A DNA stretch of 64,000 bases from positions 6,046,001 through 6,110,000 of the forward strand of contig NC_002678.2 in NCBI RefSeq assembly GCF_000009625.1, given 5' to 3'. The position numbers were made by a program, and so were the translations under genes. The notes below the pieces were generated by a model that saw only the letters and a list, made by a program, of their open reading frames with translations, was not told the origin of the DNA and ran no database searches. The first letter of the stretch is position 1; the number at the start of each line of letters is the position of its first letter. Shown here piece after piece: positions 1 through 64,000 of the stretch. Source of the DNA: Mesorhizobium japonicum MAFF 303099. GTDB lineage: Bacteria > Pseudomonadota > Alphaproteobacteria > Rhizobiales > Rhizobiaceae.

Positions 1-1161
1 CGGCGTGTCGCGCGCCAGAAGATGTGCAAAGACGAAGCCTGAGCCAGGCGTCGCCTTGAAGCCGCCATAGCACCAGCCGGCGTTGAGATAGAGGCCGTCG
101 ACCGGCGTCTTGTCGATGATCGGCGAGCCGTCCATGGACATGTCCATGATGCCGCCCCACTGGCGCAATAGACGCACGCGGCCGATCATCGGCATCAGCG
201 CCATGCCGCCCTCGCAGACATCCTCCATCACAGGCAGATTGCCGCGCTGAGCGTAGGAATTGTAGCCATCAATATCGCCGCCGAAGACAAGGCCGCCCTT
301 GTCCGACTGGCTGACATAGAAATGGCCGGCGCCGAAGGTCATCACATTGGGAATCAACGGCTTGATCGCCTCGGAGACGAAGGCCTGCAGCACATGGCTT
401 TCGATCGGCAGGCGCAGGCCCGCCATATCAGCGACGCGCGACGAGGAGCCGGCGACCGCCATGCCGACCTTGCCGGCGCCGATCCTGCCGCGCGAGGTTT
501 CGACGCCGGTCACCTTGCCGTTGGCGTCCCTGACAAAGCCGGTCACCTCGCAATTCTGGATGATGTCGACGCCGAGCTCGCTCGCAGCATGCGCATAGCC
601 CCAGACGACGGCATCGTGCCGCGCCGTGCCGCCGCGCCGCTGCAACAGCCCGCCTTGCACGGGAAAGCGCGCATTGTCGAAATTCAGGAACGGCATCATC
701 TTCTTCACCGCCGCGAGGTCGAGCAACTCGGCATCGATGCCGTTGATGCGCATGGTGTTGCCGCGCCGCGCATAGGCGTCGCGCTGCGCGTCGGAATGGT
801 AGAGGTTGATGACGCCGCGCTGGCTGACCATCGCATTGTAGTTGAGGTCCTGCTCCATCCGCTCCCACAGCTTCATCGACAATTCGTAGAAGCCGGTATT
901 GCCGGGCAGGCCGTAATTGGAGCGGATGATGGTGGTGTTGCGGCCGGCATTGCCGGAGCCGATCCAGCCCTTTTCCAGCACGGCGACGTTCCTGATGCCG
1001 TATTCGCTGGCGAGGAACCAGGCGGTGGCCAGGCCATGGCCGCCGCCGCCGATGATCACCACGTCGTAGCGGTCCTTCGGCGTGGCGTCGCGCCAGGTGC
1101 GCTGCCAGTTCTTGTGGCCGGAAAGGGCGGCGCGGGCGAGCGAGAAGATCGAGTATTTCAT
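1..1161 (-). CDS. mgdA: N-methylglutamate dehydrogenase FAD subunit (sarcosine oxidase beta-like), 3' end outside window
   Basis: The first 387 codons of a protein of the sarcosine oxidase beta-subunit family, usually a little over 400 residues, so only the C-terminal tail lies off the left edge. The N-terminus reads MKYSIFSLARAALSG, and a Rossmann FAD motif, DVVIIGGGGHGLATAWFLA, follows at about residues 33-51. It lies 36 bases downstream of gmaS on the same strand and after mgsABC. In that setting the four-subunit sarcosine-oxidase-like enzyme is N-methylglutamate dehydrogenase, which oxidises N-methylglutamate to glutamate plus a one-carbon unit carried on tetrahydrofolate. The remaining subunits would lie beyond base 1. 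On sequence alone it could be called soxB; the mgd assignment is inferred from the neighbours. Confidence 0.88.
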   Translation of the reverse strand, partial: MKYSIFSLARAALSGHKNWQRTWRDATPKDRYDVVIIGGGGHGLATAWFLASEYGIRNVAVLEKGWIGSGNAGRNTTIIRSNYGLPGNTGFYELSMKLWERMEQDLNYNAMVSQRGVINLYHSDAQRDAYARRGNTMRINGIDAELLDLAAVKKMMPFLNFDNARFPVQGGLLQRRGGTARHDAVVWGYAHAASELGVDIIQNCEVTGFVRDANGKVTGVETSRGRIGAGKVGMAVAGSSSRVADMAGLRLPIESHVLQAFVSEAIKPLIPNVMTFGAGHFYVSQSDKGGLVFGGDIDGYNSYAQRGNLPVMEDVCEGGMALMPMIGRVRLLRQWGGIMDMSMDGSPIIDKTPVDGLYLNAGWCYGGFKATPGSGFVFAHLLARDTP

Positions 1162-1197
1162 CAGTTCATTCCGAGGTCGCTCGCACCGGCAGGACGG

Positions 1198-2505
1198 TTA
1201 TATGTCCAGCGTGTGGTCGCGCTCCCATTGCGTGAAGTGCGAAGCATAGGAATTCCATTCCTGGTGCTTCAGCTTTAGGTAGGCCGACGAGAATTCCTCA
1301 CCCAGCGCCGCCTTGAGCGATTTGTCCTTGTCGAACTCGCGCAGTGCGTCGAGCAGGTTGAGCGGCAGTTTCGGCGCGCCCTTCACCGTGTGTCCGTGCT
1401 GGTACATGTCGATGTCGTAGCGCTTGCCGGGATCGGCCTTCGAGCGGATGCCGTCGAGGCCGGCGGCAATGATCACCGCCTGCAAGAGGTAGGGGTTTGC
1501 AGCACCGTCGGGCAGGCGCAGCTCGAAGCGGCCGGGGCCGGGCACGCGCACCATGTGAGTGCGGTTGTTGCCGGTCCAGGTCACCGTGTTCGGCGCCCAG
1601 GTCGCGCCTGAAATCGTGCGCGGCGCGTTGATGCGCTTGTAGGAATTGACCGTCGGGTTGGTGATCGCGGCTAGCGCGGAGGCATGCTTCATGATGCCAC
1701 CGAGGAAGTTCTTGCCCTTGGCCGACAGGCCGAGCTCCATCGAATTGTCGGCGAAGACATTGGTCTTGCCCGTCTCGTCCCACACCGAGATGTGGGCATG
1801 GCAGCCATTGCCGGTCAGGCCCTGGAAGGGTTTCGGCATGAAGGTGGCGCGCAGGCCGTGCTTCTCGGCCACCGACTTGACCATGAACTTGAAGAAGGAG
1901 TGCTTGTCGGCGGTGGCGAGCACGTCGTCGAAGGCCCAGTTCATCTCGAACTGGCCGTTGGCGTCTTCATGGTCATTCTGATAGGGCCCCCAGCCGAGCG
2001 CCAGCATGTGGTCGCAGATCTCGGCGATGACGTCGTAGCGGCGCATCACCGCCTGCTGGTCGTAACAGGGCTTTGAGGCCGTGTCGTATTGGTCAGAGAT
2101 GACGCTGCCGTCCGGCGAGATCAGGAAGAACTCGGCCTCGACGCCGGTCTTGACATGCATGCCGTCGCCGGCGGCTTCGGCGATCAGCCGCCTCAGCGTG
2201 TTGCGCGGCGTCTGGTCGACCTCCTTGTCGTCCATGATGCAGTTGGCGGCGACCCAGGCCACCTCCTTTTTCCATGGCAGCTGGATGACCGAGTCCGGAT
2301 CGGGCACCGCCAGCATGTCGGGATGCGCCGGCGTGAGATCAAGCCAGGTGGCGAAGCCGGCAAAGCCGGCGCCATCCTTCTGCATGTCGGCGATTGCCTG
2401 TGCCGGCACCAGCTTGGCGCGTTGCCCACCGAACAGGTCGGTGTAGGAAATCATGAAATATTTGACGCCGTTCTTTTTGGCGAAAGCGGCGAGATCGTTC
2501 CCCAT
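1198..2505 (-). CDS. gmaS: Gamma-glutamylmethylamide synthetase (glutamine synthetase family)
   Basis: A 435-residue glutamine-synthetase-fold enzyme. Visible GS features are VEAEFF near residue 123, the NGCHAHISVWDE metal-site region near residue 232, and the NRTHMVRVPGPGRFELRLPDG block near residues 314-334. The start ATG is preceded by GAGGAACTATA. A true glutamine synthetase would use ammonia; in this cluster, between mgsABC and an N-methylglutamate dehydrogenase gene, the family member expected is GmaS, which ligates monomethylamine to glutamate with ATP. The product is the methyl donor for N-methylglutamate synthase. A GlnT-type glutamine synthetase is the alternative, because rhizobial glnT can also sit beside split glutamate-synthase genes. 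The downstream amine dehydrogenase gene favours GmaS. Confidence 0.88.
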   Translation of the reverse strand: MGNDLAAFAKKNGVKYFMISYTDLFGGQRAKLVPAQAIADMQKDGAGFAGFATWLDLTPAHPDMLAVPDPDSVIQLPWKKEVAWVAANCIMDDKEVDQTPRNTLRRLIAEAAGDGMHVKTGVEAEFFLISPDGSVISDQYDTASKPCYDQQAVMRRYDVIAEICDHMLALGWGPYQNDHEDANGQFEMNWAFDDVLATADKHSFFKFMVKSVAEKHGLRATFMPKPFQGLTGNGCHAHISVWDETGKTNVFADNSMELGLSAKGKNFLGGIMKHASALAAITNPTVNSYKRINAPRTISGATWAPNTVTWTGNNRTHMVRVPGPGRFELRLPDGAANPYLLQAVIIAAGLDGIRSKADPGKRYDIDMYQHGHTVKGAPKLPLNLLDALREFDKDKSLKAALGEEFSSAYLKLKHQEWNSYASHFTQWERDHTLDI

Positions 2506-2540
2506 TATAGTTCCTCGCTTATGGTATTTTGGATGCTGTT

Positions 2541-3869
2541 TTAGAAGCCGTTCTTCCCCGGTATCCAGTTGGTGCCGGCGAGCGGCACGCCGGCCATGGC
2601 GGCGGCTTCGATGGTGAGCGCGACGAGATCCTCGGGTTCGAGATTGTGCAGGCTGTTCTTGCCGCAGGCGCGTGCGATTGTCTGCGCCTCGAGCGTCATC
2701 ACCTTCAGATAGTTGGCCAGTCGCCGTCCAGCAGCCACCGGATCGACCCGCTTCATCAGCTCCGGGTCCTGCGTGGTGATGCCGGCAGGGTCGCGTCCCT
2801 CGTGCCAGTCATCATAGGCGCCGGCAGTGGTGCCGAGCTCGTTATACTCCGCCTCCCAGCGGGGATCGTTGTCGCCGAGCGCGACGAGCGCCGCCGTGCC
2901 GATGGAGACCGCGTCGACGCCGAGCGCCAGCGCCTTGGCGACATCGGCGCCATTGCGGATGCCGCCCGAGACGATCAGCTGCACCTTGCGGTGCATGCCG
3001 AGATCCTGCAGCGCTTGTACCGCCGGCCTGATGCAGGCGAGCGTCGGCTGACCGACATTCTCGATGAACACTTCCTGCGTTGCCGCCGTGCCGCCCTGCA
3101 TGCCGTCGACGACGACGACATCGGCCCCGGCCTTCACCGCAAGGGCGGTGTCGTAATAGGGGCGGGCGCCGCCGACCTTGACGTAGATCGGCTTCTCCCA
3201 GTCGGTGATCTCGCGCAGCTCGAGGATCTTGATCTCGAGATCGTCCGGGCCGGTCCAGTCGGGATGGCGCGAGGCGGAGCGCTGGTCGATGCCTTTCGGC
3301 AGGGTACGCATCTCGGCAACGCGGTCGGAAATCTTCTGGCCAAGCAGCATGCCGCCGCCGCCCGGCTTGGCGCCCTGGCCGACGACCACTTCGATCGCAT
3401 CGGCGCGGCGCAGGTCGCGCAAATTCATGCCGTAGCGCGAGGGCAGATATTGGTAGACCAGCTGCTTGGAATGGCCGCGCTCTTCCTCGGTCATGCCGCC
3501 ATCGCCGGTCGTGGTCGAGGTGCCCGACAGCGTCGCGCCACGGCCGAGCGCTTCCTTGGCCGGGCCGGACAGCGAACCAAAGCTCATGCCGGCAATGGTG
3601 ATCGGGATCTTCAATTCGATCGGCTTCTTGGCGTGGCGCGAGCCGAGCACCACCGATGTGTCGCAGCGCTCGCGATAGCCTTCGAGCGGATAGCGCGAGA
3701 TCGAGGCGCCGAGGAATAGCAGGTCGTCGAAATGCGGCAGCTTGCGCTTGGCGCCGGCGCCCCGGATATCGTAGATGCCGGTCGCCGCGGCGCGGCGGAT
3801 TTCGGAAAGCGTGTAGTCGTCGAAGGTCGCGGATTTGCGCGGCGTCGTCGGCGGGTTGCGATAGGTCAT
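2541..3869 (-). CDS. mgsC: N-methylglutamate synthase subunit C (FMN-binding glutamate synthase domain)
   Basis: A 442-residue protein matching the FMN/Fe-S domain of glutamate synthase. The barrel carries KVGGARPYYDTALAVKAGAD followed by VVDGMQGGTAAT, and the phosphate-binding GGIRNGADVAKALALGVDAV. A CGKNSLHNL segment near residue 400 resembles the Fe-S cysteine region of the family. It starts 6 bases after mgsB, with GAGG before the ATG. With MgsA and MgsB it forms N-methylglutamate synthase, a glutamate synthase split into three subunits that makes N-methylglutamate from gamma-glutamylmethylamide or methylamine and glutamate. The homologous rhizobial name is GlxD; the amine context supports mgsC. 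Confidence 0.88.
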   Translation of the reverse strand: MTYRNPPTTPRKSATFDDYTLSEIRRAAATGIYDIRGAGAKRKLPHFDDLLFLGASISRYPLEGYRERCDTSVVLGSRHAKKPIELKIPITIAGMSFGSLSGPAKEALGRGATLSGTSTTTGDGGMTEEERGHSKQLVYQYLPSRYGMNLRDLRRADAIEVVVGQGAKPGGGGMLLGQKISDRVAEMRTLPKGIDQRSASRHPDWTGPDDLEIKILELREITDWEKPIYVKVGGARPYYDTALAVKAGADVVVVDGMQGGTAATQEVFIENVGQPTLACIRPAVQALQDLGMHRKVQLIVSGGIRNGADVAKALALGVDAVSIGTAALVALGDNDPRWEAEYNELGTTAGAYDDWHEGRDPAGITTQDPELMKRVDPVAAGRRLANYLKVMTLEAQTIARACGKNSLHNLEPEDLVALTIEAAAMAGVPLAGTNWIPGKNGF

Positions 3870-3875
3870 GCTGCC

Positions 3876-4607
3876 TCAATACGCGTCGGCGTTGTCGATA
3901 TTGAAATTGTAGAGGGTGCGCGCCGAGCCGTAGCGCTTGAACTCCGACGGCTTGACGCCGGTGACACCGGCGCGGTCGAGCAGGCCCTGCAGCAGTTCCA
4001 GGTGTTCGGCCCGCATCTCCTTGGCGATGCAGTCGGCACCCAGGCTGTCGACATTGCCGCGCACGAACAGCCGCGCCTCGTAGATGGAATCGCCGAGCGC
4101 ATCGCCGGCATCGCCTAGCACCACCAGATTGCCGGACTGCGCCATGAAGGCCGACATGTGGCCGATATTGCCATGCACGACGATATCGATGCCTTTCATC
4201 GAAATGCCGCAGCGCGACGAGGCATTTCCCTCGATGACCAGCAGGCCGCCCTTGCCGGTGGCTCCGGCATACTGGCTGGCGTCGCCTTTCACGATGATAG
4301 AACCCGACATCATGTTCTCGCCGACGCCGGGTCCGGCCGAACCGTGCACGGTGATTGTGCTGCCGGAATTCATGCCGCCGCAGTAATAGCCGACGCTGCC
4401 GCGCACATCGATGCTGACGGGCTGGTCGACGCCGACGGCGACCGAATGGCTGCCCTTCGGGTGCAGCACTTCCCATGCCGTTTCGTTGGAACCGGGCGTC
4501 AGATTGTGCAGCGCCTGGTTGAGCTCGCGCAGCGACGACACATCGAGATCGAAGATTCGCGAGGCCTGGTCGTGCGTCGCCGCCTTTGAAAGTTTGGTTG
4601 CCGGCAT
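3876..4607 (-). CDS. mgsB: N-methylglutamate synthase subunit B (GXGXG structural domain)
   Basis: A 243-residue protein resembling the C-terminal beta-helical GXGXG domain of glutamate synthase. Repeated short strands with glycine turns are visible, such as GSVGYYCGGMNSGSTITVHG, GPGVGENMMSG and GNIGHMSAFMAQSGNLVVLG. The frame stays open to 4664, but the ATG at 4607 (MPATKLSKA) lies just 4 bases beyond the mgsA stop with GGGAG upstream, so it is the likelier start. The domain is structural and helps hold the amidotransferase and synthase parts together. GlxC is the alternative name used in rhizobia. Confidence 0.86.
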   Translation of the reverse strand: MPATKLSKAATHDQASRIFDLDVSSLRELNQALHNLTPGSNETAWEVLHPKGSHSVAVGVDQPVSIDVRGSVGYYCGGMNSGSTITVHGSAGPGVGENMMSGSIIVKGDASQYAGATGKGGLLVIEGNASSRCGISMKGIDIVVHGNIGHMSAFMAQSGNLVVLGDAGDALGDSIYEARLFVRGNVDSLGADCIAKEMRAEHLELLQGLLDRAGVTGVKPSEFKRYGSARTLYNFNIDNADAY

Positions 4608-4611
4608 GAAC

Positions 4612-5508
4612 TCAATGCTCCCAGAAATAGACGGTTGCGGGTTCCGGTTCCCAGACCCTCGCATTGTCTATGCCGGGCAGTTTGGTCAGAGCGCGATATT
4701 CCGAGCCGAAGGCGACATACTGGTCGGTTTCGGCCATGACGGCGGGCTTGCAGGCGATCGGGTCGCGGACGACGCCAAAGCCGTTCTTGGTGCCGACGAC
4801 GAAGGTGAAGAAGCCGTCGAGGTCCGAAAGCGTGCCTTCCAGCGCCTCGCCGAGGTTCTTGCCATGCGCCATCTGGGACGAGAGATAGGCGGCGGCGACC
4901 TCGGTATCGTTCTCGGTCTCGAATTTCATGCCCTCGCGGATCAGCTCGCGGCGGACATTGTTGTGGTTGGAGAGTGAGCCATTGTGCACCAGGCATTGAT
5001 CGGCGCCGGTCGAGAACGGATGCGCGCCCATCGTCGTCACCGCCGATTCCGTTGCCATGCGGGTGTGGCCGATGCCATGCGTGCCGGTCATCTTGCGGAC
5101 GTCGAAGCGATCGACAACCGCCTCCGGCAGTCCGACTTCCTTGTAGATCTCGACCACGTCGCCGGCGCCCATGATGCGGATGTCGGGGCGCAGCGTCTGC
5201 ATCGCCTCGCGGGCTTCGTCGATCTTGGCCGGCGCAGTCCTGACGACGGCATGGGTCGACTTCACCGCAATGCTCACAGGCGCGCCGATGGCCTTGGCGA
5301 GCTCGATATCGAGGTCGCGAAAATCGCTCGCGGGCTTCGCCGACTGGATGGTGATCTTGGCTTCATTCCTGGAAGGCGCGCCATAGATGGCGATGCCTGC
5401 GCTGTCGGGGCCGCGATCGCTGAGCGAGACAAGCATTTCCGACAACATTGCGCCGAGCTTGGGCTCCAGCGACTTGTCCTTTAAAAACAGTCCGACAATT
5501 CCACACAT
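4612..5508 (-). CDS. mgsA: N-methylglutamate synthase subunit A (class II glutamine amidotransferase domain)
   Basis: A 298-residue class II glutamine amidotransferase. The protein begins MCGIVGLFL, so Cys2 becomes the N-terminal nucleophile after methionine removal. Other Ntn-type features are the GHTRMATES segment near residue 146 and VHNGSLSNHNN near residue 174. The start has a strong GGGAGG site 5 bases upstream. It opens the mgsABC-gmaS-mgd run, with short gaps all the way down to base 1, so one transcript is likely. In the N-methylglutamate pathway this subunit would process gamma-glutamylmethylamide or glutamine. GlxB is the homologous rhizobial name. Confidence 0.87.
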   Translation of the reverse strand: MCGIVGLFLKDKSLEPKLGAMLSEMLVSLSDRGPDSAGIAIYGAPSRNEAKITIQSAKPASDFRDLDIELAKAIGAPVSIAVKSTHAVVRTAPAKIDEAREAMQTLRPDIRIMGAGDVVEIYKEVGLPEAVVDRFDVRKMTGTHGIGHTRMATESAVTTMGAHPFSTGADQCLVHNGSLSNHNNVRRELIREGMKFETENDTEVAAAYLSSQMAHGKNLGEALEGTLSDLDGFFTFVVGTKNGFGVVRDPIACKPAVMAETDQYVAFGSEYRALTKLPGIDNARVWEPEPATVYFWEH

Positions 5509-5594
5509 GTCAGCCTCCCGGCGTTTTGCAGCTAAGAGATGATGTACCGAATGCGGCGTTCGAATTCAATCATATGAAAAAAATTTTCCTGTAG

Positions 5595-5924
5595 TTACGT
5601 ATGCGGCGTGATGCCGCTTTGCGAATTATCACTGCCCTGCGCGGCATTGTGAACCCATTGGGCATGGCGGATGCGGGCGAGCTTGTAGGCGTCGAGGATC
5701 GACAGCGCATAGATCAGGAAGCCTCCGGCATGACGGCCGATGAAGCTGGCGTCGGGCGGTGCGATCTTGGCGGTTACCCAAGCCAGGATCACCATGAAGA
5801 AAAGAAACTGCAGCCCACGCACCGGCACGCCCAGGATGACATGGCCGCTTGCCGGCAGCACGATTGCCGAGCCCAGGACGAGATAAGGGCTTACCGGCGC
5901 CGGCTGCGTGTTCGAACTGGTCAT
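5595..5924 (-). CDS. Small membrane protein of unknown function
   Basis: A 109-residue protein that I do not recognise. It has a hydrophobic N-terminal half (YLVLGSAIVLPASGHVILG, then GLQFLFFMVILAWV) and a third hydrophobic stretch around FLIYALSILDAYKLAR, suggesting two to three membrane segments. The frame is open further upstream, but the ATG at 5924 overlaps the stop of the preceding gene as ATGA, which fixes this start through translational coupling. It is the last gene of a six-gene membrane-protein run that ends 86 bases before mgsA. A role in amine uptake or envelope adaptation would be a guess from position only. Confidence 0.75.
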   Translation of the reverse strand: MTSSNTQPAPVSPYLVLGSAIVLPASGHVILGVPVRGLQFLFFMVILAWVTAKIAPPDASFIGRHAGGFLIYALSILDAYKLARIRHAQWVHNAAQGSDNSQSGITPHT

Positions 5925-6610
5925 GCGGCCTGCCGTTCGCTTTTGTTGATGGCGTCGCGCAGCGCCGAGAGGGAGGCGAGCAGCCGCTCGATCAACGCAG
6001 GATCGATCTGCGCCTCGGCGAACGCGGCCTGCCGGAAAACGCCGTAGCGCGCCCGTTCGGCCTCGGCCAGCAGCCACACGATGCGCGCGCCGTTTGGCGT
6101 GATCAGCAGTTCCTTGGCGCGCCCTTCCGAAAAGGGTTCCAGATGTTCGGCGATGATACCTTGCGGGAAACGTGTGCCGCGGCGGTCGGTCCGCAGCACC
6201 GCCTCAGCCGGAAATCCCGGAGCCTTCGGCAGCGTATGCTGGAGGTGATCGAAATTGGAGAAGGTCGTCGGCGAGCCCGGCCGCATCATCATGTCGAACG
6301 TCGCTGGCACGGCCACCTTTTCGGTGATCGTAACGCTGAGCCAGCGCGCCGGGAGTTTTCGTGTCGCCAGCGTATCGACGATGGTGCGCAACTGAACGCG
6401 CTGGCCGTTCCACGAGCCTTCCCAGGTGATGACGCCGGCGGTGCCGTCCGAAACATCGGCGGCGTCGGCGACGACGGTGCGGATGCTGGCCTCGTCGGCG
6501 GCGAGCGCAGCCAATGCCCTGTTGCGGCTGCGGTGCGCAAGCCACGCAAGATGGAGGACGAGAGCCAGGACAATCGCCCCGGCGAGCAGCGCTGATGTCA
6601 CTTCGGACAT
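5921..6610 (-). CDS. Membrane-anchored protein of unknown function
   Basis: A 229-residue protein with one N-terminal membrane segment (about residues 7-25, ALLAGAIVLALVLHLAWLAH) followed by a soluble domain of about 200 residues, probably periplasmic or cytoplasmic-face. The soluble part contains ITWEGSWNGQRVQLRTIVDT and PARWLSVTITEKV, which look like beta-sheet. No catalytic motif was recognised. It overlaps the next gene by four bases (ATGA), and lies 45 bases below the APC permease, so all three are probably co-transcribed. The pairing with the following small membrane protein suggests the two act together. Confidence 0.75.
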   Translation of the reverse strand: MSEVTSALLAGAIVLALVLHLAWLAHRSRNRALAALAADEASIRTVVADAADVSDGTAGVITWEGSWNGQRVQLRTIVDTLATRKLPARWLSVTITEKVAVPATFDMMMRPGSPTTFSNFDHLQHTLPKAPGFPAEAVLRTDRRGTRFPQGIIAEHLEPFSEGRAKELLITPNGARIVWLLAEAERARYGVFRQAAFAEAQIDPALIERLLASLSALRDAINKSERQAA

Positions 6611-6655
6611 TTTGTCATGTCCGGCCCGCCTGGGATCGGGGCGGGCCGTCTCCCA

Positions 6656-8062
6656 TCAATAGCCCTGCGGTTTCGGCCACGGCATGGTGAACTGGTCGCC
6701 GCGCCGCACGAATTTGTAGCGGTAGAAATGGAACCACAGCGAGATCAGGAAATAGAAGATGGTCATTGCGATCAGCTGCGAGCCGAAACCGAGGAAGATG
6801 GCGAAGAAGGTCACCACGCATAGGCAGAACAGCACGATCGCCGGCAGCGGATGGAACGGGTGCGTGTAGCCGCGGCGGATCGTGTCGAGCGGCCACTTCT
6901 TGCGGAACATCATGATGTTGATGCTCATGAAGGTGTATTGCAGCACGCCCGACAGGATCGAGAAGGTGATTGCCTGGTTGAGGTCGGCGATGAAGGCGAA
7001 GGCGAGCGCAATCGGCAGCAGGAACAGGATCGAGCGGTAAGGCGTGCGGTATTTCGGATGCACCGCCGAGAACCAGCTCGGCAGATAACGGTCGCGGCCG
7101 AGCGAGAACCATGCGCGCGCCGCGTCGTTGATGCAGCCATTGGCCGATGCCAATGCCGCCAGCAGCGTCGCGATGAACAAGAGGTTCTCGAGCAGCGGGC
7201 TGCCGGTCAGCTTGCCGGCGTCCCACAGCGGATAATAGGTGATACCGAGATATTCCCAGGGCATCAGCGAGGCACAGACATACCAGGTCATGGCGGCGGC
7301 GATCAGCAGCGTGATCATGCCGGCCATGGTTCCGTAGGGCAGGGAGCGGGCCGGCGAGCGCACTTCCTCGGCCGCCTGCGTGGTGCCCTCGATGCCGAGA
7401 TAGTACCAGATGCCGAACTGGAAGGCGGCAATGACGCCGATCCAGCCATAGGGCAGGGCGTTTTCGGGGGTGACCAGCTCGTTGAGCTTCAGCACGGCGC
7501 CCTGCGTCCACGGGCTGACCGAGAAGAACAGGATGACGATCGAGACATAGGCGATTGCGGTGATGACGAAGTTGACGTTCAGCGTCATCAGCACGCCGCG
7601 ATAGTTGAGCCAGGCCAGCACGACGATGGTGGCGGCGATGAAGGAATTGTGGGTGAGCCCTTCGACGCCCGCCTTTGAGACGATGGTGTCGCCAAGCAGG
7701 ATGGCGTCGGACACTTCAAGCATCGTGTAGGCAAACACCAGGAACAACGCGACATTGAATGCCATCAGCGGCCCGACAATGTGCTTTGCCTGCGCATACT
7801 GGCCGCCGGCGGCGGCGACCGTCGATGTCACTTCGGAATCGATCATCGCGACCGAGGTGTAGAGCAATCCGACCACCCAGCAGACGATCAGCGCGGCAAG
7901 CGCGCCGCCCTTGTCGGCGGCGAAATTCCAGCCGGTGAATTCGCCGACCAGCACGATGCCGACGCCGAGCGCCCAGACATGGGCCGGGCCGAGCACCCGC
8001 AGCAGCGAGACCCTGTCGCCGTGGATTGTCGTCGTTTGTGCCGTTTCAACCGCAGCCGTCAT
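6656..8062 (-). CDS. APC-superfamily amino acid/amine permease
   Basis: A 468-residue APC-superfamily transporter with about 12 hydrophobic segments. Early segments include LGVGIVLVGEFTGWNFAADK near residues 33-52, matching the unwound first helix of this fold, and a consensus-like EGTTQAAEEVRSPARSLPYG lies near residue 225. The frame extends to a GTG at 8074, but GTGGGGA there forms the ribosome-binding site for the ATG at 8062, which I prefer. It sits between the mgs genes and the dimethylamine monooxygenase genes, so methylamine, a related amine or a glutamyl-amide is the likely cargo (inference). It differs from the AmtB-type methylammonium transporters often linked to this pathway. Confidence 0.85.
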   Translation of the reverse strand: MTAAVETAQTTTIHGDRVSLLRVLGPAHVWALGVGIVLVGEFTGWNFAADKGGALAALIVCWVVGLLYTSVAMIDSEVTSTVAAAGGQYAQAKHIVGPLMAFNVALFLVFAYTMLEVSDAILLGDTIVSKAGVEGLTHNSFIAATIVVLAWLNYRGVLMTLNVNFVITAIAYVSIVILFFSVSPWTQGAVLKLNELVTPENALPYGWIGVIAAFQFGIWYYLGIEGTTQAAEEVRSPARSLPYGTMAGMITLLIAAAMTWYVCASLMPWEYLGITYYPLWDAGKLTGSPLLENLLFIATLLAALASANGCINDAARAWFSLGRDRYLPSWFSAVHPKYRTPYRSILFLLPIALAFAFIADLNQAITFSILSGVLQYTFMSINIMMFRKKWPLDTIRRGYTHPFHPLPAIVLFCLCVVTFFAIFLGFGSQLIAMTIFYFLISLWFHFYRYKFVRRGDQFTMPWPKPQGY

Positions 8063-8074
8063 GTCAGTCCCCAC

Positions 8075-8236
8075 TCAGATCCGGTGTTTTTCGGAAACTG
8101 CTTCAAGCTCGCCTTCGCGCGACGAGGTCAGAACGTCCTCGGAATAGGTCGTGTCGACCTTGAACCAGTCGTAGAGCATCCACAAAGCGAGCACGATCGA
8201 GATGCTCCAGCATGCGTAAGAGAGTGAAATCCACAT
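8075..8236 (-). CDS. 53-residue single-span membrane protein
   Basis: A short gene immediately upstream of the APC permease, ending 12 bases before its start codon. The product begins MWISLSYACWSISIVLALWM, one membrane helix, followed by a charged acidic tail (YSEDVLTSSREGELEAVSEK). A GGGGG ribosome-binding site lies 7 bases before the ATG, as strong as those of its neighbours. I do not recognise the protein. Small single-span proteins beside secondary transporters are often accessory subunits, which would fit this position. Confidence 0.7.
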   Translation of the reverse strand: MWISLSYACWSISIVLALWMLYDWFKVDTTYSEDVLTSSREGELEAVSEKHRI

Positions 8237-8269
8237 CGTGCGTCCCCCGATTGCTTGTCTTCGGAACTC

Positions 8270-8647
8270 TTACTTGTCGTCGAACTTTTCGTTGATGACG
8301 TCGCGATATTCGCGGTCGGATGCGCGGAACAGGAAGACGAAATAGCCGATCAGCACCGCCGCCATAATGATCAGCGTCGGCCAGTCGATGACATAGTGGA
8401 AGCGGTTCTGGATGATGTCGTGCGCGGTCTCGGGTGTGTAGCCGAGCCTTTCCCAGATCGAGGCCATGGTCGGGTTCTGGCCAAGCGCTTCCCAGGTCTT
8501 GGCGTCGAGCGCGTCGATGGATTTGGCAGCTCCGGCAAGGCCAAGCTTCAGCGGCAGCCACAGCGCCACGAAGATGGCGACAACGACGACGACGATATCG
8601 AAAACCTGGCCGGCCTTGCTCTGCTCCGGCGGCGTATAGCGGGACAT
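8270..8647 (-). CDS. Two-span membrane protein of unknown function
   Basis: A 125-residue protein with a membrane segment near residues 14-36 (VFDIVVVVVAIFVALWLPLKLG) and a second near residues 90-107 (LIIMAAVLIGYFVFLFRA), separated by a polar loop of about 50 residues with DALDAKTWEALGQNPTMAS. The short charged tail is REYRDVINEKFDDK. No family was recognised. It lies 12 bases after the preceding small gene and 33 bases before the 53-residue gene, so it belongs to the same transcript as the permease. Confidence 0.75.
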   Translation of the reverse strand: MSRYTPPEQSKAGQVFDIVVVVVAIFVALWLPLKLGLAGAAKSIDALDAKTWEALGQNPTMASIWERLGYTPETAHDIIQNRFHYVIDWPTLIIMAAVLIGYFVFLFRASDREYRDVINEKFDDK

Positions 8648-8659
8648 TTCTTGTACCCC

Positions 8660-8947
8660 TCAGGACTGGCGGTTGCGGGATGCGTCGGCGTTCTTGATGT
8701 CGAGGCCGTAGATGAAGTCCTTGTCTTCCTTGTAGTGTTTGACCATCGCCAGGATCGCGGCCGTGTTGAAGATCAGCACGGCGGCAGCGGCAATCGCGAC
8801 GACGGCCCTGATGCCGGCGTGCGGGATGTGGGGCCATGTCATGAAGAGGACGAAGAGGATCGTCGCCCACAAGCAGATGATCAGCAGCGCGGATCCGCGC
8901 AAATCGGAACGGTACAGCGCCTCGATGCGCTGCTGCAGGTCTGACAT
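8660..8947 (-). CDS. Two-span membrane protein of unknown function, first gene of the permease operon
   Basis: A 95-residue protein with two membrane segments (SALLIICLWATILFVLFMTW and GIRAVVAIAAAAVLIFNTAA) and a charged C-terminus. The frame is open to 8986, but the ATG at 8947 has GGGGA 8 bases upstream and gives an ordinary N-terminus (MSDLQQRIEALYRSD), so I use it. It is the first gene leftward from the divergent promoter region shared with dmmDABC. Function unknown; the company of an amine permease and two other small membrane proteins suggests a multi-part membrane complex. Confidence 0.75.
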   Translation of the reverse strand: MSDLQQRIEALYRSDLRGSALLIICLWATILFVLFMTWPHIPHAGIRAVVAIAAAAVLIFNTAAILAMVKHYKEDKDFIYGLDIKNADASRNRQS

Positions 8948-9232
8948 CGGTTGTCCCCTTTTTTCGACGCTCGGTTCCGAATCCACCGCGCGTCGCTCTC
9001 TTTCAAGAGAGTGAAATTTTTTTCATAAATTCAGGCCGTTTCCGGCAATTGTCAAGACGAATTTACGTTGAGTTAACCGTTTGCTTGAGACGGTGAATTT
9101 TGCCTGACAATGAAATTATTTGCTTTCAGGGGATTGCGGCCCTCTCGCGTTTGCGGTCAATATTCGCCTCAAAGCTCCGGCCACCGCGTCAAGGAGCAGG
9201 GAACAGTGGATTTTTGAACGGAGGACGAGCGG
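8948..9232. promoter_or_regulatory. Divergent promoter region between the permease operon and dmmDABC
   Basis: A 285-base AT-richer gap between two divergent operons. At 9001-9017 there is an imperfect palindrome, TTTCAAGAGAGTGAAAT, directly beside a run of seven T. Read on the minus strand it begins ATTTCACTC, like two sites flanking the XRE-cupin gene at 13832 and 14013. A GGAGG site for the first rightward gene lies at about 9222. No confident -10/-35 pair was assigned. Confidence 0.5.
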
Positions 9233-10366
9233 ATGACGGCATCCTGGAGATTTTCGACCCTGGCGGATCGCCATCGCGCGCTGGGTTCGAAGCTCGAAGA
9301 CTGGAGCGGCATGGGCACCGCCTGGACCTACGACAAGGATGCCGACGAAGAATACATCGCCATCCGCACCAAGGCCGGGCTAATGGATGTGTCGGGCCTA
9401 AAGAAGGTTCACATTACAGGGCCGCACGCCTCGCATCTCATCGACCTCGCCACGACGCGCGATGTCGAAAAGATCTACCCCGGCAAATCGGCCTATGCCT
9501 GCATGCTGAACGAGGCGGGAAAATTCACCGACGACTGCATCCTCTACCGCACCGGCCCGAACAGCTGGATGGTCGTGCATGGCTCCGGCACCGGCCATGA
9601 GGAATTGCAGCGGGCCGCGATCGGCCGCGATGTCTCGCTACGCTTCGATGACAATCTGCACGATCTGTCGCTGCAGGGACCAACCGCGGTCGACTATCTG
9701 GCCAAACATGTGCCGGGGATTCGCGATCTCAACTATTTCCATCACATGCAGACGCAGCTCTTCGGTTTCCCGGTCATGATCTCGCGCACCGGCTACACCG
9801 GCGAGCGCGGCTACGAAATCTTCTGCCGCGGCCAGGATACCGGCACGATCTGGGACAGGATCCTCGACGAGGGCAAGAGCGCCGGCATCATTCCCTGCCG
9901 CTTCACCACACTCGATATGCTGCGTGTCGAAAGCTACCTGCTGTTCTACCCCTACGACAATTCGCAAAAATATCCCTTCGAGAACGAAGGCCCCGGCGAC
10001 ACGTTGTGGGAACTCGGCCTCGACTTCACCGTCAGCCCCGGCAAGACCGGCTTCCGTGGCGCGGAGGAGCACTATCGCCTGAAGGGCAAGGAGCGCTTCA
10101 AGATTTTTGGCGTTCTGCTCGACGGCAAGGAGCCGGCCGATGAGGGCGCGCCGGTCTATCGCGACGGCAAAAAGGTCGGCGTGGTGACCTGCGCCATGTA
10201 TTCGCAGCTGGTCAAGAAATCGATGGGCATCGCCCGTCTCGATGTCGACTGTGCGGTCAAGGACACCAAGCTCGAAATCCGCAACAAGAGCGGTTCGATC
10301 AAGGCGACGGCGCAGCCACTACCGTTCGATGATCCGAAAAAGACCAAGCGCACCGCCAAGGGTTAA
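9233..10366 (+). CDS. dmmD: GcvT-like tetrahydrofolate-dependent subunit of dimethylamine monooxygenase
   Basis: A 377-residue aminomethyltransferase (GcvT) family protein. The N-terminal folate-binding half contains GLMDVSGLKKVHITGPHASHLID (about residues 50-72), and the middle carries SRTGYTGERGYEIFC near residue 183, both typical of the family. The C-terminal barrel ends in a basic tail. A GGAGG site sits 10 bases before the ATG. In haem-dependent oxidative N-demethylase systems the delta subunit of this type takes the formaldehyde released from the methyl group onto tetrahydrofolate. It is the first gene of a four-gene run. At 377 residues it is far too short to be the TMAO demethylase Tdm, which adds a large N-terminal domain. 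Confidence 0.85.
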   Translation: MTASWRFSTLADRHRALGSKLEDWSGMGTAWTYDKDADEEYIAIRTKAGLMDVSGLKKVHITGPHASHLIDLATTRDVEKIYPGKSAYACMLNEAGKFTDDCILYRTGPNSWMVVHGSGTGHEELQRAAIGRDVSLRFDDNLHDLSLQGPTAVDYLAKHVPGIRDLNYFHHMQTQLFGFPVMISRTGYTGERGYEIFCRGQDTGTIWDRILDEGKSAGIIPCRFTTLDMLRVESYLLFYPYDNSQKYPFENEGPGDTLWELGLDFTVSPGKTGFRGAEEHYRLKGKERFKIFGVLLDGKEPADEGAPVYRDGKKVGVVTCAMYSQLVKKSMGIARLDVDCAVKDTKLEIRNKSGSIKATAQPLPFDDPKKTKRTAKG

Positions 10367-10406
10367 GGCATCATCAGCAGCGAGGGATTTAAGGCACAGA
10401 GAGAGA

Positions 10407-11003
10407 ATGGCAGCCAAGACGATCATCAGCCGGCCTATTTATGGAGCCCTGTCTCCGCAGCCCGGCAAGCATCATCTGTTCATCGCCGATGCGGAAGGCG
10501 CGCTGGCGATCGTTGATATGGCAAAGATGGCTCCGCCCGGTTTCTTCGGCGGCGCGGAAATCGTCTTCATCCCAGGCCGCGAAGGCAAGCATGTCGCCGC
10601 CCTCGAAGCGCTGAAGCCGGCGCAGTTCCATCAGGCGCCGTCCTTCTCCAGCCTGCTGCCACGCCTCAAGCAGACGCTGGGCAATGCGCATATGGGCCTG
10701 CGCCTCTACCTCGCTGGCACCGAGGGCCTGATCGGCCAGGCCATGCAGGTGGCGCTCGAAGCCGGCATCGACCACACCTCCATGCAGACAGAGCATCGCG
10801 GCTCGCTGGCGCGGCGCATGCAGTGTGTGCACTGCAAGGGCATCACCGAGAACGTGACGACGCAGCCCGCCACCTGTTCGCATTGCGGCCTGCTGCTTCT
10901 TGTGCGCGATCACTATTCCAGGCGGCTGGCGGCTTTCCAGGGCGTCTGCATCAACGCCGAGGATCGCTCGGAGATTCCTCCAATGGAGGAGGCCTTCCCA
11001 TGA
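10407..11003 (+). CDS. dmmA: Dimethylamine monooxygenase subunit DmmA family protein
   Basis: A 198-residue protein matching the DmmA family. The N-terminal part (about residues 1-125) contains GHTS-like flavodoxin-style segments such as GLRLYLAGTEGLIGQAMQVA, which I read as a reductase-like domain. The C-terminal part has two CxxC pairs (CVHCKG and CSHCG, about residues 141-161), a probable metal-binding knuckle. The frame is open much further upstream, but the ATG at 10407, with GAGAGAG in front and after the dmmD stop, gives the family length. Its stop overlaps the dmmB start by four bases (ATGA). Its exact role in electron transfer or assembly is not fixed by the sequence. Confidence 0.82.
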   Translation: MAAKTIISRPIYGALSPQPGKHHLFIADAEGALAIVDMAKMAPPGFFGGAEIVFIPGREGKHVAALEALKPAQFHQAPSFSSLLPRLKQTLGNAHMGLRLYLAGTEGLIGQAMQVALEAGIDHTSMQTEHRGSLARRMQCVHCKGITENVTTQPATCSHCGLLLLVRDHYSRRLAAFQGVCINAEDRSEIPPMEEAFP

Positions 11004-11965
11004 GCACCGGCACCACAAAACTCGATGTCGTCGTCAGCGATGTCGTCCCGGTCAACGAACTGGTCACCCGCTTCCATTTCCGCCGGCGCGACGGCGAGCT
11101 GTTGCCGACCTTTTCCGGCGGTGCCCATGTCGTGGTCGAGATGCGCGACGGCGACCGCACCCGGCTCAATCCCTATTCGCTGATGGGTTCCCCGCTCGAC
11201 ACACGCGAATACACCATCTCGGTGCGCCGTGACGATGTCGGGCGTGGCGGCTCGCTGTTCATGCACAGGTCCGTCAAGCCGGGCCTGGAGATGGTGATCA
11301 GCTATCCCGTCAATCTGTTCTCGCTCGACCTGCGTGCCAAAAAACATCTGATGCTGGCCGGCGGCATCGGCATCACGCCCTTCATGGCGCAGACAGCGCA
11401 ACTGGCGGGCGAGGGCGGCAATTTCGAACTGCACTATACCTGCCGCACCGCCTCGCTCGGCACCTATGCCGACGTGCTGCGGGAGCGCTACGACAGGCGC
11501 ATCAGGCTCTACCATGACGATCGTGACGAGCGCATCGATCTTGATCGATTGCTGTCGACGCAGCCGCTCGGCACGCATCTCTATGTCTGCGGCCCGGCCG
11601 GCATGATCAATTGGGTGCGCGACCGCGCGGCCGCCTTGGGCTGGCCATCGGAGGCCGTGCATTTCGAGCATTTCGCGGCCCCCCAGCCCGGCCTGCCCTT
11701 CGACGTGACGCTCGCGGTCAGCGGCAAGACCATCCGCGTCGATGAACAGCAGAGCCTGCTCGAAGCCATCGAGGCGGCCGGCGTCGATCCGCCCTATCTC
11801 TGCCGCGGCGGCGTCTGTGGCCAGTGCGAGACCAACGTCATCTCTTACGACGGCAAGTTCATCCACAACGACCACTGGCTGAGCGAGGAAGACCATCGCT
11901 CCGGCTGCAAGATCATGCCGTGCGTGTCGCGCTTCGAGGGCCGGTCGCTGGTGCTGGAGCGGTGA
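11000..11965 (+). CDS. dmmB: Dimethylamine monooxygenase reductase subunit (FMN, NAD(P)H, [2Fe-2S])
   Basis: A 321-residue phthalate-dioxygenase-reductase type oxidoreductase. It has an FMN-binding NPYSLMGSP motif near residue 56, a nucleotide-binding AGGIGITPF near residue 117, the CGPAGM motif near residue 197, and a C-terminal plant-type ferredoxin domain with CRGGVCGQC near residues 269-277 and a later fourth cysteine. It would pass electrons from NAD(P)H to the haem subunit encoded by dmmC. The start is fixed by the ATGA overlap with dmmA. Similar reductases serve vanillate demethylase; the dmm neighbours settle the role here. Confidence 0.88.
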   Translation: MSTGTTKLDVVVSDVVPVNELVTRFHFRRRDGELLPTFSGGAHVVVEMRDGDRTRLNPYSLMGSPLDTREYTISVRRDDVGRGGSLFMHRSVKPGLEMVISYPVNLFSLDLRAKKHLMLAGGIGITPFMAQTAQLAGEGGNFELHYTCRTASLGTYADVLRERYDRRIRLYHDDRDERIDLDRLLSTQPLGTHLYVCGPAGMINWVRDRAAALGWPSEAVHFEHFAAPQPGLPFDVTLAVSGKTIRVDEQQSLLEAIEAAGVDPPYLCRGGVCGQCETNVISYDGKFIHNDHWLSEEDHRSGCKIMPCVSRFEGRSLVLER

Positions 11966-12056
11966 AGCATTTTGCAGCCAAGTGGATACACTTGGCGTCG
12001 CAGAAATGCGGCTGAAACAAATAGATAAAGCGGGCATCCCGCTCTAGGAGGAAATC

Positions 12057-13097
12057 ATGGGCATCACCTTTCGCAAGGAAACCTTCCGCGACGATTTCAC
12101 CTTCAGGAACAGCCCCGAGCACATCAGGCGGTTTCCGTTCCCGTTCCACGAAGATGCCTACATGTATGCGGTCAACATCGAGCCGCATGTCGTCGGGCCG
12201 AAGGGCAGCGTGCTGGAGAACCTGATCGACGTCGACGAGCACTATGTCGCCGAGATGCAGGACCGCGCTTTGGTGCTCGCCGAGGACCCGCTGCGCTGCC
12301 AGTCGCTGCCGCACATGACGCTCGCCGGCTGGGATCTGCTCGAACTGCTCATGGAACAGCAGGCCCTTGGCTATCCCGAGCATTTCACGCTGACGCGTGA
12401 CGGCGACCGCTGGCGCTGGATCAACCGGCCGCTTGGCATCGATGACACCTTCACCTTCGGCGACACCTCGACCCTGCCTTATGGTCCGATGGAATACATC
12501 ACCCGCCAGAGCCAGGGCGATTTCTGCATCCTCGACCAGCGCGACGGCAATCTGTGGATGGATGCCGGCATGGTCACCACCCAGGCCGACTGGTCGCTCG
12601 ATTTCGACATCGGCATGAATTTTTTCGAGTGGCACGCGCCGGTGCCGCTGGCGCATGAGAAGGGCATTTTCACGCGGGCGCTGAAATTCCTCACCAACAT
12701 CCAGCAGGGCAAGCCGGCGCGGCGCCTCAACTGGACGATGACCATCAATCCGCGCCTCGATACCAGCCCGGAAAATTACCACAAATGGGGACCGGACCGC
12801 GCGACGGTGACCCCGGAGAATGTCGGCGACAAGGTGCATCTGCGCGTCGAGCTGCAAAGCTTCTGGCGCCTGCCGCGCTCCAACGGCATCGTCTTCCCGA
12901 TCCGCTGCTACCTGATCAAGATGGACGAGCTGGTGACGCAGCCGAAATGGGCGCGCCGCCTGCACCGCGTCATCCGCGATCTGCCCGAGGAACTCGCCAC
13001 CTACAAGGGCCTCACGCGCTATCGGCCGACGCTGGTGGAATGGCTGTCGAAGTTGGACGATGGGAGCGCGACGAGCCCGGGGTTTGGGCCTGATTAA
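12057..13097 (+). CDS. dmmC: Haem-dependent oxidative N-demethylase alpha subunit (DUF3445 family)
   Basis: A 346-residue protein of the DUF3445 (HODM alpha) family, a PAS-like fold that binds haem and is the oxygenase centre of dimethylamine monooxygenase. Visible family segments are PFPFHEDAYMYAVNIEPH near the N-terminus, ITRQSQGDFCILDQRDGNLW in the middle and LRVELQSFWRLPRSNGIVF near the C-terminus. The start has AGGAGG 6 bases upstream. It would oxidise one methyl group of dimethylamine, giving monomethylamine and formaldehyde. It is the last gene of dmmDABC, 91 bases after dmmB, and its stop codon overlaps the stop of the opposing regulator gene. Confidence 0.87.
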   Translation: MGITFRKETFRDDFTFRNSPEHIRRFPFPFHEDAYMYAVNIEPHVVGPKGSVLENLIDVDEHYVAEMQDRALVLAEDPLRCQSLPHMTLAGWDLLELLMEQQALGYPEHFTLTRDGDRWRWINRPLGIDDTFTFGDTSTLPYGPMEYITRQSQGDFCILDQRDGNLWMDAGMVTTQADWSLDFDIGMNFFEWHAPVPLAHEKGIFTRALKFLTNIQQGKPARRLNWTMTINPRLDTSPENYHKWGPDRATVTPENVGDKVHLRVELQSFWRLPRSNGIVFPIRCYLIKMDELVTQPKWARRLHRVIRDLPEELATYKGLTRYRPTLVEWLSKLDDGSATSPGFGPD

Positions 13098-13807
13098 CCC
13101 GCGCTGTTCTGCGGATAGCAGATGATCGACAGATACCGCATCGGCAGCTTCGTCAACTGCTCCGGCCCATGCGGCGCATCGGCGTCGAAGAACAGGCTGT
13201 CGCCGGGCTTCATCGGATAAAGGTTGCTGCCGTGCCGGTAAACGACCTCGCCTTCAAGCATGTAGAGGAACTCCATGCCCTCATGCTGGAAGGTCGGGAA
13301 CACGTCCGAATCTTCGGTCAGCGTGATCAGGTAGGGTTCGACGACGACACCGCTGGTGTTCGACCCGATATGGCCGAGCAGATTGTACTGGTGGCCGGCG
13401 CGCGTGCCGCGGCGCTCGACATCCAGCCCTTCGCCGGCCTTGACGAAGACAGCACTGCGCTCCTCCTCGAAGCGACGGAAGAAGGCGGTGACAGGAACGC
13501 CGAGCGCCCGCGACAGCGCCTGCAGCGTGGTCAGCGACGGAGAGGTTATGCCGTTCTCGATCTTCGACAGCATGCCCAGCGAAATGTCGGTGGCGACGGC
13601 GAGATCGGCGACGGTGATGCCGAGCTTCTTGCGGAACGCCCGCACCTCGCGGCCGATGGCCACCTCCAACACCTTCTCGCGTGTATCACGGATGGCGTGC
13701 GGGTTCTGCGTCAGCGGTGCGCGGATGGTCTTGCCGTCGGCCGAGACCTTTGGCTGGGGCTTCGGCTTGGCGCTGGCAAGCCCGGCCTTGGAACTGTCTT
13801 TAGCCAT
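13094..13807 (-). CDS. XRE-family transcriptional regulator with C-terminal cupin domain
   Basis: A 237-residue regulator. A basic, proline-rich N-terminal leader of about 45 residues precedes a helix-turn-helix domain (about 53-108, with ITVADLAVATDISLGMLSKI). The C-terminal cupin barrel (about 165-235) contains HEGMEFLYMLEGEVVYRHG. This XRE-cupin layout is that of PuuR/SutR-like regulators, where the cupin is thought to sense a small ligand. It lies between dmmC and tmm, convergent with the first and divergent from the second, so it is the obvious candidate regulator of the methylated-amine genes. Its last four bases are shared with the dmmC stop. Confidence 0.88.
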   Translation of the reverse strand: MAKDSSKAGLASAKPKPQPKVSADGKTIRAPLTQNPHAIRDTREKVLEVAIGREVRAFRKKLGITVADLAVATDISLGMLSKIENGITSPSLTTLQALSRALGVPVTAFFRRFEEERSAVFVKAGEGLDVERRGTRAGHQYNLLGHIGSNTSGVVVEPYLITLTEDSDVFPTFQHEGMEFLYMLEGEVVYRHGSNLYPMKPGDSLFFDADAPHGPEQLTKLPMRYLSIICYPQNSAG

Positions 13808-14069
13808 ATCGCCCCCGGACTTCGCGGATTTATTTCACTCAAGGTGAACATCAGAGGTGGCGATACAGCAGCGCGGCGGTGTCGGCAAGCCGTCTTAAGT
13901 CCCATCTGATGATCCTATGAATTCTGTCCGCGAAGGTTTTTCGCCAGGAATCCCTTACGGGCAAACGCCGTTCCCACAGATGTCTGTTGACAGCACCGAA
14001 GGGCCAATTAGTGTCACTGTCAGTGAAATTTGTTTCGCTGGGGAAATCAAAAATGAGGAGGCCCTGCAA
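13808..14069. promoter_or_regulatory. Divergent region between the XRE-cupin gene and tmm with two palindromes
   Basis: A 262-base gap. Site one, 13832-13849, is ATTTCACTCAAGGTGAAC, with TTCAC and GTGAA arms, 25 bases upstream of the regulator start. Site two, 14013-14029, contains the perfect palindrome TCACTGTCAGTGA; on the minus strand it reads ATTTCACTGACAGTGAC. The two agree in ATTTCACT-N4-GTGA with the same spacing and lie close to each divergent start, as expected for repressor operators. A third, looser relative is at 9001-9017. Confidence 0.55.
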
Positions 14070-15428
14070 ATGAAAACGCGCGTTGCCGTCATCGGCGCCG
14101 GACCGTCCGGCCTGGCACAGCTCAGGGCCTTCAAGTCGGCCGCCGACAAGGGTGCCGACATTCCCGAGATCGTCTGCTTCGAAAAGCAGTCGGACTGGGG
14201 CGGCCTGTGGAACTACACCTGGCGCACCGGCCTCGACGAGCATGGCGATCCCGTGCATGGCTCGATGTACCGCTACCTCTGGTCGAACGGACCGAAGGAA
14301 TGCCTGGAATTCGCCGACTACACTTTCGAGGAGCATTTCGGGCGGCCGATCGGCTCCTATCCGCCGCGTGCCGTTCTTTGGGACTATATCAAGGGCCGCG
14401 TCGAAAAATCGGGCCTGCGCAAATGGGTGCGCTTCAACAGCCCGGTGCGCATGGTGACCTTCTCGGACGAAACCAAGAAATTCACCGTCACCGCGCATGA
14501 CCGCACCAACGACGTCACCTATTCGGAAGAGTTCGACAACGTCGTCGTCGCCTCCGGGCATTTCTCGGTGCCCAACGTTCCCTATTTCGAGGGTTTCGCC
14601 ACCTTCAACGGCCGCATCCTGCACAGCCATGACTTCCGCGACGCGATGGAATTCAAGGGCAAGGACATATTGATCATCGGCCGCTCCTATTCGGCCGAGG
14701 ACATCGGTTCGCAATGCTACAAATACGGCGCCAAATCGATCACCTCCAGCTACCGTTCGAAGCCGATGGGCTTCAAATGGCCTGACAATTGGAAGGAAGT
14801 GCCGCTCCTGCAGAAGGTCGTCGGCAAGACCGCCCACTTCAAGGACGGCACGTCAAAGGATGTCGACGCCATCATCCTGTGCACCGGTTATCTCCATTCC
14901 TTTCCGTTCCTCACCGACGACCTCAAGCTCAAGACCGCCAACCGCATGTGGCCGCTCGACCTCTATGAAGGCGTCGTCTGGGAGAAGAACCCGAAACTTT
15001 CCTACATCGGCATGCAGGACCAATTCTACACCTTCAACATGTTCGACGCGCAGGCCTGGTTTGCCCGCGATGTCATCATGGGCCGCATCAAGCTGCCCTC
15101 CGCCAAGGCGATGGCCGAGCACAGTGCCAAGTGGCGCGCCCGCGAGGAAACGCTGGAAGACGCCGAGCAGATGATCTGGTTCCAGGGTGACTACACCAAG
15201 GAACTGATGGACCAGACCGACTATCCCGGCTTCGACGTCGAGGCGGTCAACCAGACCTTCATGGAGTGGGAGCACCACAAGGCGGAAGACATTATGGGCT
15301 TCCGCGACCACGCCTACCGCTCGCTGATGACCGGCACCATGGCGCCGCTGCACCATACGCCCTGGCTGCAGGCGCTGGACGATTCCATGGAGAGCTATCT
15401 CGAAGTGAAGGGCGTCGCGGCGGAATAG
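14070..15428 (+). CDS. tmm: Trimethylamine monooxygenase (flavin-containing monooxygenase)
   Basis: A 452-residue flavin-containing monooxygenase, the usual Tmm length. It has the FAD motif [11 protein letters not shown] at residues 8-18, the FMO signature [11 protein letters not shown] near residue 181, the NADPH-binding [12 protein letters not shown] near residues 203-214, and the CTGY segment near residue 271. The frame is open to 13917, but the ATG at 14070 has GAGGAGG 10 bases upstream. It would oxidise trimethylamine to TMAO with NADPH and oxygen in the cytoplasm. The neighbouring dmm, mgs and probable TMAO importer genes support Tmm over a general FMO. Confidence 0.9.
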
Positions 15429-15447
15429 CCGCGACGCATCGTCCTGC

Positions 15448-17427
15448 CTATCCCAGCCTTGCCCGCGCCTTCGCCGTCCAGGCGTTGAACAGCCGGTCGG
15501 CGACGATGCCGATGAAGGCGATTGCCAGGCCCGCGACAATGCCGCGGCCGGAATCGGCTTTGGACAGTGCAATGAACACTTCCTGGCCGAGATCGCGCGT
15601 GCCGACCATGGCGCAGATGATGATCATCGCTAGCGCCATCAGGATGGTCTGGTTGACGCCGAGCATGATCTCCGGCAGCGCCAGCGGCAATTGCACGCGA
15701 AAGAAGGTCTGGCGCGGCGTGCAGCCCGACACCTTGGCCGCCTCGATCAGCGCCGGCGGCACCTGTCTTATGCCGTGATTGGTGTAGCGGATCGCCGGCA
15801 CCACGGCGAAGGCTATCGTTGCGATCATGGCGGTCACATCGCCGACGCGGAACAGCATCACCACCGGAATGATGAAGCAGAAGGATGGAAGCACCTGCAG
15901 CGTGTCGATGATGGGTGTGACGATCTTCTCGAAACGGTCGCTGCGCGCCGCCATCAGCCCGATCGGGATGCCGATCAGGCAGGCGATGAAGGCCGAGATG
16001 CCGCAGAGATAGACGGTGGCCATGGTCTTTTCCCACAGGCCGGTGACGGCGCAGAAGACGGTCAGCGCGGCGACCAGGGCCGCCAAGCGCAGGCCCGAGA
16101 GCTGATAGCCGGCAAGGCCGAGCAGGAACACCGCGCCCAGCCACGGAAAGCCTTCGCAGAAGGCACGCACCGGATTGAGCACATTGAGGATCAGCGCCAC
16201 GCGAAAGGCTTCGATCGCATCGAAGAAGTTGATCGTCACCCAGTTCACCGCCGCCTTCCACAGCGGCGCTGTGGTGAAGGTGATCGCCTTCGGCACCGCC
16301 GCGAAAGCCGGCACGAGCAGGCCGAGCAGCGTGGTGACGGAAAGGATGGCGATCGCCAGCGTCAGATTGGGGTAGCGCCGCCAGAAGCTCGGGTCCACCG
16401 CCTGATGAACATGGCCCTTCGCCTGCTTGTGGGCTATGGCCTGACTCAGCCGGTCGAGCGCGATTGCCAGCGCCACGATGGCGAGACCCGCCTCCATCGC
16501 CTCGCCGACCTTCAGCGCGCGCAGCGCCAGGAGCACGTCATAGCCGAGGCCGCCGGCGCCGATCATCGAGGCGATGATCACCATGTTGAGCGCCAGCATG
16601 ATAACCTGGTTGACGCCGACCATCAGCGTCGGCCGTGCGGAGGGCAGCAGCACCCGCCACAGTTTCTGCCGCGCCGTGCAGCCGGCCATGTCGCTGAATT
16701 CGCCGATCTCCAGGGGCACGCGCGTCAGGCCGAGCATCGTCGCCCGAACCATCGGCGGCGTGGCGAAAATAGCTGTGGCGATCATCGCCGACACCGGGCT
16801 GTTGCCGAACAGGAGCAGCATCGGGATGAGATAGGCGAAGGTCGGGATCGTCTGCATCAGGTCGAGGGCAGGAGAGACGATGAGCCTTTCCGCCCATGGC
16901 TTGCGCCAGGCCCAGATGCCGGCGAACAGGCCAGTGACAATGCAAAACGGCACGGCGATCGAGATCAGCGCCAGCGTCAGCATGGCGCTGGTCCATTGGC
17001 CGAACAGCGCGATGTAGAGGAAGCAACCGCCGACCAGCAGGCTGAGTTTACGGCCGCCCACGGCATGGCCGGCGATGAAGGCGACAGCGCAGACGCCAAC
17101 CCAGGAGAGGCGCGGCAGGACATAGGCGTCCGCGCCATGGCCGATCTTGAAATTCTTGGCCAGGAGATTGAGCGCGAAATCGAGCGGCACGCCGAGCACC
17201 GCGGTGATCGAGCGGGTCAGCCATGACAGGTTCGATTTGATCCAGCCCATCAGCGCGCTGACCCAGTCGGCGAAGGGCACGACGGCGCTGGCCGGATAGT
17301 CGACTGCCCAAGGGACGCTGTCCTGCAGCAGGAACACCACGAGCACGGCGGCGAGGGCGAGCGCCCAGACAAGCAGCCACCGCTGAAGCGGCGGCCTCGG
17401 CTCGCTGGTGCTTGCCGTCACCGTCAT
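15448..17427 (-). CDS. tmoW: ABC transporter permease, two fused transmembrane domains (probable TMAO importer)
   Basis: A 659-residue permease of the glycine betaine/proline (OpuA/ProW) class in which two permease domains are fused. Two matching EAA-loop regions are visible: GCTARQKLWRVLLPSARPTL with VNQVIMLALNM near residue 260, and GCTPRQTFFRVQLPLALPEI with VNQTILMALAM near residue 570. About a dozen membrane segments surround them. Its start overlaps the ATP-binding gene by four bases. It is convergent with tmm, with a 19-base gap. Fused permeases of this kind occur in TmoXVW TMAO importers; choline or betaine transport is the alternative. Confidence 0.8.
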   Translation of the reverse strand: MTVTASTSEPRPPLQRWLLVWALALAAVLVVFLLQDSVPWAVDYPASAVVPFADWVSALMGWIKSNLSWLTRSITAVLGVPLDFALNLLAKNFKIGHGADAYVLPRLSWVGVCAVAFIAGHAVGGRKLSLLVGGCFLYIALFGQWTSAMLTLALISIAVPFCIVTGLFAGIWAWRKPWAERLIVSPALDLMQTIPTFAYLIPMLLLFGNSPVSAMIATAIFATPPMVRATMLGLTRVPLEIGEFSDMAGCTARQKLWRVLLPSARPTLMVGVNQVIMLALNMVIIASMIGAGGLGYDVLLALRALKVGEAMEAGLAIVALAIALDRLSQAIAHKQAKGHVHQAVDPSFWRRYPNLTLAIAILSVTTLLGLLVPAFAAVPKAITFTTAPLWKAAVNWVTINFFDAIEAFRVALILNVLNPVRAFCEGFPWLGAVFLLGLAGYQLSGLRLAALVAALTVFCAVTGLWEKTMATVYLCGISAFIACLIGIPIGLMAARSDRFEKIVTPIIDTLQVLPSFCFIIPVVMLFRVGDVTAMIATIAFAVVPAIRYTNHGIRQVPPALIEAAKVSGCTPRQTFFRVQLPLALPEIMLGVNQTILMALAMIIICAMVGTRDLGQEVFIALSKADSGRGIVAGLAIAFIGIVADRLFNAWTAKARARLG

Positions 17428-18503
17428 GCGCCGGCCCTCGCGTGCTCGATGCCGGCCAGCAGGTCGATGACCGCTTGCGGCGTCACTTCGCCGATCGGCT
17501 TGCCGGTGCCGTTGACCACGGCGAACGGCTTGCCGGCGGAGACGATGCTGGCCGAGAAACTGGCGATCTTGGCATCCGGGGCTACCGTGCCCCCATGCTC
17601 AGCGCCGTCGCAAGCGCGCATCAGGCTGCGCGCCGAAATCACCTTGGCGCGGTCGACGTTGCGGGTGAACTCGGCGACATAATCGGTCGCCGGGTTGACC
17701 ACCAGTTCCTCCGGCGTACCGATCTGGATGACCTCGCCGTCCTTCATGATGGCGATGCGGTCGGCAAGCCTGATCGCCTCGTCGAAATCATGGGTGATGA
17801 AGACGATGGTCTTGTGCAGCATGGTCTGGAGCCGCATCAATTCGTCCTGCATCTCGCGGCGGATCAGCGGATCGAGCGCGGAGAACGGCTCGTCGAGGAA
17901 CCAGATCTCCGGTTTGGTCGCCAGGCTGCGCGCGATGCCGACGCGCTGCTGCTGGCCGCCGGACAATTCGCGTGGGTAGAAATGCTCGCGGCCGTGCAAG
18001 CCGACCAGTTCGATGACCTCGCGGGCGCGTGCCTCGCGTGTTGCCCGGTCCTGCCCCTGGATGCTGAGCGGAAAGGCGATGTTGTCGAGCACATTGAGAT
18101 GCGGCAGCAGCGCGAAATTCTGGAACACCATGCCCATGCGGTGGCGGCGCAATTCGATGAGCGCCGCATCGGAAATCTTGAGCAGGTCCTTGCCTTCGAA
18201 TTCGACCTTGCCGTGGCTCGGTTCGACCAGCCGCGACATGCAGCGCACCAATGTCGATTTCCCGGAGCCCGACAGGCCCATGATGATGAAGATCTCGCCC
18301 TGCCGGATTTCGAGATCGACCGCGCGCACGGCGCCGACCAGTCCGGCAGAAGTGACATCGGCCATGCTGGCCTTGCCGTCGCGCTCGCGGATGAAACTGG
18401 CTGCGTTCGTCCCGAACAGCTTCCACACATTGCGGCAGGCAAGTTTTACCGGGCGGTCGTTGGTGCCCTTTTGCGTCGATCCCCGTTCAGTCCCGTCCGT
18501 CAT
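17424..18503 (-). CDS. tmoV: ABC transporter ATP-binding protein (ProV/OpuAA type, probable TMAO importer)
   Basis: A 359-residue ATPase with Walker A GLSGSGKST near residue 76, signature LSGGQQQRVGIA, Walker B IWFLDEPFSALD and switch histidine ITHDFDEA. A C-terminal extension of about 100 residues after NVDRAKV is the place where ProV-type proteins carry regulatory CBS domains. The frame opens at 18545, but the ATG at 18503 has AGAAGGA with 7 bases spacing, so I use it. It lies between the binding-protein and permease genes. The TMAO assignment rests on tmm next door. Confidence 0.82.
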   Translation of the reverse strand: MTDGTERGSTQKGTNDRPVKLACRNVWKLFGTNAASFIRERDGKASMADVTSAGLVGAVRAVDLEIRQGEIFIIMGLSGSGKSTLVRCMSRLVEPSHGKVEFEGKDLLKISDAALIELRRHRMGMVFQNFALLPHLNVLDNIAFPLSIQGQDRATREARAREVIELVGLHGREHFYPRELSGGQQQRVGIARSLATKPEIWFLDEPFSALDPLIRREMQDELMRLQTMLHKTIVFITHDFDEAIRLADRIAIMKDGEVIQIGTPEELVVNPATDYVAEFTRNVDRAKVISARSLMRACDGAEHGGTVAPDAKIASFSASIVSAGKPFAVVNGTGKPIGEVTPQAVIDLLAGIEHARAGA

Positions 18504-18580
18504 CCAATCGTCCTTCTGGAACATCAAGATTTGAGGCCCGGCCATTCAACGGCCGGGTCTCGCTTTTCCAGTCGGAACGA

Positions 18581-19555
18581 TCACTGCGCCCAGGCTTTCC
18601 AGTCGGCCTCGTGCGCGGCGATCCAGGCGGCGGCGACCTCTTCCGGCGTCTTGCCGTTGAGGTCGATATCGCCGCTCATCTTGTTGAGTTCGTCGGTGTC
18701 GATCGTGAACGCCTTGGCCACCTTGTAGGCGACCGGCCATTTGTCCTTCATGCCGTTCCAGGCATATTTCCAGATCTCGCCATGCGGCTTGCCGCAATCA
18801 TATTTGGCGTCGGGGTTCACCCCCCATTTCGGATCGTTGTAGCACTCGGGCGTGTACTCGGGGAATTGCACCCATTCGCCCTTGTACTTGGCCGGCGCCC
18901 AGTGCGGCGAATAGATCCACAGCATGATCGGCGCCTTGCGCTGATAGGCGGAATCGAGTTCGGCGAACATCGCCGCATCGGTGCCCGCGTGGATGACGGT
19001 GAAGGGCAGTTTCAGCGCCGCGACGCGCTCGTCGTCAAAGCCTTCCCATGTCACCGGGCCGCCGAGATAGCGACCCTTCGGTGAAGTCTCCGCCGTCGAG
19101 AACGACGCCGCGCATGTCGGGTCGAGCAAGGCATGCCAGTCCGGCAGTGTCGGGCACTTCTCCTTCATATATTCGGGAAACCACCACTCTTCCTTGGCCT
19201 TCGGTCCAAGCTTGCCCAGCCGCTCGGTCTGGCCGGTCGCATCGGAGGCTTTCATGGCTTCGCCGGCGGTGGTGTCCCAGAATTCCAGCCCGACATCGAG
19301 GTCGCCATTGGTGAGGCCGGTGGTCAGGCTGGAGAGGTAGTCGGCGGTCGGGTATTCGACGGTATAGCCGAGCTTTTCCAGGATCCCGCCGAGGATCTTG
19401 GCGTTCAGATTGACGCTGGTCCAGTCGAACAGGGCGATCTTGATCGGGTCATTGGATTCCGGTGCGGCGGCCTGGGCGGAAGGTGTCAGCAGGCCTAATG
19501 TCGCGAGCGCGACGGCGCCCATTGATAGTTTCGAAACTCGACTGCGAAATGACAT
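18581..19555 (-). CDS. tmoX: Glycine betaine/TMAO-type ABC substrate-binding protein
   Basis: A 324-residue periplasmic binding protein of the OpuAC class. A signal peptide ends at about residue 30 (LLTPSAQA). Aromatic segments EEWWFPEY near residue 122 and IMLWIYSPHW near residue 215 would supply the tryptophan/tyrosine cage used to hold a quaternary or N-oxide amine head group. The start has AAGGAGAA directly upstream. As the first gene of the three-gene transporter it would deliver TMAO, or possibly choline or betaine, to the permease; binding specificity is inferred from the tmm context. Confidence 0.82.
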   Translation of the reverse strand: MSFRSRVSKLSMGAVALATLGLLTPSAQAAAPESNDPIKIALFDWTSVNLNAKILGGILEKLGYTVEYPTADYLSSLTTGLTNGDLDVGLEFWDTTAGEAMKASDATGQTERLGKLGPKAKEEWWFPEYMKEKCPTLPDWHALLDPTCAASFSTAETSPKGRYLGGPVTWEGFDDERVAALKLPFTVIHAGTDAAMFAELDSAYQRKAPIMLWIYSPHWAPAKYKGEWVQFPEYTPECYNDPKWGVNPDAKYDCGKPHGEIWKYAWNGMKDKWPVAYKVAKAFTIDTDELNKMSGDIDLNGKTPEEVAAAWIAAHEADWKAWAQ

Positions 19556-19975
19556 GCTTGTTCTCCTTCAAGCTGTGACGGTTATCGGTCGTTCCCTTCT
19601 TGCGGCTTTTCTTGATTGTGTTGGAAAGGCGGTTCGCTGCGCAAGGCCGTCGGCGCCAAAATTGTCGCCCTGGCTAGGCCAGCGCGGGCAAGATGGTGCT
19701 CAATTCTCGTGATGATGGAATAGGCTGTCGGCGTCATGGCTGCCGATGGATCGCTGCGGCAGCGATCACCCGCGGATCAATTGCCAGTCTTGCGGCGCCC
19801 TGCAAGGTGCAAGCCATCAAGGTCCCATGATCTCGGCTGCCGGCATGGCAAGCCCCGTCTCGCCAAACCGTTTCATAGGATGAAATTATATATACCAACA
19901 TTCATCTCGCGCAACGACTAACGCTTCGCGGATGCACAAATTCAGACCGCAAGCGAAGTTCTGCGAGATGCGGTC
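19556..19975. other. 420-base intergenic region upstream of the TMAO transporter
   Basis: No convincing gene was found; short open frames here lack a ribosome-binding site and family features. The region holds the leftward promoter for the binding-protein gene. A perfect palindrome GATCGCTG-CGG-CAGCGATC lies at 19749-19767, about 195 bases upstream of that gene; it has no T-run next to it, so it is not an obvious terminator. The right-hand end from 19865 becomes AT-richer. Confidence 0.5.
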
Positions 19976-20740
19976 CTACCAGCAGACGTAGCCGCCATCG
20001 ACGATCAGGTCGAGGCCGGTGACGAAGCTCGACGCACGGCTGGCCAGGAACACCGTCGGCCCGACCATTTCCTCAGGCGCTGCCATGCGTCCCATAGGCG
20101 TGTCGCGCTTGAAGATCTTGATCTCCTCCGCCACCTCCGGCCGCTTGTTCATCGGCGTCAGCGTGTAGCCGGGGCTGACGACATTGACGCGCAGTCCGCG
20201 ATCGGCCCATTCCATGGCGAGGCTCTTCGACATGTGGATGACGGCGGCCTTCGAGGAGTTGTAGTGCGCCTGCGTCAATCCGCGATTGACGATGGTGCCG
20301 GACATCGAGGCGATGTTGATGATCGAGCCCTTGCGGCGCGCCAGCATCTTGCGGGCTTCGGCCTGGCAGGACAGGAACACGCCGGCGACGTTGACCTCGT
20401 GCACCTTCTGCCATTTCTCGAGCGACAAGGTCTCGGCCGGTTCGGAACCGGCGATGCCGGCATTGTTGACGGCGACGGTCAATGCACCGAGTTCGGCCTC
20501 GACGCGATCGATTGCCGCCGCCAGATCGCTCTGCGAGGTGACCGTGCCGGTCAGCACCAAAGCCTTGCGCCCGAGTGTCGTGACTTGCTGCGCGGTTTCT
20601 TCCAGCCCACCTTTCGATGCATGACCGAAACACGCGACGTCGGCTCCTGCCTCAGCCAATCCGATTGCGATTGCCTGGCCAATGCCGCTGCCGGCACCGG
20701 TGACCAGCGCGACATCGCCGTCCAGCTTGAAAAGATCCAT
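19976..20740 (-). CDS. Short-chain dehydrogenase/reductase (SDR)
   Basis: A 254-residue classical SDR. The cofactor motif VTGAGSGIGQA is near residue 14, NNAG near residue 90, the catalytic serine in NIASMSGT near residue 139 and the YNSSK tyrosine/lysine pair near residue 154. The C-terminus is VDGGYVCW. The frame is open to 20782, but the ATG at 20740 follows GGGAGGG by 6 bases. The substrate cannot be read from the sequence; polyol or sugar dehydrogenases are common in this subgroup. It ends the ancestral neighbourhood left of the polysaccharide island. Confidence 0.85.
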   Translation of the reverse strand: MDLFKLDGDVALVTGAGSGIGQAIAIGLAEAGADVACFGHASKGGLEETAQQVTTLGRKALVLTGTVTSQSDLAAAIDRVEAELGALTVAVNNAGIAGSEPAETLSLEKWQKVHEVNVAGVFLSCQAEARKMLARRKGSIINIASMSGTIVNRGLTQAHYNSSKAAVIHMSKSLAMEWADRGLRVNVVSPGYTLTPMNKRPEVAEEIKIFKRDTPMGRMAAPEEMVGPTVFLASRASSFVTGLDLIVDGGYVCW

Positions 20741-20829
20741 CGATAGCCCTCCCCGTTTCAGGGAAGGTATGCGCTGCGCCATGTTTCGATCAAGCGCTCA
20801 ATGCGCAAGCCGGCAGGGGGCAGCGATGC

Positions 20830-21048
20830 CTAGAAATAGCCGTCCGATGCCGCCGTGGCTTCTTTCGGGATCTCGACGCCGTCGACCAGGATCTTGTCGA
20901 CCAGTTCGTGGTGGAAGCAGACCAGCCCCTTGATGCGCTCGGCCTCATGCACCGGCTCGGGATAGTACCAGACGAGATTCTCGTGGAGATGCCCTTGTAG
21001 GGGCAACGCGAAATGTAGCGGCTGGGCGCGAACATATCGAGCCGCGTG
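20830..21048 (-). pseudogene. Remnant of a DUF427 gene (3' end only, 34-base deletion)
   Basis: These 219 bases match the last 253 bases of the intact DUF427 gene (27778-28030) with roughly eight mismatches plus a 34-base deletion after base 20985 or so. The deletion shifts the frame, so the tail encoding ISKEATAASDGYF-like sequence is no longer read with the upstream part. Nothing of the first two thirds of the gene is present; the match stops at 21048. The stop codon differs (TAG here, TGA in the intact copy). Confidence 0.85.
20830..21048 (-). repeat. Left direct repeat flanking the polysaccharide island
   Basis: Imperfect direct repeat of 27778-28030, in the same orientation, about 96% identical over the aligned bases apart from one 34-base gap. 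It marks the left border of the AT-richer block. Confidence 0.85.
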
Positions 21049-21059
21049 CGGATTGTGCC

Positions 21060-22133
21060 TTACGGAGGGACTTCACCGCCATCGATGACAAGGCCGACAG
21101 CGGGTCGCGCGCTACCGACTTTAATCCGGCGCCTCGGCTTCAATTTCAAAGCATGTTTCTCGACCAAGTGCCACGAACCCACCCCCGCGGCGATAGACAA
21201 TACAAGCGAGCTGACGATCATCTCGCTGGCAGAAATTCTGCCATCCAGCAGGTACCAGAGTGTTTGCTGGATCGGGAACGCATACAGGTAAATGCCGTAG
21301 GAAAAGTCACCCGGTCTGTCCCATCTGTTGAGAATCGGGAACGACGCGAACCCGAAGGACAGGGCGAAGTAGCTCAGCACCAACCAATTCAGTGTCAGCC
21401 TGACATAAGGCGATCCTCCCGGGAAAAGGAAATAGCCGACGAGCAGGGCGGCCGCGACGTACACGTTGAGCGGGATGCGAAACAGTCTGATCATCGCGCC
21501 CACCATGAAGAACATCATTACAGAAGCGGCCTGAAAGGCGTCAGTTGCGTAAAACACGATCTGCGGTCCGGTGTAACTCGGGTAATAAAAGCACGCAGCA
21601 GCAAGACCGATGAACAGTGCAAAGAATGCATACCCGCGCAGATAGGGGCTGCTCAGCCCGACCGCTGCGACAATGGTATAGCACAGGAATTCGGGCGCAA
21701 GGCTCCAGAGTGACCCGTTGACAGCGTTTGGAATTGGGTTGTGTTCAAAAACACCCGGCAGGAAGTAGGTGGTGTAGAGCCACAAATTTCGAAGAAAATA
21801 GAGAAGATTAGGGTTGCTGAAATAATCACCGACCGAAAGCGACGTGACGGTCGGACCGAGCACGAAAGCAGTCAGTATCGTGACAACCGCTAGCGCTGGC
21901 AAGATGCGCAGACAACGGTTGGCAAAGAAAATCCCAACGGAAGGGTTCCGCTCCCAGCTATCAGTTATGAGATAGCCGCTTATTGCGAAGAAAACCATCA
22001 CCCCAACCACGGCAACTGATCCGCCGAAAATTTGCGTTTGAATGTGTCCGACAATGGCCTGAGCGTGGCCTATAACGACAATGCATGCCGCGACAAACCG
22101 AACGAAGGTCAGGTTGTTTCGTCTCGCGTTCAA
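21060..22133 (-). CDS. Acyltransferase family 3 membrane protein (OafA/YrhL-like)
   Basis: A membrane acyltransferase of about 357 residues. The N-terminal helix FVRFVAACIVVIGHA carries the conserved histidine of the acyltransferase-3 family, and FFAISGYLITDSW and FFANRCLRILPAL are the next family blocks. About ten hydrophobic segments follow. I place the start at a TTG at 22133 whose bases overlap the stop of the upstream gene as TTGA; an in-frame GTG at 22196 would give 378 residues but lies within the other gene and lacks a ribosome-binding site. It probably O-acetylates a surface polysaccharide or lipid-linked sugar. Confidence 0.78.
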   Translation of the reverse strand: MNARRNNLTFVRFVAACIVVIGHAQAIVGHIQTQIFGGSVAVVGVMVFFAISGYLITDSWERNPSVGIFFANRCLRILPALAVVTILTAFVLGPTVTSLSVGDYFSNPNLLYFLRNLWLYTTYFLPGVFEHNPIPNAVNGSLWSLAPEFLCYTIVAAVGLSSPYLRGYAFFALFIGLAAACFYYPSYTGPQIVFYATDAFQAASVMMFFMVGAMIRLFRIPLNVYVAAALLVGYFLFPGGSPYVRLTLNWLVLSYFALSFGFASFPILNRWDRPGDFSYGIYLYAFPIQQTLWYLLDGRISASEMIVSSLVLSIAAGVGSWHLVEKHALKLKPRRRIKVGSARPAVGLVIDGGEVPP

Positions 22134-23419
22134 GGTTCGCTCTCTTGGTTGGGATGCCTCCACATACCGCCTTGGCCGCCCCTTCTCGATTCCCACAAAT
22201 CGTCTCCAAGCGCACTAGACCCTGCCTTCGCCTGCACCGCAACTGCCGCCGGGCGCATCAGGCGCCTGGCCAGATTTGACGCCAAACGCGTGGCCGGCGC
22301 ATCGACGTACCGCTCGAAACATGTGGCTGCCACAAGGACGAACGCCAACGTCGAGGCCAGTACAATTAAGGCGGCTGTCTGGTGATCGAGGCCAAGCTGC
22401 AGTTTGAGGACGTAAAGCATCCCGAAACTGAAAGAACAGATGATCGGCCAATGGATCAGGTAGCTGGAATACGACACTCTGCCGAGAAAAACGGGGGCTT
22501 TCGACGCAGAGCGCGCCGCGAATGCTGGATTGGCCAGTGTGCCGGCAACCAGAAGCACGGCGCCGAGTGTGTTCATGACCAGCTTTTCCTCGCCGCCCAT
22601 TACAGGTACCCAGGCATAGAATTCAGAATAGTCAAAGCCACCGCCGATCAACCCGGCCGCGATCAGATACCAGGATATCTTGGACAGATTGTGAGGGCGG
22701 TTTAAGAGGCTGCCTCCAAAGATCGCGATGAAATGGACGATGCTTATGTTCGCCCAATTGGTCAGTAGGACCATGGGGAGGTAAGCAAGAAAAGCAACGA
22801 TGGGCCTCTTCGCTCCAACAATGGCATAGGCTGCAAACAGGAACAGAGATCCAAGCAGCTCAATGCGAATTGTCCACAACGGGGTATTAAGCACCGTTTC
22901 TCCAAGAAGTGGTGCCCCGACAAATGCCATGCGAACGGCTTCGACGAAGGATACTGGCTCGTGATACTGCCCATATGGCCACCCTGCGCTCCCAAGGGCG
23001 GGGATAAGGTCGTTGTTCATTGCACCCGCCGATAGAAGCGTCCATGCAAAAAACACAGAAACCGCCGCCGGGATAATCAGCCTTGGATAACGCTTGACCG
23101 CACCGCTGTAGAGAACGCGAGTGTCGCCAGTCTCATAGAACTTCTTGGTTAGGACATACCCGCTAAGAACGAAGAAGATTGAGACCGCAAAGCTGCCATT
23201 GTAGAAGATACTGAAAAATGGCTGGATAGCGATGCTTTCCCACCCGAAAGCTTGGGGGATATTGCTGCTGGGAACCATGTTGTTCGCCAAATACGGGAAC
23301 AGCGAGAACAGCAGATGACTGAACACGACGCCAAGCGCCGCGATGCCGCGAAGTCCCTCCAGCGCGTCGTTTTTCAATAGTTCTGCCTCTAGATAACTGG
23401 GAACAAACGACAACTCCAA
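22130..23419 (-). CDS. Acyltransferase family 3 membrane protein
   Basis: A 429-residue integral membrane acyltransferase. It has LEGLRGIAALGVVFSHLLFS near residue 20 with the family histidine, FFVLSGYVLTKKFYETGD near residue 82 and KRYPRLIIPAAVSVF near residue 109. About ten membrane segments follow. It overlaps the second acyltransferase gene, so the two are co-translated. Such enzymes carry acetyl or other acyl groups to sugars of O-antigen, capsule or exopolysaccharide. The two genes are distinct members of the family, not recent duplicates. Confidence 0.83.
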   Translation of the reverse strand: MELSFVPSYLEAELLKNDALEGLRGIAALGVVFSHLLFSLFPYLANNMVPSSNIPQAFGWESIAIQPFFSIFYNGSFAVSIFFVLSGYVLTKKFYETGDTRVLYSGAVKRYPRLIIPAAVSVFFAWTLLSAGAMNNDLIPALGSAGWPYGQYHEPVSFVEAVRMAFVGAPLLGETVLNTPLWTIRIELLGSLFLFAAYAIVGAKRPIVAFLAYLPMVLLTNWANISIVHFIAIFGGSLLNRPHNLSKISWYLIAAGLIGGGFDYSEFYAWVPVMGGEEKLVMNTLGAVLLVAGTLANPAFAARSASKAPVFLGRVSYSSYLIHWPIICSFSFGMLYVLKLQLGLDHQTAALIVLASTLAFVLVAATCFERYVDAPATRLASNLARRLMRPAAVAVQAKAGSSALGDDLWESRRGGQGGMWRHPNQESEP

Positions 23420-23521
23420 CCACTGCCGCGATCGTTTCTCAATCCCTGCACACGTGACGGCTAACTCGACGCCTCACAAGACCTTGAACTCATAACTCAC
23501 ATTCGATTCAGGCTCCAAAAT

Positions 23522-24397
23522 TCAACGCCGCCGCATCCAGAAAGCGCCACCGACCGCCATAGCGTTCCTAATTGAAGCCCCTTTGGTGATTGGATCTAAT
23601 ATCGTCAGCAATCCGGCTTGCTGTCTGATATGTGCCATCGGGAGGATTATCTCGTCTCCGCTAGCGCCACCAAGAAGATACATCTGCAACAAATACTGTT
23701 CATTGTAGAAGCGTCCCAGCCATTCCTCTGGATAATCAAGCGGAAGGAAGATGTCGTGGATGCCGTAGTAGCAGCCAGAACTCAACGCGGGCAATATCTC
23801 AGTAAAAAAGACTGTGACATCAGAGTTTTGAAAGCTGCGATGCGAGTTATCTATGAATACGATATCGCCGGCGCCTAGATCGGAGAACAGTGATAGGTCC
23901 GTGTCCTGCAGGCCGGACCTGATCACCCGATCACAGATCCCATCGATCTCCGCGCGTGGAAAAGGATCAACCGATATGATCTTCGTTCTAAGATTGTTGT
24001 CGCGAATGGCGCGTCTTGCAAACTTCGTAGAGTTGCCAGATCCAACTTCAACGTAAAAACGCGGATTTAGCTTTGTGAGTAACCCATAGATGCTGATGCC
24101 ATCAAGCGGCGGCAACCAGTCATTGGACCAGTAAGGTTGTTCTGAGTCTGGTGGTTCATCCGCCGAAATGGCCAAGAGCCGGTCCCGGTAAGTTAAAAAT
24201 CCCCTCAAAACGTCGCTATAAGCTGCGTCTCTCGCGCTAATAATTGAACGAATTGGACTGCCAGCCGCAAGATCGTCCCATTGCCGGACTCTTGGCCGGT
24301 ACGGATAATCCATTTCGATGATGAACCCTTGGGCAAGTCTCTGCTCGTTATAAGACCAATAAGCCCTCAGTCGGGTTAGCTCGTCGTGCTCAGCCAA
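23522..24397 (-). CDS. Class I SAM-dependent methyltransferase-like protein
   Basis: A 291-residue protein with a Rossmann methyltransferase core. RFYVEVGSGNSTKFARRAI near residue 112 is motif I, SVDPFPRAEID near residue 141 fits motif II, and IVFIDNSHRSF near residue 180 fits the post-II strand. An N-terminal 100-residue region rich in aromatic residues precedes the core. It resembles methyltransferases found in polysaccharide gene clusters. The 100-base gap to the acyltransferase pair on the same strand allows a shared transcript. Its acceptor is unknown. Confidence 0.75.
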   Translation of the reverse strand: MAEHDELTRLRAYWSYNEQRLAQGFIIEMDYPYRPRVRQWDDLAAGSPIRSIISARDAAYSDVLRGFLTYRDRLLAISADEPPDSEQPYWSNDWLPPLDGISIYGLLTKLNPRFYVEVGSGNSTKFARRAIRDNNLRTKIISVDPFPRAEIDGICDRVIRSGLQDTDLSLFSDLGAGDIVFIDNSHRSFQNSDVTVFFTEILPALSSGCYYGIHDIFLPLDYPEEWLGRFYNEQYLLQMYLLGGASGDEIILPMAHIRQQAGLLTILDPITKGASIRNAMAVGGAFWMRRR

Positions 24398-24875
24398 AGG
24401 GGTCCTCTTGATTTTGCCATCGACCGTGCTGGCGGATGGCCTTCAACACAACGCATGGGACTTTTGTCAGCGGAGCCTGCGCCTTGTTGAAATCTTCGCT
24501 TCAACCTCGCGACTTTTGTGCTCTTAAGCGCCACCGAGTTGTCAACGCGGTTCGGATAGCTCCGCTAACAGATTTGCCAGGCGAGGGCCACAATGTGTTC
24601 TGAAATTCAACAAATTTATTGGTCCAAGGCTCGCCCTTGAAGATCGCGGCGCTCGGCAATCGAGGCGATCTTCTGCTTCGTACGGCATGATAAAAATAAG
24701 CGAACAGCTTATCATCAGCGGTTGAAATTGGCCACTTGCTGCCCTATCCACGGTTGCTTCATGGCGTTTGCTGGTGCGAGTTCTTCGATCATTCAGACAC
24801 TGATCGTCGCCCTGCGCCTCGATTGCCGCACGATGGAACGTATTAGCCAGAAATTCCAAAGAGGTCGAATCCGAT
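24398..24875. other. 478-base divergent intergenic region inside the island
   Basis: Separates the leftward methyltransferase from the rightward glycosyltransferase and so should hold two promoters. Short open frames on both strands were examined and lack family features and ribosome-binding sites. No repeat or operator stood out. Confidence 0.45.
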
Positions 24876-25766
24876 ATGCCGATATCCATACAACAGCAGT
24901 CGGTAATTTACAGAACTGACATACATGCAATCGAACGCTCTCTGGAGAGCATCGCCAGAGCCGCGGAGCTTGCTGTACCCTTCGGCGTCAGCGAATTTTG
25001 TGTTGTCTATGGAGATTCGTCTCCTGATCCCTGCTTGACCGACGATCAGATATCAGTTCTGAGAAACAGGTTCTCCAATATCACGATAAAATATGATTTC
25101 TTCAATGAAAATTTGGGATCGGCAGGTGGTCACAATCGTCTGGCTGCGGCAGCGACCGCTGACTTTATCCTGATCCAAAATCCCGATGTTGTCCCGGCTC
25201 CGCGCCTCTTGGAGAATTTGATCGCCCCTTTTTCCGAAAAAGGGATTGGGATGGTGGAGGCGAAGCAGATTCCGATAGAGCATCCAAAGGAGTACGACAC
25301 GCAAACTGGCGATACGTCTTGGGCTAGCACTGCGTGCGCGATTGTTAGAAGAGATACGTACGAGCGGATCGAAGGGTTCGACGCGAAGACCTTCTTCCTG
25401 TACTGCGATGACGTTGATTTTTCGTGGCGGGTACGCGAGTTGGGATTGCGAGTTGTCTTCCAGCCCGCTGCTGTTGCATTCCATGACAAGCGGCTATCAA
25501 CGCAAGGTGGATGGCAGCCCTCTTCATCCGAGAGGTTTTACTCTGCGGAGGCTGCGCTTCTTCTTACCTACAAATGGTCTCGCGAAGATTTGACCGAGAA
25601 AATACTTGATGACTTTATCCAGTTTGGAGATGAGTTTCAGAAGAGAGCTGTTGTCGAGTTTAATAAGAGGAAAGAGAGTGGCTTGTTGCCAAAGCAGAGG
25701 GACCAAAATCGAGCAGTAGCTCAGTTTGTCGATGGAAACTATGCAAAGCATAGGTATGCAATATGA
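24876..25766 (+). CDS. Family 2 glycosyltransferase (rhamnosyltransferase-like)
   Basis: A 296-residue GT-A fold glycosyltransferase. The segments NLGSAGGHNRLAAAATADFILIQNPDVV (residues about 75-102) include the nucleotide-sugar region and the NPDV acidic motif, and GFDAKTFFLYCDDVDFSWRV near residue 167 is the typical ED/DD acceptor-site block of rhamnosyltransferase-like enzymes. It overlaps the next gene by ATGA, so the two are coupled. The sugar and linkage are not predictable. Codon use is AT-rich compared with the flanking catabolic genes. Confidence 0.82.
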   Translation: MPISIQQQSVIYRTDIHAIERSLESIARAAELAVPFGVSEFCVVYGDSSPDPCLTDDQISVLRNRFSNITIKYDFFNENLGSAGGHNRLAAAATADFILIQNPDVVPAPRLLENLIAPFSEKGIGMVEAKQIPIEHPKEYDTQTGDTSWASTACAIVRRDTYERIEGFDAKTFFLYCDDVDFSWRVRELGLRVVFQPAAVAFHDKRLSTQGGWQPSSSERFYSAEAALLLTYKWSREDLTEKILDDFIQFGDEFQKRAVVEFNKRKESGLLPKQRDQNRAVAQFVDGNYAKHRYAI

Positions 25767-27757
25767 TTACTAATGCCTTCAACGAATATAAAAATGAATA
25801 CGCGTTTGACAATGTTTACGGTCATTTAATAGAAATATTGAAGCGCAATTTGGATATTTCAACGGAGTCGGGCGTCGTTCACCTTGATATCGGCTGCGGT
25901 TATGGTGCTATCGCTGAACATATTACCGGAGAAGTTGGAAGGGTTTATGTCGGGATCGATGCGAACAAAAGCGGCTTGAAATCGCTGAAAGATCGGGGAT
26001 TTGAAACCCATGAGCATTTCCTGGAAAGCCAAGAAGACGCGCTTTCCTTTTTTGAACGTGTCATTGGCGATCGTAAACTGGGTTCGATCTCCATGTTAGA
26101 CACTCTTGAGCATCTTCCTAACGGCCTTTCGATTCTGAAGGCTATAGCTACGCTCGCGAGCAAGCACAGCGCCATGGTGGCAATTAGTGTTCCGAATATT
26201 CAACATCGTGACATCGGTTTCAAACTCGCATTGGGGTCGATAGCCTACACGGATGCCGGACTTCTGGACCACACGCATGTGATGATGTACGACTACGATC
26301 ACCTGGATCGTGTTCTTCGCCATGCTGGACTTCGTATCTGCGATCAGAATCATGTCAGAGTTAATCACAGCGATCAGTTCTTTCCGCGAGACCACCCTGT
26401 TCTTCAGAATGCTACCACAATTCGGACTTTCCTGAAATACGTCAGGGCGAACGTTAACGATCAGGACCAAATAAACCAGTTCGTGGTGGCGGCGCTACCC
26501 TGTGAGCCAATTACCGGGCCCACCTTTGAAGCTGTCCGCGACGTCGACCGACCATTTCTGTCCATTGTCACCAGGACCCAAGGCAAGCGTATTCATACCT
26601 TGGTCGAGTACTTCACGTGTCTTGCCGGGCAGGTGTGTCGCGACTTCGAGGTTTTTGTCGTAGGCCATCGCCTGTCGTTGGAAAGGCAGATAGCAATAGA
26701 GCAAGTCATTGAAGATTTGCCTCTATGGCTCAGGGATAAGACAAAGTTGATCAGGGTTGATCACGGAAATAGAACCCATCCGTTGAATGTAGGCTTTGCG
26801 CAGGCGAACGGTCGATATATTGCGATCCACGATGATGATGACATTCCAATGGGCCACTGGGTTGACAGTTTTCGGAAGCTCGCTATTGAAAATGATGGTG
26901 CATTGTTAAGATGCGTATCTTCGCTGCAGCATGTGGAGACGGTTTCCCTCAGAGGGCGAGATGGAGTTAGATCGATTGGGAAAACAGGACCATTTCCTTC
27001 GGAATTTGATTTTATTCAGCACCTGAGTGGTAATTACTCGCCCAACAATACACTCGCCTTTCCGAGGGGGGTTTTCCATCATTTGAACATGAGATTTGAC
27101 GAAAACCTTACCACGACAGAGGATTGGGACTACATCATGCGTGTAGCCAGCGTGGTTGGCGTTGCATCAAGCCCAGAGATTACCGGGACCTATCAATGGT
27201 GGGAGAAGGGTAACTCGTTGGCTATGCATACAGACAACGAATGGGCGCTGAACAAGGCTTGGATACAAGAAAAACTGGACGCACGGCCCATCCTCATTCC
27301 GGCTGGAACCGTCAGAAAGATTCTCAGTCTGTGGGAGCATGCAAATAATGTGGCAACGCAGTTGGATGCAGTTTCTCATAGGAATGCTATTATCGAAGGG
27401 CAATTGGGTGCGATGTCTCAATATGACATCGATGTCCAAGCGCAGATGAAAGCAATTTCTGATCATGTGAATTTCTTGAAGAGCGAAATTGACAGAAACC
27501 GAAATGAGGCTGTCGATCAGCAGTACTTGTTGCGTGAAATTGGTGATATTATCGACTCGACCTCTTGGAAACTGTCGGCACCCATGCGTTGGCCGAAGAG
27601 AATATTGGGTGCCCGTAGCTCAAGATTGACGGATCACCTTGGTTCGTCTGTGCAGCAGTTACAAGAAACGAAGAGAAGGCTTTTGTCATCCAGATCATGG
27701 CGCGCTACTAGACCCATGCGCGCCGTAGCAAGGTTATTTAAAGTGCATCCCATTTGA
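25763..27757 (+). CDS. Bifunctional methyltransferase-glycosyltransferase with C-terminal coiled coil
   Basis: A 664-residue multidomain protein. Residues about 1-230 form a SAM methyltransferase (HLDIGCGYGAIAEHI, VGIDANKSG, SMLDTLEHLPNG). Residues about 265-480 form a family 2 glycosyltransferase (PFLSIVTRTQGKRIHTL, IAIHDDDDIPMGHW, TTEDWDYIMRVA). Residues about 520-590 look helical, with a heptad-like pattern (AQMKAISDHVNFLKSEIDRN). Two copies of a Trp-Arg/Lys motif end the protein: STSWKLSAPMR near 599-609 and SSRSWRATRPMR near 642-653. Proteins of this layout modify growing polysaccharide chains, sometimes controlling length through the coiled coil (inference). Its start overlaps the upstream glycosyltransferase by four bases. 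Confidence 0.82.
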   Translation: MITNAFNEYKNEYAFDNVYGHLIEILKRNLDISTESGVVHLDIGCGYGAIAEHITGEVGRVYVGIDANKSGLKSLKDRGFETHEHFLESQEDALSFFERVIGDRKLGSISMLDTLEHLPNGLSILKAIATLASKHSAMVAISVPNIQHRDIGFKLALGSIAYTDAGLLDHTHVMMYDYDHLDRVLRHAGLRICDQNHVRVNHSDQFFPRDHPVLQNATTIRTFLKYVRANVNDQDQINQFVVAALPCEPITGPTFEAVRDVDRPFLSIVTRTQGKRIHTLVEYFTCLAGQVCRDFEVFVVGHRLSLERQIAIEQVIEDLPLWLRDKTKLIRVDHGNRTHPLNVGFAQANGRYIAIHDDDDIPMGHWVDSFRKLAIENDGALLRCVSSLQHVETVSLRGRDGVRSIGKTGPFPSEFDFIQHLSGNYSPNNTLAFPRGVFHHLNMRFDENLTTTEDWDYIMRVASVVGVASSPEITGTYQWWEKGNSLAMHTDNEWALNKAWIQEKLDARPILIPAGTVRKILSLWEHANNVATQLDAVSHRNAIIEGQLGAMSQYDIDVQAQMKAISDHVNFLKSEIDRNRNEAVDQQYLLREIGDIIDSTSWKLSAPMRWPKRILGARSSRLTDHLGSSVQQLQETKRRLLSSRSWRATRPMRAVARLFKVHPI

Positions 27758-27777
27758 AAGGGTTGGGGTGTCGTGGC

Positions 27778-28030
27778 TCAGAAATAGCCGTCCGATGCCG
27801 CCGTGGCTTCCTTCGAGATATCGACGCCGTCGACCAGGATTTTGTCGACCAGTTCGTGATGGAAGCAGACCAGTCCCTTGATGCGCTCGGCCTCATGCAC
27901 CGGCTCGGGATAGTACCAGACGAGATTCTCGTGCCGCTTCTGGGGCGTCGTCACGTGATAGTAGTTGGAGATGCCCTTGTAGGGGCAGCGTGAAATGTAG
28001 CGGCTGGGCGCGAACATATCGAGCCGCGTG
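27778..28030 (-). repeat. Right direct repeat flanking the polysaccharide island
   Basis: The 3' end of the intact DUF427 gene; the same sequence lies as a deleted remnant at 20830-21048 in the same orientation. It marks the right border of the AT-richer block, immediately after the methyltransferase-glycosyltransferase stop. Confidence 0.85.
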
Positions 28031-28647
28031 TCCGAGATCGGCAGATAGTGACGCACCGGATGGCCGGTCTCGAACAGGAACACGCCACGGCGTGAATCGG
28101 CGACCTGCTCGCCGTCGAGGATGACCTGCACCCGCCGCGAGGAGGGTAGGCAATCGACCCGGCGGAACGGGTCGCGGGCGTGGACGAAGATCTCTTCGTC
28201 TTCCTCGTACCAGTGCGTCATCTTGGGCCAATAGAAGGACATGTAGCCCGACAGGTCAGGCGATCCCTTGACCGGATCGAGATAGCGCCAGGCGGCGTCC
28301 TCGACCAGCGTGATGCCGGTGTTCAGCGAATAATGCGTGGCGACGCCCTTGAACGGACTCTCTGTCGTCGTCCTGCTCGGCAACAGGAACTCCTCGCGCA
28401 CGTCACTCATCGGAAAATAGTAAACCGGCAGATGATCGGATTCGTAGAGCACCAGCGCCTTGGTCGTATCGGCGACGATCATCGATCCCACCTGAACGCG
28501 CAGCCGTTTCTGCATCGGCATGGTGAAGGCGACATAGCCCGGCTCGAACTCATACTGCATGATGGTGTCGAGCAAGGGGAAATGCGGTCCGCGACCGCGC
28601 AAATGAGGCTTGCGAATGGTAGTCTCCCGTTTCTTGTCTTTTGTCAT
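27778..28647 (-). CDS. DUF427 domain protein (two domains)
   Basis: A 289-residue protein with two DUF427 modules, one at about residues 35-130 (LRVQVGSMIVADTTKALVLY, LPVYYFP) and one at about 165-265 (RVQVILDGEQVADSRRGVFL, HPVRHYLPISD, SRCPYKGISNYYHV). The family is widespread in soil bacteria but its biochemical role is not established. The start chosen is the ATG at 28647; a GTG 15 bases upstream is possible. Its 3' end is duplicated on the far side of the polysaccharide island. It is convergent with the last island gene. Confidence 0.83.
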   Translation of the reverse strand: MTKDKKRETTIRKPHLRGRGPHFPLLDTIMQYEFEPGYVAFTMPMQKRLRVQVGSMIVADTTKALVLYESDHLPVYYFPMSDVREEFLLPSRTTTESPFKGVATHYSLNTGITLVEDAAWRYLDPVKGSPDLSGYMSFYWPKMTHWYEEDEEIFVHARDPFRRVDCLPSSRRVQVILDGEQVADSRRGVFLFETGHPVRHYLPISDTRLDMFAPSRYISRCPYKGISNYYHVTTPQKRHENLVWYYPEPVHEAERIKGLVCFHHELVDKILVDGVDISKEATAASDGYF

Positions 28648-28818
28648 CGAGCGTTGGCGCACAGCGAGATGAACCTGGATTGAACTGTTGCCGGAGAGGG
28701 TTTCCGGGCGGCGGGCTTCCCTTGCATCGAGCCCCTCGAACGATGGCCCCCCATCGCTCTTCGCAGCCTGCCAGCGGATAGCCTCGCCGCCCGAAAGCGG
28801 AATTGTCCAATCCAGCCT

Positions 28819-30474
28819 CTATCCCAGCGACACGCGATCGAGCAGCAGACCGGCGGCGATCGGCGGCAGGCCGCTGACATTCTTGCGCACCGGCACCAGC
28901 AGATCCGGGAAATAGCTGAAAATGACCGGCGTTTCGTCGAGCAGCAGTTTCTGGATGTCGGAGGCCGCCGCGCGCTGCGCGCCGATGTCGAGCGCCTTGA
29001 GATAGGAAGTGACCATGCCGTCATAGGCGGGGTCTTTGAAATGCGCCGCATTCCACGGGCCGTCGCTGACCAGCGGGCTCTTGAGAAAGACGTTCGGCAC
29101 GCTGCGGTGGGCGTAGTCGGTGATCCCCAACGGGCTGTCCAGCCAGTCCGACTGGCCGAACACCGCCTTGCCGTAATATTTGTCCTGATCCTCGATGTTG
29201 AGCGCGATGCGGGCGCCGATCTCCTTGGCGAAATTCTGGAACAGCTGCGCGTAGCCTGGAATGTCGGAATAGCGCAGCGTCGTCAGCGTGATGTCGAAGC
29301 CGCTGGCGAGGCCGGCCGCCTCCATGAGCTGCTTGGCCTTGGCGATGTCCTGAACGCGCTGCGGCGCCGTCTTGTCGGTGGCGGGAAAGGCCGGCGCGAA
29401 CGGGCTGTCATTGCCGGTCGCCGCCATGCCGCGGCACAGGCCATCGACCAGCTTGGAGCGGTCGATGCTGAGCGCCAGCGCCTGGCGCACGCGCTTGTCG
29501 GTGAAGGGACCGGTGTCGCAGCGCATGTGCAACTGGCGGTGCGCGGTCGAGGCGACCCGCAGCACCGTGATGTCGGGGCTGTTCAGCACCACCTGGCTGA
29601 CGTCGAGCGGTACGGCATCGAGGACGTCGACCTCGCCGGCCTGCAGCGCCAGGATGCGCGGCTGCACGTCGCCGTAGAATTTGAACTCGAGCCGGTCGGG
29701 CAGCGCCTTCTCGCCCCAATAGTCCTCGTTGCGCACGAAGGTCGCGCCGACCTTCGGCGTGTAGCTCTCGAGCCGGAACGGCCCGGTGCCCTCAAAGGTC
29801 TTCTCGTAATCGCCCTTGTAGCTCGCCGGCAGGATGACGGCGTTGTAATTGTCGATCGATACCGAATAGGGAAAGCTGCCGTTCGGCGCATCGAGATGGA
29901 AGGCGACGGTATGGTCGTCGACTTTCTGCGTGCCGCCTTTCGACAGCAGGCCCTTGAACACCGAAAGCGCGTTCGAGGCGCCGTTGGGGTCGGCCAGTCG
30001 ATCGAAGGTCGCCACCACATCGTCGGCCTTGAAATCCTCGCCATTGTGGAATTTCACGCCCTTGCGCAGCTTGAAGGTCCAGACACTGCCGTCCGCGTTC
30101 GGCGACCAGCTTTCCGCCAGCACCGGCTTCAAGGTGAGATCCGGCTACGTAATGCAGAGGAATTCGGCGGTCTGGAAAACCAGCTGGTAGCTGCCGCTGT
30201 CATAATAGGTGACGGGATCGATGGCGCCGCCTGGCGTGGCAACGCCGGCGCGCACCGTGCCGCCCGGCTTGCCTTCGGCGCGGGCCTTCTGCGTGCCGAG
30301 GCCGGCGGCCGCGACAAGGCTGCCCAGGAACGGCAGCGAAAGGCCGAGCACGCTGCCATGGCGCAGGAAATCGCGGCGGCAGAGCCTGCCGGCCAGCAAG
30401 TCGTCGACAGCGGAATTTTCGATTGCCGTCAGGTTTTTGCGAGCGGCGTCGATCGTCATGAAATGCCTTGGCAT
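28819..30474 (-). pseudogene. Peptide-type ABC substrate-binding protein gene broken by an in-frame amber codon
   Basis: A 552-codon reading frame of the SBP_bac_5 (DppA/OppA) family, interrupted by a single TAG at 30145-30147. The first part (109 residues) has a twin-arginine signal (CRRDFLRHGSVLGLSLPFLG) and ends EFLCIT; the frame then continues without shift as PDLTLKPVLAESW. The paralogue at 35447-37111 reads EFLCVDGPDLVLKPALAESW at the same place, so a two-codon change created the stop. The rest looks intact to the normal C-terminus, which suggests a recent event or occasional read-through. A LysR gene diverges upstream. Confidence 0.85.
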
Positions 30475-30590
30475 GGCTGCATACCTCGCTTGCTCTCCGG
30501 GGATCGGCCATTTAGGTCATTGTTGACCGCGACCGGAAAGCGATATTTTTTGATAGGGTCCATCGAAATTTTCGATGCAAGGTGCAAGCC

Positions 30591-31493
30591 ATGGATACCG
30601 AGAACCTGCGCAGTTTCCTCGAGGTCGCCGAACATGGCAGCTTCACCCTTGCGGCCGGCCGGCTCAACCTTGCGCAATCCACCGTCAGCGCGCGGATCAG
30701 GGGGCTGGAGGAGCAGTTGGGGCGCCGGCTTTTCGTGCGCGACCGCGACGGCGTCACGCTCACGCCGGCTGGCCGGCAGTTCCTGCCGCACGCCTCCTCC
30801 ATCACCCGCACCTGGGAGCAATCCAGGCAGGACATCGCCGTTCCCGACGGCTATGACAGCCTGCTGCGGCTGACCGCTCCCGCCTATCTGTGGGACCGTA
30901 TCACCTCGCCATGGGTCGAGTGGATGCGCGCCAGGCGGCCGAACGTGGCGCTGCGGCTGGAAGGCAGTTTTCCGGATCTGGCCATCGACCAACTGGCGGA
31001 AGGCCTGCTCGACATTTGCATCCTCTATCTGCCGCGCCCGCACCCCGGCATCGTCTATGAGACACTGGCCGTCGATCAGGTCGTGCTGGTCCAGCATGCG
31101 GCGCAGACCAAGCCGTGGGCCGAAAACTACATATTGATGGACTGGGGGCTGGAATTCCGCATCGAGCACGACCGCGCCTTTGCCGGCATGGTCAAGCCGG
31201 CGATTTCCGCGGGGCTGGTCTTCATCGGGCTGCAGCATGTGCTGTCACGGCAGGCCGCCGCCTATCTGCCGCTCAGCGCCGTCAGCGGCCATATCGAGCG
31301 CGGCGAGATGCGGCGCATCGACAACACGCCGGTGTTCCAGCGGCCAATCTATCTCGCCTATCCCTCGAATCCCGTCTCGTCGGATGTCCTGGATGTCGCG
31401 CTGACGGGCTTGCGCTCGCTGGCCCGGAACTGGACCAGTGATCAGGGTTTTTCGGAAGGCGACCGTTCCCTGGGCGTGGCCGGCCTGAGGTAG
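30591..31493 (+). CDS. LysR-family transcriptional regulator
   Basis: A 300-residue LysR regulator. The N-terminal helix-turn-helix reads LRSFLEVAEHGSFTLAAGRL then QSTVSARIRGLEEQLGRRLF (about residues 4-48), followed by the linker helix and an effector domain. The ATG at 30591 has AAGGTG upstream; a GTG nine bases earlier is possible. It diverges from the interrupted binding-protein gene and its 3' end meets the transporter ATPase gene 19 bases away. It probably regulated the adjacent binding-protein gene or the transporter. Confidence 0.88.
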   Translation: MDTENLRSFLEVAEHGSFTLAAGRLNLAQSTVSARIRGLEEQLGRRLFVRDRDGVTLTPAGRQFLPHASSITRTWEQSRQDIAVPDGYDSLLRLTAPAYLWDRITSPWVEWMRARRPNVALRLEGSFPDLAIDQLAEGLLDICILYLPRPHPGIVYETLAVDQVVLVQHAAQTKPWAENYILMDWGLEFRIEHDRAFAGMVKPAISAGLVFIGLQHVLSRQAAAYLPLSAVSGHIERGEMRRIDNTPVFQRPIYLAYPSNPVSSDVLDVALTGLRSLARNWTSDQGFSEGDRSLGVAGLR

Positions 31494-31511
31494 CCGGCCG
31501 GCGATATCTTG

Positions 31512-33554
31512 CTATGCCGGTTCGGTCGCGGCTGCTTTCTGCAGCCTTGCCAGCTCCGCATAGGGGATATGGCAGCGAATCGAATGGCCGGGCTGTGCCT
31601 CGGCGAGCGGCGGCTCCTGCTGCTCGCAGATCGGGCCGATCTTGCGCGGGCAGCGCGTGTTGAAGACGCAGCCCGGGGGCGGGTTGGTGGCGCTGGGGAT
31701 TTCGCCGTCGAGCCGGATGCGCGCCGTCTCGGTCTGGTCGAGCTTCGGCACGGCCGACAGCAGCGCCTCGGTATAGGGATGATGCGGGCCGGAAAAGACG
31801 TCTTCCGACGGTCCGAGTTCCATGATGCGGCCGAGATAGAGCACGGCGATCTTGTCGGAGAGGTAACGCACAACGCCAAGATCGTGCGAGATGAAGATGT
31901 AGCTGACATCCTCCTTCGATTGCAGGTCGGCGAGCAGGTTGAGGATCGCCGCCTGGACGGAGACGTCGAGTGCCGAGGTCGGCTCGTCGCAGACGACAAT
32001 GCGCGGATCGCCGGCGAAGGCGCGCGCAATGGCGACGCGCTGCTTCAGGCCGCCCGAGAGCTGGCGCGGCTTGACGGCCAGATGGCGGTCGGTGAGGCGC
32101 ACCGAGCGGACGAGATCGTCGAGGCGCGCCTCCTGCGCCGTGCCGGAGAGGCCGGCCAGCCGCTTCAAGGCGCGGCCGAGAATGTGGCGGATCGAATGCG
32201 AGCGGTTAAGCGCGGAGTCCGGGTTCTGGAAGACGATCTGCATCGCCTTGACCTGGTCGTCGCCGCGGTTCTCCAGCTTCGGCGCCAGCGCCTTGCCCTC
32301 GAGTTCGATGGTGCCGCCATCATCGGGCGGCACCAGACCGAGCAGCAGCCTGGCGAAAGTGGTCTTGCCGCTGCCGGATTCGCCGACCAGCCCCAGCGTC
32401 TCGCCGGGCCGCAGATCAAGCGAGACATCCTTGACGGCGCGCAAGGGATGGCCGTGGCTGGCATAGGTCTTGTTCAGCCCGGCGACGCGCAGCACCGGCG
32501 CGGTTGTCGGCTTGGGCGCTGTCGCAACATCGCTCGGTGTGGCGCGCGGCAGAGCCTGCGCCTTGTCGTGGTGGAAGCAGCGCGACAGGCGCTTGCCGCG
32601 CTCGTCGCTCAGATCATAGAGCGGTGGCAATTCGGTGCGGCAGCGATTGTCGGCGAGCGCACAGCGGTCGGCAAAGGCACAGCCCTTGATGTCAGCGCCT
32701 ATGCCGGGCAGGAAGCCCGGAATGGTGTCGAGCCGGCCCTGGTCCTTGCGCTGGCCGCCGCGTGGCAGGCAGCGCAGCAGCGCGACCGTATAGGGATGGC
32801 GCGGATCATTGAAGACGACATCCGTCGGCCCTTCCTCGACCAGCATGCCGGCATAGAGCACGCCGACACGGTCGCACATGTTGGAGACGACGGCGAGGTT
32901 GTGGCTGATGAACAGGATCGAGGCCGAGAGCTCTTGCCTGAGCTGTGCGATGAGGTCGAGCACCTCGGCCTCGACCGTTGCATCGAGGCCGGTGGTCGGC
33001 TCGTCGAGGATCAGCATCGAGGGATCGTTGGCCAGCGCCATGGCGATCGCCACGCGCTGCTGCATGCCGCCGGAGAGCTGGTGCGGATAGCGCTGCATGA
33101 CGCTTGGCGGATCGGAGATGCGCACGCGGTTGAGCATGGCGATGGCGCGATCGGTCGCCGCCTGTCCCGTGATACCGCCAAGCTCGAAGATCTCGGTCAG
33201 TTGCCGGCCGATGCGGATCGACGGGTTCAGCGCCTTGCCGGGATCCTGATAGACCATTGAGACGCTTTCGGCGCGCGCCCGCCGCAAGGCCTCGGCATCG
33301 AGCTTCATGACGTCCTGGCCGTCGAGCGAGATCGCGCCGCCCGATATCGAGCCATTTCGTGGCAAATAGCGCACGACGGTGAGCGCCACGGTGGATTTGC
33401 CGCAGCCGGATTCGCCGACCAGCCCATAGGCCTCGCCCTGCCTGATGTTGAGGCTGAGATTGCGCAGCACGGCGCGGTTGCGCCCGGCCACCCGGTAGGC
33501 GACCGACAGATCGTGCAGTTCGAGGGCGTTTTCAGCCTTTGCGGAACTAGTCAT
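31512..33554 (-). CDS. Peptide-type ABC transporter, two fused ATP-binding domains (DppD-DppF)
   Basis: A 680-residue protein with two complete ATPase domains. The first has Walker A GESGCGKSTV near residue 48, signature LSGGMQQRVAIA and Walker B LILDEPTTGLD. The second has GESGSGKTTF, LSGGLKQRVAIA and IVVCDEPTSALD. Each is followed by an oligopeptide/dipeptide C-terminal domain with a cysteine cluster (CAFADRCALADNRC and CVFNTRCPRKIGPIC), the Fe-S site known in this family. The ATG at 33554 overlaps the permease stop by eight bases. It powers the transporter encoded by 33547-37111. Confidence 0.9.
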   Translation of the reverse strand: MTSSAKAENALELHDLSVAYRVAGRNRAVLRNLSLNIRQGEAYGLVGESGCGKSTVALTVVRYLPRNGSISGGAISLDGQDVMKLDAEALRRARAESVSMVYQDPGKALNPSIRIGRQLTEIFELGGITGQAATDRAIAMLNRVRISDPPSVMQRYPHQLSGGMQQRVAIAMALANDPSMLILDEPTTGLDATVEAEVLDLIAQLRQELSASILFISHNLAVVSNMCDRVGVLYAGMLVEEGPTDVVFNDPRHPYTVALLRCLPRGGQRKDQGRLDTIPGFLPGIGADIKGCAFADRCALADNRCRTELPPLYDLSDERGKRLSRCFHHDKAQALPRATPSDVATAPKPTTAPVLRVAGLNKTYASHGHPLRAVKDVSLDLRPGETLGLVGESGSGKTTFARLLLGLVPPDDGGTIELEGKALAPKLENRGDDQVKAMQIVFQNPDSALNRSHSIRHILGRALKRLAGLSGTAQEARLDDLVRSVRLTDRHLAVKPRQLSGGLKQRVAIARAFAGDPRIVVCDEPTSALDVSVQAAILNLLADLQSKEDVSYIFISHDLGVVRYLSDKIAVLYLGRIMELGPSEDVFSGPHHPYTEALLSAVPKLDQTETARIRLDGEIPSATNPPPGCVFNTRCPRKIGPICEQQEPPLAEAQPGHSIRCHIPYAELARLQKAAATEPA

Positions 33555-34425
33555 TGAGCGCTCCATGCACGCCGTCGGCCACAAGGTTGACACCGATCAC
33601 CAGCGAGGCGATGGCGAGCGCGTCGAACAGCACCGTCCACCAGAAGCCGCCGCCGATCATGCCGTAATTCGAGGAGATCGACAGCCCCCAGTCGGGCGAG
33701 GGCGGCTGGATGCCAAAACCCATGAAGGAGAGCGTGGCGACCGCGAAGATGGCGTAGCCAAGCCGCACGGTGGTCTCGACCAGGATCGGCGGGATGACAT
33801 TGGGCAGGATCTCGACGAACATCGTGTGGAAGGCGCTCTCATGCCTCAGCTGCGCGGCGGCGACATAATCGAGTTCGCGCTCGGCCAGCACCGCCGAGCG
33901 CACGGTGCGCGCAATGATCGGCGCGAAGCTCAAGCCGATGACGACGATGACGGTGGCCTTGGACGTACCGAGCGCGACGATGGCGAGCAGCGCGACGATG
34001 ACCACGGGGATCGCCATGAAGGCTTCGAGAATGCGGCTGACGACATCGTCGACGATGCCGCGGAAATAGCCGGTGAGCAGGCCGAGTGCCGTGCCGGCAA
34101 TTGTCGCCAGCAAGGTCGCCAGCGGGGCGACGGTGAGGATGTCGCGCGAGCCGACGATGACGCGCGAGAAGACGTCGCGGCCGATCTGGTCGGTGCCGAA
34201 CCAGTGTTCGGACGACGGCGGCGCCAGCGCGTTGATGATGTCGTCGGCAAGCGGGTCATAGGGCGCGAAGTGCTCGCCGAACAGCGCGCAGGCGACCCAG
34301 AACAGCACGATGGCAAGACCGACAAGGAAGGTTCGCGAACGCATGAGCGAGGAAGAGACTTCCGCCATGGGGCTGCGCCGGCGCGTGTCGTCTTGCGGGG
34401 GAGAGGTGGTCTGGACGGCGCTCAT
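33547..34425 (-). CDS. Peptide-type ABC transporter permease (DppC-like)
   Basis: A 292-residue DppC/OppC permease. The N-terminal leader is followed by a membrane segment (FLVGLAIVLFWVACALFG), the family block YDPLADDIINALAPPSSEHWFGTDQIGRD, which is shared by DppC proteins, and the EAA loop with RHESAFHTMFVEILPNVI near residue 205. The start overlaps the stop of the DppB gene as ATGA, and the stop overlaps the ATPase start, so translation is coupled throughout. Six membrane segments are expected. Confidence 0.9.
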   Translation of the reverse strand: MSAVQTTSPPQDDTRRRSPMAEVSSSLMRSRTFLVGLAIVLFWVACALFGEHFAPYDPLADDIINALAPPSSEHWFGTDQIGRDVFSRVIVGSRDILTVAPLATLLATIAGTALGLLTGYFRGIVDDVVSRILEAFMAIPVVIVALLAIVALGTSKATVIVVIGLSFAPIIARTVRSAVLAERELDYVAAAQLRHESAFHTMFVEILPNVIPPILVETTVRLGYAIFAVATLSFMGFGIQPPSPDWGLSISSNYGMIGGGFWWTVLFDALAIASLVIGVNLVADGVHGALND

Positions 34426-35351
34426 TGGTCTGACCCCAGCCGGATGCGCGGATTGAGCACGGAATAGAGGAAGTCGGCGATCAATGTCGCCACGGCATAG
34501 ACGATGCCGATGGTGAGGATGCCCGATTCCAGCATCGGGAAATCCTTGCCGCGCGCGGCGGTGAAGATCAGCGAACCGATACCCTGGTAGCGGAACAGCG
34601 TCTCGATCACCACCAGGCCGCCGATGAGATAGCCGGTCTGGGTGGCGATGACGGTGATGGTCGGCAGCAGCGCATTGCGCAGCACATGGCGCCAGATCAC
34701 CGTGCGCCAGGGCAGGCCCTTGAGTACCGCCGTTCTTGTATAGTCGGAATCGAGCGCCTCGATCATGCCGGAACGCGCCATGCGGGCGATATAGCCGAAC
34801 AGCACCAGGAACAGCGGCACCGACGGCAGGATCAAATAATACAGCTGGGTAAAGAAGCCGGCGTTCTTGGGCCATGCCGCCGAGATCGGCAGCCAGCGCA
34901 GCCACACACCGAAGATCAGGATCAGGATGATGCCGGTGACGAACTCCGGCAGCACCGTCACCGACAGGCCGCCAAGGCTGATGATGCGGTCGAGCGGCCG
35001 GTTGAGATTGAGCGCCGCGATGACCCCGCCGAGGATGCCGATCGGCACCACCAGCACGAAGGCGACCGCGGCCAGCTTCATCGAATTGCCCAAGGCGTCG
35101 ATGACGAACGGCGCCACTGGCGAGCGGAAGATGTAGGACGTGCCCATGTCGCCGCGGATGAAATTCCAGATCCAGGTCGCATATTGGGTGAGCAGCGGGC
35201 GATCGACGCCCAGCGTATGATTGAGCGCGTCGACCGCGCGCTGGTCGGCAAACGGCCCCAGGATCGCGCGCCCGACATTGCCGGGCAGCACCTGGCCGCC
35301 CAGGAACACCATGATGCTGAGCAGGAACAATGTAACCAGCGACAGCGACAC
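34422..35351 (-). CDS. Peptide-type ABC transporter permease (DppB-like)
   Basis: A DppB/OppB permease of 309 residues from a GTG at 35351. The family block LGVDRPLLTQYATWIWNFIRGDMGTS lies near residue 48 and the EAA loop KGLPWRTVIWRHVLRNALLP near residue 188. From the GTG the first membrane segment is nearly at the N-terminus and lacks the usual preceding FxxRR sequence. That sequence (ILSFFARR) is present in frame upstream, after an ATT at 35375 that has AAGGAG at 8 bases, so a rare ATT start is likely. It follows the binding-protein gene by about 90 bases. Confidence 0.85.
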   Translation of the reverse strand: MSLSLVTLFLLSIMVFLGGQVLPGNVGRAILGPFADQRAVDALNHTLGVDRPLLTQYATWIWNFIRGDMGTSYIFRSPVAPFVIDALGNSMKLAAVAFVLVVPIGILGGVIAALNLNRPLDRIISLGGLSVTVLPEFVTGIILILIFGVWLRWLPISAAWPKNAGFFTQLYYLILPSVPLFLVLFGYIARMARSGMIEALDSDYTRTAVLKGLPWRTVIWRHVLRNALLPTITVIATQTGYLIGGLVVIETLFRYQGIGSLIFTAARGKDFPMLESGILTIGIVYAVATLIADFLYSVLNPRIRLGSDQ

Positions 35352-35446
35352 ACGCCGTGCAAAGAAGGAGAGAATGGCTAAGACTCCTTGTGGAGCCAGC
35401 CCCCACGCGGGAGCTGGCTGTTAGAGGATTGGCTTTCCCTTTCGTT

Positions 35447-37111
35447 TTAGGCCTTCGATGCCTTTTCGAGGAACAGCTGCGACATGGCGGTCGGCTGCAC
35501 GCCGGCCACGCCCTTCGCCGTCGCCGTCAGGTAGTCGTAAAAGTAGCCGAAAATGACAGGCGTTTCCTCGAGCAGCAGCTTCTGGATCTTGCCGGCGTCG
35601 GCCTTCTGCGCCTCGAGGTCGAGCGCGGCGATGTAGCTGTTGGCCAGCGTGTCGTAGTCCTTGTTCTTGAAGTGCGCCGCGTTCCAGGTGCCGTCGCTCT
35701 TCAGCGGGGCGGCGAGATAGACATTCGGCACGCCGCGGTGGCCGTAGTCGGTGATGCCCATCACCGAGTCCAGCCAGTTCGACTTGCCGAACACGGCGTC
35801 GCCGTAATACGCGCCCTGGTCGAGGATGTTGAGCTCGAGCTCGATGCCGATCTCCTTGACCCAGTTCTGGATGAGCTGGGCGTATTCGGGAATTTCCAGG
35901 TAGCGCTCGGTGGTCAGCGTCACCTTGAAACCCTTGCCGGCGCCGGCCGCTTCCATCAACTGCTTGGCCTGCGCGATGTCCTGCTTGCGCTGCGGCACGC
36001 TGGTATCGGTCGAAGGATAGGCAGGCGCGAACGGGCTGTCATTGCCGGCCGAAGCGCGGCCCTTCATCAGGCCGGCGACCAGCTTGTCGCGATCGATGCT
36101 GAGCGCGATGGCGCGGCGCACGCGCGGGTCCTTGAACGGATCGGAATCGCAGCGCAGATGCAATTGCTGGTGCGCAACCGACTTCAGGCTGATGATGTCG
36201 ACGCTCGGATCATTGAGCAAGGCGACGCCCGCGAGCACCGGCATCTGGTTGATGATATCGATCTGTCCGCCCTGCAGCGCCAGGATCTGCGGCTGCATGT
36301 CGGCGAAGAAGGTGAATTCGGTGCGCTCCGGCAGTGCCTTTTCGCCCCAATAGTCCTCGTTGCGGACGAAGGAGGCGCCGACCTTGGCCGTGTATTTTTC
36401 GATCTTGAACGGGCCGGTGCCGTCGAAGCTTTTCTCGTAGTCGCCCTTGTAGCTCGCCGGGATGATGACGGCGTTGTAGTTGTCCGACGACACCATGTAG
36501 GGGAAGTTGCCGTTCGGCGCGTCGAGGTGGAACTCCACCGTGTAGTCGTCGACCTTCTTGGTGGCGCCCTTCTGCAGGATGCCGGTGAACACCGACAGCG
36601 CGTTGGACGAGTTTGCCGGGTCGGCGAGGCGGTCGATGCTGGCCACGACATCGTCGGCCTTCATCTCGCCGCCGGAGTGGAATTTCACGCCCTTGCGCAG
36701 CTTGAAGGTCCACACCGTGCCGTTGTCGTTCGGCTTCCAGCTTTCGGCCAGCGCCGGCTTGAGCACCAGGTCGGGGCCGTCGACGCAGAGGAATTCGGCA
36801 ACCTGCTGCAGGATCAGCAGGCCGCCGGCATCGGCGATGGTGACCGGGTCGATGGTTGCCGCCGGCACGCTGCTGCCGACACGGATGGTCGCGCCGGGCG
36901 CGCCCTGGGCGCGGGCGAGCGACGGCATGCCACCGAGGCCGGCGGCCGTGGTGATGCCGCCCAGAAGCGGCAGCGACAGGCCGAGCAGGCTGCCGTGGCG
37001 AATGAAGTCGCGGCGGCTGATACGGCCGTCGACGAGACCGTCGATGAGATGGTTTTCGAGCGGCGAGCGATTGCGCCGGATCAGGTCGAGAATGCGGTAA
37101 TTCTTGCTCAT
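35447..37111 (-). CDS. Peptide-type ABC transporter substrate-binding protein (SBP_bac_5)
   Basis: A 554-residue periplasmic binding protein of the DppA/OppA class. It has a twin-arginine export signal, SRRDFIRHGSLLGLSLPLL near residues 33-51, and the family block LAESWKPNDNGTVWTFKLRK near residue 115. The ATG at 37111 has GGGGAAAGGG upstream. It is closely related along its length to the interrupted gene at 28819-30474, from which one may have arisen by duplication. The ligand is unknown; the two enolase-superfamily genes upstream suggest a compound such as a sugar acid or modified proline, not a simple peptide. Confidence 0.88.
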   Translation of the reverse strand: MSKNYRILDLIRRNRSPLENHLIDGLVDGRISRRDFIRHGSLLGLSLPLLGGITTAAGLGGMPSLARAQGAPGATIRVGSSVPAATIDPVTIADAGGLLILQQVAEFLCVDGPDLVLKPALAESWKPNDNGTVWTFKLRKGVKFHSGGEMKADDVVASIDRLADPANSSNALSVFTGILQKGATKKVDDYTVEFHLDAPNGNFPYMVSSDNYNAVIIPASYKGDYEKSFDGTGPFKIEKYTAKVGASFVRNEDYWGEKALPERTEFTFFADMQPQILALQGGQIDIINQMPVLAGVALLNDPSVDIISLKSVAHQQLHLRCDSDPFKDPRVRRAIALSIDRDKLVAGLMKGRASAGNDSPFAPAYPSTDTSVPQRKQDIAQAKQLMEAAGAGKGFKVTLTTERYLEIPEYAQLIQNWVKEIGIELELNILDQGAYYGDAVFGKSNWLDSVMGITDYGHRGVPNVYLAAPLKSDGTWNAAHFKNKDYDTLANSYIAALDLEAQKADAGKIQKLLLEETPVIFGYFYDYLTATAKGVAGVQPTAMSQLFLEKASKA

Positions 37112-37375
37112 GGGTTTAACCCTTTCCCCTTGTTTCTTATGGCTGAAGAATGCACTTCCGGTTGACGAAATTCCGTGGAGTTCTCCTGTCCCGGTCATCA
37201 ACGAAGTCGGTCGACCGGGACTGTAGCATGCTGTCTTTGCTGGTCCATCCGCTCCTTGCGGCGCGGGGGTCAGATTTTCTTGAGGCCATGCTTTCACCCG
37301 TCAGGCCCTGCCATGGCGATCCAGATCGCTGCGGCGGACACTTGTGTTGGCTAGTCTCCTTTCCTTCTCGTTCTC

Positions 37376-38560
37376 CTAGTTCAGCGGCAGGCGGCGATAT
37401 GTTCCGGGCTTTGCCGGGTCATGATATTTGTTGCACGGGCCGTTCTCGGCGAAATCGCGATGGCAGGCGGCGAGGTTTTTCCGCGACAAGGTGACGCCGA
37501 GACCGGGACCTTCCGGCACGCGCACGACATTGTTCCTCGGCGAAAACGGCCCTTCCTCGGTGATGTCCATGGGCTGCATGCGAAACAGCGACTGGTTCGG
37601 CTCCCGGATCCAGCCGAGCGCCGCGCACAGATGCAGATAGGCCGCGCTGCCGATGCCGCTGTCGCCGCTGTAGCACCAGAAATCGACGCCGGCGTGCTCG
37701 CAGGCGCCGACGAAACGCAGCAGGCGGCCGATGCCGCCATGCGCGGTCGGATTGCCGACGAAGGCATCGGGGACCTTGAGGTCCATGGCGCGCGCAATGT
37801 CGATATTGTGGGTCGAGAACGGGATCGAGCAATGCTGCCGCAACTGGCGCATCTCCTCGATGGTCGCCACCGGATCCTCCCAGTTGCGCACGCCGAGCTC
37901 TTCGAGCGGCCGCGCCAGCCGTCGCGCCGTCGCCAGCGAATAGGCCTGGTTGGAATCGATGCGGATCATCGCCTCGTCGCCGAGCTTTGCGCGGATCAGC
38001 TCGACCATTCTGAGCGAGACTTTCGGGTCCTCGGTCGAGAACTTGCCTTCGAAGAAGGTCGTTCCATGCGTCTCGTGCAGCTCGACGCAATAGTCGGCGA
38101 CTTCTTCCGGCGTCGTCTCGCCTTTCACCTTCGGCCCGTCGCCGCGCAGCGAAAAATAGTCGGTGAACGGGATGTCCTTGCGCACGGCGCCGCCGAGCAG
38201 CTGGTAGAGCGGCTGGTTCCACGCCTTGCCGCGCAGGTCCCACAACGCCATCTCGATCGCACCGAAAGCCATGATGCGGGTGCGGTCGTTGATCGACTGC
38301 ACACCGGTCCAGTAGGGCAGGCAGACATGCTCGGCGCCGGCGATGTCGAAGGCATCGCGCCCGACCAGGCGCTCGGCCAGAACATCATTGATGATCGCGG
38401 CCGCCGCCGGCGTCGGCGCTTCGCCGAGGCCGATCAGCCCATCCTCGGTCTCGACCTCGACAATGGTCTGCGAAAACCCGTCGAGCTCGCCGAACACCCA
38501 GCCATAGGGCGCTTCGAGACGAAGATTGATCGGCGTGGCCGTGATGCTGCGGATCTTCAT
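37376..38560 (-). CDS. Enolase-superfamily dehydratase (mandelate racemase/glucarate dehydratase-like)
   Basis: A 394-residue enolase-superfamily enzyme. Candidate active-site positions are the lysine in FFEGKFS near residue 172, metal ligands in IDSNQAYS near residue 199 and NWEDP near residue 224, and the histidine in FSTHNID near residue 246. The WCYSGDSGIG segment near residue 293 lies in the C-terminal barrel. The pattern is closest to glucarate-dehydratase relatives. It abuts the second enolase-superfamily gene with one base between them, and precedes the transporter operon, so it probably acts on the transported compound. Confidence 0.8.
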   Translation of the reverse strand: MKIRSITATPINLRLEAPYGWVFGELDGFSQTIVEVETEDGLIGLGEAPTPAAAAIINDVLAERLVGRDAFDIAGAEHVCLPYWTGVQSINDRTRIMAFGAIEMALWDLRGKAWNQPLYQLLGGAVRKDIPFTDYFSLRGDGPKVKGETTPEEVADYCVELHETHGTTFFEGKFSTEDPKVSLRMVELIRAKLGDEAMIRIDSNQAYSLATARRLARPLEELGVRNWEDPVATIEEMRQLRQHCSIPFSTHNIDIARAMDLKVPDAFVGNPTAHGGIGRLLRFVGACEHAGVDFWCYSGDSGIGSAAYLHLCAALGWIREPNQSLFRMQPMDITEEGPFSPRNNVVRVPEGPGLGVTLSRKNLAACHRDFAENGPCNKYHDPAKPGTYRRLPLN

Positions 38561-38561
38561 C

Positions 38562-39665
38562 TCAGCCGATCTCGAAGAAGGGCTTGCCGAGCAGGCTCGG
38601 ATCCACGTCGATGCCGAGGCCGGGTCCGTCTGGAATGCCCATATGGCTGCCGGTGACGGGCGGGGCGTTGAAGGCCGTGCGCACCGTCACCCATTCATGG
38701 AAGGCAATGGCATGCAATCGCCGCTCTTGTGGCGTCGACAGCGATAGATGTGCCATCGCCGCCGTGTCGATCTCGGCGCCGCCCGTGTCCTCGACGGTGA
38801 TCATGAAGCCAAGATCGACGGCAACGTCGCGGATCTGCCGGGTCCTGGTCACGCCGCCCAGGCGCGAGATCTTCAGCGTCAACCCGTCGGCCGCGCCCAG
38901 GCGGTGGATCTCCAGCATCTCTTCCAGCGAGGTGACGGATTCGTCGAGCACCATCGGCTTGTCGAGCATGCGGCGCACCGACATGTTCTCCTCGATCGTG
39001 GTGCAGGGCTGCTCGAACGTGTAGTCGATGCCGCGCGTGGCATCGGCGAACTGCCGCGCTTGGTAGGGTGTCCAGCCGGCATTGGCGTCGCAGAAAATCA
39101 CGGTGCCTTTCGGCACGGCCGAGGCGACTGTCGTTACCCGCTCGATGTCATCGTGCACATTGCCGCCGACCTTGACCTGCAGACGGCGACAGCCCTCCGC
39201 AATGATCCTTTTTGCCAGTGCCGCCATCTGATCGAGCGTGCCGTGGGTGACGACCCGGTAGGTCTCCGCCATATCGCTCTCGCGGCCGCCGAGCATGGTG
39301 ACGAGGGGCACGCCGGCGGCGCGCGCGGCGAGATCCCAGCAGGCCATGTCGAGCGCCGACTTGATGTAGGGATGGCCCTTGAACACCGTGTCCATCAGCC
39401 GGCCGATGCTGGCCAGCCCGCGCGGATCGTGGCCGATGAGATGCGGCGCGATTTCCGGCACGCCCGCACGGGCGCCGGCCGGAAACGCGGCCGAGTAGAA
39501 ATTGCCGAGCGGCGCCATCTCGCCCCAGCCGGTCAGGCCGCTGTCGGCGGTGATGGCAACGATCACCGCGTCGAAGGCGTCGGCCTGGCGTCCCTTGGAC
39601 ATGCGGTAGGGGCCGTCCACGAAGGGCTGCACGACATGGTAGGCTTTGATGGATTTGATCTGCAC
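38562..39665 (-). CDS. Enolase-superfamily enzyme (cis-3-hydroxyproline dehydratase or betaine epimerase-like)
   Basis: A 367-residue member of the muconate lactonizing enzyme subgroup. Visible sites are the lysine in LQVKVGG near residue 165, metal ligands FCDANAGW near residue 195, YTFEQPC near residue 220 and VLDESV near residue 243, and a second lysine in LKISRLGG near residue 268, on the opposite face. Two facing lysines are typical of racemases, epimerases and cis-3-hydroxy-L-proline dehydratase. The start follows the GntR gene by 36 bases. Which reaction applies cannot be decided from the sequence. Confidence 0.78.
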   Translation of the reverse strand: MQIKSIKAYHVVQPFVDGPYRMSKGRQADAFDAVIVAITADSGLTGWGEMAPLGNFYSAAFPAGARAGVPEIAPHLIGHDPRGLASIGRLMDTVFKGHPYIKSALDMACWDLAARAAGVPLVTMLGGRESDMAETYRVVTHGTLDQMAALAKRIIAEGCRRLQVKVGGNVHDDIERVTTVASAVPKGTVIFCDANAGWTPYQARQFADATRGIDYTFEQPCTTIEENMSVRRMLDKPMVLDESVTSLEEMLEIHRLGAADGLTLKISRLGGVTRTRQIRDVAVDLGFMITVEDTGGAEIDTAAMAHLSLSTPQERRLHAIAFHEWVTVRTAFNAPPVTGSHMGIPDGPGLGIDVDPSLLGKPFFEIG

Positions 39666-39701
39666 TCTGTCTGTCCGCTGGCTACATATCTGGGGAATTG
39701 G

Positions 39702-40394
39702 TCAGGCGCCCTTGGACGGGCGCTGTTCGAGGCCGCGCGCATAGGAGAGCAACTGCTCGAAGTCGAGATTGATATGTTCGCGTGCATGACGCTGGGCCGC
39801 GCGCATATCGGTGCCCTTCATCAGTTGCACGTAAGTCTCATGGACGTCTTCGGCCGGCACCGGCTCGTTGCGCGCATGCTGGTGCAGCGCGAAATACATT
39901 TGCAGCCGGCTGGTCAGCCGCTGCCAGGTTTCAAGAAGCACTGAATTGTCGGCCCATTCATAGATCAGTCCGTGCAGCTGCAGCGCGGTTTCGATCTGAC
40001 GCGTGGTGTCGAGAGCCCGCGTCGCCTGCTTCACCGCTTCGTGGCGCCGGTCAAGTTCATCGAAGAACCGTTGGTCGCGATGCGGCCATGTCCGTTCGAT
40101 GGCGAACTCGTCCAGCACCTGGTTGAGCGAATAGGCATCGTCTATGTCCTTGGCGGTGACATCGATGACGAAGGTGCCGGCATAGGGAATGCTGGTCAGG
40201 ATACCTTCCTGCACCAGCTCGCGCATGGCCTCGCGCAATGGCGCGCGGCTGACCCGCATCTGTTCGGAGATTCTGAGCTCGTTAAGCTTCTGGCCTGGCT
40301 GCAGTTGCCCGGTCAGGATGGCGCGGCGCAGCAGCGCGACGATTTCGGCGCGACGCGTCGTATCGGCAATCGGGCTGAAATCCGTCGTCACCAT
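39702..40394 (-). CDS. GntR-family transcriptional regulator (FCD-type)
   Basis: A 230-residue GntR regulator. The winged helix covers about residues 12-75 (RRAEIVALLRRAILTGQLQP, then RISEQMRVSRAPLREAMREL) and an all-helical effector domain follows. The ATG at 40394 has GGAGTGG in front; the frame is open a further 10 codons. It heads the leftward operon of two enolase-superfamily enzymes and the transporter. A palindromic operator lies 31 to 53 bases upstream of its start, so it probably controls its own operon. Confidence 0.88.
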   Translation of the reverse strand: MVTTDFSPIADTTRRAEIVALLRRAILTGQLQPGQKLNELRISEQMRVSRAPLREAMRELVQEGILTSIPYAGTFVIDVTAKDIDDAYSLNQVLDEFAIERTWPHRDQRFFDELDRRHEAVKQATRALDTTRQIETALQLHGLIYEWADNSVLLETWQRLTSRLQMYFALHQHARNEPVPAEDVHETYVQLMKGTDMRAAQRHAREHINLDFEQLLSYARGLEQRPSKGA

Positions 40395-40424
40395 CCGGCC
40401 CACTCCAGCGAGTACAGTAGGCAA

Positions 40425-40447
40425 GACAATCAGATTGTCGACAATCT
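40425..40447. promoter_or_regulatory. GntR operator with three overlapping half-sites
   Basis: The sequence holds GACAATC at 40425-40431, its reverse complement GATTGTC at 40433-40439, and GACAATC again at 40440-40446. The right pair makes the perfect 16-base palindrome AGATTGTCGACAATCT at 40432-40447. This matches the TTGTC-GACAA form seen in many FCD-type GntR operators. It sits in front of the GntR gene. Confidence 0.7.
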
Positions 40448-40611
40448 AACAAGACGGGATTTTCGGATTCTTCATCGCCACCCGCAATCCGATCAAGATG
40501 CGGTTTGGACGGCTCAGCGGCGCGGCCGCAGAAGCCGCCCCGCTCCTCGGCGCTGAACATCACATCTGGTTTCGCGGCATGCGGCGGCAGCCGCGCGCCA
40601 GACCCGTCGCA

Positions 40612-40858
40612 TGGGCGGCGCGTCGGCCTGTCCAGCCTGGCGATCGCCTCGGCGAGGCTGGGTCTGGGCATTGCGCTCGGCCAGCGTGTAATGGCGCAGG
40701 CCGATCTGGAGGCCGGCCGCCTGATCGCGCTGTCAGCGGTCTCGGTGCGCCTCGGTCATCCCTATTGCGCCTTCATGCCACCGGCCAAGGCCGACCGCGC
40801 CGATGTCGCCGCTCTTGTCGGCCTGCTTGTAAATGCGGCGCCCACGACCCGTGGGTAG
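40612..40858 (+). pseudogene. Remnant of a LysR-family regulator (C-terminal fragment)
   Basis: About 80 codons resembling the end of the effector domain of a GcvA-type LysR regulator: SSLAIASARLGLGIALGQ, then QADLEAGRLIALSAVSV and CAFMPPAKADRADVAALVG. The frame can be read from 40505, but the residues before about 40612 do not look like LysR, and no helix-turn-helix part is present between the GntR gene and this point. The rest of the 446-base gap (40451-40896) shows no other gene. Confidence 0.6.
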
Positions 40859-40896
40859 GTCGAGGGCGCCGCGCGGAAACCGGGCCTGCGGGGGTG

Positions 40897-42051
40897 TCAG
40901 GTAGCCGGTTTCTGTGGCAGTGGCGAGATCGGCATTCCGGGCCCGATCTTCTGCAGATTGCCTGTGATCACCTGGTCGCCTTCCGAGATGCCGCTCATGA
41001 TGGCCACAAGGTCGCCGCTGGTCGGGCCGAGCGAGACCAGCCGCTGGTCGACCGTATTACCCTTGCCGACGACGTAGAGATATTTGCCTAGCTGGCTCGA
41101 GCCCAGCGCCGTCTGCGGCACCATCAGCGCGTCAGGCTGCTGCCTGATATGCAGCCGCACGCGCACGTACTGGCCGGGCATGAGCATGAACTTCGCATTG
41201 CCGATGGTGGCGCGCGCGGTGATGGTGCCGGTCGAGTGGTCGACCGTGTTGTCGATGAAGGTGAGTTCGCCCTTCTGGCTGGTCTCGGTCTGACCCGGCA
41301 GCAGGACTTCGACATCGACCGGGCCGGCCGCGCGAGCCTGCTCGATCTCGGCCAGATCCGTCTCGCTCGGATTGAAGGTGACATAGATCGGGTCGAGCTG
41401 CACCAGCGTGTTGAGCACCGTGCCGGCGACGCTGACCAGCGTTCCGACCGAGGCCTGGTTGCGGCCCAGGCGCCCGGGGAATGGAGCATGGATCTCGGCG
41501 TAGCTCAGATTGAGCTCCGCCGTGCGCACGGCCGCCTGGTTGAGTGCCAGCGACGCCTGCGCTTCGCGCAAGGTGCTGGTGCGCTGGTCGAAGCTGTCCT
41601 TGTCGAGGTAACCGCTCTTGGCGAGCTCGGTGCCGCGGCCGAGATTGGACCGCGCATAGTCGAGCGTCGCCGTGTCGCGCTGGACCTGGGCTTTCGCCTG
41701 GTCGAGCGCGGCCTGGAAGTCGTCAGGCGAGATCCTGTACAGAAGGTCGCCCTGCCGCACATCCGCGCCGTCTTGCGCCGTCTGTTCCTGCAAATAGCCG
41801 GGCACGCGCGCCTGCAGCGTGATGCTGCGGATAGGCTCGATGCGGGCGGCATAGTCGAGATAGATCGGGATCGTCTTCTTGACCACGTTCGCCACCGGCA
41901 CCGGCATGACGAATGCCGCCGGAGCGGGCGTCGCCGCACCGGCCGTGCCGCTGCTCAGCCTGAGATTGCCCATGTCGAGCAGGTGGACGCTGGCCACCGA
42001 GATCGCGGCTAGCGCGACAGCCGTTCCCAAAGCGATTTTCCATTTACGCAT
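40897..42051 (-). CDS. RND efflux periplasmic adaptor (membrane fusion protein)
   Basis: A 384-residue adaptor of the AcrA/MexA class. An N-terminal membrane anchor or signal (WKIALGTAVALAAISVASV) leads to the split lipoyl domain (ITLQARVPGYLQEQTAQDGADVRQGDLLYRI near residue 78, and HAPFPGRLGRNQASVGTLVS near residue 192), with a helical hairpin between and a beta-barrel after. It lies 15 bases after the RND pump gene. It links the inner-membrane pump to an outer-membrane channel; no outer-membrane gene is present nearby, so a TolC-type protein elsewhere is presumably shared. Confidence 0.9.
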   Translation of the reverse strand: MRKWKIALGTAVALAAISVASVHLLDMGNLRLSSGTAGAATPAPAAFVMPVPVANVVKKTIPIYLDYAARIEPIRSITLQARVPGYLQEQTAQDGADVRQGDLLYRISPDDFQAALDQAKAQVQRDTATLDYARSNLGRGTELAKSGYLDKDSFDQRTSTLREAQASLALNQAAVRTAELNLSYAEIHAPFPGRLGRNQASVGTLVSVAGTVLNTLVQLDPIYVTFNPSETDLAEIEQARAAGPVDVEVLLPGQTETSQKGELTFIDNTVDHSTGTITARATIGNAKFMLMPGQYVRVRLHIRQQPDALMVPQTALGSSQLGKYLYVVGKGNTVDQRLVSLGPTSGDLVAIMSGISEGDQVITGNLQKIGPGMPISPLPQKPAT

Positions 42052-42066
42052 AATATTTCTCCAATC

Positions 42067-45000
42067 TTATTCGGCCGCTTCCGCCAGGGGAGGGAAGGCG
42101 GGTTCGGCAGTTGGTTCAGTATGCTTGGAGGCGGGTTCGCCGCTTCCGCGGCGCTCCCGCAGCTGTTCGATGACCGCGTAGAAGACCGGCACGAACACCA
42201 GCGACAGAATGGTCGCGGCGACCATGCCGCCAAACACCGTGGTGCCGATCGACTGGCGGCTTGCGGCACCGGCGCCGGTGGCGAACATCAGCGGCAGCAC
42301 GCCGAGGATGAAGGCGAAGGCCGTCATCAGGATCGGCCGCAGCCTGAGGCGCGCGGCTTCCATGGCCGCCTCGACAATGCTCAAGCCTTCCTCGCGCCGC
42401 CGCCTGGCGAACTCGACGATCAGGATCGCGTTCTTCGCTGCCAGGCCGATCAGCATGACGAAGCCGATCTGCGAGTAGACGTCGATCTGCATGCCGCGCA
42501 CCGACAGGGCCGCGAACGCGCCAAACAGAGCGAGCGGCACCGCCAGCAGCACCATGAACGGCATCGCCCAGCTCTCATACTGCGCCGCCAGGATCAGGAA
42601 GACGAAGACGATGGCGAGGCCGAAGACGACGGACGCGATCGATCCTGCCTTGAGCTCCTGGAAGGTGATGCCGGTCCATTCGAAACCGAAATCCCTGGGG
42701 AGCGCGGTGGCCGCCGCCCGTTCCATGGCGGCGACCGCCTGGCCCGAAGAGAAGCCCGGTGCGGCGCCGCCATTGATCGAGGCCGAGGCGTTGTTGTTGT
42801 AGTGCGGCACGGTTTCCGGCCCGACGAACGGCACGAGCTTGCCCAGCGTCGAGAGCGGCACCATGCCGCCCGACGCGTTGCGCACATAGAGCCTGGAAAT
42901 GTCGGCGGCGCCCGCACGTGCATCCTTGTCGGCCTGGATGGTCACCCGGAAGGTGCGGCCGAACAGGTTGAAGTCGTTCACATAGAGCGAGCCGAGATAG
43001 ATCTGCAGTGTGTTGAAGACGTCGGGCAGGTTGAGGCCGAGAAGCTTGGCCTTGCTGCGGTCGAGGTCGTAGTTGAACTGCGGCGTCGAGGTCGAGAACG
43101 GCGAGAACAGCTGCTGCGGATTGATTTCCGGCTGCTTGCGCGCCTCGGCGATCACGGCTTGCGTCGCGTCATTGAGGGCCGTGCTGCCGCGGCCGGTGAG
43201 GTCCTCGACGACGAATTCGAAGCCGCCGGTCGTGCCGATACCCGGGATCGAAGGCGGATCGAAGGAGAGCGCGAAAGCTTCCGGAATCTGCATCAGCTTG
43301 CCGCGCACGTCGGCGACGAGTTTCGACGCGCTCTGGTCGGGGCCACGTTCTTCCCAGGGCTTCAGGATGGCGAACTCGACCGCCGAGTTCGACTGCGCCG
43401 CACTGGTCAGGAAGTTCAGGCCGCTGATCGAGCCGACAATGTCGACGCCCGGCGTCGCCTGCAGGATATCGCGCGCCTTCTGGGCCACCGCGTCGGTGCG
43501 CTCGAGCGAGGCGCCGTCGGGCAACTGGATGACGACGAAGAAATAGCCCTGGTCCTCGACCGGAAGGAAGGTCGAGGGCAGCTTCTGCCAGACGAAATAG
43601 GTGGCGACCAACCCGGCCGCGAAAAGGCCGAGCATGATCCAGCGCAGGCGAATGAGGAAGCGCACACCATGAGCGTAGGCGTGGGATATCTTGTCGAAGC
43701 CGGTGTTGAACCAACGGAACAGGAAGAACTGCGGCCCATGCCGATGACGCAGGAAAGCGGCACTGAGCGCAGGGCTCAGCGTCAGCGAATTGAAGGCCGA
43801 GATGCCGACCGAAATCGCCACCGTCAGCGCGAACTGGTTGTAGAGCCGCCCCGAGACGCCCGGAATGAAGGCGACCGGCACGAACACGGCCATCAGCACC
43901 GCGGTGGTGGCGATGATCGGACCGGTGACTTCGGCCATGGCGGCCTTGGTCGCCGCGAGTGGCTTCAACCCGGCCTCTAATTGTCGTTCGACATTCTCGA
44001 CCACCACGATGGCGTCGTCGACGACAAGGCCGATCGCCAGCACCATGCCGAGCAGGGAGAGCATGTTGAGCGAGAAGCCCAGCATCTCCATGACGACCAG
44101 CGTCGCCACCAGCGACACCGGAATGGCGATGGTCGGGATGATGGTCGTGCGCCAGCTCTGCAGGAAGATGAACACCACGGCGACGACCAGAACCAGCGCT
44201 TCGCCGAGCGTGATCAGCACATCATGCATCGATGCCGAGACGAAGCGCGTGGTGTCGTAGTGCATGGCATAGGATACGCCCTTGGGGAACCGCGCCGACA
44301 ACTCCTGCATCTTGTCCTTGACGCGCTGCTGAAGGTCGAGCGCGTTGGAACCGGGCATCTGGTAGACCGCGAGAACGACGGTCGGGTCCTTGCCGAAGAA
44401 GGCCGACGACGAATATTGCAGCGCGCCGAGCTCGATACGCGCAACGTCGCGCAGCCGCACCAGCGAGCCCGTGTCGGTGTTGGCGCGCACCACGATGTCG
44501 CCGAACTCCTTCGGGTCGCTCAGGCGGCCGACGGCGTTGACCTGCATCTCGAAGGCGGTGCCGGCGGGCGCCGGCGACTGGCCGATCTTGCCGGCCGCCA
44601 CCTGGACATTCTGCTCGGCGATGGCATTCTGCACGTCGACGGCGGTGATGCCGAGATTGGCAAGCTTGTCCGGATCGAGCCAGATGCGCATCGAATAGCG
44701 CCGCTCGCCGAAGATCTGCACGTCGCCGACGCCTTGCAGCCGCTTCAGCGGATCGACGACCTGCAGGTAGGCGAGGTTCGACAGCGCCACCGGATCGACC
44801 GACTTGTCGGGCGAGGTGAGGTTGACGATGAGCACGAAGTTCGGGTTCTGCTTCTTGATCGTCACGCCGCCCTGGTTGACGATCGCCGGCAGCGACGAGG
44901 CCGCCTGCGAGACGCGGTTCTGGACGTCGACGGCGGCGGTGCTCAGGGAGTAGCCGACATCGAAGGTGATGGTGATGGTCGAGGAGCCGTCATTGGAGCT

Positions 45001-45252
45001 CGTCGACGACATGTAGGTCATGCCCTGCACGCCGTTGATCTGCTGCTCCAGCGGCGTCGTCACCGTGTCGGCCACGACTTGCGCGCTGGCGCCGGGATAA
45101 TGGGCGCTGACCACGACCTGGGGCGGCGTGATGTCGGGAAACTGCGAGACCGGCAGCAGGAAATAACAAATCGTCCCGGCGAGCACCATGATGATGGCGA
45201 TCGCCGAGGCGAAGATCGGACGGTGAATGAAGAAGTTTACCACGACACACAT
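42067..45252 (-). CDS. RND multidrug efflux pump (HAE1/AcrB type)
   Basis: A 1061-residue resistance-nodulation-division pump, the usual AcrB length. The N-terminus FFIHRPIFASAIAIIMVLAG, the QVVVSAHYPGASAQVVADTV and QNRVSQAASSLP porter regions, and the TM4 segment LVVDDAIVVVENVERQLEAG with its two adjacent aspartates used in proton relay (near residues 408-427) are all visible. The C-terminal half repeats the fold. It uses the proton gradient to export hydrophobic compounds from the periplasm or membrane. Its start overlaps a small upstream gene by 16 bases. Confidence 0.93.
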   Translation of the reverse strand: MCVVVNFFIHRPIFASAIAIIMVLAGTICYFLLPVSQFPDITPPQVVVSAHYPGASAQVVADTVTTPLEQQINGVQGMTYMSSTSSNDGSSTITITFDVGYSLSTAAVDVQNRVSQAASSLPAIVNQGGVTIKKQNPNFVLIVNLTSPDKSVDPVALSNLAYLQVVDPLKRLQGVGDVQIFGERRYSMRIWLDPDKLANLGITAVDVQNAIAEQNVQVAAGKIGQSPAPAGTAFEMQVNAVGRLSDPKEFGDIVVRANTDTGSLVRLRDVARIELGALQYSSSAFFGKDPTVVLAVYQMPGSNALDLQQRVKDKMQELSARFPKGVSYAMHYDTTRFVSASMHDVLITLGEALVLVVAVVFIFLQSWRTTIIPTIAIPVSLVATLVVMEMLGFSLNMLSLLGMVLAIGLVVDDAIVVVENVERQLEAGLKPLAATKAAMAEVTGPIIATTAVLMAVFVPVAFIPGVSGRLYNQFALTVAISVGISAFNSLTLSPALSAAFLRHRHGPQFFLFRWFNTGFDKISHAYAHGVRFLIRLRWIMLGLFAAGLVATYFVWQKLPSTFLPVEDQGYFFVVIQLPDGASLERTDAVAQKARDILQATPGVDIVGSISGLNFLTSAAQSNSAVEFAILKPWEERGPDQSASKLVADVRGKLMQIPEAFALSFDPPSIPGIGTTGGFEFVVEDLTGRGSTALNDATQAVIAEARKQPEINPQQLFSPFSTSTPQFNYDLDRSKAKLLGLNLPDVFNTLQIYLGSLYVNDFNLFGRTFRVTIQADKDARAGAADISRLYVRNASGGMVPLSTLGKLVPFVGPETVPHYNNNASASINGGAAPGFSSGQAVAAMERAAATALPRDFGFEWTGITFQELKAGSIASVVFGLAIVFVFLILAAQYESWAMPFMVLLAVPLALFGAFAALSVRGMQIDVYSQIGFVMLIGLAAKNAILIVEFARRRREEGLSIVEAAMEAARLRLRPILMTAFAFILGVLPLMFATGAGAASRQSIGTTVFGGMVAATILSLVFVPVFYAVIEQLRERRGSGEPASKHTEPTAEPAFPPLAEAAE

Positions 45253-45488
45253 GCCTCGCCGGCTGCTGTTGCCCGCCCGAAGGCGCTGGCAACTCTGGAC
45301 AACTGGCCGTGCCCGTCACGGGAGGCTTCCCGTGAACGCAGCAACGGCACCTCACGACGCTGCCCATCGGCAAGCGAGCGAAGCATCTTCTCGAAGGCGC
45401 GGGGGTCGACCCCATCTGCCCTCATGACCAGCCGGATCATCGGATCCCGGACGGCCTCATCTATGGTAAGATCACGGCGCTGTGTCAT
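45237..45488 (-). CDS. Small conserved-looking protein ahead of the RND pump
   Basis: An 83-residue protein with no recognised domain. Its first half reads LTIDEAVRDPMIRLVMRADG then VDPRAFEKMLRSLA, a compact helical pattern; the second half is basic and less ordered. The start has AAGGAG with 7 bases spacing, the best ribosome-binding site in this operon, and its 3' end overlaps the pump gene by 16 bases. It is the first gene of the leftward efflux operon. It could be a small regulator or a leader whose translation drives the pump gene. Confidence 0.65.
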   Translation of the reverse strand: MTQRRDLTIDEAVRDPMIRLVMRADGVDPRAFEKMLRSLADGQRREVPLLRSREASRDGHGQLSRVASAFGRATAAGEACVSW

Positions 45489-45641
45489 TGGCCGGCTCCT
45501 TGTCTGTCGGTACCGCAGCCCATGCTCGCGAACCGTTTTTCATTTCCTCACCGGCCGGAGCCGCATGATTGGCAGTTTCTCGTCCGTCTCATCTGGCAGG
45601 ACCAGTTCACGGCCTTGTTATTGACGACGGGCGACATAGGT

Positions 45642-45682
45642 GTTACCAGTAAGTAACATGCTGGAAGTTACAGACCGGTAAC
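45642..45682. promoter_or_regulatory. Tandem TetR operators
   Basis: Two 16-base palindromes of the form GTTAC-N6-GTAAC: GTTACCAGTAAGTAAC at 45642-45657 and GTTACAGACCGGTAAC at 45667-45682, 25 bases apart start to start. The outer arms also form the longer inverted repeat GGTGTTACC (45639-45647) and GGTAACACC (45677-45685). They lie between the divergent efflux operon and the TetR gene, where a repressor would block both promoters. Confidence 0.75.
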
Positions 45683-45730
45683 ACCCTAGTCAAGAGGTGG
45701 CCGAGGGTTTTTTGGAAACGAAAGGAGATC

Positions 45731-46324
45731 ATGATGACAGACGGCGTCGTGGAGCGCTCTCGTCCCCGGGATCGAATCCTGGAGACGGCACGCGACATGT
45801 TCCACAAGCACGGCATCAAGGGCGTCGGCGTCGACGCCATCACCGAAGCTGCCGGCACGAACAAGATGACGCTCTATCGTCATTTCGAATCCAAGGACGA
45901 ACTGATCGTCGAGTGTCTGCGCGCAAATGCGGCCAAGGCCGGCGCCATGTGGGACGCCTTCGAGGCCGAGTTTCCCGGCGACAAGCTCGCGCAACTGCAT
46001 GCCTGGGTTCGCAAGGCGGCTGCCATGCTCAATGCTGACGGCCGTGGTTGCGACATGGCCAACGCCGCCGCTGAACTGACCGAGCCGGACCATCCGGCGA
46101 GGCTGGTGATCAAGGAACTCAAGGAAGCCCAGCGCGAACGCCTTGTGACGCTGTGCCGGGGTGCGGGCATCGGTCAGGCCGAACTGCTTGCCGATACGCT
46201 GTCGCTGCTGTTCGAGGGCGCCCGTGTCAGTGTACAGACTGTGGGCGCCGAAGGTCCGAGCACGCAGTTCGTGCGTATGGCCGAAGGCTTGATCGTTTCC
46301 TTCCGAGGCACTGCAGCCGGTTGA
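45731..46324 (+). CDS. TetR-family transcriptional regulator of the RND efflux operon
   Basis: A 197-residue TetR regulator. The helix-turn-helix lies at about residues 15-60 (RILETARDMFHKHGIKGVGV, DAITEAAGTNKMTLYRHFES) and a helical ligand domain follows. AAAGGAG stands before two adjacent ATG codons (45731 and 45734); either may be used. It diverges from the efflux operon with the tandem operators in between, so it most likely represses the pump genes and itself until a pump substrate binds. Confidence 0.9.
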   Translation: MMTDGVVERSRPRDRILETARDMFHKHGIKGVGVDAITEAAGTNKMTLYRHFESKDELIVECLRANAAKAGAMWDAFEAEFPGDKLAQLHAWVRKAAAMLNADGRGCDMANAAAELTEPDHPARLVIKELKEAQRERLVTLCRGAGIGQAELLADTLSLLFEGARVSVQTVGAEGPSTQFVRMAEGLIVSFRGTAAG

Positions 46325-46420
46325 AGTCCGCCGCGACTGTTGGCGATTTGCCGGTCGTATGAGCGAGGCGATGCTTGGCGCCCTTTGGCGCGGGCGGCAC
46401 AGGAATTTCCGACGGCTGAA

Positions 46421-46459
46421 CGAAAAAAGCCCGCTGCCGGGAGGAGGTGGCAGCGGGCT
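46421..46459 (-). terminator. Rho-independent terminator for leftward transcription
   Basis: A perfect 11-base-pair stem, AGCCCGCTGCC (46428-46438) with GGCAGCGGGCT (46449-46459), and a 10-base loop. Read on the minus strand the stem is followed by six T (46423-46428). It would end transcription of the LacI gene about 200 bases downstream of its stop. The rest of the 334-base gap (46325-46658) shows no gene. Confidence 0.75.
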
Positions 46460-46658
46460 CGATTTCGAATGTGGCGCGGGAGGAGGTGCACCCCATTCAG
46501 CGTCGGCATCGCATCTGGGAGGAGTAGATGGCCGACAACCAGAAGCTACGAGTTGCCCAATGATTCGGCAACAATGAATTGTGCATAGCAGCTGTGCAGA
46601 TTTGCCGTGTCAATTATCAGACAAATCCAGGAAACCGGCTTTTCCGAGGCTCCTCGCC

Positions 46659-47681
46659 TTATTGCACCGGCACGTTTTCTCGGAAAATCAGGCGCGGCTC
46701 GATGAATTTGCGGGTGAGATAGGGCGCCGATGAGGCGATGGAGCCGAGGAGGCGGATAACCGACTGTTCGGCGATCAGCCTGGCGTTCTGGTCGATGACG
46801 ACGTCGGCGAGGTCATCGACGAGATAGCCGCGCGTCTCCTTCGTCAGGTCATGGCAGATGAACACCGGTTTGCGATTGGGCCTGGCTTCCCGGATGGCTT
46901 TCGCAACGCCAGAGCGTCCGGCCCCGACGCAATAGATGCCGAGCAGCTCCGGTTCGTTGTGCAGCGCCTTCATCGTTTCGGCGTAGCTGGCATCCGGTTC
47001 GTCATTGATTTCGACGGCGCTGGTCACGGTGAGGTTGGGAAACTCCTCGCCGAGCACGGAGCGGAAACCCATTTCGCGCTCCTCATGGCCGCGATAGGAG
47101 CGCGAACCGACGACCATCGCCAGATGGCCCTCGCGGCCGCCGAGGAAACGGCCCATCAGAAGCGCCGCCGTCCGGCCTGCTACCCGGTTGTCGATGCCGA
47201 CATAGGCCGAGCGGGGAGCGGCCGGAATATCGGACACCAGCGTCACCAGGCGGATGCCGGCCTCGACTATGTCGCGCAGGATGTTGCGGGTTCGCGGATG
47301 GTCGATGGCGATGACTCCGACGCCATTGGCCTTTAGCGACAGGTTTTCCACGGCGCTCTGCAGCGCGTTCGGCGAGATGCCGGCGAGGTTGTGGATCCGG
47401 CACGAAGCGACCAGCGGCAGGCGTGATGCATAGTCCTCGATGTGCCTTGCCAGATCCTGCATGAAGGCGTTGCTGCCGATCGGCAGGAAGAATTCGAGGT
47501 TTGCTGGTCTGGAGGGAAGCGTCACCTGGTCGGCGACCGGCAGGTAGCCGAGCTGCTTGGCGGCTTCCATGACGCGTTGCCGGTTGGCGGCGCTGGCGCC
47601 CGGCCTGTTGTTGAGCACCCTGTCGACCGTCGCGGTCGAGAGCCCGCAATTCCTGGCGATGTCGGAGACGGTGGCCTTCAT
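46659..47681 (-). CDS. LacI-family transcriptional regulator
   Basis: A 340-residue LacI regulator. The N-terminal helix-turn-helix and hinge read VSDIARNCGLSTATVDRVLN at residues 4-23, and the rest is a periplasmic-binding-like sensor domain (GVIAIDHPRTRNILRDIV, YVGIDNRVAGRTAALLMGRF). It follows the sugar transporter genes on the same strand, 133 bases after the ATPase gene. A sugar taken up by that transporter, or its oxidised product, is the likely inducer. Confidence 0.9.
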   Translation of the reverse strand: MKATVSDIARNCGLSTATVDRVLNNRPGASAANRQRVMEAAKQLGYLPVADQVTLPSRPANLEFFLPIGSNAFMQDLARHIEDYASRLPLVASCRIHNLAGISPNALQSAVENLSLKANGVGVIAIDHPRTRNILRDIVEAGIRLVTLVSDIPAAPRSAYVGIDNRVAGRTAALLMGRFLGGREGHLAMVVGSRSYRGHEEREMGFRSVLGEEFPNLTVTSAVEINDEPDASYAETMKALHNEPELLGIYCVGAGRSGVAKAIREARPNRKPVFICHDLTKETRGYLVDDLADVVIDQNARLIAEQSVIRLLGSIASSAPYLTRKFIEPRLIFRENVPVQ

Positions 47682-47814
47682 GCCGCAACCCTACGCGCCG
47701 ACGCGATGACGCGCCAGACAAGCGATTTCGCAGCCGATGCGATCCGAGGGACGGGTGATCGACATCCATCACCGCGATGCGCGTTTGGCTGGTTCGACAA
47801 CGCGGCTTCCGCCC

Positions 47815-48606
47815 TCAGTGCGCCGGCTTGCCGTCGGCGATGGCTTCGCGGATTTCCTTGTCCGACATGCCTGTTATGATCCGTTCGACTTCCGTCACGG
47901 TTGTCTTCTTGGGGTCGATGTCGTCGGCGACCACCTTGCCCCGGCGCATGACGACGATGCGGTCGACCACCTGGAAGACATGATGGATGTTGTGCGCGAT
48001 GAAGATGCAGGAATGGCCGGAATCGCGGGCGCTGCGCACGAAGCTCAGCACGCCTTGTGTCTCGGCGACGCCAAGATTGTTGGTCGGCTCGTCGAGGATG
48101 ATGAGGTCGCTGTCGAAATGCATGGCGCGTGCGATCGCCACCGCCTGGCGCTCGCCGCCGGAGAGCGAGCCGATCGGTGTCGTCGGCGGAATGTTCTTCG
48201 AAATGCCGACCTGTTTGAGCAGGTCGCGGGCGACAGTGTTCATCGCCTCCTGGTCCATGCGGTTGAGGAAACGCGGCGGCTTGATCGGCTCGCGACCGAG
48301 GAACAAATTGCGGGCGATCGACAGTTGCGTGACCAGCGCGGAATCCTGGTAGATCGTCTCGATGCCCTGCGCGATGGCGTCGCTGGTGCTGCGCAAGGTG
48401 ACCTTCTTGCCGCGGATGAAGATGTCGCCGCTGGTCAGCGGCACCGCGCCCGACAGCACCTTGATCAGTGTCGACTTGCCGGCGCCATTGTCGCCGAGCA
48501 GGCCGACGATCTCGCGCTCGTTGACATGGAAATTGGCGTCCTCGAGCGCCTGCACGCGGCCGTAGGACTTGCGGATGTTCTGCATGCGGATCAATGGCTC
48601 GGCCAT
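47815..48606 (-). CDS. Sugar ABC transporter ATP-binding protein (FrcA-like, single domain)
   Basis: A 263-residue ATPase with one nucleotide-binding domain: Walker A GDNGAGKSTL near residue 38, signature LSGGERQAVAIA and Walker B LIILDEPTNNLG. Ribose-type importers usually have two fused domains (RbsA); a single-domain form is typical of fructose-type FrcA proteins. It lies 3 bases after the permease gene. It forms a complete importer with 48610-49596 and 49719-50654. Confidence 0.9.
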   Translation of the reverse strand: MAEPLIRMQNIRKSYGRVQALEDANFHVNEREIVGLLGDNGAGKSTLIKVLSGAVPLTSGDIFIRGKKVTLRSTSDAIAQGIETIYQDSALVTQLSIARNLFLGREPIKPPRFLNRMDQEAMNTVARDLLKQVGISKNIPPTTPIGSLSGGERQAVAIARAMHFDSDLIILDEPTNNLGVAETQGVLSFVRSARDSGHSCIFIAHNIHHVFQVVDRIVVMRRGKVVADDIDPKKTTVTEVERIITGMSDKEIREAIADGKPAH

Positions 48607-48609
48607 GGT

Positions 48610-49596
48610 TCAAGTCCCTGCCTGGTGCCGGCGTTCCAGCCATGAGTGGAGCGCCATCATGCCAAGGATGATCGCGCCGATGAAGATGTTGTAGGCAAGA
48701 CCGGGCACGCCGATCAGCACGATGCCGTTGCGCATCACGCGCAGGATCAGGATGCCGAGCACGGTGCCGATGATGGTCCCGCGTCCGCCGGTCAGCGCCG
48801 TGCCGCCGATCACCACCATGGCGATGACTTCGAGCTCGTAGCCGGTGCCGCTGTTGGGATTGGCGGCCGACGTGCGCAACGAAGAGATGACGCCGGCCAG
48901 CGAGGCCATGAGCGACGACAGCACGAACAGGCCAATCTTGACGCGGTTGACATTCACGCCGCGGGCGCGCGCCGCGTTGGGATTGCCGCCCGCCGCCTGG
49001 ATCCAGTTGCCGGTCCGGCTTTGCGTCAGCACAAAGCCGAGCGCGATCGCCGCGGCGATGAACCAGAACAGCGACATGTAGATGCGGAACGGCCCGATGA
49101 AGAAGTCGCCGACCAGCGCCTCCGCCAGCCAGCTGCCCTCGGCGCTCCAGGTGCGCTGCGGAAAACCGTCGGTGATGAAAAGGGCACTGCCGCGCACTAC
49201 GAGCAGCATGCCGAGGGTCACCAGGAAGGACGGGATCTTGAGCTGCGTGACGAACCAGCCATTGACCAGGCCGATCAAGGCAGCAACCACCAGCGCGATG
49301 ACGAAGCCCATCTCCAGCGAGGTGACGCCGCCGTTGAACAGCGTCCACATCAGCACGGGCGAGAAGCCGAACAGGGATCCGACGGACAGGTCGAATTCGC
49401 CCGATGTCATCAGCAAGGTCATCGCCAGCGCGATCAGGCCGAGCTCGACGGTGAAGGCCAGCGTGTTGGAGATGTTCTGCGGCGACAGGAAGTCGTGGTT
49501 GAAGCCCCAGAAAACGCCGATCTCGACGACGAGCAGCACGAAGGGACCGAATTCAGGCCGCGCAATCAGGCGTTGGACAAGCGAATGATTTTCCAC
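48610..49596 (-). CDS. Sugar ABC transporter permease (RbsC/FrcC type)
   Basis: A 328-residue permease from a GTG at 49596 (MENHSLVQRLIARPEFG). Family blocks are TSGEFDLSVGSLFGFSPVLM near residue 72, VTLGMLLVVRGSALFITDGF near residue 128 and the TALTGGRGTIIGTVLGILIL block near residue 260. About ten membrane helices are expected. The frame remains open to 49869, but those residues do not match the family. The ATPase follows at 3 bases. Confidence 0.88.
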   Translation of the reverse strand: MENHSLVQRLIARPEFGPFVLLVVEIGVFWGFNHDFLSPQNISNTLAFTVELGLIALAMTLLMTSGEFDLSVGSLFGFSPVLMWTLFNGGVTSLEMGFVIALVVAALIGLVNGWFVTQLKIPSFLVTLGMLLVVRGSALFITDGFPQRTWSAEGSWLAEALVGDFFIGPFRIYMSLFWFIAAAIALGFVLTQSRTGNWIQAAGGNPNAARARGVNVNRVKIGLFVLSSLMASLAGVISSLRTSAANPNSGTGYELEVIAMVVIGGTALTGGRGTIIGTVLGILILRVMRNGIVLIGVPGLAYNIFIGAIILGMMALHSWLERRHQAGT

Positions 49597-49718
49597 AGGG
49601 AACCCGCGACATGGTTTTGAACGGGCCGCGATCTCCACCCGCCTTGGATGGATGATCGCGGCGCAAGAAAGATGTCTGGCGCCGCGTATCAGACGAGCGC
49701 GGCGCCAGGGATCGCGGT

Positions 49719-50654
49719 TTATTTGCCGGACAGGATCTTGTCGTAGACGCCGGCGGTGTCCTTCTCGTAGAGCGCGCCGGTGATGACGTTGAAGCCCGGA
49801 GGAATGCCTGACGCCGCCATGTTGGCGAGCGACAGCGCGACATAGCTGGTCGCCTGCGGGTCCTGCCACTGGCCGGCATTGACGTAGCCGTTCAGCACTT
49901 CCTGGGTGGTATCGAGCGAGTTGCCCCAGCCGACAACAGGGATTTCGCCCGGCTTGACGCCGACCTGGTCGAACACCCGCTTGATCGAGCCGGTGACGAG
50001 GTCGCCCAGTCCGATGATGGCCTTGACCTTGCCCTTGTGGGCGGTGAGGTAGTCGACCATGCGGTTGATCACCTCGGCCTGGTCGAGCGTCGCCTCGGTC
50101 ACTTCATAGGTGATGCCGAGCGGTCCGAAGACGCTCTTGATGCCTTCCTCTTCCTGGACGCCATAGGTGGCGCCGGGGACCTCGACGGGCATCCAGACGA
50201 AGTCGCCCTTTTTCACCAGGCCCTTGTCGACCAGATATTGCGCCCAATGCTTGCCGAAGGTGACGTTGTCGCCGCCGACATAGGCATTGAAATTGGCTTT
50301 TGGATCGGGCGTGTTGAAGTTGATGATCGGGATGTTGGCCGCGCGGGCTTCCTTGACGATCTCGACGAGGCTGCCCGGATCAGGGCTGGTGGTTACGATG
50401 CCGTCGGCCTTGGCCGAGAGGGCAGCGCGAACCGCTTCCTGCTGGGAGGCGACGTCGCCATTGTGGAACGAGGTGTTGACGGTGTTGCCGGTGTCCTTGG
50501 CCCATTGCTTGGCACCGGCCAGGAAGTAGGTCCAGACCGGATCGGCCGGGCCGCCATGCGAAATCCAGTAGAAGGTCTTGGCCTGCGCGGCTGCCGGAAT
50601 GAGCGTCAGCGCGACCAGCAGGCCGTAAAGCACAAGTCTCAGTCTTGTCAGCAT
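49719..50654 (-). CDS. Sugar ABC transporter substrate-binding protein (ribose/fructose type)
   Basis: A 311-residue periplasmic binding protein with a signal peptide ending at about residue 25 (LIPAAAQA). Type I fold features are GPADPVWTYFLAGAKQWAKD near the N-terminus, ADGIVTTSPDP near residue 82 and the YVGGDNVTFGKHWAQYL hinge region near residue 124. It heads the leftward importer operon. A perfect 7-base inverted repeat, TCCGGCT-TC-AGCCGGA at 50692-50707, lies upstream and could be an operator. Confidence 0.88.
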   Translation of the reverse strand: MLTRLRLVLYGLLVALTLIPAAAQAKTFYWISHGGPADPVWTYFLAGAKQWAKDTGNTVNTSFHNGDVASQQEAVRAALSAKADGIVTTSPDPGSLVEIVKEARAANIPIINFNTPDPKANFNAYVGGDNVTFGKHWAQYLVDKGLVKKGDFVWMPVEVPGATYGVQEEEGIKSVFGPLGITYEVTEATLDQAEVINRMVDYLTAHKGKVKAIIGLGDLVTGSIKRVFDQVGVKPGEIPVVGWGNSLDTTQEVLNGYVNAGQWQDPQATSYVALSLANMAASGIPPGFNVITGALYEKDTAGVYDKILSGK

Positions 50655-51039
50655 TTGATTTCCTCCCGGTTGAAGATGATCCGTCTCTTGTTCCGGCTTC
50701 AGCCGGATCGCGTCTTTTGCCAGCGCCGCACGGATGCCTCAGAGCATTCCCTTTTTCGACGGATGGCAAGCCTCCATCTGCAGATGTAGTTGGCGCCTGA
50801 CGCGGCGCCATCAGCAGTCCCATCAGATTGCATCAGTCGGGTGATTTTTTCAGGGCGGCCGGATGATTGGCGGCGAGGCTCAGCCGAGCGGGTTGTCCCC
50901 GCTGTGTCCGGCGTGCCAGTGGCGCCACAGCCGGATGAGCCGGTCGATCGCCAAGGCAAGCAGGACCAGAGCACCGGTGGTGAAGGCGACCCGGATGGCA
51001 TCCACACCAAGCAAGGTCATGGCGTTTTGGACAGGTTTC
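50655..51039. other. 385-base gap between the sugar binding-protein gene and the FAH-family gene
   Basis: Promoter region for the importer operon, with the inverted repeat at 50692-50707. A 46-codon open frame on the minus strand at 50880-51020 encodes one hydrophobic segment (VAFTTGALVLLALAIDRLIR) and ends NPLG, but has no clear ribosome-binding site. Nothing else was recognised. Confidence 0.4.
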
Positions 51040-52197
51040 TTAGATCAGATCGGCCTTTGCCAGGTCGCGCATGAGATGGCTGGCGCCGTAGGTCCAGTGC
51101 GGGCAGTCGGGCGACAGCCGCACCCGGTTGACCAGCGCGCCGAATTTTTCCGACGAGATGGTGACGATGTCGCCGACCTTGTGGGTAAACCCCTTGCCCT
51201 TTTCGCCGCGGTCCTTCGACGGCACGAACATGGTGCCGAGATAGAGCGCCAGCCCGTCCGGATACTGGTGGTGCGGGCCTATGGCCGCGGCAACCAGCTC
51301 TTCCGGCGAACGGCTGATCTCGGCCATCGAGCTCGCGCCCTCCAGCGAGAAGCCATCCTCGCCCTCGACCTTGAGGCGCACCACGGCGCGCTTCACGTCG
51401 TCGATCGAGAAGGTGTCGTCGAACAGTCGGATGAAGGGTCCAAGTGACGCCGAAGCATTGTTGTCCTTGGCCTTGCCGAGCAGCAGGGCGGAGCGCCCTT
51501 CGACATCGCGCAGATTGACGTCGTTGCCGATGGTGGCGCCGACGATCCTACCGCTCGACGCGGCGATCATGGCAATCTCCGGCTCCGGATTGTTCCAGGT
51601 CGACACCGGGTGCAGGCCGACATCGGCGCCGAAGCCGACCGAGGCCATCGGCTGGCACTTGGTGAAGATCTCGGCGTCGGGGCCGATGCCGACTTCCAGA
51701 TATTGCGACCAGGCGCCGCGCGCGATCAGCTTGGCCTTGATCTCCATGGCTTCCGGCGAACCGGGCTTGAGCTTCGACAAATCATGGCCGATCAGCCCGG
51801 CAATGTCGGCGCGGATGGCGTCGGCCTTTTCCGCCGAGCCGCGCGCCTGCTCCTCGATCACCCGCTCGAGCAGGCTCACGACGAAGGTGACGCCCGATGC
51901 CTTGACCGCCTGCAGGTCGACCGGGGAGAGGAGATAGGGCTTTGCCGGATCGCGGCTGGTCTGAAAACTGTTGGCCGCGATGTCGTCGAGCGAGCCGATC
52001 GGCTTGCCCTTGGCCGAGCGCACATGCCCTGCCGGATCGGCCATCTCGCAGATGTCCCGCACGGTCGGTGCCGCGCTCGACGTGATGTCGAAGACGGTGC
52101 CGTCACGCACCGTGACGATCAGGGGATGGGGCACATCAGGCGATCGAGCGCGGCCGAGAAAGACGCCATCGTCAGGCAGAAACGTCATGTTTGTCAT
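51040..52197 (-). CDS. Fumarylacetoacetase-family 2-keto-3-deoxy-sugar-acid dehydratase (KdaD/XylX-like)
   Basis: A 385-residue FAH-superfamily protein. The metal-binding region is visible as NNPEPEIAM near residue 206 with GNDVNLRDVEGRS near residue 226. Length and the LLGKAKDNNASASLGPFIRL segment match the long FAH-type enzymes that dehydrate 2-keto-3-deoxypentonates to 2-oxoglutarate semialdehyde (as XylX in Caulobacter). Neighbouring dehydrogenase, lactonase and dehydratase genes complete such a pathway. The final semialdehyde dehydrogenase is not in the window. Confidence 0.8.
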   Translation of the reverse strand: MTNMTFLPDDGVFLGRARSPDVPHPLIVTVRDGTVFDITSSAAPTVRDICEMADPAGHVRSAKGKPIGSLDDIAANSFQTSRDPAKPYLLSPVDLQAVKASGVTFVVSLLERVIEEQARGSAEKADAIRADIAGLIGHDLSKLKPGSPEAMEIKAKLIARGAWSQYLEVGIGPDAEIFTKCQPMASVGFGADVGLHPVSTWNNPEPEIAMIAASSGRIVGATIGNDVNLRDVEGRSALLLGKAKDNNASASLGPFIRLFDDTFSIDDVKRAVVRLKVEGEDGFSLEGASSMAEISRSPEELVAAAIGPHHQYPDGLALYLGTMFVPSKDRGEKGKGFTHKVGDIVTISSEKFGALVNRVRLSPDCPHWTYGASHLMRDLAKADLI

Positions 52198-52357
52198 TGC
52201 ACTCTCGTCATTACGCAGGATGGTTCACTGTTATGTGGTGCGCATGGTCTCTTCAAGTCGACACGCCCTGAAGCAGCATGTGCCAAGCGACAGACGGTCA
52301 ACGGAAAAGGCCTTTGCCACCATGTCGCTGCACCGATTCGCGACGTCCGATTTGGCG

Positions 52358-53227
52358 CTACAGCTCACCCCAGCGTAACCGCAAATGCGCGCTTGTCGAT
52401 TCGCCTTTTTCCAGCGTGGTCAGGCCGCTGCCGTGATGGGCGTCCACCACATGTGAAACGGGTTCGAAGCAGAAGAAATCAGCGTCTCGTGCCGGCGAAT
52501 AGAGGACGAAGACATTCAGCGAGGGCGATGCCTCGACCGTGACGGCGATAGCGTCATCCGGCTGGATGATCGAGGCGTGCCCGTTCCAGCCTTCGAAGGC
52601 ATTGTTGACCCAGGCGTCGGGAAGCGGCGCGGCTTGCGAAAAATCCCAGTCCGGCCGCGAGGCTAGCGGCACCACACCCGTCGGCAGGTGTCGTTCGTCC
52701 TCCAACCAGACACTGTGCGCCGATGCTAGGAGCAAAGTGCGCGGGCGGCGCGGGAACCAGGGGTGGAAACCGAGCCCGTAGGGCAGCCGGATGGCGGCTC
52801 GGTTCTCGACAGCCAGCACGGCGGACAGCGCGCCTTCGTCCAATGCATAGCGGACGCTCGCATGGTAGCGGTAGGGTCCGATCGCCCCATCCTCCAGAAC
52901 CAGCTCCATTTCAGTGCCGGTTCGCCTCGTCAACCGCCACGGCCTTTGAAATGCGTCGCCGTGGAGTGGGAACGGCTCGCCTTCGACATTGGGCTCTATC
53001 GCATGGAAGCACCCGTCAAACTCGAAGCCTCCACCGGAAATGCGGTTTGACCAGGGGATCAGCAGTTGGGACCCGAACTTCAGCAGCCCCCTCGATGGCT
53101 CAAGCACAGGGGTGGGTGCTCGGCCGGGGCGGAGCGCGTCGTAGCGCAGGATGGCGGCGCCCTCGCGGGGACGCACCACAAGGCTTGCACGCCCATCGGC
53201 AAGTTCGATCTCATCGCCGTTGGTCAT
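52358..53227 (-). CDS. Aldose 1-epimerase family protein
   Basis: A 289-residue galactose-mutarotase fold protein. Visible family features are NRISGGGFEFDG near residue 52, the PLHGDAFQRPWRL histidine block near residue 76 and LGFHPWFPR near residue 151 with a second histidine. The frame is open to 53260 over the end of the upstream gene; the ATG at 53227 avoids that overlap. It would interconvert anomers of the imported aldose and speed its oxidation by the upstream dehydrogenase. Confidence 0.82.
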   Translation of the reverse strand: MTNGDEIELADGRASLVVRPREGAAILRYDALRPGRAPTPVLEPSRGLLKFGSQLLIPWSNRISGGGFEFDGCFHAIEPNVEGEPFPLHGDAFQRPWRLTRRTGTEMELVLEDGAIGPYRYHASVRYALDEGALSAVLAVENRAAIRLPYGLGFHPWFPRRPRTLLLASAHSVWLEDERHLPTGVVPLASRPDWDFSQAAPLPDAWVNNAFEGWNGHASIIQPDDAIAVTVEASPSLNVFVLYSPARDADFFCFEPVSHVVDAHHGSGLTTLEKGESTSAHLRLRWGEL

Positions 53228-53243
53228 TGAAAAGCAGCCATGG

Positions 53244-54002
53244 CTACCATCCGCCATCAATGTTGATGTTCTGACCGCTGATCATGTCCGAGGCCGGGGA
53301 GACGAGGAACAGCACGAGATTGGCGATATGCTGCGGCTCGATGCGTCTCTTCAGGCATTGGTTGGCGAGGATCCAGTCATTGTATTCCTCGAGTCGTTCT
53401 CCGAAGACGCGCTCCTCTGCCTCGGAAACGACGGCGCCGGGCGACACTGCATTCACAGTGATGCCGTGTGATCCCAATTCCCGCGCCAGCGACTTGGTGA
53501 GTCCCAGCATGGCTCCCTTCGAAGCCACATAGGGCACGTAGCCGTCCCAGCGGCCGTTCAGCGTCACAGAGCAGAAATTGACGATCCTGCCCTGGCCCTT
53601 CTTCTTCATGCCTGGGGCGCAGGCGCGCGCCAGCGCGAAGGCGGCTGACGAATTCACACGGATCTGGTCCTCGTACTCGCCAAGTGAGAATTCCTCGAAC
53701 GGACGATTGATGATGAGCGCCGCGTTGTTGATCAGGATGTCGATCGTGCCTTCTTTGTCGGCGAGCGCCTTGACCGCTGCCTCGGCTTCGGCCAGCTGGT
53801 TCAAGTCGCAACCGACATAGACGATCGTACCCTTGTTTGCCGCGGCCAATTCCGCTGCGATTCCGGGCCCTTCCGCATTCTCCGGTCGGTCAAGCAGAAG
53901 CACGCGCGCTCCAGCCCGGGCAAGCGCGGCAGCCTGGGCGCGGCCGAGCGAACCCAGACCGCCCGTCAGGAGCACAACTTTGCCGGAAAGGTTCGTCATC
54001 AC
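53244..54002 (-). CDS. SDR-family sugar dehydrogenase (candidate aldose 1-dehydrogenase)
   Basis: A 252-residue classical SDR. The cofactor motif is LTGGLGSLGRA near residue 13, NNAA lies near residue 91, the catalytic serine in FCSVTLNG near residue 143 and the YVASK pair near residue 156. The sixth glycine position in the cofactor motif is intact. It lies between the second transporter operon and the epimerase gene, in step with a role as the first oxidation of an aldose to a lactone (like XylB), though the substrate is not shown by sequence. Confidence 0.83.
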   Translation of the reverse strand: MMTNLSGKVVLLTGGLGSLGRAQAAALARAGARVLLLDRPENAEGPGIAAELAAANKGTIVYVGCDLNQLAEAEAAVKALADKEGTIDILINNAALIINRPFEEFSLGEYEDQIRVNSSAAFALARACAPGMKKKGQGRIVNFCSVTLNGRWDGYVPYVASKGAMLGLTKSLARELGSHGITVNAVSPGAVVSEAEERVFGERLEEYNDWILANQCLKRRIEPQHIANLVLFLVSPASDMISGQNINIDGGW

Positions 54003-54014
54003 CGTTCCCGCTCC

Positions 54015-54746
54015 TCAAAGCACGTTGTGAACTTCATCGATGGAGGTCTCTTCGATGCGCTTGTCGAGCACGACCTCGCCGCGCGCCATCGCGACCACGC
54101 GATCACAGCAATCAAAAACGTGATGCATGTTGTGGCTGATGAAAACGCCGGTCACCCCTTGCGCCTTCAATCCACGTACAAAGCCGATGACCTTGCTGGT
54201 CTCCTTGACCGAAAGGTGATTGGTCGGCTCGTCGAGGATCATCACCTTCGACTTGAAATGCATGGCCCGCGCGATGGCGACGCCCTGCCGCTGGCCGCCT
54301 GACAGTTCACCGACCAGTGCGTCGGGCGAGCGCAGATGCAGGTCGACATTGGCGATCGCCTTTATGCTTTCGCTGCCCATCTTCTTTTGATCCAGGATGC
54401 CGACGCCGAATACGGAAAACAGCGTCGGTTCGCGGCCGATAAACAGGTTCCTGGCGATCGACATGGTGGGGACCATCGAATTGTACTGGTAGATGGTCTC
54501 GATGCCGAGGTTCATCGCGTCGCGCGGCCTGGCGATCCTAACCGGTCTGCCTTCGACCAGGATCTCGCCTTCGTCGGCGGTATGGACTCCTGACAGAATG
54601 TTGATGAGCGTCGATTTTCCGGCACCGTTGTCGCCGACCAGCCCAAGAGCCTCGCCGCGCTTCAGGTCGAGGCTCACGCCCTTCAACGCATGGACACCGG
54701 AATACCATTTGTGAAGATTGCGGACAGAGATGATTGCATCTTCCAT
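54015..54746 (-). CDS. Second sugar ABC transporter ATP-binding protein (single domain)
   Basis: A 243-residue ATPase with Walker A GDNGAGKSTL near residue 38, signature LSGGQRQGVAIA and Walker B VMILDEPTNHLS. Like the first transporter's ATPase it has one domain, as in FrcA. It lies 3 bases after its permease gene and 12 bases before the SDR gene. It is a paralogue of the ATPase at 47815-48606. Confidence 0.9.
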   Translation of the reverse strand: MEDAIISVRNLHKWYSGVHALKGVSLDLKRGEALGLVGDNGAGKSTLINILSGVHTADEGEILVEGRPVRIARPRDAMNLGIETIYQYNSMVPTMSIARNLFIGREPTLFSVFGVGILDQKKMGSESIKAIANVDLHLRSPDALVGELSGGQRQGVAIARAMHFKSKVMILDEPTNHLSVKETSKVIGFVRGLKAQGVTGVFISHNMHHVFDCCDRVVAMARGEVVLDKRIEETSIDEVHNVL

Positions 54747-54749
54747 GGC

Positions 54750-55727
54750 TCAGCCCTCCATCTTGATCGCCTTGGCGCGCTTGCGCATCCAGGCATTGGC
54801 GACGACGGCGAAAATGGTCAGGAAGCCGATCGCGAATTTAAACCAGTTCGCGTCGACATTGGAGAGCACTAGCCCGTTGTCGATGATGCGGATGAGGATT
54901 GTACCGATAATGCCGCCAGCGACCGTACCGATGCCGCCTGCGAGCGAAGCGCCGCCGATGACCGCCGAGGCCACCGCCTGGAGTTCCAGACCTTCGCCAA
55001 TGGAAGGCAAAGGAGAACCCAGCCTCAGCACTTGCAGGATGCCGGCGAAACCCGACAGCATCGAGCAAAGCACGAAGCATGCGAGTTTTACCCTCGCGGT
55101 CGGGATGCCCATCGAGGCGGCAGCGGGGTGGAAGCCGCCGGTGGCCTTTATCCAATTGCCGAAATTGGTTCGGGAAAGCATCAGTGACGTCAGCAGGGCA
55201 ATTCCCGCAAACCACAGGAACGACATGCGGAACATGTTGCCGGGGCCGACGAACGAGGTGAACAGCCAGTTCGGCAGATCGGCCGGAAGCAAGGGTGGAA
55301 ACCCGCCCGAGACGACGATCGTCAGTGACCGGGCGATGAAAAGCATGCCGAGCGTGGTGATGAAGCTCGGGATCTCGAACCAGATCGTCACATAGCCGTT
55401 GATAAATCCGATCACCGCGCAAACGACAAGCCCGGCCAGCAAGGCAAGAGGGAAAGGCACCCCTTCGACCATGAGGACCGCCATGCACATCGGCATCAGC
55501 GCGAACACCGATCCAACCGACAGGTCGAACTCGCCGCTGATCATCAGGATCGTGACGCCGATGGCGACGAGGCCCGTTTCCGGCAGAATGCCGAGTATGC
55601 CACGCAGGTTGTCCTGATTGAGGAACACGCCATCCGAGCGGATCTCGAAAATCACCACCAGAAGCACCAGCAGGATCAGTCCCGCCAGTTCCGGCTTTTC
55701 CAGATAGGTCTTGAAGAGGCGTTTCAA
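54750..55727 (-). CDS. Second sugar ABC transporter permease (RbsC/FrcC type)
   Basis: A 325-residue permease. Family blocks are ISGEFDLSVGSVFALMPMCM near residue 62 and VASAVIGGASLAGGIGTVAG near residue 259. The frame is open to a GTG at 55760, but a TTG at 55727 (MKRLFKTYLEKPE) follows CTGGAG by 6 bases and gives a normal N-terminus, so I take it as the start. It serves the binding protein at 55806-56783. Confidence 0.87.
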   Translation of the reverse strand: MKRLFKTYLEKPELAGLILLVLLVVIFEIRSDGVFLNQDNLRGILGILPETGLVAIGVTILMISGEFDLSVGSVFALMPMCMAVLMVEGVPFPLALLAGLVVCAVIGFINGYVTIWFEIPSFITTLGMLFIARSLTIVVSGGFPPLLPADLPNWLFTSFVGPGNMFRMSFLWFAGIALLTSLMLSRTNFGNWIKATGGFHPAAASMGIPTARVKLACFVLCSMLSGFAGILQVLRLGSPLPSIGEGLELQAVASAVIGGASLAGGIGTVAGGIIGTILIRIIDNGLVLSNVDANWFKFAIGFLTIFAVVANAWMRKRAKAIKMEG

Positions 55728-55805
55728 GGCAGGCTCCAGGAATTCGAGGCAAGGGACCACCCGGCAGTGCGAACACCGCCGGGTGAATACATGGCGGGCG
55801 TGGGC

Positions 55806-56783
55806 TTAACGCAGACCTTGCGATGAAAGCGTCATGATCGCGTCGGCCTGATCCGGGCGCACGATGCCTTGACCCGTATCTATGTCGGAGGGGGCCAGAC
55901 CTACCTTCTTGTTCAGGTAGGCTTCCATGACGGGCATGAAGCCCTGCATGTATGGCTGTTGGTCCACTAAAGCCTGTACGTAGCCCTTCTGCATCTGCTG
56001 CAGAACTTCCGGCACCAGATCGAAACCGCCAAGGAGGACCTTGCCCGGCGCGACGCCGCGGTCCTGCAGCGACCGGGCGACGCCCGCGCACCAGAAGCCG
56101 GTGTCGAAATAGGCTGTGGTGTCGGGATGCGCATTGAGATAGGCGCCGACACGATCGGATGTGATCGCAAGGTCCGTTCCGCTGTCGATCCGCTCCCATG
56201 AGACCTGACGGTCGGGGTGAGCCGCCTTGTATTCTTCCAGGAACTGCATCACGCCTGCGCCGCGGCTTTCGGACCAGTTCTGGCCGGGTGCGGAAATGCC
56301 GACCAGAACCTTGATTGGCCCCTCTTTCGGGAAGCTCTCGGAAATCGCCTTGCCGAGCGAGTAGCCCGCCGGTTTGAAACCTTGCCCGACGAAGGCCTGC
56401 CGCGCATTGCCCTTGGCGCCTTCGGTGTCATCGACATTGACGGCAATCACCAAGACACCGGCGTCTCGCGCCTCCTTGATGACGTCGTCGAACGCCTTGT
56501 TGTCGACAATCGAGGTCAGCAAGGCATCCGGCTTGGCGGCAAGTGCGGCGCGCATATTGGCGAGTTGCTGCTCGACCGAGCCTTCGGTCTGGGTGAAAAT
56601 CATGTTGCACTTGGCCTCGACCTTGCCGCAGGCATCGTCAAAGCCCTTCTTCACCGCCTGCCAGAAGGTGTTCGAGGCCGACGAATGGTGCGTAAAGACG
56701 ATGTTGAGCCCGTCGGCGCTGGCGACGGAAGGCCCGGCAAGCAGCGTCGTGGCGAGCAAAAGCGTTGCAGTCAGTCGTTTCAT
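55806..56783 (-). CDS. Second sugar ABC transporter substrate-binding protein
   Basis: A 325-residue periplasmic binding protein with a signal peptide ending at about residue 23 (PSVASA). Type I fold segments are NTFWQAVKKGFDDACGK near residue 38, KPDALLTSIVDN near residue 82 and VIAVNVDDTEGAKGNARQ near residue 112. The cysteine pair in ACGKVEAKC could form a disulfide. It is clearly different from the binding protein at 49719-50654, so the two importers likely take different sugars or different anomeric forms. Confidence 0.88.
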   Translation of the reverse strand: MKRLTATLLLATTLLAGPSVASADGLNIVFTHHSSASNTFWQAVKKGFDDACGKVEAKCNMIFTQTEGSVEQQLANMRAALAAKPDALLTSIVDNKAFDDVIKEARDAGVLVIAVNVDDTEGAKGNARQAFVGQGFKPAGYSLGKAISESFPKEGPIKVLVGISAPGQNWSESRGAGVMQFLEEYKAAHPDRQVSWERIDSGTDLAITSDRVGAYLNAHPDTTAYFDTGFWCAGVARSLQDRGVAPGKVLLGGFDLVPEVLQQMQKGYVQALVDQQPYMQGFMPVMEAYLNKKVGLAPSDIDTGQGIVRPDQADAIMTLSSQGLR

Positions 56784-56808
56784 TTCTATTCCTCCCGTTG
56801 AGTGTGCT

Positions 56809-58011
56809 TCAGATGTCCGTCTTGTCGGAGACGCGGCGATGGACGGTGTAGGCCCGACCGAGGTCGGGATTGAGTTGCAGCCCGAGGCCTGGGCCGGGCG
56901 GCACGGTGATCATGCCGTCCCTGACTTCCGGTAGCGCGGTCACCAGGTCGCGGTACCAGGTCCTGTAAAATGCCCGCACACTCTCCTGGACGAGTGCGTT
57001 GGGCGCGTTGAGCGACAAATGCGTGGACGCCGCCAGGACCACCGGCCCGGTGCAGTCGTGCGGCGCGACCGGCAAATGCCAGGCCTCCGCCATCGCGGCG
57101 ATCTTGCGTGCTTCGGAAAGCCCGCCGCACCAGGAAATGTCCAGCATGACGATGCCCGCGGCGCCGGTCTCCAGAAGGTCGCGGAATGCCCAGCGGCTGC
57201 CCAAGGTTTCCGACGCCGAGATCGGTGCCGGGCTCGCGGCCTCATAGCGCTTGAGATCGGCGAGACTGTCCATGCGGATGGGATCCTCATGCCAGTACGT
57301 GCCATAAGGCCCGAGCGCCTTGGCGATCTTGATCGCGGGCAAGAGCTGCCACATGGAGTGGAACTCGACCATGATGTCGATCTTGTCGCCGACAGCTTTG
57401 CGGATCTTTTCGAAGGGTTGCAGCGCGGCTTTGAGGTCGCCGGCGGTGATGTCTTGCCCCCGGCTTTTCTCGGCGGCATGGTCGAAAGGCCAGATCTTCA
57501 TGGCCGTGATGCCGTCCTCGAGCAGCTCCGCCGCCAATTCGTCGGCGCGGTGGAGAAACCCGTTCAGGTCATCGTAGCCTTGCCTTGTGCCGAGACCATA
57601 ATTCGCGGTGGTCTGTCCCTTGCCGTCCTTGATGTATTCGGTGCCCGCGCATGTGTTGTAGGTACGGATGGACTGCCGCGAAAAGCCTCCCAGGAGCTGC
57701 GCGATCGGCTGGTTCATGGCCTTGCCGAAAATATCCCAGAGCGCGATGTCGAAAGCCGAATTGCCGCGGACTTCGACCCCGCTTGAGCGGAAACCGAGAT
57801 AGCCGACCAGATCCGCGGAAAGCAGATCGATCTGCAGTGGATCGCGGCCGATCACGCGTGGCGCGACATATTCATGGACATATTCCTCGACCGTTCGGGC
57901 CAAGAAAAAGGTTTCGCCAAGGCCGGTGATGCCCTCGTCGGTATGCACCTCGATCCAGAGCAGATTGGGCCGCTCTTCGATACGAATGGTCTCAAGCGAG
58001 TGGATTTTCAT
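56809..58011 (-). CDS. Enolase-superfamily sugar-acid dehydratase (galactonate/mannonate dehydratase-like)
   Basis: A 400-residue enolase-superfamily enzyme. Candidate active-site positions are lysine in AMKIWPFD near residue 171, the metal ligand and histidine in VEFHSMW near residue 213, HEDPIR near residue 239, SETLGSR near residue 265 and histidine in PHDCTGP near residue 315, the set seen in galactonate/mannonate dehydratase types. It probably dehydrates an aldonate to a 2-keto-3-deoxy acid. Its start overlaps the GntR gene as ATGA. The adjacent lactonase and FAH-family genes support this step. Confidence 0.83.
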   Translation of the reverse strand: MKIHSLETIRIEERPNLLWIEVHTDEGITGLGETFFLARTVEEYVHEYVAPRVIGRDPLQIDLLSADLVGYLGFRSSGVEVRGNSAFDIALWDIFGKAMNQPIAQLLGGFSRQSIRTYNTCAGTEYIKDGKGQTTANYGLGTRQGYDDLNGFLHRADELAAELLEDGITAMKIWPFDHAAEKSRGQDITAGDLKAALQPFEKIRKAVGDKIDIMVEFHSMWQLLPAIKIAKALGPYGTYWHEDPIRMDSLADLKRYEAASPAPISASETLGSRWAFRDLLETGAAGIVMLDISWCGGLSEARKIAAMAEAWHLPVAPHDCTGPVVLAASTHLSLNAPNALVQESVRAFYRTWYRDLVTALPEVRDGMITVPPGPGLGLQLNPDLGRAYTVHRRVSDKTDI

Positions 58012-58730
58012 GCGATCCCCGCGTCGATCAATGCCTTGACGCTTTTATCGAAATGCGCCGCCATATGTTCGGCGGCAAGTTGCGGGTTCCCCGCGATGAT
58101 CGCCCGAGCAATATCTGCGTGCCCCTCGATCATCTTGATCTGCTCTTCCTCGGTTGCACGCGTACGCCAGCCGATCACCCAGGTGCGTCGCGTGACACCG
58201 CTGAAGGCCTTGATGATCAACGAAAACACCGGGTTGTGAGAGGCCCGCGCGATCGCTTCATGGAATGCGATGTCGTGTTCCATGACGATCTCGGGCGCAC
58301 GGTAATTCTCGCGCATCAGCTGCGCGCATTTCTGTATTTCAGCCGCCTCCGCGTCGGTCCGGCGTAGTGCTGCGAGCGCCACCGTGCGCATTTCGATGGT
58401 GCGGCGCACATCATAAACCTGTTGGACGCTGATCTGTTCGGTCGTGACGCCGTGCTCGATCACCATCGACATGGCGCCAATGTCGAGCTTGGCCACGCTC
58501 GCGCGCCGCCCGGCGCTCATGTCGATGAGACGCATCGCCGACAGCGATCGAAACGCCTCCCGCACCACCGTCCGCGAGACACTGAGCTTGCGGGTCATGT
58601 CGGCTTCACTGGGCAAGAGGTCGCCAGGGCCAAGGCCTTCAACACGGATGTGTTGGGTGATCGCCTGAATGGCGGCGCTCACCAGCCCGGGATTTGTCTC
58701 GTCAGGCCCTATGCCGCGATCGCTTACCAT
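58008..58730 (-). CDS. GntR-family transcriptional regulator (FadR/FCD type)
   Basis: A 240-residue FadR-type GntR regulator. The winged helix (about residues 12-75) reads LVSAAIQAITQHIRVEGLGP then LLPSEADMTRKLSVSRTVVR, and the FCD helical domain follows with AFHEAIARASHNPVF near residue 170, a metal-ligand block of this subgroup. The frame extends to 58925, but the ATG at 58730 is the first sensible start (GGGA upstream). It overlaps the dehydratase gene and diverges from the lactonase gene. Confidence 0.88.
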   Translation of the reverse strand: MVSDRGIGPDETNPGLVSAAIQAITQHIRVEGLGPGDLLPSEADMTRKLSVSRTVVREAFRSLSAMRLIDMSAGRRASVAKLDIGAMSMVIEHGVTTEQISVQQVYDVRRTIEMRTVALAALRRTDAEAAEIQKCAQLMRENYRAPEIVMEHDIAFHEAIARASHNPVFSLIIKAFSGVTRRTWVIGWRTRATEEEQIKMIEGHADIARAIIAGNPQLAAEHMAAHFDKSVKALIDAGIA

Positions 58731-58834
58731 TTTTCCCAAACCTGTATGACATGTTTTATTGAAATGCCTATAGCTTTGTGAAATCTTGTCTGTCAATAGC
58801 GGTTGACCGCACGACATTTTGGAGGGGAGCGGGA
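58731..58834. promoter_or_regulatory. Divergent promoter region with FadR-type half-sites
   Basis: A 104-base gap between the GntR gene and the lactonase gene. CCTGTATGACATG at 58741-58753 and TTGTCTGTCAA at 58786-58796 share the pattern GT-N-TG-N-CA typical of FCD-type GntR operators (TTGT-N-TGACAA-like). Both are imperfect. They would let the regulator control both directions. Confidence 0.45.
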
Positions 58835-59740
58835 GTGGACAGAGGAGAAAGACAGCCAGGCTTCGTGTTTGATGCCCAGGATATCGTCGGTGAAAGCCTG
58901 ATTTGGGATGAGAACAGGAAGGCACTGGTCTGGGTGGACATCATCGGGCAACGCATCCACCAGCTCGATCCGGTTACTCGCGATCATCAGAGTTGGTCGA
59001 CACCGGACCTCGCAACCTCAATTGGCCTGCGCAGGGACGGTGGCGCGATCGTCGGGTTGCGAAAGGATGTGGTTCTGTGGGATTTCGCAGAAGCCTTCAG
59101 GACGATCGCGACGATCGAACCGGACAGCCCTGACACACGGTTGAATGAGGGCGTGGTCGCCCCGGACGGCTCATTCTGGGTCGGCACCATGGAAAACAAC
59201 ATCGGCCCCGACGATCGCCCACGCGATATTTCGCGAGATGCGGGGCGGATCTATCGCGTCGACACAGCCGGCATTGTCGAGGCGCTCGGTGCCGATCGCT
59301 TCGGCATCACCAACACGATGGTCTGGACGGCGGATGATACCTTCATCACGGCGGACACGATGAAGAACCAGATCTTTCGCTATCACTGGGACAGGGTGCG
59401 ATCGCGAATAACCGACAGGCGCCCTTTCTTCTCGGACTTTTCACGCGGCCTGCCGGACGGGTCGTGCATGGATGCGGAGGGCTATGTCTGGAACTGTCGC
59501 GTTGCGGGGGGCGGCTGCCTGGTGCGCATTTCACCTGACGGAGTTCTGGACAAAGTGGTGGAGCTGCCCTGCAGCTGGCCCACGAGCTGTACCTTCGGCG
59601 GCGAGAATTTCGATATCCTCTTCGTCACCTCGGCGCGGTTTACCATGAGCGAGAGACATTTGCGGGCAAACCCGCGGGAGGGCGGGTTGTTCGCGGTGCG
59701 CGCAGGCGTTGGAGGCACACCGACCAAACGGTTCGGATGA
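58835..59740 (+). CDS. SMP-30/gluconolactonase family lactonase
   Basis: A 301-residue six-bladed beta-propeller lactonase. The metal-site residues are visible in GESLIWDE near residue 20, NEGVVAPDGSFWVGTM near residue 105, ITNTMVW near residue 156 and LPDGSCMDAEGYVWNC near residue 205. The start is a GTG at 58835 preceded by GGAGGGG; a further in-frame ATG at 58778 has no ribosome-binding site. It would open the sugar lactone made by the SDR dehydrogenase, giving the aldonate for the dehydratase across the divergent promoter. Confidence 0.85.
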   Translation: MDRGERQPGFVFDAQDIVGESLIWDENRKALVWVDIIGQRIHQLDPVTRDHQSWSTPDLATSIGLRRDGGAIVGLRKDVVLWDFAEAFRTIATIEPDSPDTRLNEGVVAPDGSFWVGTMENNIGPDDRPRDISRDAGRIYRVDTAGIVEALGADRFGITNTMVWTADDTFITADTMKNQIFRYHWDRVRSRITDRRPFFSDFSRGLPDGSCMDAEGYVWNCRVAGGGCLVRISPDGVLDKVVELPCSWPTSCTFGGENFDILFVTSARFTMSERHLRANPREGGLFAVRAGVGGTPTKRFG

Positions 59741-59884
59741 GATTACCTGACTGACGCGGCCGAGAACGGCAGGCTTCCCAGGTCGGCTGCGGCTTTTTCG
59801 ACCATTCGGGGCAAAGCCCCAATCGTTCCGGCAGTCGGTGGGGCGTTGATGGGCGACCAATTCAGAAAAGCCGGATTTTGCTTG

Positions 59885-59910
59885 ACAGTTTCATGAATAT
59901 GAAAAACTGT
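59885..59910. promoter_or_regulatory. Palindromic operator at the polyamine-type transporter promoter
   Basis: TTTCATGAATATGAAA at 59889-59904 is a perfect palindrome (TTTCAT-GAAT-ATGAAA) inside a wider imperfect repeat with outer ACAGT and ACTGT arms (59885-59910). A TTGACA at 59882-59887, a -35-like sequence, overlaps its left edge, so a bound repressor would block the promoter. The XRE-cupin gene at the end of the operon is the likely binder. Confidence 0.6.
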
Positions 59911-59928
59911 TAGCGAATTTCAAATTCG

Positions 59929-60825
59929 ATGGGCAGGTCGATGTCGACCTTAGTTGCGGCACAAGCACCAGAGGCCAGGTCTTCATCAGGCTTCCGGCTC
60001 GCCATGCTGCTGCCGGGGGGGCTGGTCACCTTCCTGTTGATCCTGTTCGCGCTTGGCCTGGTGCTGTTCCTCGCCTTTCGCGGCAATGACGGCTCGCTGC
60101 TCGGCGTCGGGCTGACCGTCGATAATTTCGTCACCGTGGCCACCGATCCGCTCTACTGGACGGTGACGCTGCGCTCGCTGGTTATCGCCGGTCTGGTGAC
60201 GCTGGCCACCGTCGTCACCGCCTATCCCGTCGCCTACTACCTTGCCTTCCACGCAGGGCGGCGGCGCGGCCTGCTCTTGTTCCTGGTGACGCTGCCGTTC
60301 TGGACCAGCTATCTCCTGCGCGTCTTCGCCTGGAAGATCGTACTGGCCTATAATGGCGTCCTGAACTCGGCGCTGATCGAAAGCGGCATCTGGTCGGAGC
60401 CGACACTGGCCTTTCTCAACACGCCGGCCGCTGTGGTCGTCACGCTGGCGCACGCCTATGCGCCCTTCGCCATCCTGCCGATCTATGTGGCGTTGGACAC
60501 GATCCCGAAATCGCTGCTCGAGGCTGCCTCCGACCTCGGCGCGCGGCCGTTCACCGCGTTTCGCCGCGTCGTGCTGCCGAATTCGATGCCGGGCGTGCTG
60601 GCGGCCGCGCTCGTCGTCTTCGTGCCGACGGTCGGCGACTATGTCACGCCGGCCATGGTCGGCGGCCCGGCCAGCACCATGATAGGCACGCTGATCCAGT
60701 CGCAGTTCGGCAAGGCCAATGACTGGCCGTTCGGCGCCGCACTTTCGGTCTGCGTCATGCTGGTCATCCTCGCCGTGGTGCTGGTCGCGCGCAGCGCGGA
60801 CCGCAGATTTGGCAGCCGCACATGA
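59929..60825 (+). CDS. Polyamine-type ABC transporter permease (PotB-like)
   Basis: A 298-residue permease with six membrane segments. The first follows a short leader (LPGGLVTFLLILFALGLVLF), and the EAA loop ASDLGARPFTAFRRVVLPNSMPGVL lies near residue 205, as in PotB. An in-frame ATG at 59941 is an alternative start; neither has a clear ribosome-binding site. Its stop overlaps the next gene as ATGA. It imports an unidentified amine or related compound together with the next two genes and the ATPase at the right edge. Confidence 0.86.
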   Translation: MGRSMSTLVAAQAPEARSSSGFRLAMLLPGGLVTFLLILFALGLVLFLAFRGNDGSLLGVGLTVDNFVTVATDPLYWTVTLRSLVIAGLVTLATVVTAYPVAYYLAFHAGRRRGLLLFLVTLPFWTSYLLRVFAWKIVLAYNGVLNSALIESGIWSEPTLAFLNTPAAVVVTLAHAYAPFAILPIYVALDTIPKSLLEAASDLGARPFTAFRRVVLPNSMPGVLAAALVVFVPTVGDYVTPAMVGGPASTMIGTLIQSQFGKANDWPFGAALSVCVMLVILAVVLVARSADRRFGSRT

Positions 60826-61643
60826 AAGCCGAACGCGCCGGAACAAAACGCGATGGCCGCTGGCTCGGCCTCTACGTGCTTGCCTATCTGGTGTTTCTCT
60901 ATCTGCCGGTCCTGCTGATCCCGCTGTTTTCCTTCAACGATTCCATCCAAGCGGCGTTTCCGCTGCAGGGCTTCACGCTGCAGTGGTACCAGACGCTCTA
61001 CAGCAATCCGGCGCTGTCCGGCGCGCTCGTGAACAGTCTCGTCATCGCCACCGTCGCCGCTTCCGGTGCAACGCTGTGCGGCATCACCGTGTCCTATATG
61101 GACCTCTATGGCCGCTCGCCGTTGGCCGCCACGATCAGCGGCATCGCCCGGCTGCCGATCCTCATCCCGGGCGTCATCGTCGGCATATCGCTGCTGATCC
61201 TGATCAACCTGATCGGCCTCGGGCCATCGCGCGTCGCCATCGTGCTCGGCCACATATTGGTGGCATTGCCGACGACCGTGGTCGTCATGCGCAGCCGTTT
61301 CGCCGCCATCCCCCGGACCGTTCGCGAGGCGGCGCTCGACCTCGGCGCTTCCGACTGGACGACGTTCCGGCGCGTCATGCTGCCGCTCAGCCTGCCCGCC
61401 GTGCTGTCGGCCTTCATGCTGGCCTTCCTGATCTCCTTCGACGAATTCATCGTCGTCTTCTTCCTCGCCGGCACCGATCCGACCCTGCCGCTCTACATCT
61501 GGAGCCAGCTGCGCTTCCCCCGCTCGCTCCCGACCGTCATGGCGCTGGGGACGGTGATCCTGGCCACATCCTTCATCATCGCCGGCACCGCCGAAATCCT
61601 GCGCCATCGCGGGCTCGGCGCCGCGCGCCGCAATCCAGCCTGA
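60822..61643 (+). CDS. Polyamine-type ABC transporter permease (PotC-like)
   Basis: A 273-residue permease. PVLLIPLFSFNDSIQAAFPLQGFTLQWY near residue 30 is the PotC-type first periplasmic block, and the EAA loop EAALDLGASDWTTFRRVMLPLSLPAVL lies near residue 170. The start is fixed by the ATGA overlap with the PotB-like gene. Six membrane segments are expected. Confidence 0.88.
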   Translation: MKAERAGTKRDGRWLGLYVLAYLVFLYLPVLLIPLFSFNDSIQAAFPLQGFTLQWYQTLYSNPALSGALVNSLVIATVAASGATLCGITVSYMDLYGRSPLAATISGIARLPILIPGVIVGISLLILINLIGLGPSRVAIVLGHILVALPTTVVVMRSRFAAIPRTVREAALDLGASDWTTFRRVMLPLSLPAVLSAFMLAFLISFDEFIVVFFLAGTDPTLPLYIWSQLRFPRSLPTVMALGTVILATSFIIAGTAEILRHRGLGAARRNPA

Positions 61644-61668
61644 CCATAACAATGAGAGGAGAACGAAA

Positions 61669-62739
61669 ATGACATTCCACCTGACATCGATAAGCGGACA
61701 CAAGGCCCGCGCCGGCCTCGCCGTGCTGGCGCTCGCACTGTCTTCCACCGTGGCGCTTGCCGCCGAGAAGCTGCAATATTTCACCTGGTCGGGCTACGAA
61801 CTGCCCGACTTCAACAAGAGCTTCCTCGCCGCGCACCCCGACGGCGTCGAGGCCTCGATCTTCGGCGATGACGACGATGCCTTCACCAAGGTCAAGGCCG
61901 GCTTCCGGCCCGACATCGCGCATCCCTGCTATGACAAGGTGGCGCGCTGGAACAAGGAAGGCCTGCTGCAGCCGATCGACACCAAGCGCATCAAGAACTG
62001 GGATTCGATCTTCCCGGTGTTCAAGAACCTGCCCGATCTGCAGGCCGGCGACGGCAAGGTGTGGATGGTGCCGTGGGATTGGGGCAACACTTCCATCCTC
62101 TACCGCACCGATCTGGTGAAGAACCCGGAAGCGAGCTGGAACCTGCTGTGGGACAAGCAATATGCAGGCCGCATGGCGACCATCGACGCAGTGCACGACA
62201 CGCCGATCGTTGCCGCGCTTCTGGCCGGGGTGAACCCGTTCGATATGACCCCGGAGCAGATGGACAAGGTCGCGGCAAAACTGCGTGAACAGCGGCCGCT
62301 GCTGTCGAGCTACACCACCGACATGACCTCGGTCGAACAGGCGCTTGCCAGCGGCCAGCTGGTCGCCGCCATGACCTGGAATGCGTCGGCCACCTCGCTG
62401 AAGAAACAGGGCGTGCCGGTCGAGTTCATGAAGCCGAAAGAAGGCATGCTGACCTGGGCCTGCGGCTTCGTCATGCTGAAAGACGCCAAGAATGTCGATC
62501 TCGCCTATGATTTCATCAACAGCCGGCTCGACGCCGATTCGGGCAAATTCCTGATCCAGTCCTACGGCTATGGCAGTTCGCTGAGCACTGCCTTTGCTGG
62601 CGTGGCGAAGGACGAGCTGGAGAAACTGCAGCTGCCGTCCGATCCCGAGGTGATGCTGAAGAGCACCATCTTCACCGGGCCGATGAAGCAGAACGACGAT
62701 GTGGCCAAGATGTTCGAGAAAGTGAAGGCTGGCGGGTGA
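61669..62739 (+). CDS. Polyamine-type ABC transporter substrate-binding protein (PotD/PotF-like)
   Basis: A 356-residue periplasmic binding protein with a signal peptide ending at about residue 32 (STVALAA). The PotD-type opening LQYFTWSGYELPDFNKSF, the DIAHPCYDKVARWNKEGLLQPID block near residue 84 and VPWDWGNTSILYRTDL near residue 131 are all family segments. GAGGAGA stands before the ATG. Ligand could be putrescine, spermidine or an unrelated amine; the acid residues needed to bind amines cannot be placed with certainty by eye. Confidence 0.87.
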   Translation: MTFHLTSISGHKARAGLAVLALALSSTVALAAEKLQYFTWSGYELPDFNKSFLAAHPDGVEASIFGDDDDAFTKVKAGFRPDIAHPCYDKVARWNKEGLLQPIDTKRIKNWDSIFPVFKNLPDLQAGDGKVWMVPWDWGNTSILYRTDLVKNPEASWNLLWDKQYAGRMATIDAVHDTPIVAALLAGVNPFDMTPEQMDKVAAKLREQRPLLSSYTTDMTSVEQALASGQLVAAMTWNASATSLKKQGVPVEFMKPKEGMLTWACGFVMLKDAKNVDLAYDFINSRLDADSGKFLIQSYGYGSSLSTAFAGVAKDELEKLQLPSDPEVMLKSTIFTGPMKQNDDVAKMFEKVKAGG

Positions 62740-62745
62740 GGCTCC

Positions 62746-62978
62746 CCTTCTCCCCTTGTGGGGTGAGCGGCCGGTTCGCGTAAGCGAATTCATCGTGCCA
62801 GTGGCACGATGAAAGGCCGGCGAACGCCGGGACGCTGCGATGCAGCGGGGACCCGGCAGGGTGGATCGGCTACCGCGCCCGGCCCTTCGCAGGCTCAGGG
62901 CGTTCGAAACTCGAAAAGCCAAGCAATTGGCTTTTCGTTCGCTGCGCGAACCGTTTCTCACCCCACAAGGGGAGAAGG
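62746..62978. repeat. Intergenic element with perfect 22-base terminal inverted repeats
   Basis: CCTTCTCCCCTTGTGGGGTG... at 62746-62767 is the exact reverse complement of 62957-62978. Further inverted repeats lie inside: TTCGC-GTAA-GCGAA at 62775-62788, CATCGTGCCA-G-TGGCACGATG at 62791-62811, and CGAAAAGCCAA-GCAA-TTGGCTTTTCG at 62912-62937. The outer symmetry extends imperfectly inward (CGGTTCGCG next to each arm). No gene is encoded. It looks like a mosaic palindromic element of the kind scattered in rhizobial intergenic DNA, inserted between the binding-protein and regulator genes. Confidence 0.8.
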
Positions 62979-63001
62979 AAGAAGCAAACGAGGACCGACG
63001 C

Positions 63002-63610
63002 ATGGACATGCTTGATGAGGCCGCCGAAAAACCCAAGGACGACGCCGATGTTCGCGTCGGCCGACGCGTGCGGGCGCTGCGGCTGGAGCGCCGCCTGTCG
63101 CTGGCCGAACTGGCGGCAAAAGCCGGCGTGTCGATCGGTGCGCTGAGCCAGATCGAGCGCGGCATGTCCTCGCTGCGCGTCAAGGTGATCTGGCCGCTCG
63201 CCGCCGCCCTCGACATCGAGCCGTCTGCGCTGATCGCCGACGGCAATGATGCCGTCAACGATCTCTATTGCGTGCGCGCCGACAAGCGGCGCTCCATTCC
63301 CGTCAAGTCGGAAGGCATCGCCAAGGCGCTGCTGTCGCCGCCTGGCGCGACGCTGACCGGCATGCTGGTGGCGGTGGAAGCCGGCGGCGGCACGGCGGAA
63401 GCCTACGCCCATGCCGGCCATGAATTCGGCTATGTGCTGGCGGGCGAGGTCGAACTGGTGGTGGACTCGACAAAATACGGGCTGAAGACCGGCGACAGTT
63501 TTGCCTTCAAGAGCACGCTGCTGCATGCCTTCCGCAATCCCGGCGCCGAGCAGTGCCAGATCCTCTGGGTCAACACCACAAAACCCTCCGAGGTTCGCGA
63601 TGGCGCCTGA
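63002..63610 (+). CDS. XRE-family regulator with cupin domain (PuuR-like)
   Basis: A 202-residue regulator with a helix-turn-helix at about residues 20-75 (LRLERRLSLAELAAKAGVSI, GALSQIERGMSSLRVKVI) and a C-terminal cupin (YAHAGHEFGYVLAGEVELVV near residue 135). The ATG at 63002 has GAGG 8 bases upstream; a longer frame runs back through the palindromic element and is not used. Its stop overlaps the ATPase gene by 11 bases. It probably controls this transporter operon in response to the imported compound. Confidence 0.88.
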   Translation: MDMLDEAAEKPKDDADVRVGRRVRALRLERRLSLAELAAKAGVSIGALSQIERGMSSLRVKVIWPLAAALDIEPSALIADGNDAVNDLYCVRADKRRSIPVKSEGIAKALLSPPGATLTGMLVAVEAGGGTAEAYAHAGHEFGYVLAGEVELVVDSTKYGLKTGDSFAFKSTLLHAFRNPGAEQCQILWVNTTKPSEVRDGA

Positions 63611-64000
63611 TCCACTGGTCCGGTTGCAGGCGGTCTCCAAGGTTTTTCCCGGCGGCATCGTCGGGCTCGATGCCGTCGATCTCGACATTGTCAGCGGCGA
63701 GTTCATCACGCTGCTCGGACCGTCGGGCTGCGGCAAGACCACCAGCCTGCGCGTCATCGCGGGCTTCGAAAGCCCGTCGAGCGGCAAGGTCTTGCTCGAC
63801 GGCCGCGACATCACGGCGCTCCGGCCTTTCGACCGGCCGGTCAATACGGTGTTCCAGGATTACGCGCTGTTCCCGCATATGGACGTCGCCGAAAATGTCG
63901 GCTTCGGCCTGTCGCTACGAAAACTGTCGGGCGCCGAGCAGGCAAAGCGTGTCGGTGAAGCCCTCGACATGGTCGGTCTCGCCGACAAGCTTCGCGCCCG
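63600..64000 (+). CDS. Polyamine-type ABC transporter ATP-binding protein (PotA-like), 3' end outside window
   Basis: The first 133 codons of a PotA-type ATPase. Walker A GPSGCGKTTSLRVIAG near residue 40 and the Q-loop VFQDYALFPHMDVAENVGFG near residue 84 are intact. The protein begins MAPDPLVRLQAVSKVF and runs off the right edge before the signature motif. The ATG lies inside the end of the regulator gene, so translation is coupled. It would power the PotB/PotC-like permeases. Confidence 0.9.
   Translation, partial: MAPDPLVRLQAVSKVFPGGIVGLDAVDLDIVSGEFITLLGPSGCGKTTSLRVIAGFESPSSGKVLLDGRDITALRPFDRPVNTVFQDYALFPHMDVAENVGFGLSLRKLSGAEQAKRVGEALDMVGLADKLRA

Follow-up and report, generated by a model that had tools for sequence, protein, structure and literature searches.

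The locus examined here raises the question of which proteins carry methylamine into bacteria that degrade it through the N-methylglutamate pathway. Methylamine is widespread as a source of carbon and nitrogen, its degradation enzymes are known, and its inducible uptake by methylotrophs has been described for decades. In the searched literature, as far as its text was accessible, no dedicated methylamine carrier has been assigned for bacteria using this pathway. Methanogens do have named methylamine permeases; accessible portions of two papers describe MtmP, MtbP and related archaeal proteins as mono- or dimethylamine permeases, a naming based, in one genome, on closeness to methyltransferase genes (PMC8196204, PMC3017947). 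The available part of a study of Methyloversatilis universalis FAM5 reports amino-acid permeases induced on methylamine; since Table 3 of that study, as available, omits those permeases, we draw no link between them and the genes described below.

Here, we describe a computational analysis of six adjacent genes in a 64,000-nucleotide stretch of the Mesorhizobium japonicum MAFF 303099 genome (hereafter, the window). We present evidence that these genes form a conserved module, and we propose it as a candidate methylamine carrier of N-methylglutamate-pathway bacteria.

Organization of the six-gene module

A preliminary description of this DNA had placed six small or membrane protein genes, tightly packed, between the dmm and mgs genes, and all six minus-strand open reading frames were found there (Table 1). 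From s95 to m109 they are separated by 12, 33, 12, 45 and -4 nucleotides, and m109 and mgsA are likely to be in the same operon. The same description's claim that even the 53-residue gene has a ribosome-binding site is consistent with a ribosome-binding-like GGGGAC/GGGGGAC motif upstream of s53, a motif also present upstream of s95. Promoter and terminator scans yielded signals at chance level. Elsewhere in the window, an OpuAC-type ABC transporter adjoins tmm.

Table 1. The six module genes and their neighbors in the window (positions in nucleotides).
Feature	Position	Strand	Description
s95	8660..8947	-	95 aa; hydrophobic segments 18-36 and 48-66; first gene of the module
s125	8270..8647	-	125 aa; hydrophobic segments 15-33 and 89-107 flanking a loop of ~55 residues
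s53	8075..8236	-	53 aa; single span; strongly conserved tail LTSSREGE(I/L)EA
APC permease	6656..8062	-	468 aa from ATG; 472 aa from in-frame GTG at 8074; module core
m229	5921..6610	-	229 aa; N-terminal membrane helix and predicted soluble domain of TtfA-like fold
m109	5595..5924	-	109 aa; small membrane protein; conserved pattern P..GHV...RGL.FLFF...DAYK.AR
mgsA	4612..5508	-	Context; co-directional, 86 nt downstream of m109
mgsB, mgsC, gmaS	1198..4664	-	Context; N-methylglutamate pathway
dmmD, dmmA, dmmB, dmmC	9233..13097	+	Context; divergent; dimethylamine monooxygenase; dmmD from 9233
XRE-cupin regulator	13094..13807	-	Context; recurs near module/mgs; distinct protein bearing HTH and cupin domains

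The small open reading frames encode conserved proteins

All six open reading frames are under purifying selection. In comparisons with related loci, the median dN/dS was 0.18 for s95 (n=78), 0.07 for s125 (n=75), 0.17 for s53 (n=78), 0.05 for the APC permease (n=40), 0.22 for m229 (n=72) and 0.21 for m109 (n=52), where n is the number of rows, at most 80, remaining once length-mismatched and out-of-range pairs had been removed. Because these medians lie between 0.05 and 0.22, the reading frames represent more than chance. s125 has 909 homologues with E<=0.001, and both s125 and s53 retain long invariant stretches; moreover, Hyphomicrobiales, Paracoccaceae and Burkholderiales have homologues of all six genes, with the gene order preserved. 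The dN/dS values, the gene order and the distant homologues together rule out spurious small reading frames.

The permease is the only module protein to reach a curated Pfam cut-off. As had been noted from the DNA alone, its five partners are unrecognised: s95, s125, s53, m229 and m109 reach the cut-off of no Pfam or NCBIfam profile and, at E<=0.01, match nothing in PHROGs. Given the lack of PHROGs matches to these five, and of any match to s125 in 50,697 phage records (E<=0.01), we rejected the idea of the module as phage cargo. In the PDB, s125 lacks sequence relatives at E<=1, and its structure model is of low confidence (pLDDT 69, pTM 0.33). The soluble domain of m229 is predicted to adopt a fold similar to that of TtfA (PDB 6t84), and its other fold neighbors include translocon-associated chains and secretion chaperones. 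UniRef labels two m229 proteins (P0177, P0182) as DUF3137, and the m229 of the window matches no Pfam family at E<=1.

The permease and its relation to ethanolamine permeases

The permease scores 109.3 bits against PF00324 (cut-off 24.6) and 98.9 bits against PF13520 (cut-off 27), which places it in the APC superfamily, a group of carriers with a fold of 12 spans that usually move amino acids. Judged from its sequence, it constitutes a discrete APC subfamily; identity across loci is 61-98%, against about 27% with the next relatives found in plasmids, the ethanolamine permeases. Its best NCBIfam match is likewise the ethanolamine permease family Eat (TIGR00908), at 170.9 bits, a score below the equivalog cut-off of 381.75 bits. 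In a comparison of our own rather than by a published definition, the acidic residue (E/D) that follows the glycine in the TM1 motif GExxGW was present in 7 of 7 aligned sequences, three of them annotated eat; the permease thus has both this residue and the GW in common with the Eat family. It differs from that family in its identity of 25-30%, in its sub-threshold score and in its setting, since none of four eat records is among the 22 plasmids with the five partners. The acidic TM1 residue, common to ethanolamine permeases, argues for a substrate that lacks a carboxylate.

Distribution of the module and its association with methylamine genes

When 72,556 plasmids were searched with each of the six genes separately, the identical 22 records were matched; 13 of the 22 were examined for context, five of which are unannotated in this stretch and were judged by tblastn alone. 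The order and strand of the genes present are conserved in 109 of 109 loci, 102 of them complete and five of the other seven stopping at contig ends, counts that are not independent because most of these loci are from Mesorhizobium. Eighty of the loci are the best 80 of 260 selected by permease match in genome contigs, so the presence of the permease in those is by construction. That the six genes are one genetic unit is well supported by these sequence comparisons. The module is not named in the literature that we searched on multi-subunit APC transporters and methylamine carriers, a coverage that takes in accessible text and few subscription journals.

In 30 hand-chosen module genomes, a set that omits the source genome and the same-genus module genomes G425, G429, G443, G489, G532 and G632, GmaS was found in 28 and dimethylamine monooxygenase in 18, DmmC being absent from 12. 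MauA-type methylamine oxidation does not lie behind the absence of GmaS, since MauA occurs in two of the 30 genomes and neither is G071 or G895. Conversely, among 41 genomes with GmaS sampled from one family, 13 carry the module. It is therefore an optional companion of GmaS and is not always adjacent to amine genes: 27 of the 109 loci lack a GmaS or MgsC match of 400 bits within the examined stretch, six having partial mgs or gmaS genes at the stretch ends, three having dmm or tmm and 18 having none at full strength. Several of these 18 have GmaS elsewhere in the genome, and the mgs-linked majority of loci is dominated by one genus. A homospermidine-synthase-like reading frame lies near locus L073, and a glutamine-synthetase-like gene adjoins locus L103. 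The expectation of co-occurrence with mgs/dmm clusters, as opposed to homologues lying mainly away from amine genes, was for the most part upheld, though not cleanly.

A proposed multi-subunit amine carrier and its alternatives

We consider it probable that the six genes encode one multi-subunit inner-membrane APC carrier for methylammonium, or a closely related small amine, that serves the N-methylglutamate pathway. The APC permease would be the carrier itself, s95, s125, s53 and m109 would be small membrane subunits surrounding it, and m229 would be a membrane-anchored accessory subunit, its soluble domain probably cytoplasmic, which may stabilize or enable the carrier as TtfA does MmpL3. 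Methylammonium, or a small amine very like it, is the most likely substrate and would be passed to GmaS and MgsABC. Proteins of the Amt family are also able to transport methylammonium. We infer the physical complex, the substrate, the direction of transport, the coupling ion or counter-substrate and the role of each small protein. Of the two possibilities raised by the preliminary description, a multi-subunit amine transporter or a sensor-coupled one, the 22 shared plasmids, the invariant order and the frequency of GmaS favor the amine transporter, with the complex itself inferred.

Alternatively, the small proteins could be assembly, stability or quality-control factors for a mature carrier that functions alone, a reading to which we give some weight while judging it doubtful. 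It draws on the fold neighbors of m229 and on the crystallized APC carrier GkApcT, whose stabilization by cholesterol hemisuccinate depends on the partner MgtS according to the accessible text (PMC5803215); it is opposed by the exact match of all five partners to the permease-carrying plasmids and by the invariant stretches of s125 and s53, which seemingly exceed the needs of a transient factor. It is unlikely that the module carries another small amine, such as ethanolamine or a polyamine, and was repeatedly recruited into methylamine clusters. Loci with no amine genes in view and the neighbors of L073 and L103 would fit such a carrier, whereas the presence of GmaS somewhere in nearly all of the chosen genomes would not.

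Movement of pathway intermediates (gamma-glutamylmethylamide, N-methylglutamate or glutamate), in or out, in place of methylamine seems quite improbable. These intermediates are amino acids, the usual cargo of APC carriers, and their pathway is the constant genomic partner of the module; the acidic TM1 residue, however, favors a carboxylate-free substrate, and the best NCBIfam match, though under its cut-off, is an ethanolamine permease.

TmoP is reportedly the TMAO permease of Methylocella silvestris. The work on it (Zhu 2014) is cited in PMC5520151 and PMC4543880, as their accessible text indicates. That the module is its equivalent, a carrier for trimethylamine, TMAO or dimethylamine, seems equally improbable. 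The module does adjoin dmm or tmm in the window, in a Sinorhizobium meliloti plasmid and in Paraburkholderia, and TmoP is likewise an APC superfamily member encoded in methylated-amine clusters of the same bacteria. TmoP is, however, ~570 residues long and aligns with the module permease at only E=0.023 (BLASTP, 24% over 107 aa), which is no significant full-length similarity. In an M. silvestris-like genome none of the five partners was matched beside TmoP, and the permease is not TmoP because the module there adjoins mgsABC-gmaS, apart from the tmm/dmm/TmoP cluster. Furthermore, the module occurs together with a TmoP homologue in Paracoccus aminophilus and on two Paraburkholderia plasmids (the TmoP-like permeases of P. 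aminophilus and Paraburkholderia align with TmoP at 62% and 52%, respectively), and both the DmmC-less module genomes and the OpuAC-type transporter beside tmm speak against equivalence.

Finally, a transporter-like sensor signalling amine to the XRE-cupin regulator, whose gene is found close to the module in 75 of 109 loci, is highly improbable: none of the six proteins matched a signalling domain such as a kinase or cyclase, the regulator is a separate protein, and uptake accounts more simply for the association. Nothing found supports the earlier sensor-coupled proposal.

Relationship to known transporters

Although carriers of the APC fold are generally regarded as complete in themselves, the carrier that we favor suggests that such a protein can occur as an obligate assembly of six proteins. 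This would provide a marker set for annotation and, for structural biology, a complex of a new kind. More tentatively, the module might be a methylammonium carrier of six components, with the first APC protein known to depend on five membrane partners of its own. It might exchange methylammonium inward for ammonium outward, and so feed the N-methylglutamate pathway while removing the surplus ammonium that arises when cells grow on a substrate having one nitrogen per carbon.

Partnered carriers are known in other settings. The heteromeric SLC7-SLC3 amino-acid transporters resemble the proposed assembly in that an APC carrier is joined to a dedicated membrane-anchored partner; that partner, SLC3, has a large ectodomain, in contrast to the predicted helix and beta-rich TtfA-like domain of m229. 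MmpL3 is a lipid transporter of a superfamily other than APC. TtfA, its accessory protein according to the accessible text (PMC6593404), shares 9% identity with m229. The methanogen permeases MtmP and MtbP differ by description, being archaeal and belonging to another methylamine pathway, and no MtmP-type model is among the NCBIfam matches of the module permease. GkApcT (PDB 5oqt/6f34) is a bacterial APC carrier that, as the accessible text describes, was crystallized with the small single-helix protein MgtS packed on it and had its melting point raised by cholesterol hemisuccinate only when MgtS was present (PMC5803215). That MgtS was contributed by the E. coli used for expression and is not co-encoded with GkApcT, whereas the module comprises five co-encoded partners.

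Results

Six membrane genes precede a methylamine gene cluster

The preliminary description had placed a six-gene membrane module between the dmm and mgs genes and held five of its proteins to be unrecognised, and both statements are borne out: all six genes lie there on the minus strand, and while the permease scores above the cut-offs of Pfam AA_permease and AA_permease_2, none of s95, s125, s53, m229 and m109 (numerals give residues) exceeds any Pfam or NCBIfam cut-off. The intergenic gaps from s95 to m109 are 12, 33, 12, 45 and -4 nt and mgsA starts 86 nt past m109; given this spacing, the module is probably the head of an operon extending through mgsABC and gmaS, with dmmD as its divergent neighbour. 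The genome (7.6 Mb, three contigs) has its closest relatives in genome_contigs among Mesorhizobium.

Table. Module genes and two neighbouring features in the window
Feature	Position	Strand	Remarks
s95	8947-8660	-	first in transcription order
s125	8647-8270	-	second
s53	8236-8075	-	third
APC permease	8062-6656	-	fourth; 468 aa from ATG
m229	6610-5921	-	fifth
m109	5924-5595	-	sixth
XRE-cupin regulator	13094-13807
OpuAC-type ABC transporter	15448-19555		next to tmm; comprises a binding protein, an ATPase and a 659-aa permease

The six genes occur together

The six genes were compared by tblastn with 109 related loci: 80 from genome_contigs (the best 80 of 260), 16 from plasmids and G-series genomes, and 13 from one G-series genome family. 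Order and strand of the genes present were kept in all 109, and 102 carried the complete set, with permease identities to the window protein of 61% to 98%. Of the seven incomplete sets, those at L069, L078, L081, L109 and L115 are truncated where the contig stops; at L137 and L143 s53 alone fell short of the tblastn cut-off, but an s53-like ORF is visible by eye in both.

The strongest test of module unity comes from a collection of 72,556 plasmid records. The six proteins were each searched on their own (E limits: s125, 1e-5; permease, 1e-80; s53, 1; m109, m229 and s95, 1e-3), and every search returned the identical 22 accessions. These records span seven genera, nine of the records being from Aminobacter, and hence are not 22 independent cases. 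No module gene occurred without the other five in this collection at these limits, and loosening the permease limit to 1e-25 added just four records, ethanolamine permeases at ~27% identity. All six genes are under purifying selection. Very likely they constitute one functional unit, and it is fairly probable that their products form the predicted stable complex.

Genomes with s125 numbered 6 among the 385 of the class sample and 11 among the 299 of the phylum sample, and nine of those 11 belong to the same genus as the window (its own genome is counted in both samples). The protein database holds 909 homologues at E<=0.001, and plasmids of Paracoccus, Pseudohalocynthiibacter, Sinorhizobium, Pararhizobium, Rhizobium, Aminobacter and Paraburkholderia carry s125. 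At L110-L113, loci of one genus, s125 appears as two HMM pieces within one longer frame of 163-183 aa, which suggests an insert between both membrane spans. Genome G707 has two module copies (L140, L141), just one adjoining gmaS.

The constant partner is the methylamine step

The neighbours of the module vary by lineage yet come back to the N-methylglutamate pathway. The proposed co-occurrence with mgs/dmm clusters stood in most loci, GmaS or MgsC being present at 400 bits within the fetched stretch in 82 of 109, and failed in 18, which had none of mgs/gmaS, dmm or tmm at full strength in the stretches fetched. The 82 include Paracoccus aminophilus pAMI6 (L101), S. meliloti (L102), four genomes of one other genus (L110-L113), an M. 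silvestris-like genome (L131), and L132, L134, L136, L138, L141 and L143. The rest of the 27 loci under the mark comprise six in which mgs/gmaS is partly present where a stretch or contig ends (L003, L036, L063, L064, L133, L139) and three with dmm or tmm genes (L078, L106, L116). Beyond the 109, two further Sinorhizobium plasmids (L158, L160) have GmaS or MgsC at 400 bits; in the fetched stretches of L159 and L161, none of mgs/gmaS, dmm or tmm appeared at full strength.

Among 248 genomes of the family sample, 41 had GmaS and 13 the module permease, all 13 within the 41 (hypergeometric P=1e-11 if kinship is disregarded; 0.003 when genera are counted). Since 30 chosen module genomes had GmaS in 28, DmmC in 18 and MauA in 2, the constant partner of the module is the methylamine step, not dimethylamine or trimethylamine. 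On the other side, GmaS mostly occurs without the module (in 28 of the 41 GmaS genomes of the family sample and 61 of the 66 of the class sample), and in several genomes it is distant from the module or on another contig.

An XRE-cupin gene lies close to the module or to mgs genes in 75 of the 109 loci (including L110-L113, L131, L136, L138 and L141), and also in L158 and L160; in these lineages its product probably regulates the methylamine cluster. A glutamine-synthetase-family gene 26% identical to GmaS immediately precedes the Pararhizobium module (L103:8073-9425) and perhaps encodes a gamma-glutamylation enzyme for another amine. A homospermidine synthase-like ORF, seen by eye, lies shortly downstream at L073:12768-14198, homogentisate pathway genes (hmgA) lie ~3-6 kb downstream on Aminobacter and Pseudohalocynthiibacter plasmids (L104, L105, L161), and two Aminobacter plasmids examined have glyA and ppc at a distance of 6.5-8 kb.

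Discussion

TmoP of M. silvestris, reportedly described by Zhu in 2014, is an APC-type permease known from methylated-amine biology. That the module permease is TmoP was rejected: G721, the M. silvestris-like genome, has a permease between its dmm genes (L152:6912-8654) that matches the window permease at E=0.023 over 107 residues only, whereas P. aminophilus and Paraburkholderia have TmoP-like permeases that align to it at 62% and 52%, and the G721 module permease occupies a separate site adjoining mgsABC-gmaS. Two Paraburkholderia plasmids (L106, L162) carry in succession the module, a gene resembling dmmD and a homologue of TmoP, which pairs two distinct APC carriers. TMAO uptake in the window's genome is probably already served, because an OpuAC-type ABC transporter, which we take to resemble TmoXVW, adjoins tmm.

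We consider it moderately probable that the module forms an APC carrier of several subunits that transports methylammonium or a closely similar small amine, and methylammonium is slightly favoured as its main substrate. Transport could be coupled as proton symport, run as uniport or exchange the substrate against ammonium. The carrier fold and the pathway are already known; no name for the five-partner set or the permease subfamily was found in the parts of the literature that our search covered, subscription journals lying mostly outside it. TmoP of M. silvestris is cited in PMC5520151 and PMC4543880. Permeases for methylamines have been named in methanogens (PMC8196204, PMC3017947).

The first membrane helix offers a hint of substrate. 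GkApcT has a GTG motif there, and such motifs in APC carriers bind the amino-acid carboxylate, whereas the aligned stretch of the module permease family reads V-G-E-(F/Y), with G40, E41, G44 and W45 unchanged in all 14 proteins. Judging by the alignment, an acidic side chain in the E41 column would suit a cationic amine without a carboxylate, and three annotated ethanolamine permeases, like the module permease, have an acidic residue (E or D) in that column.
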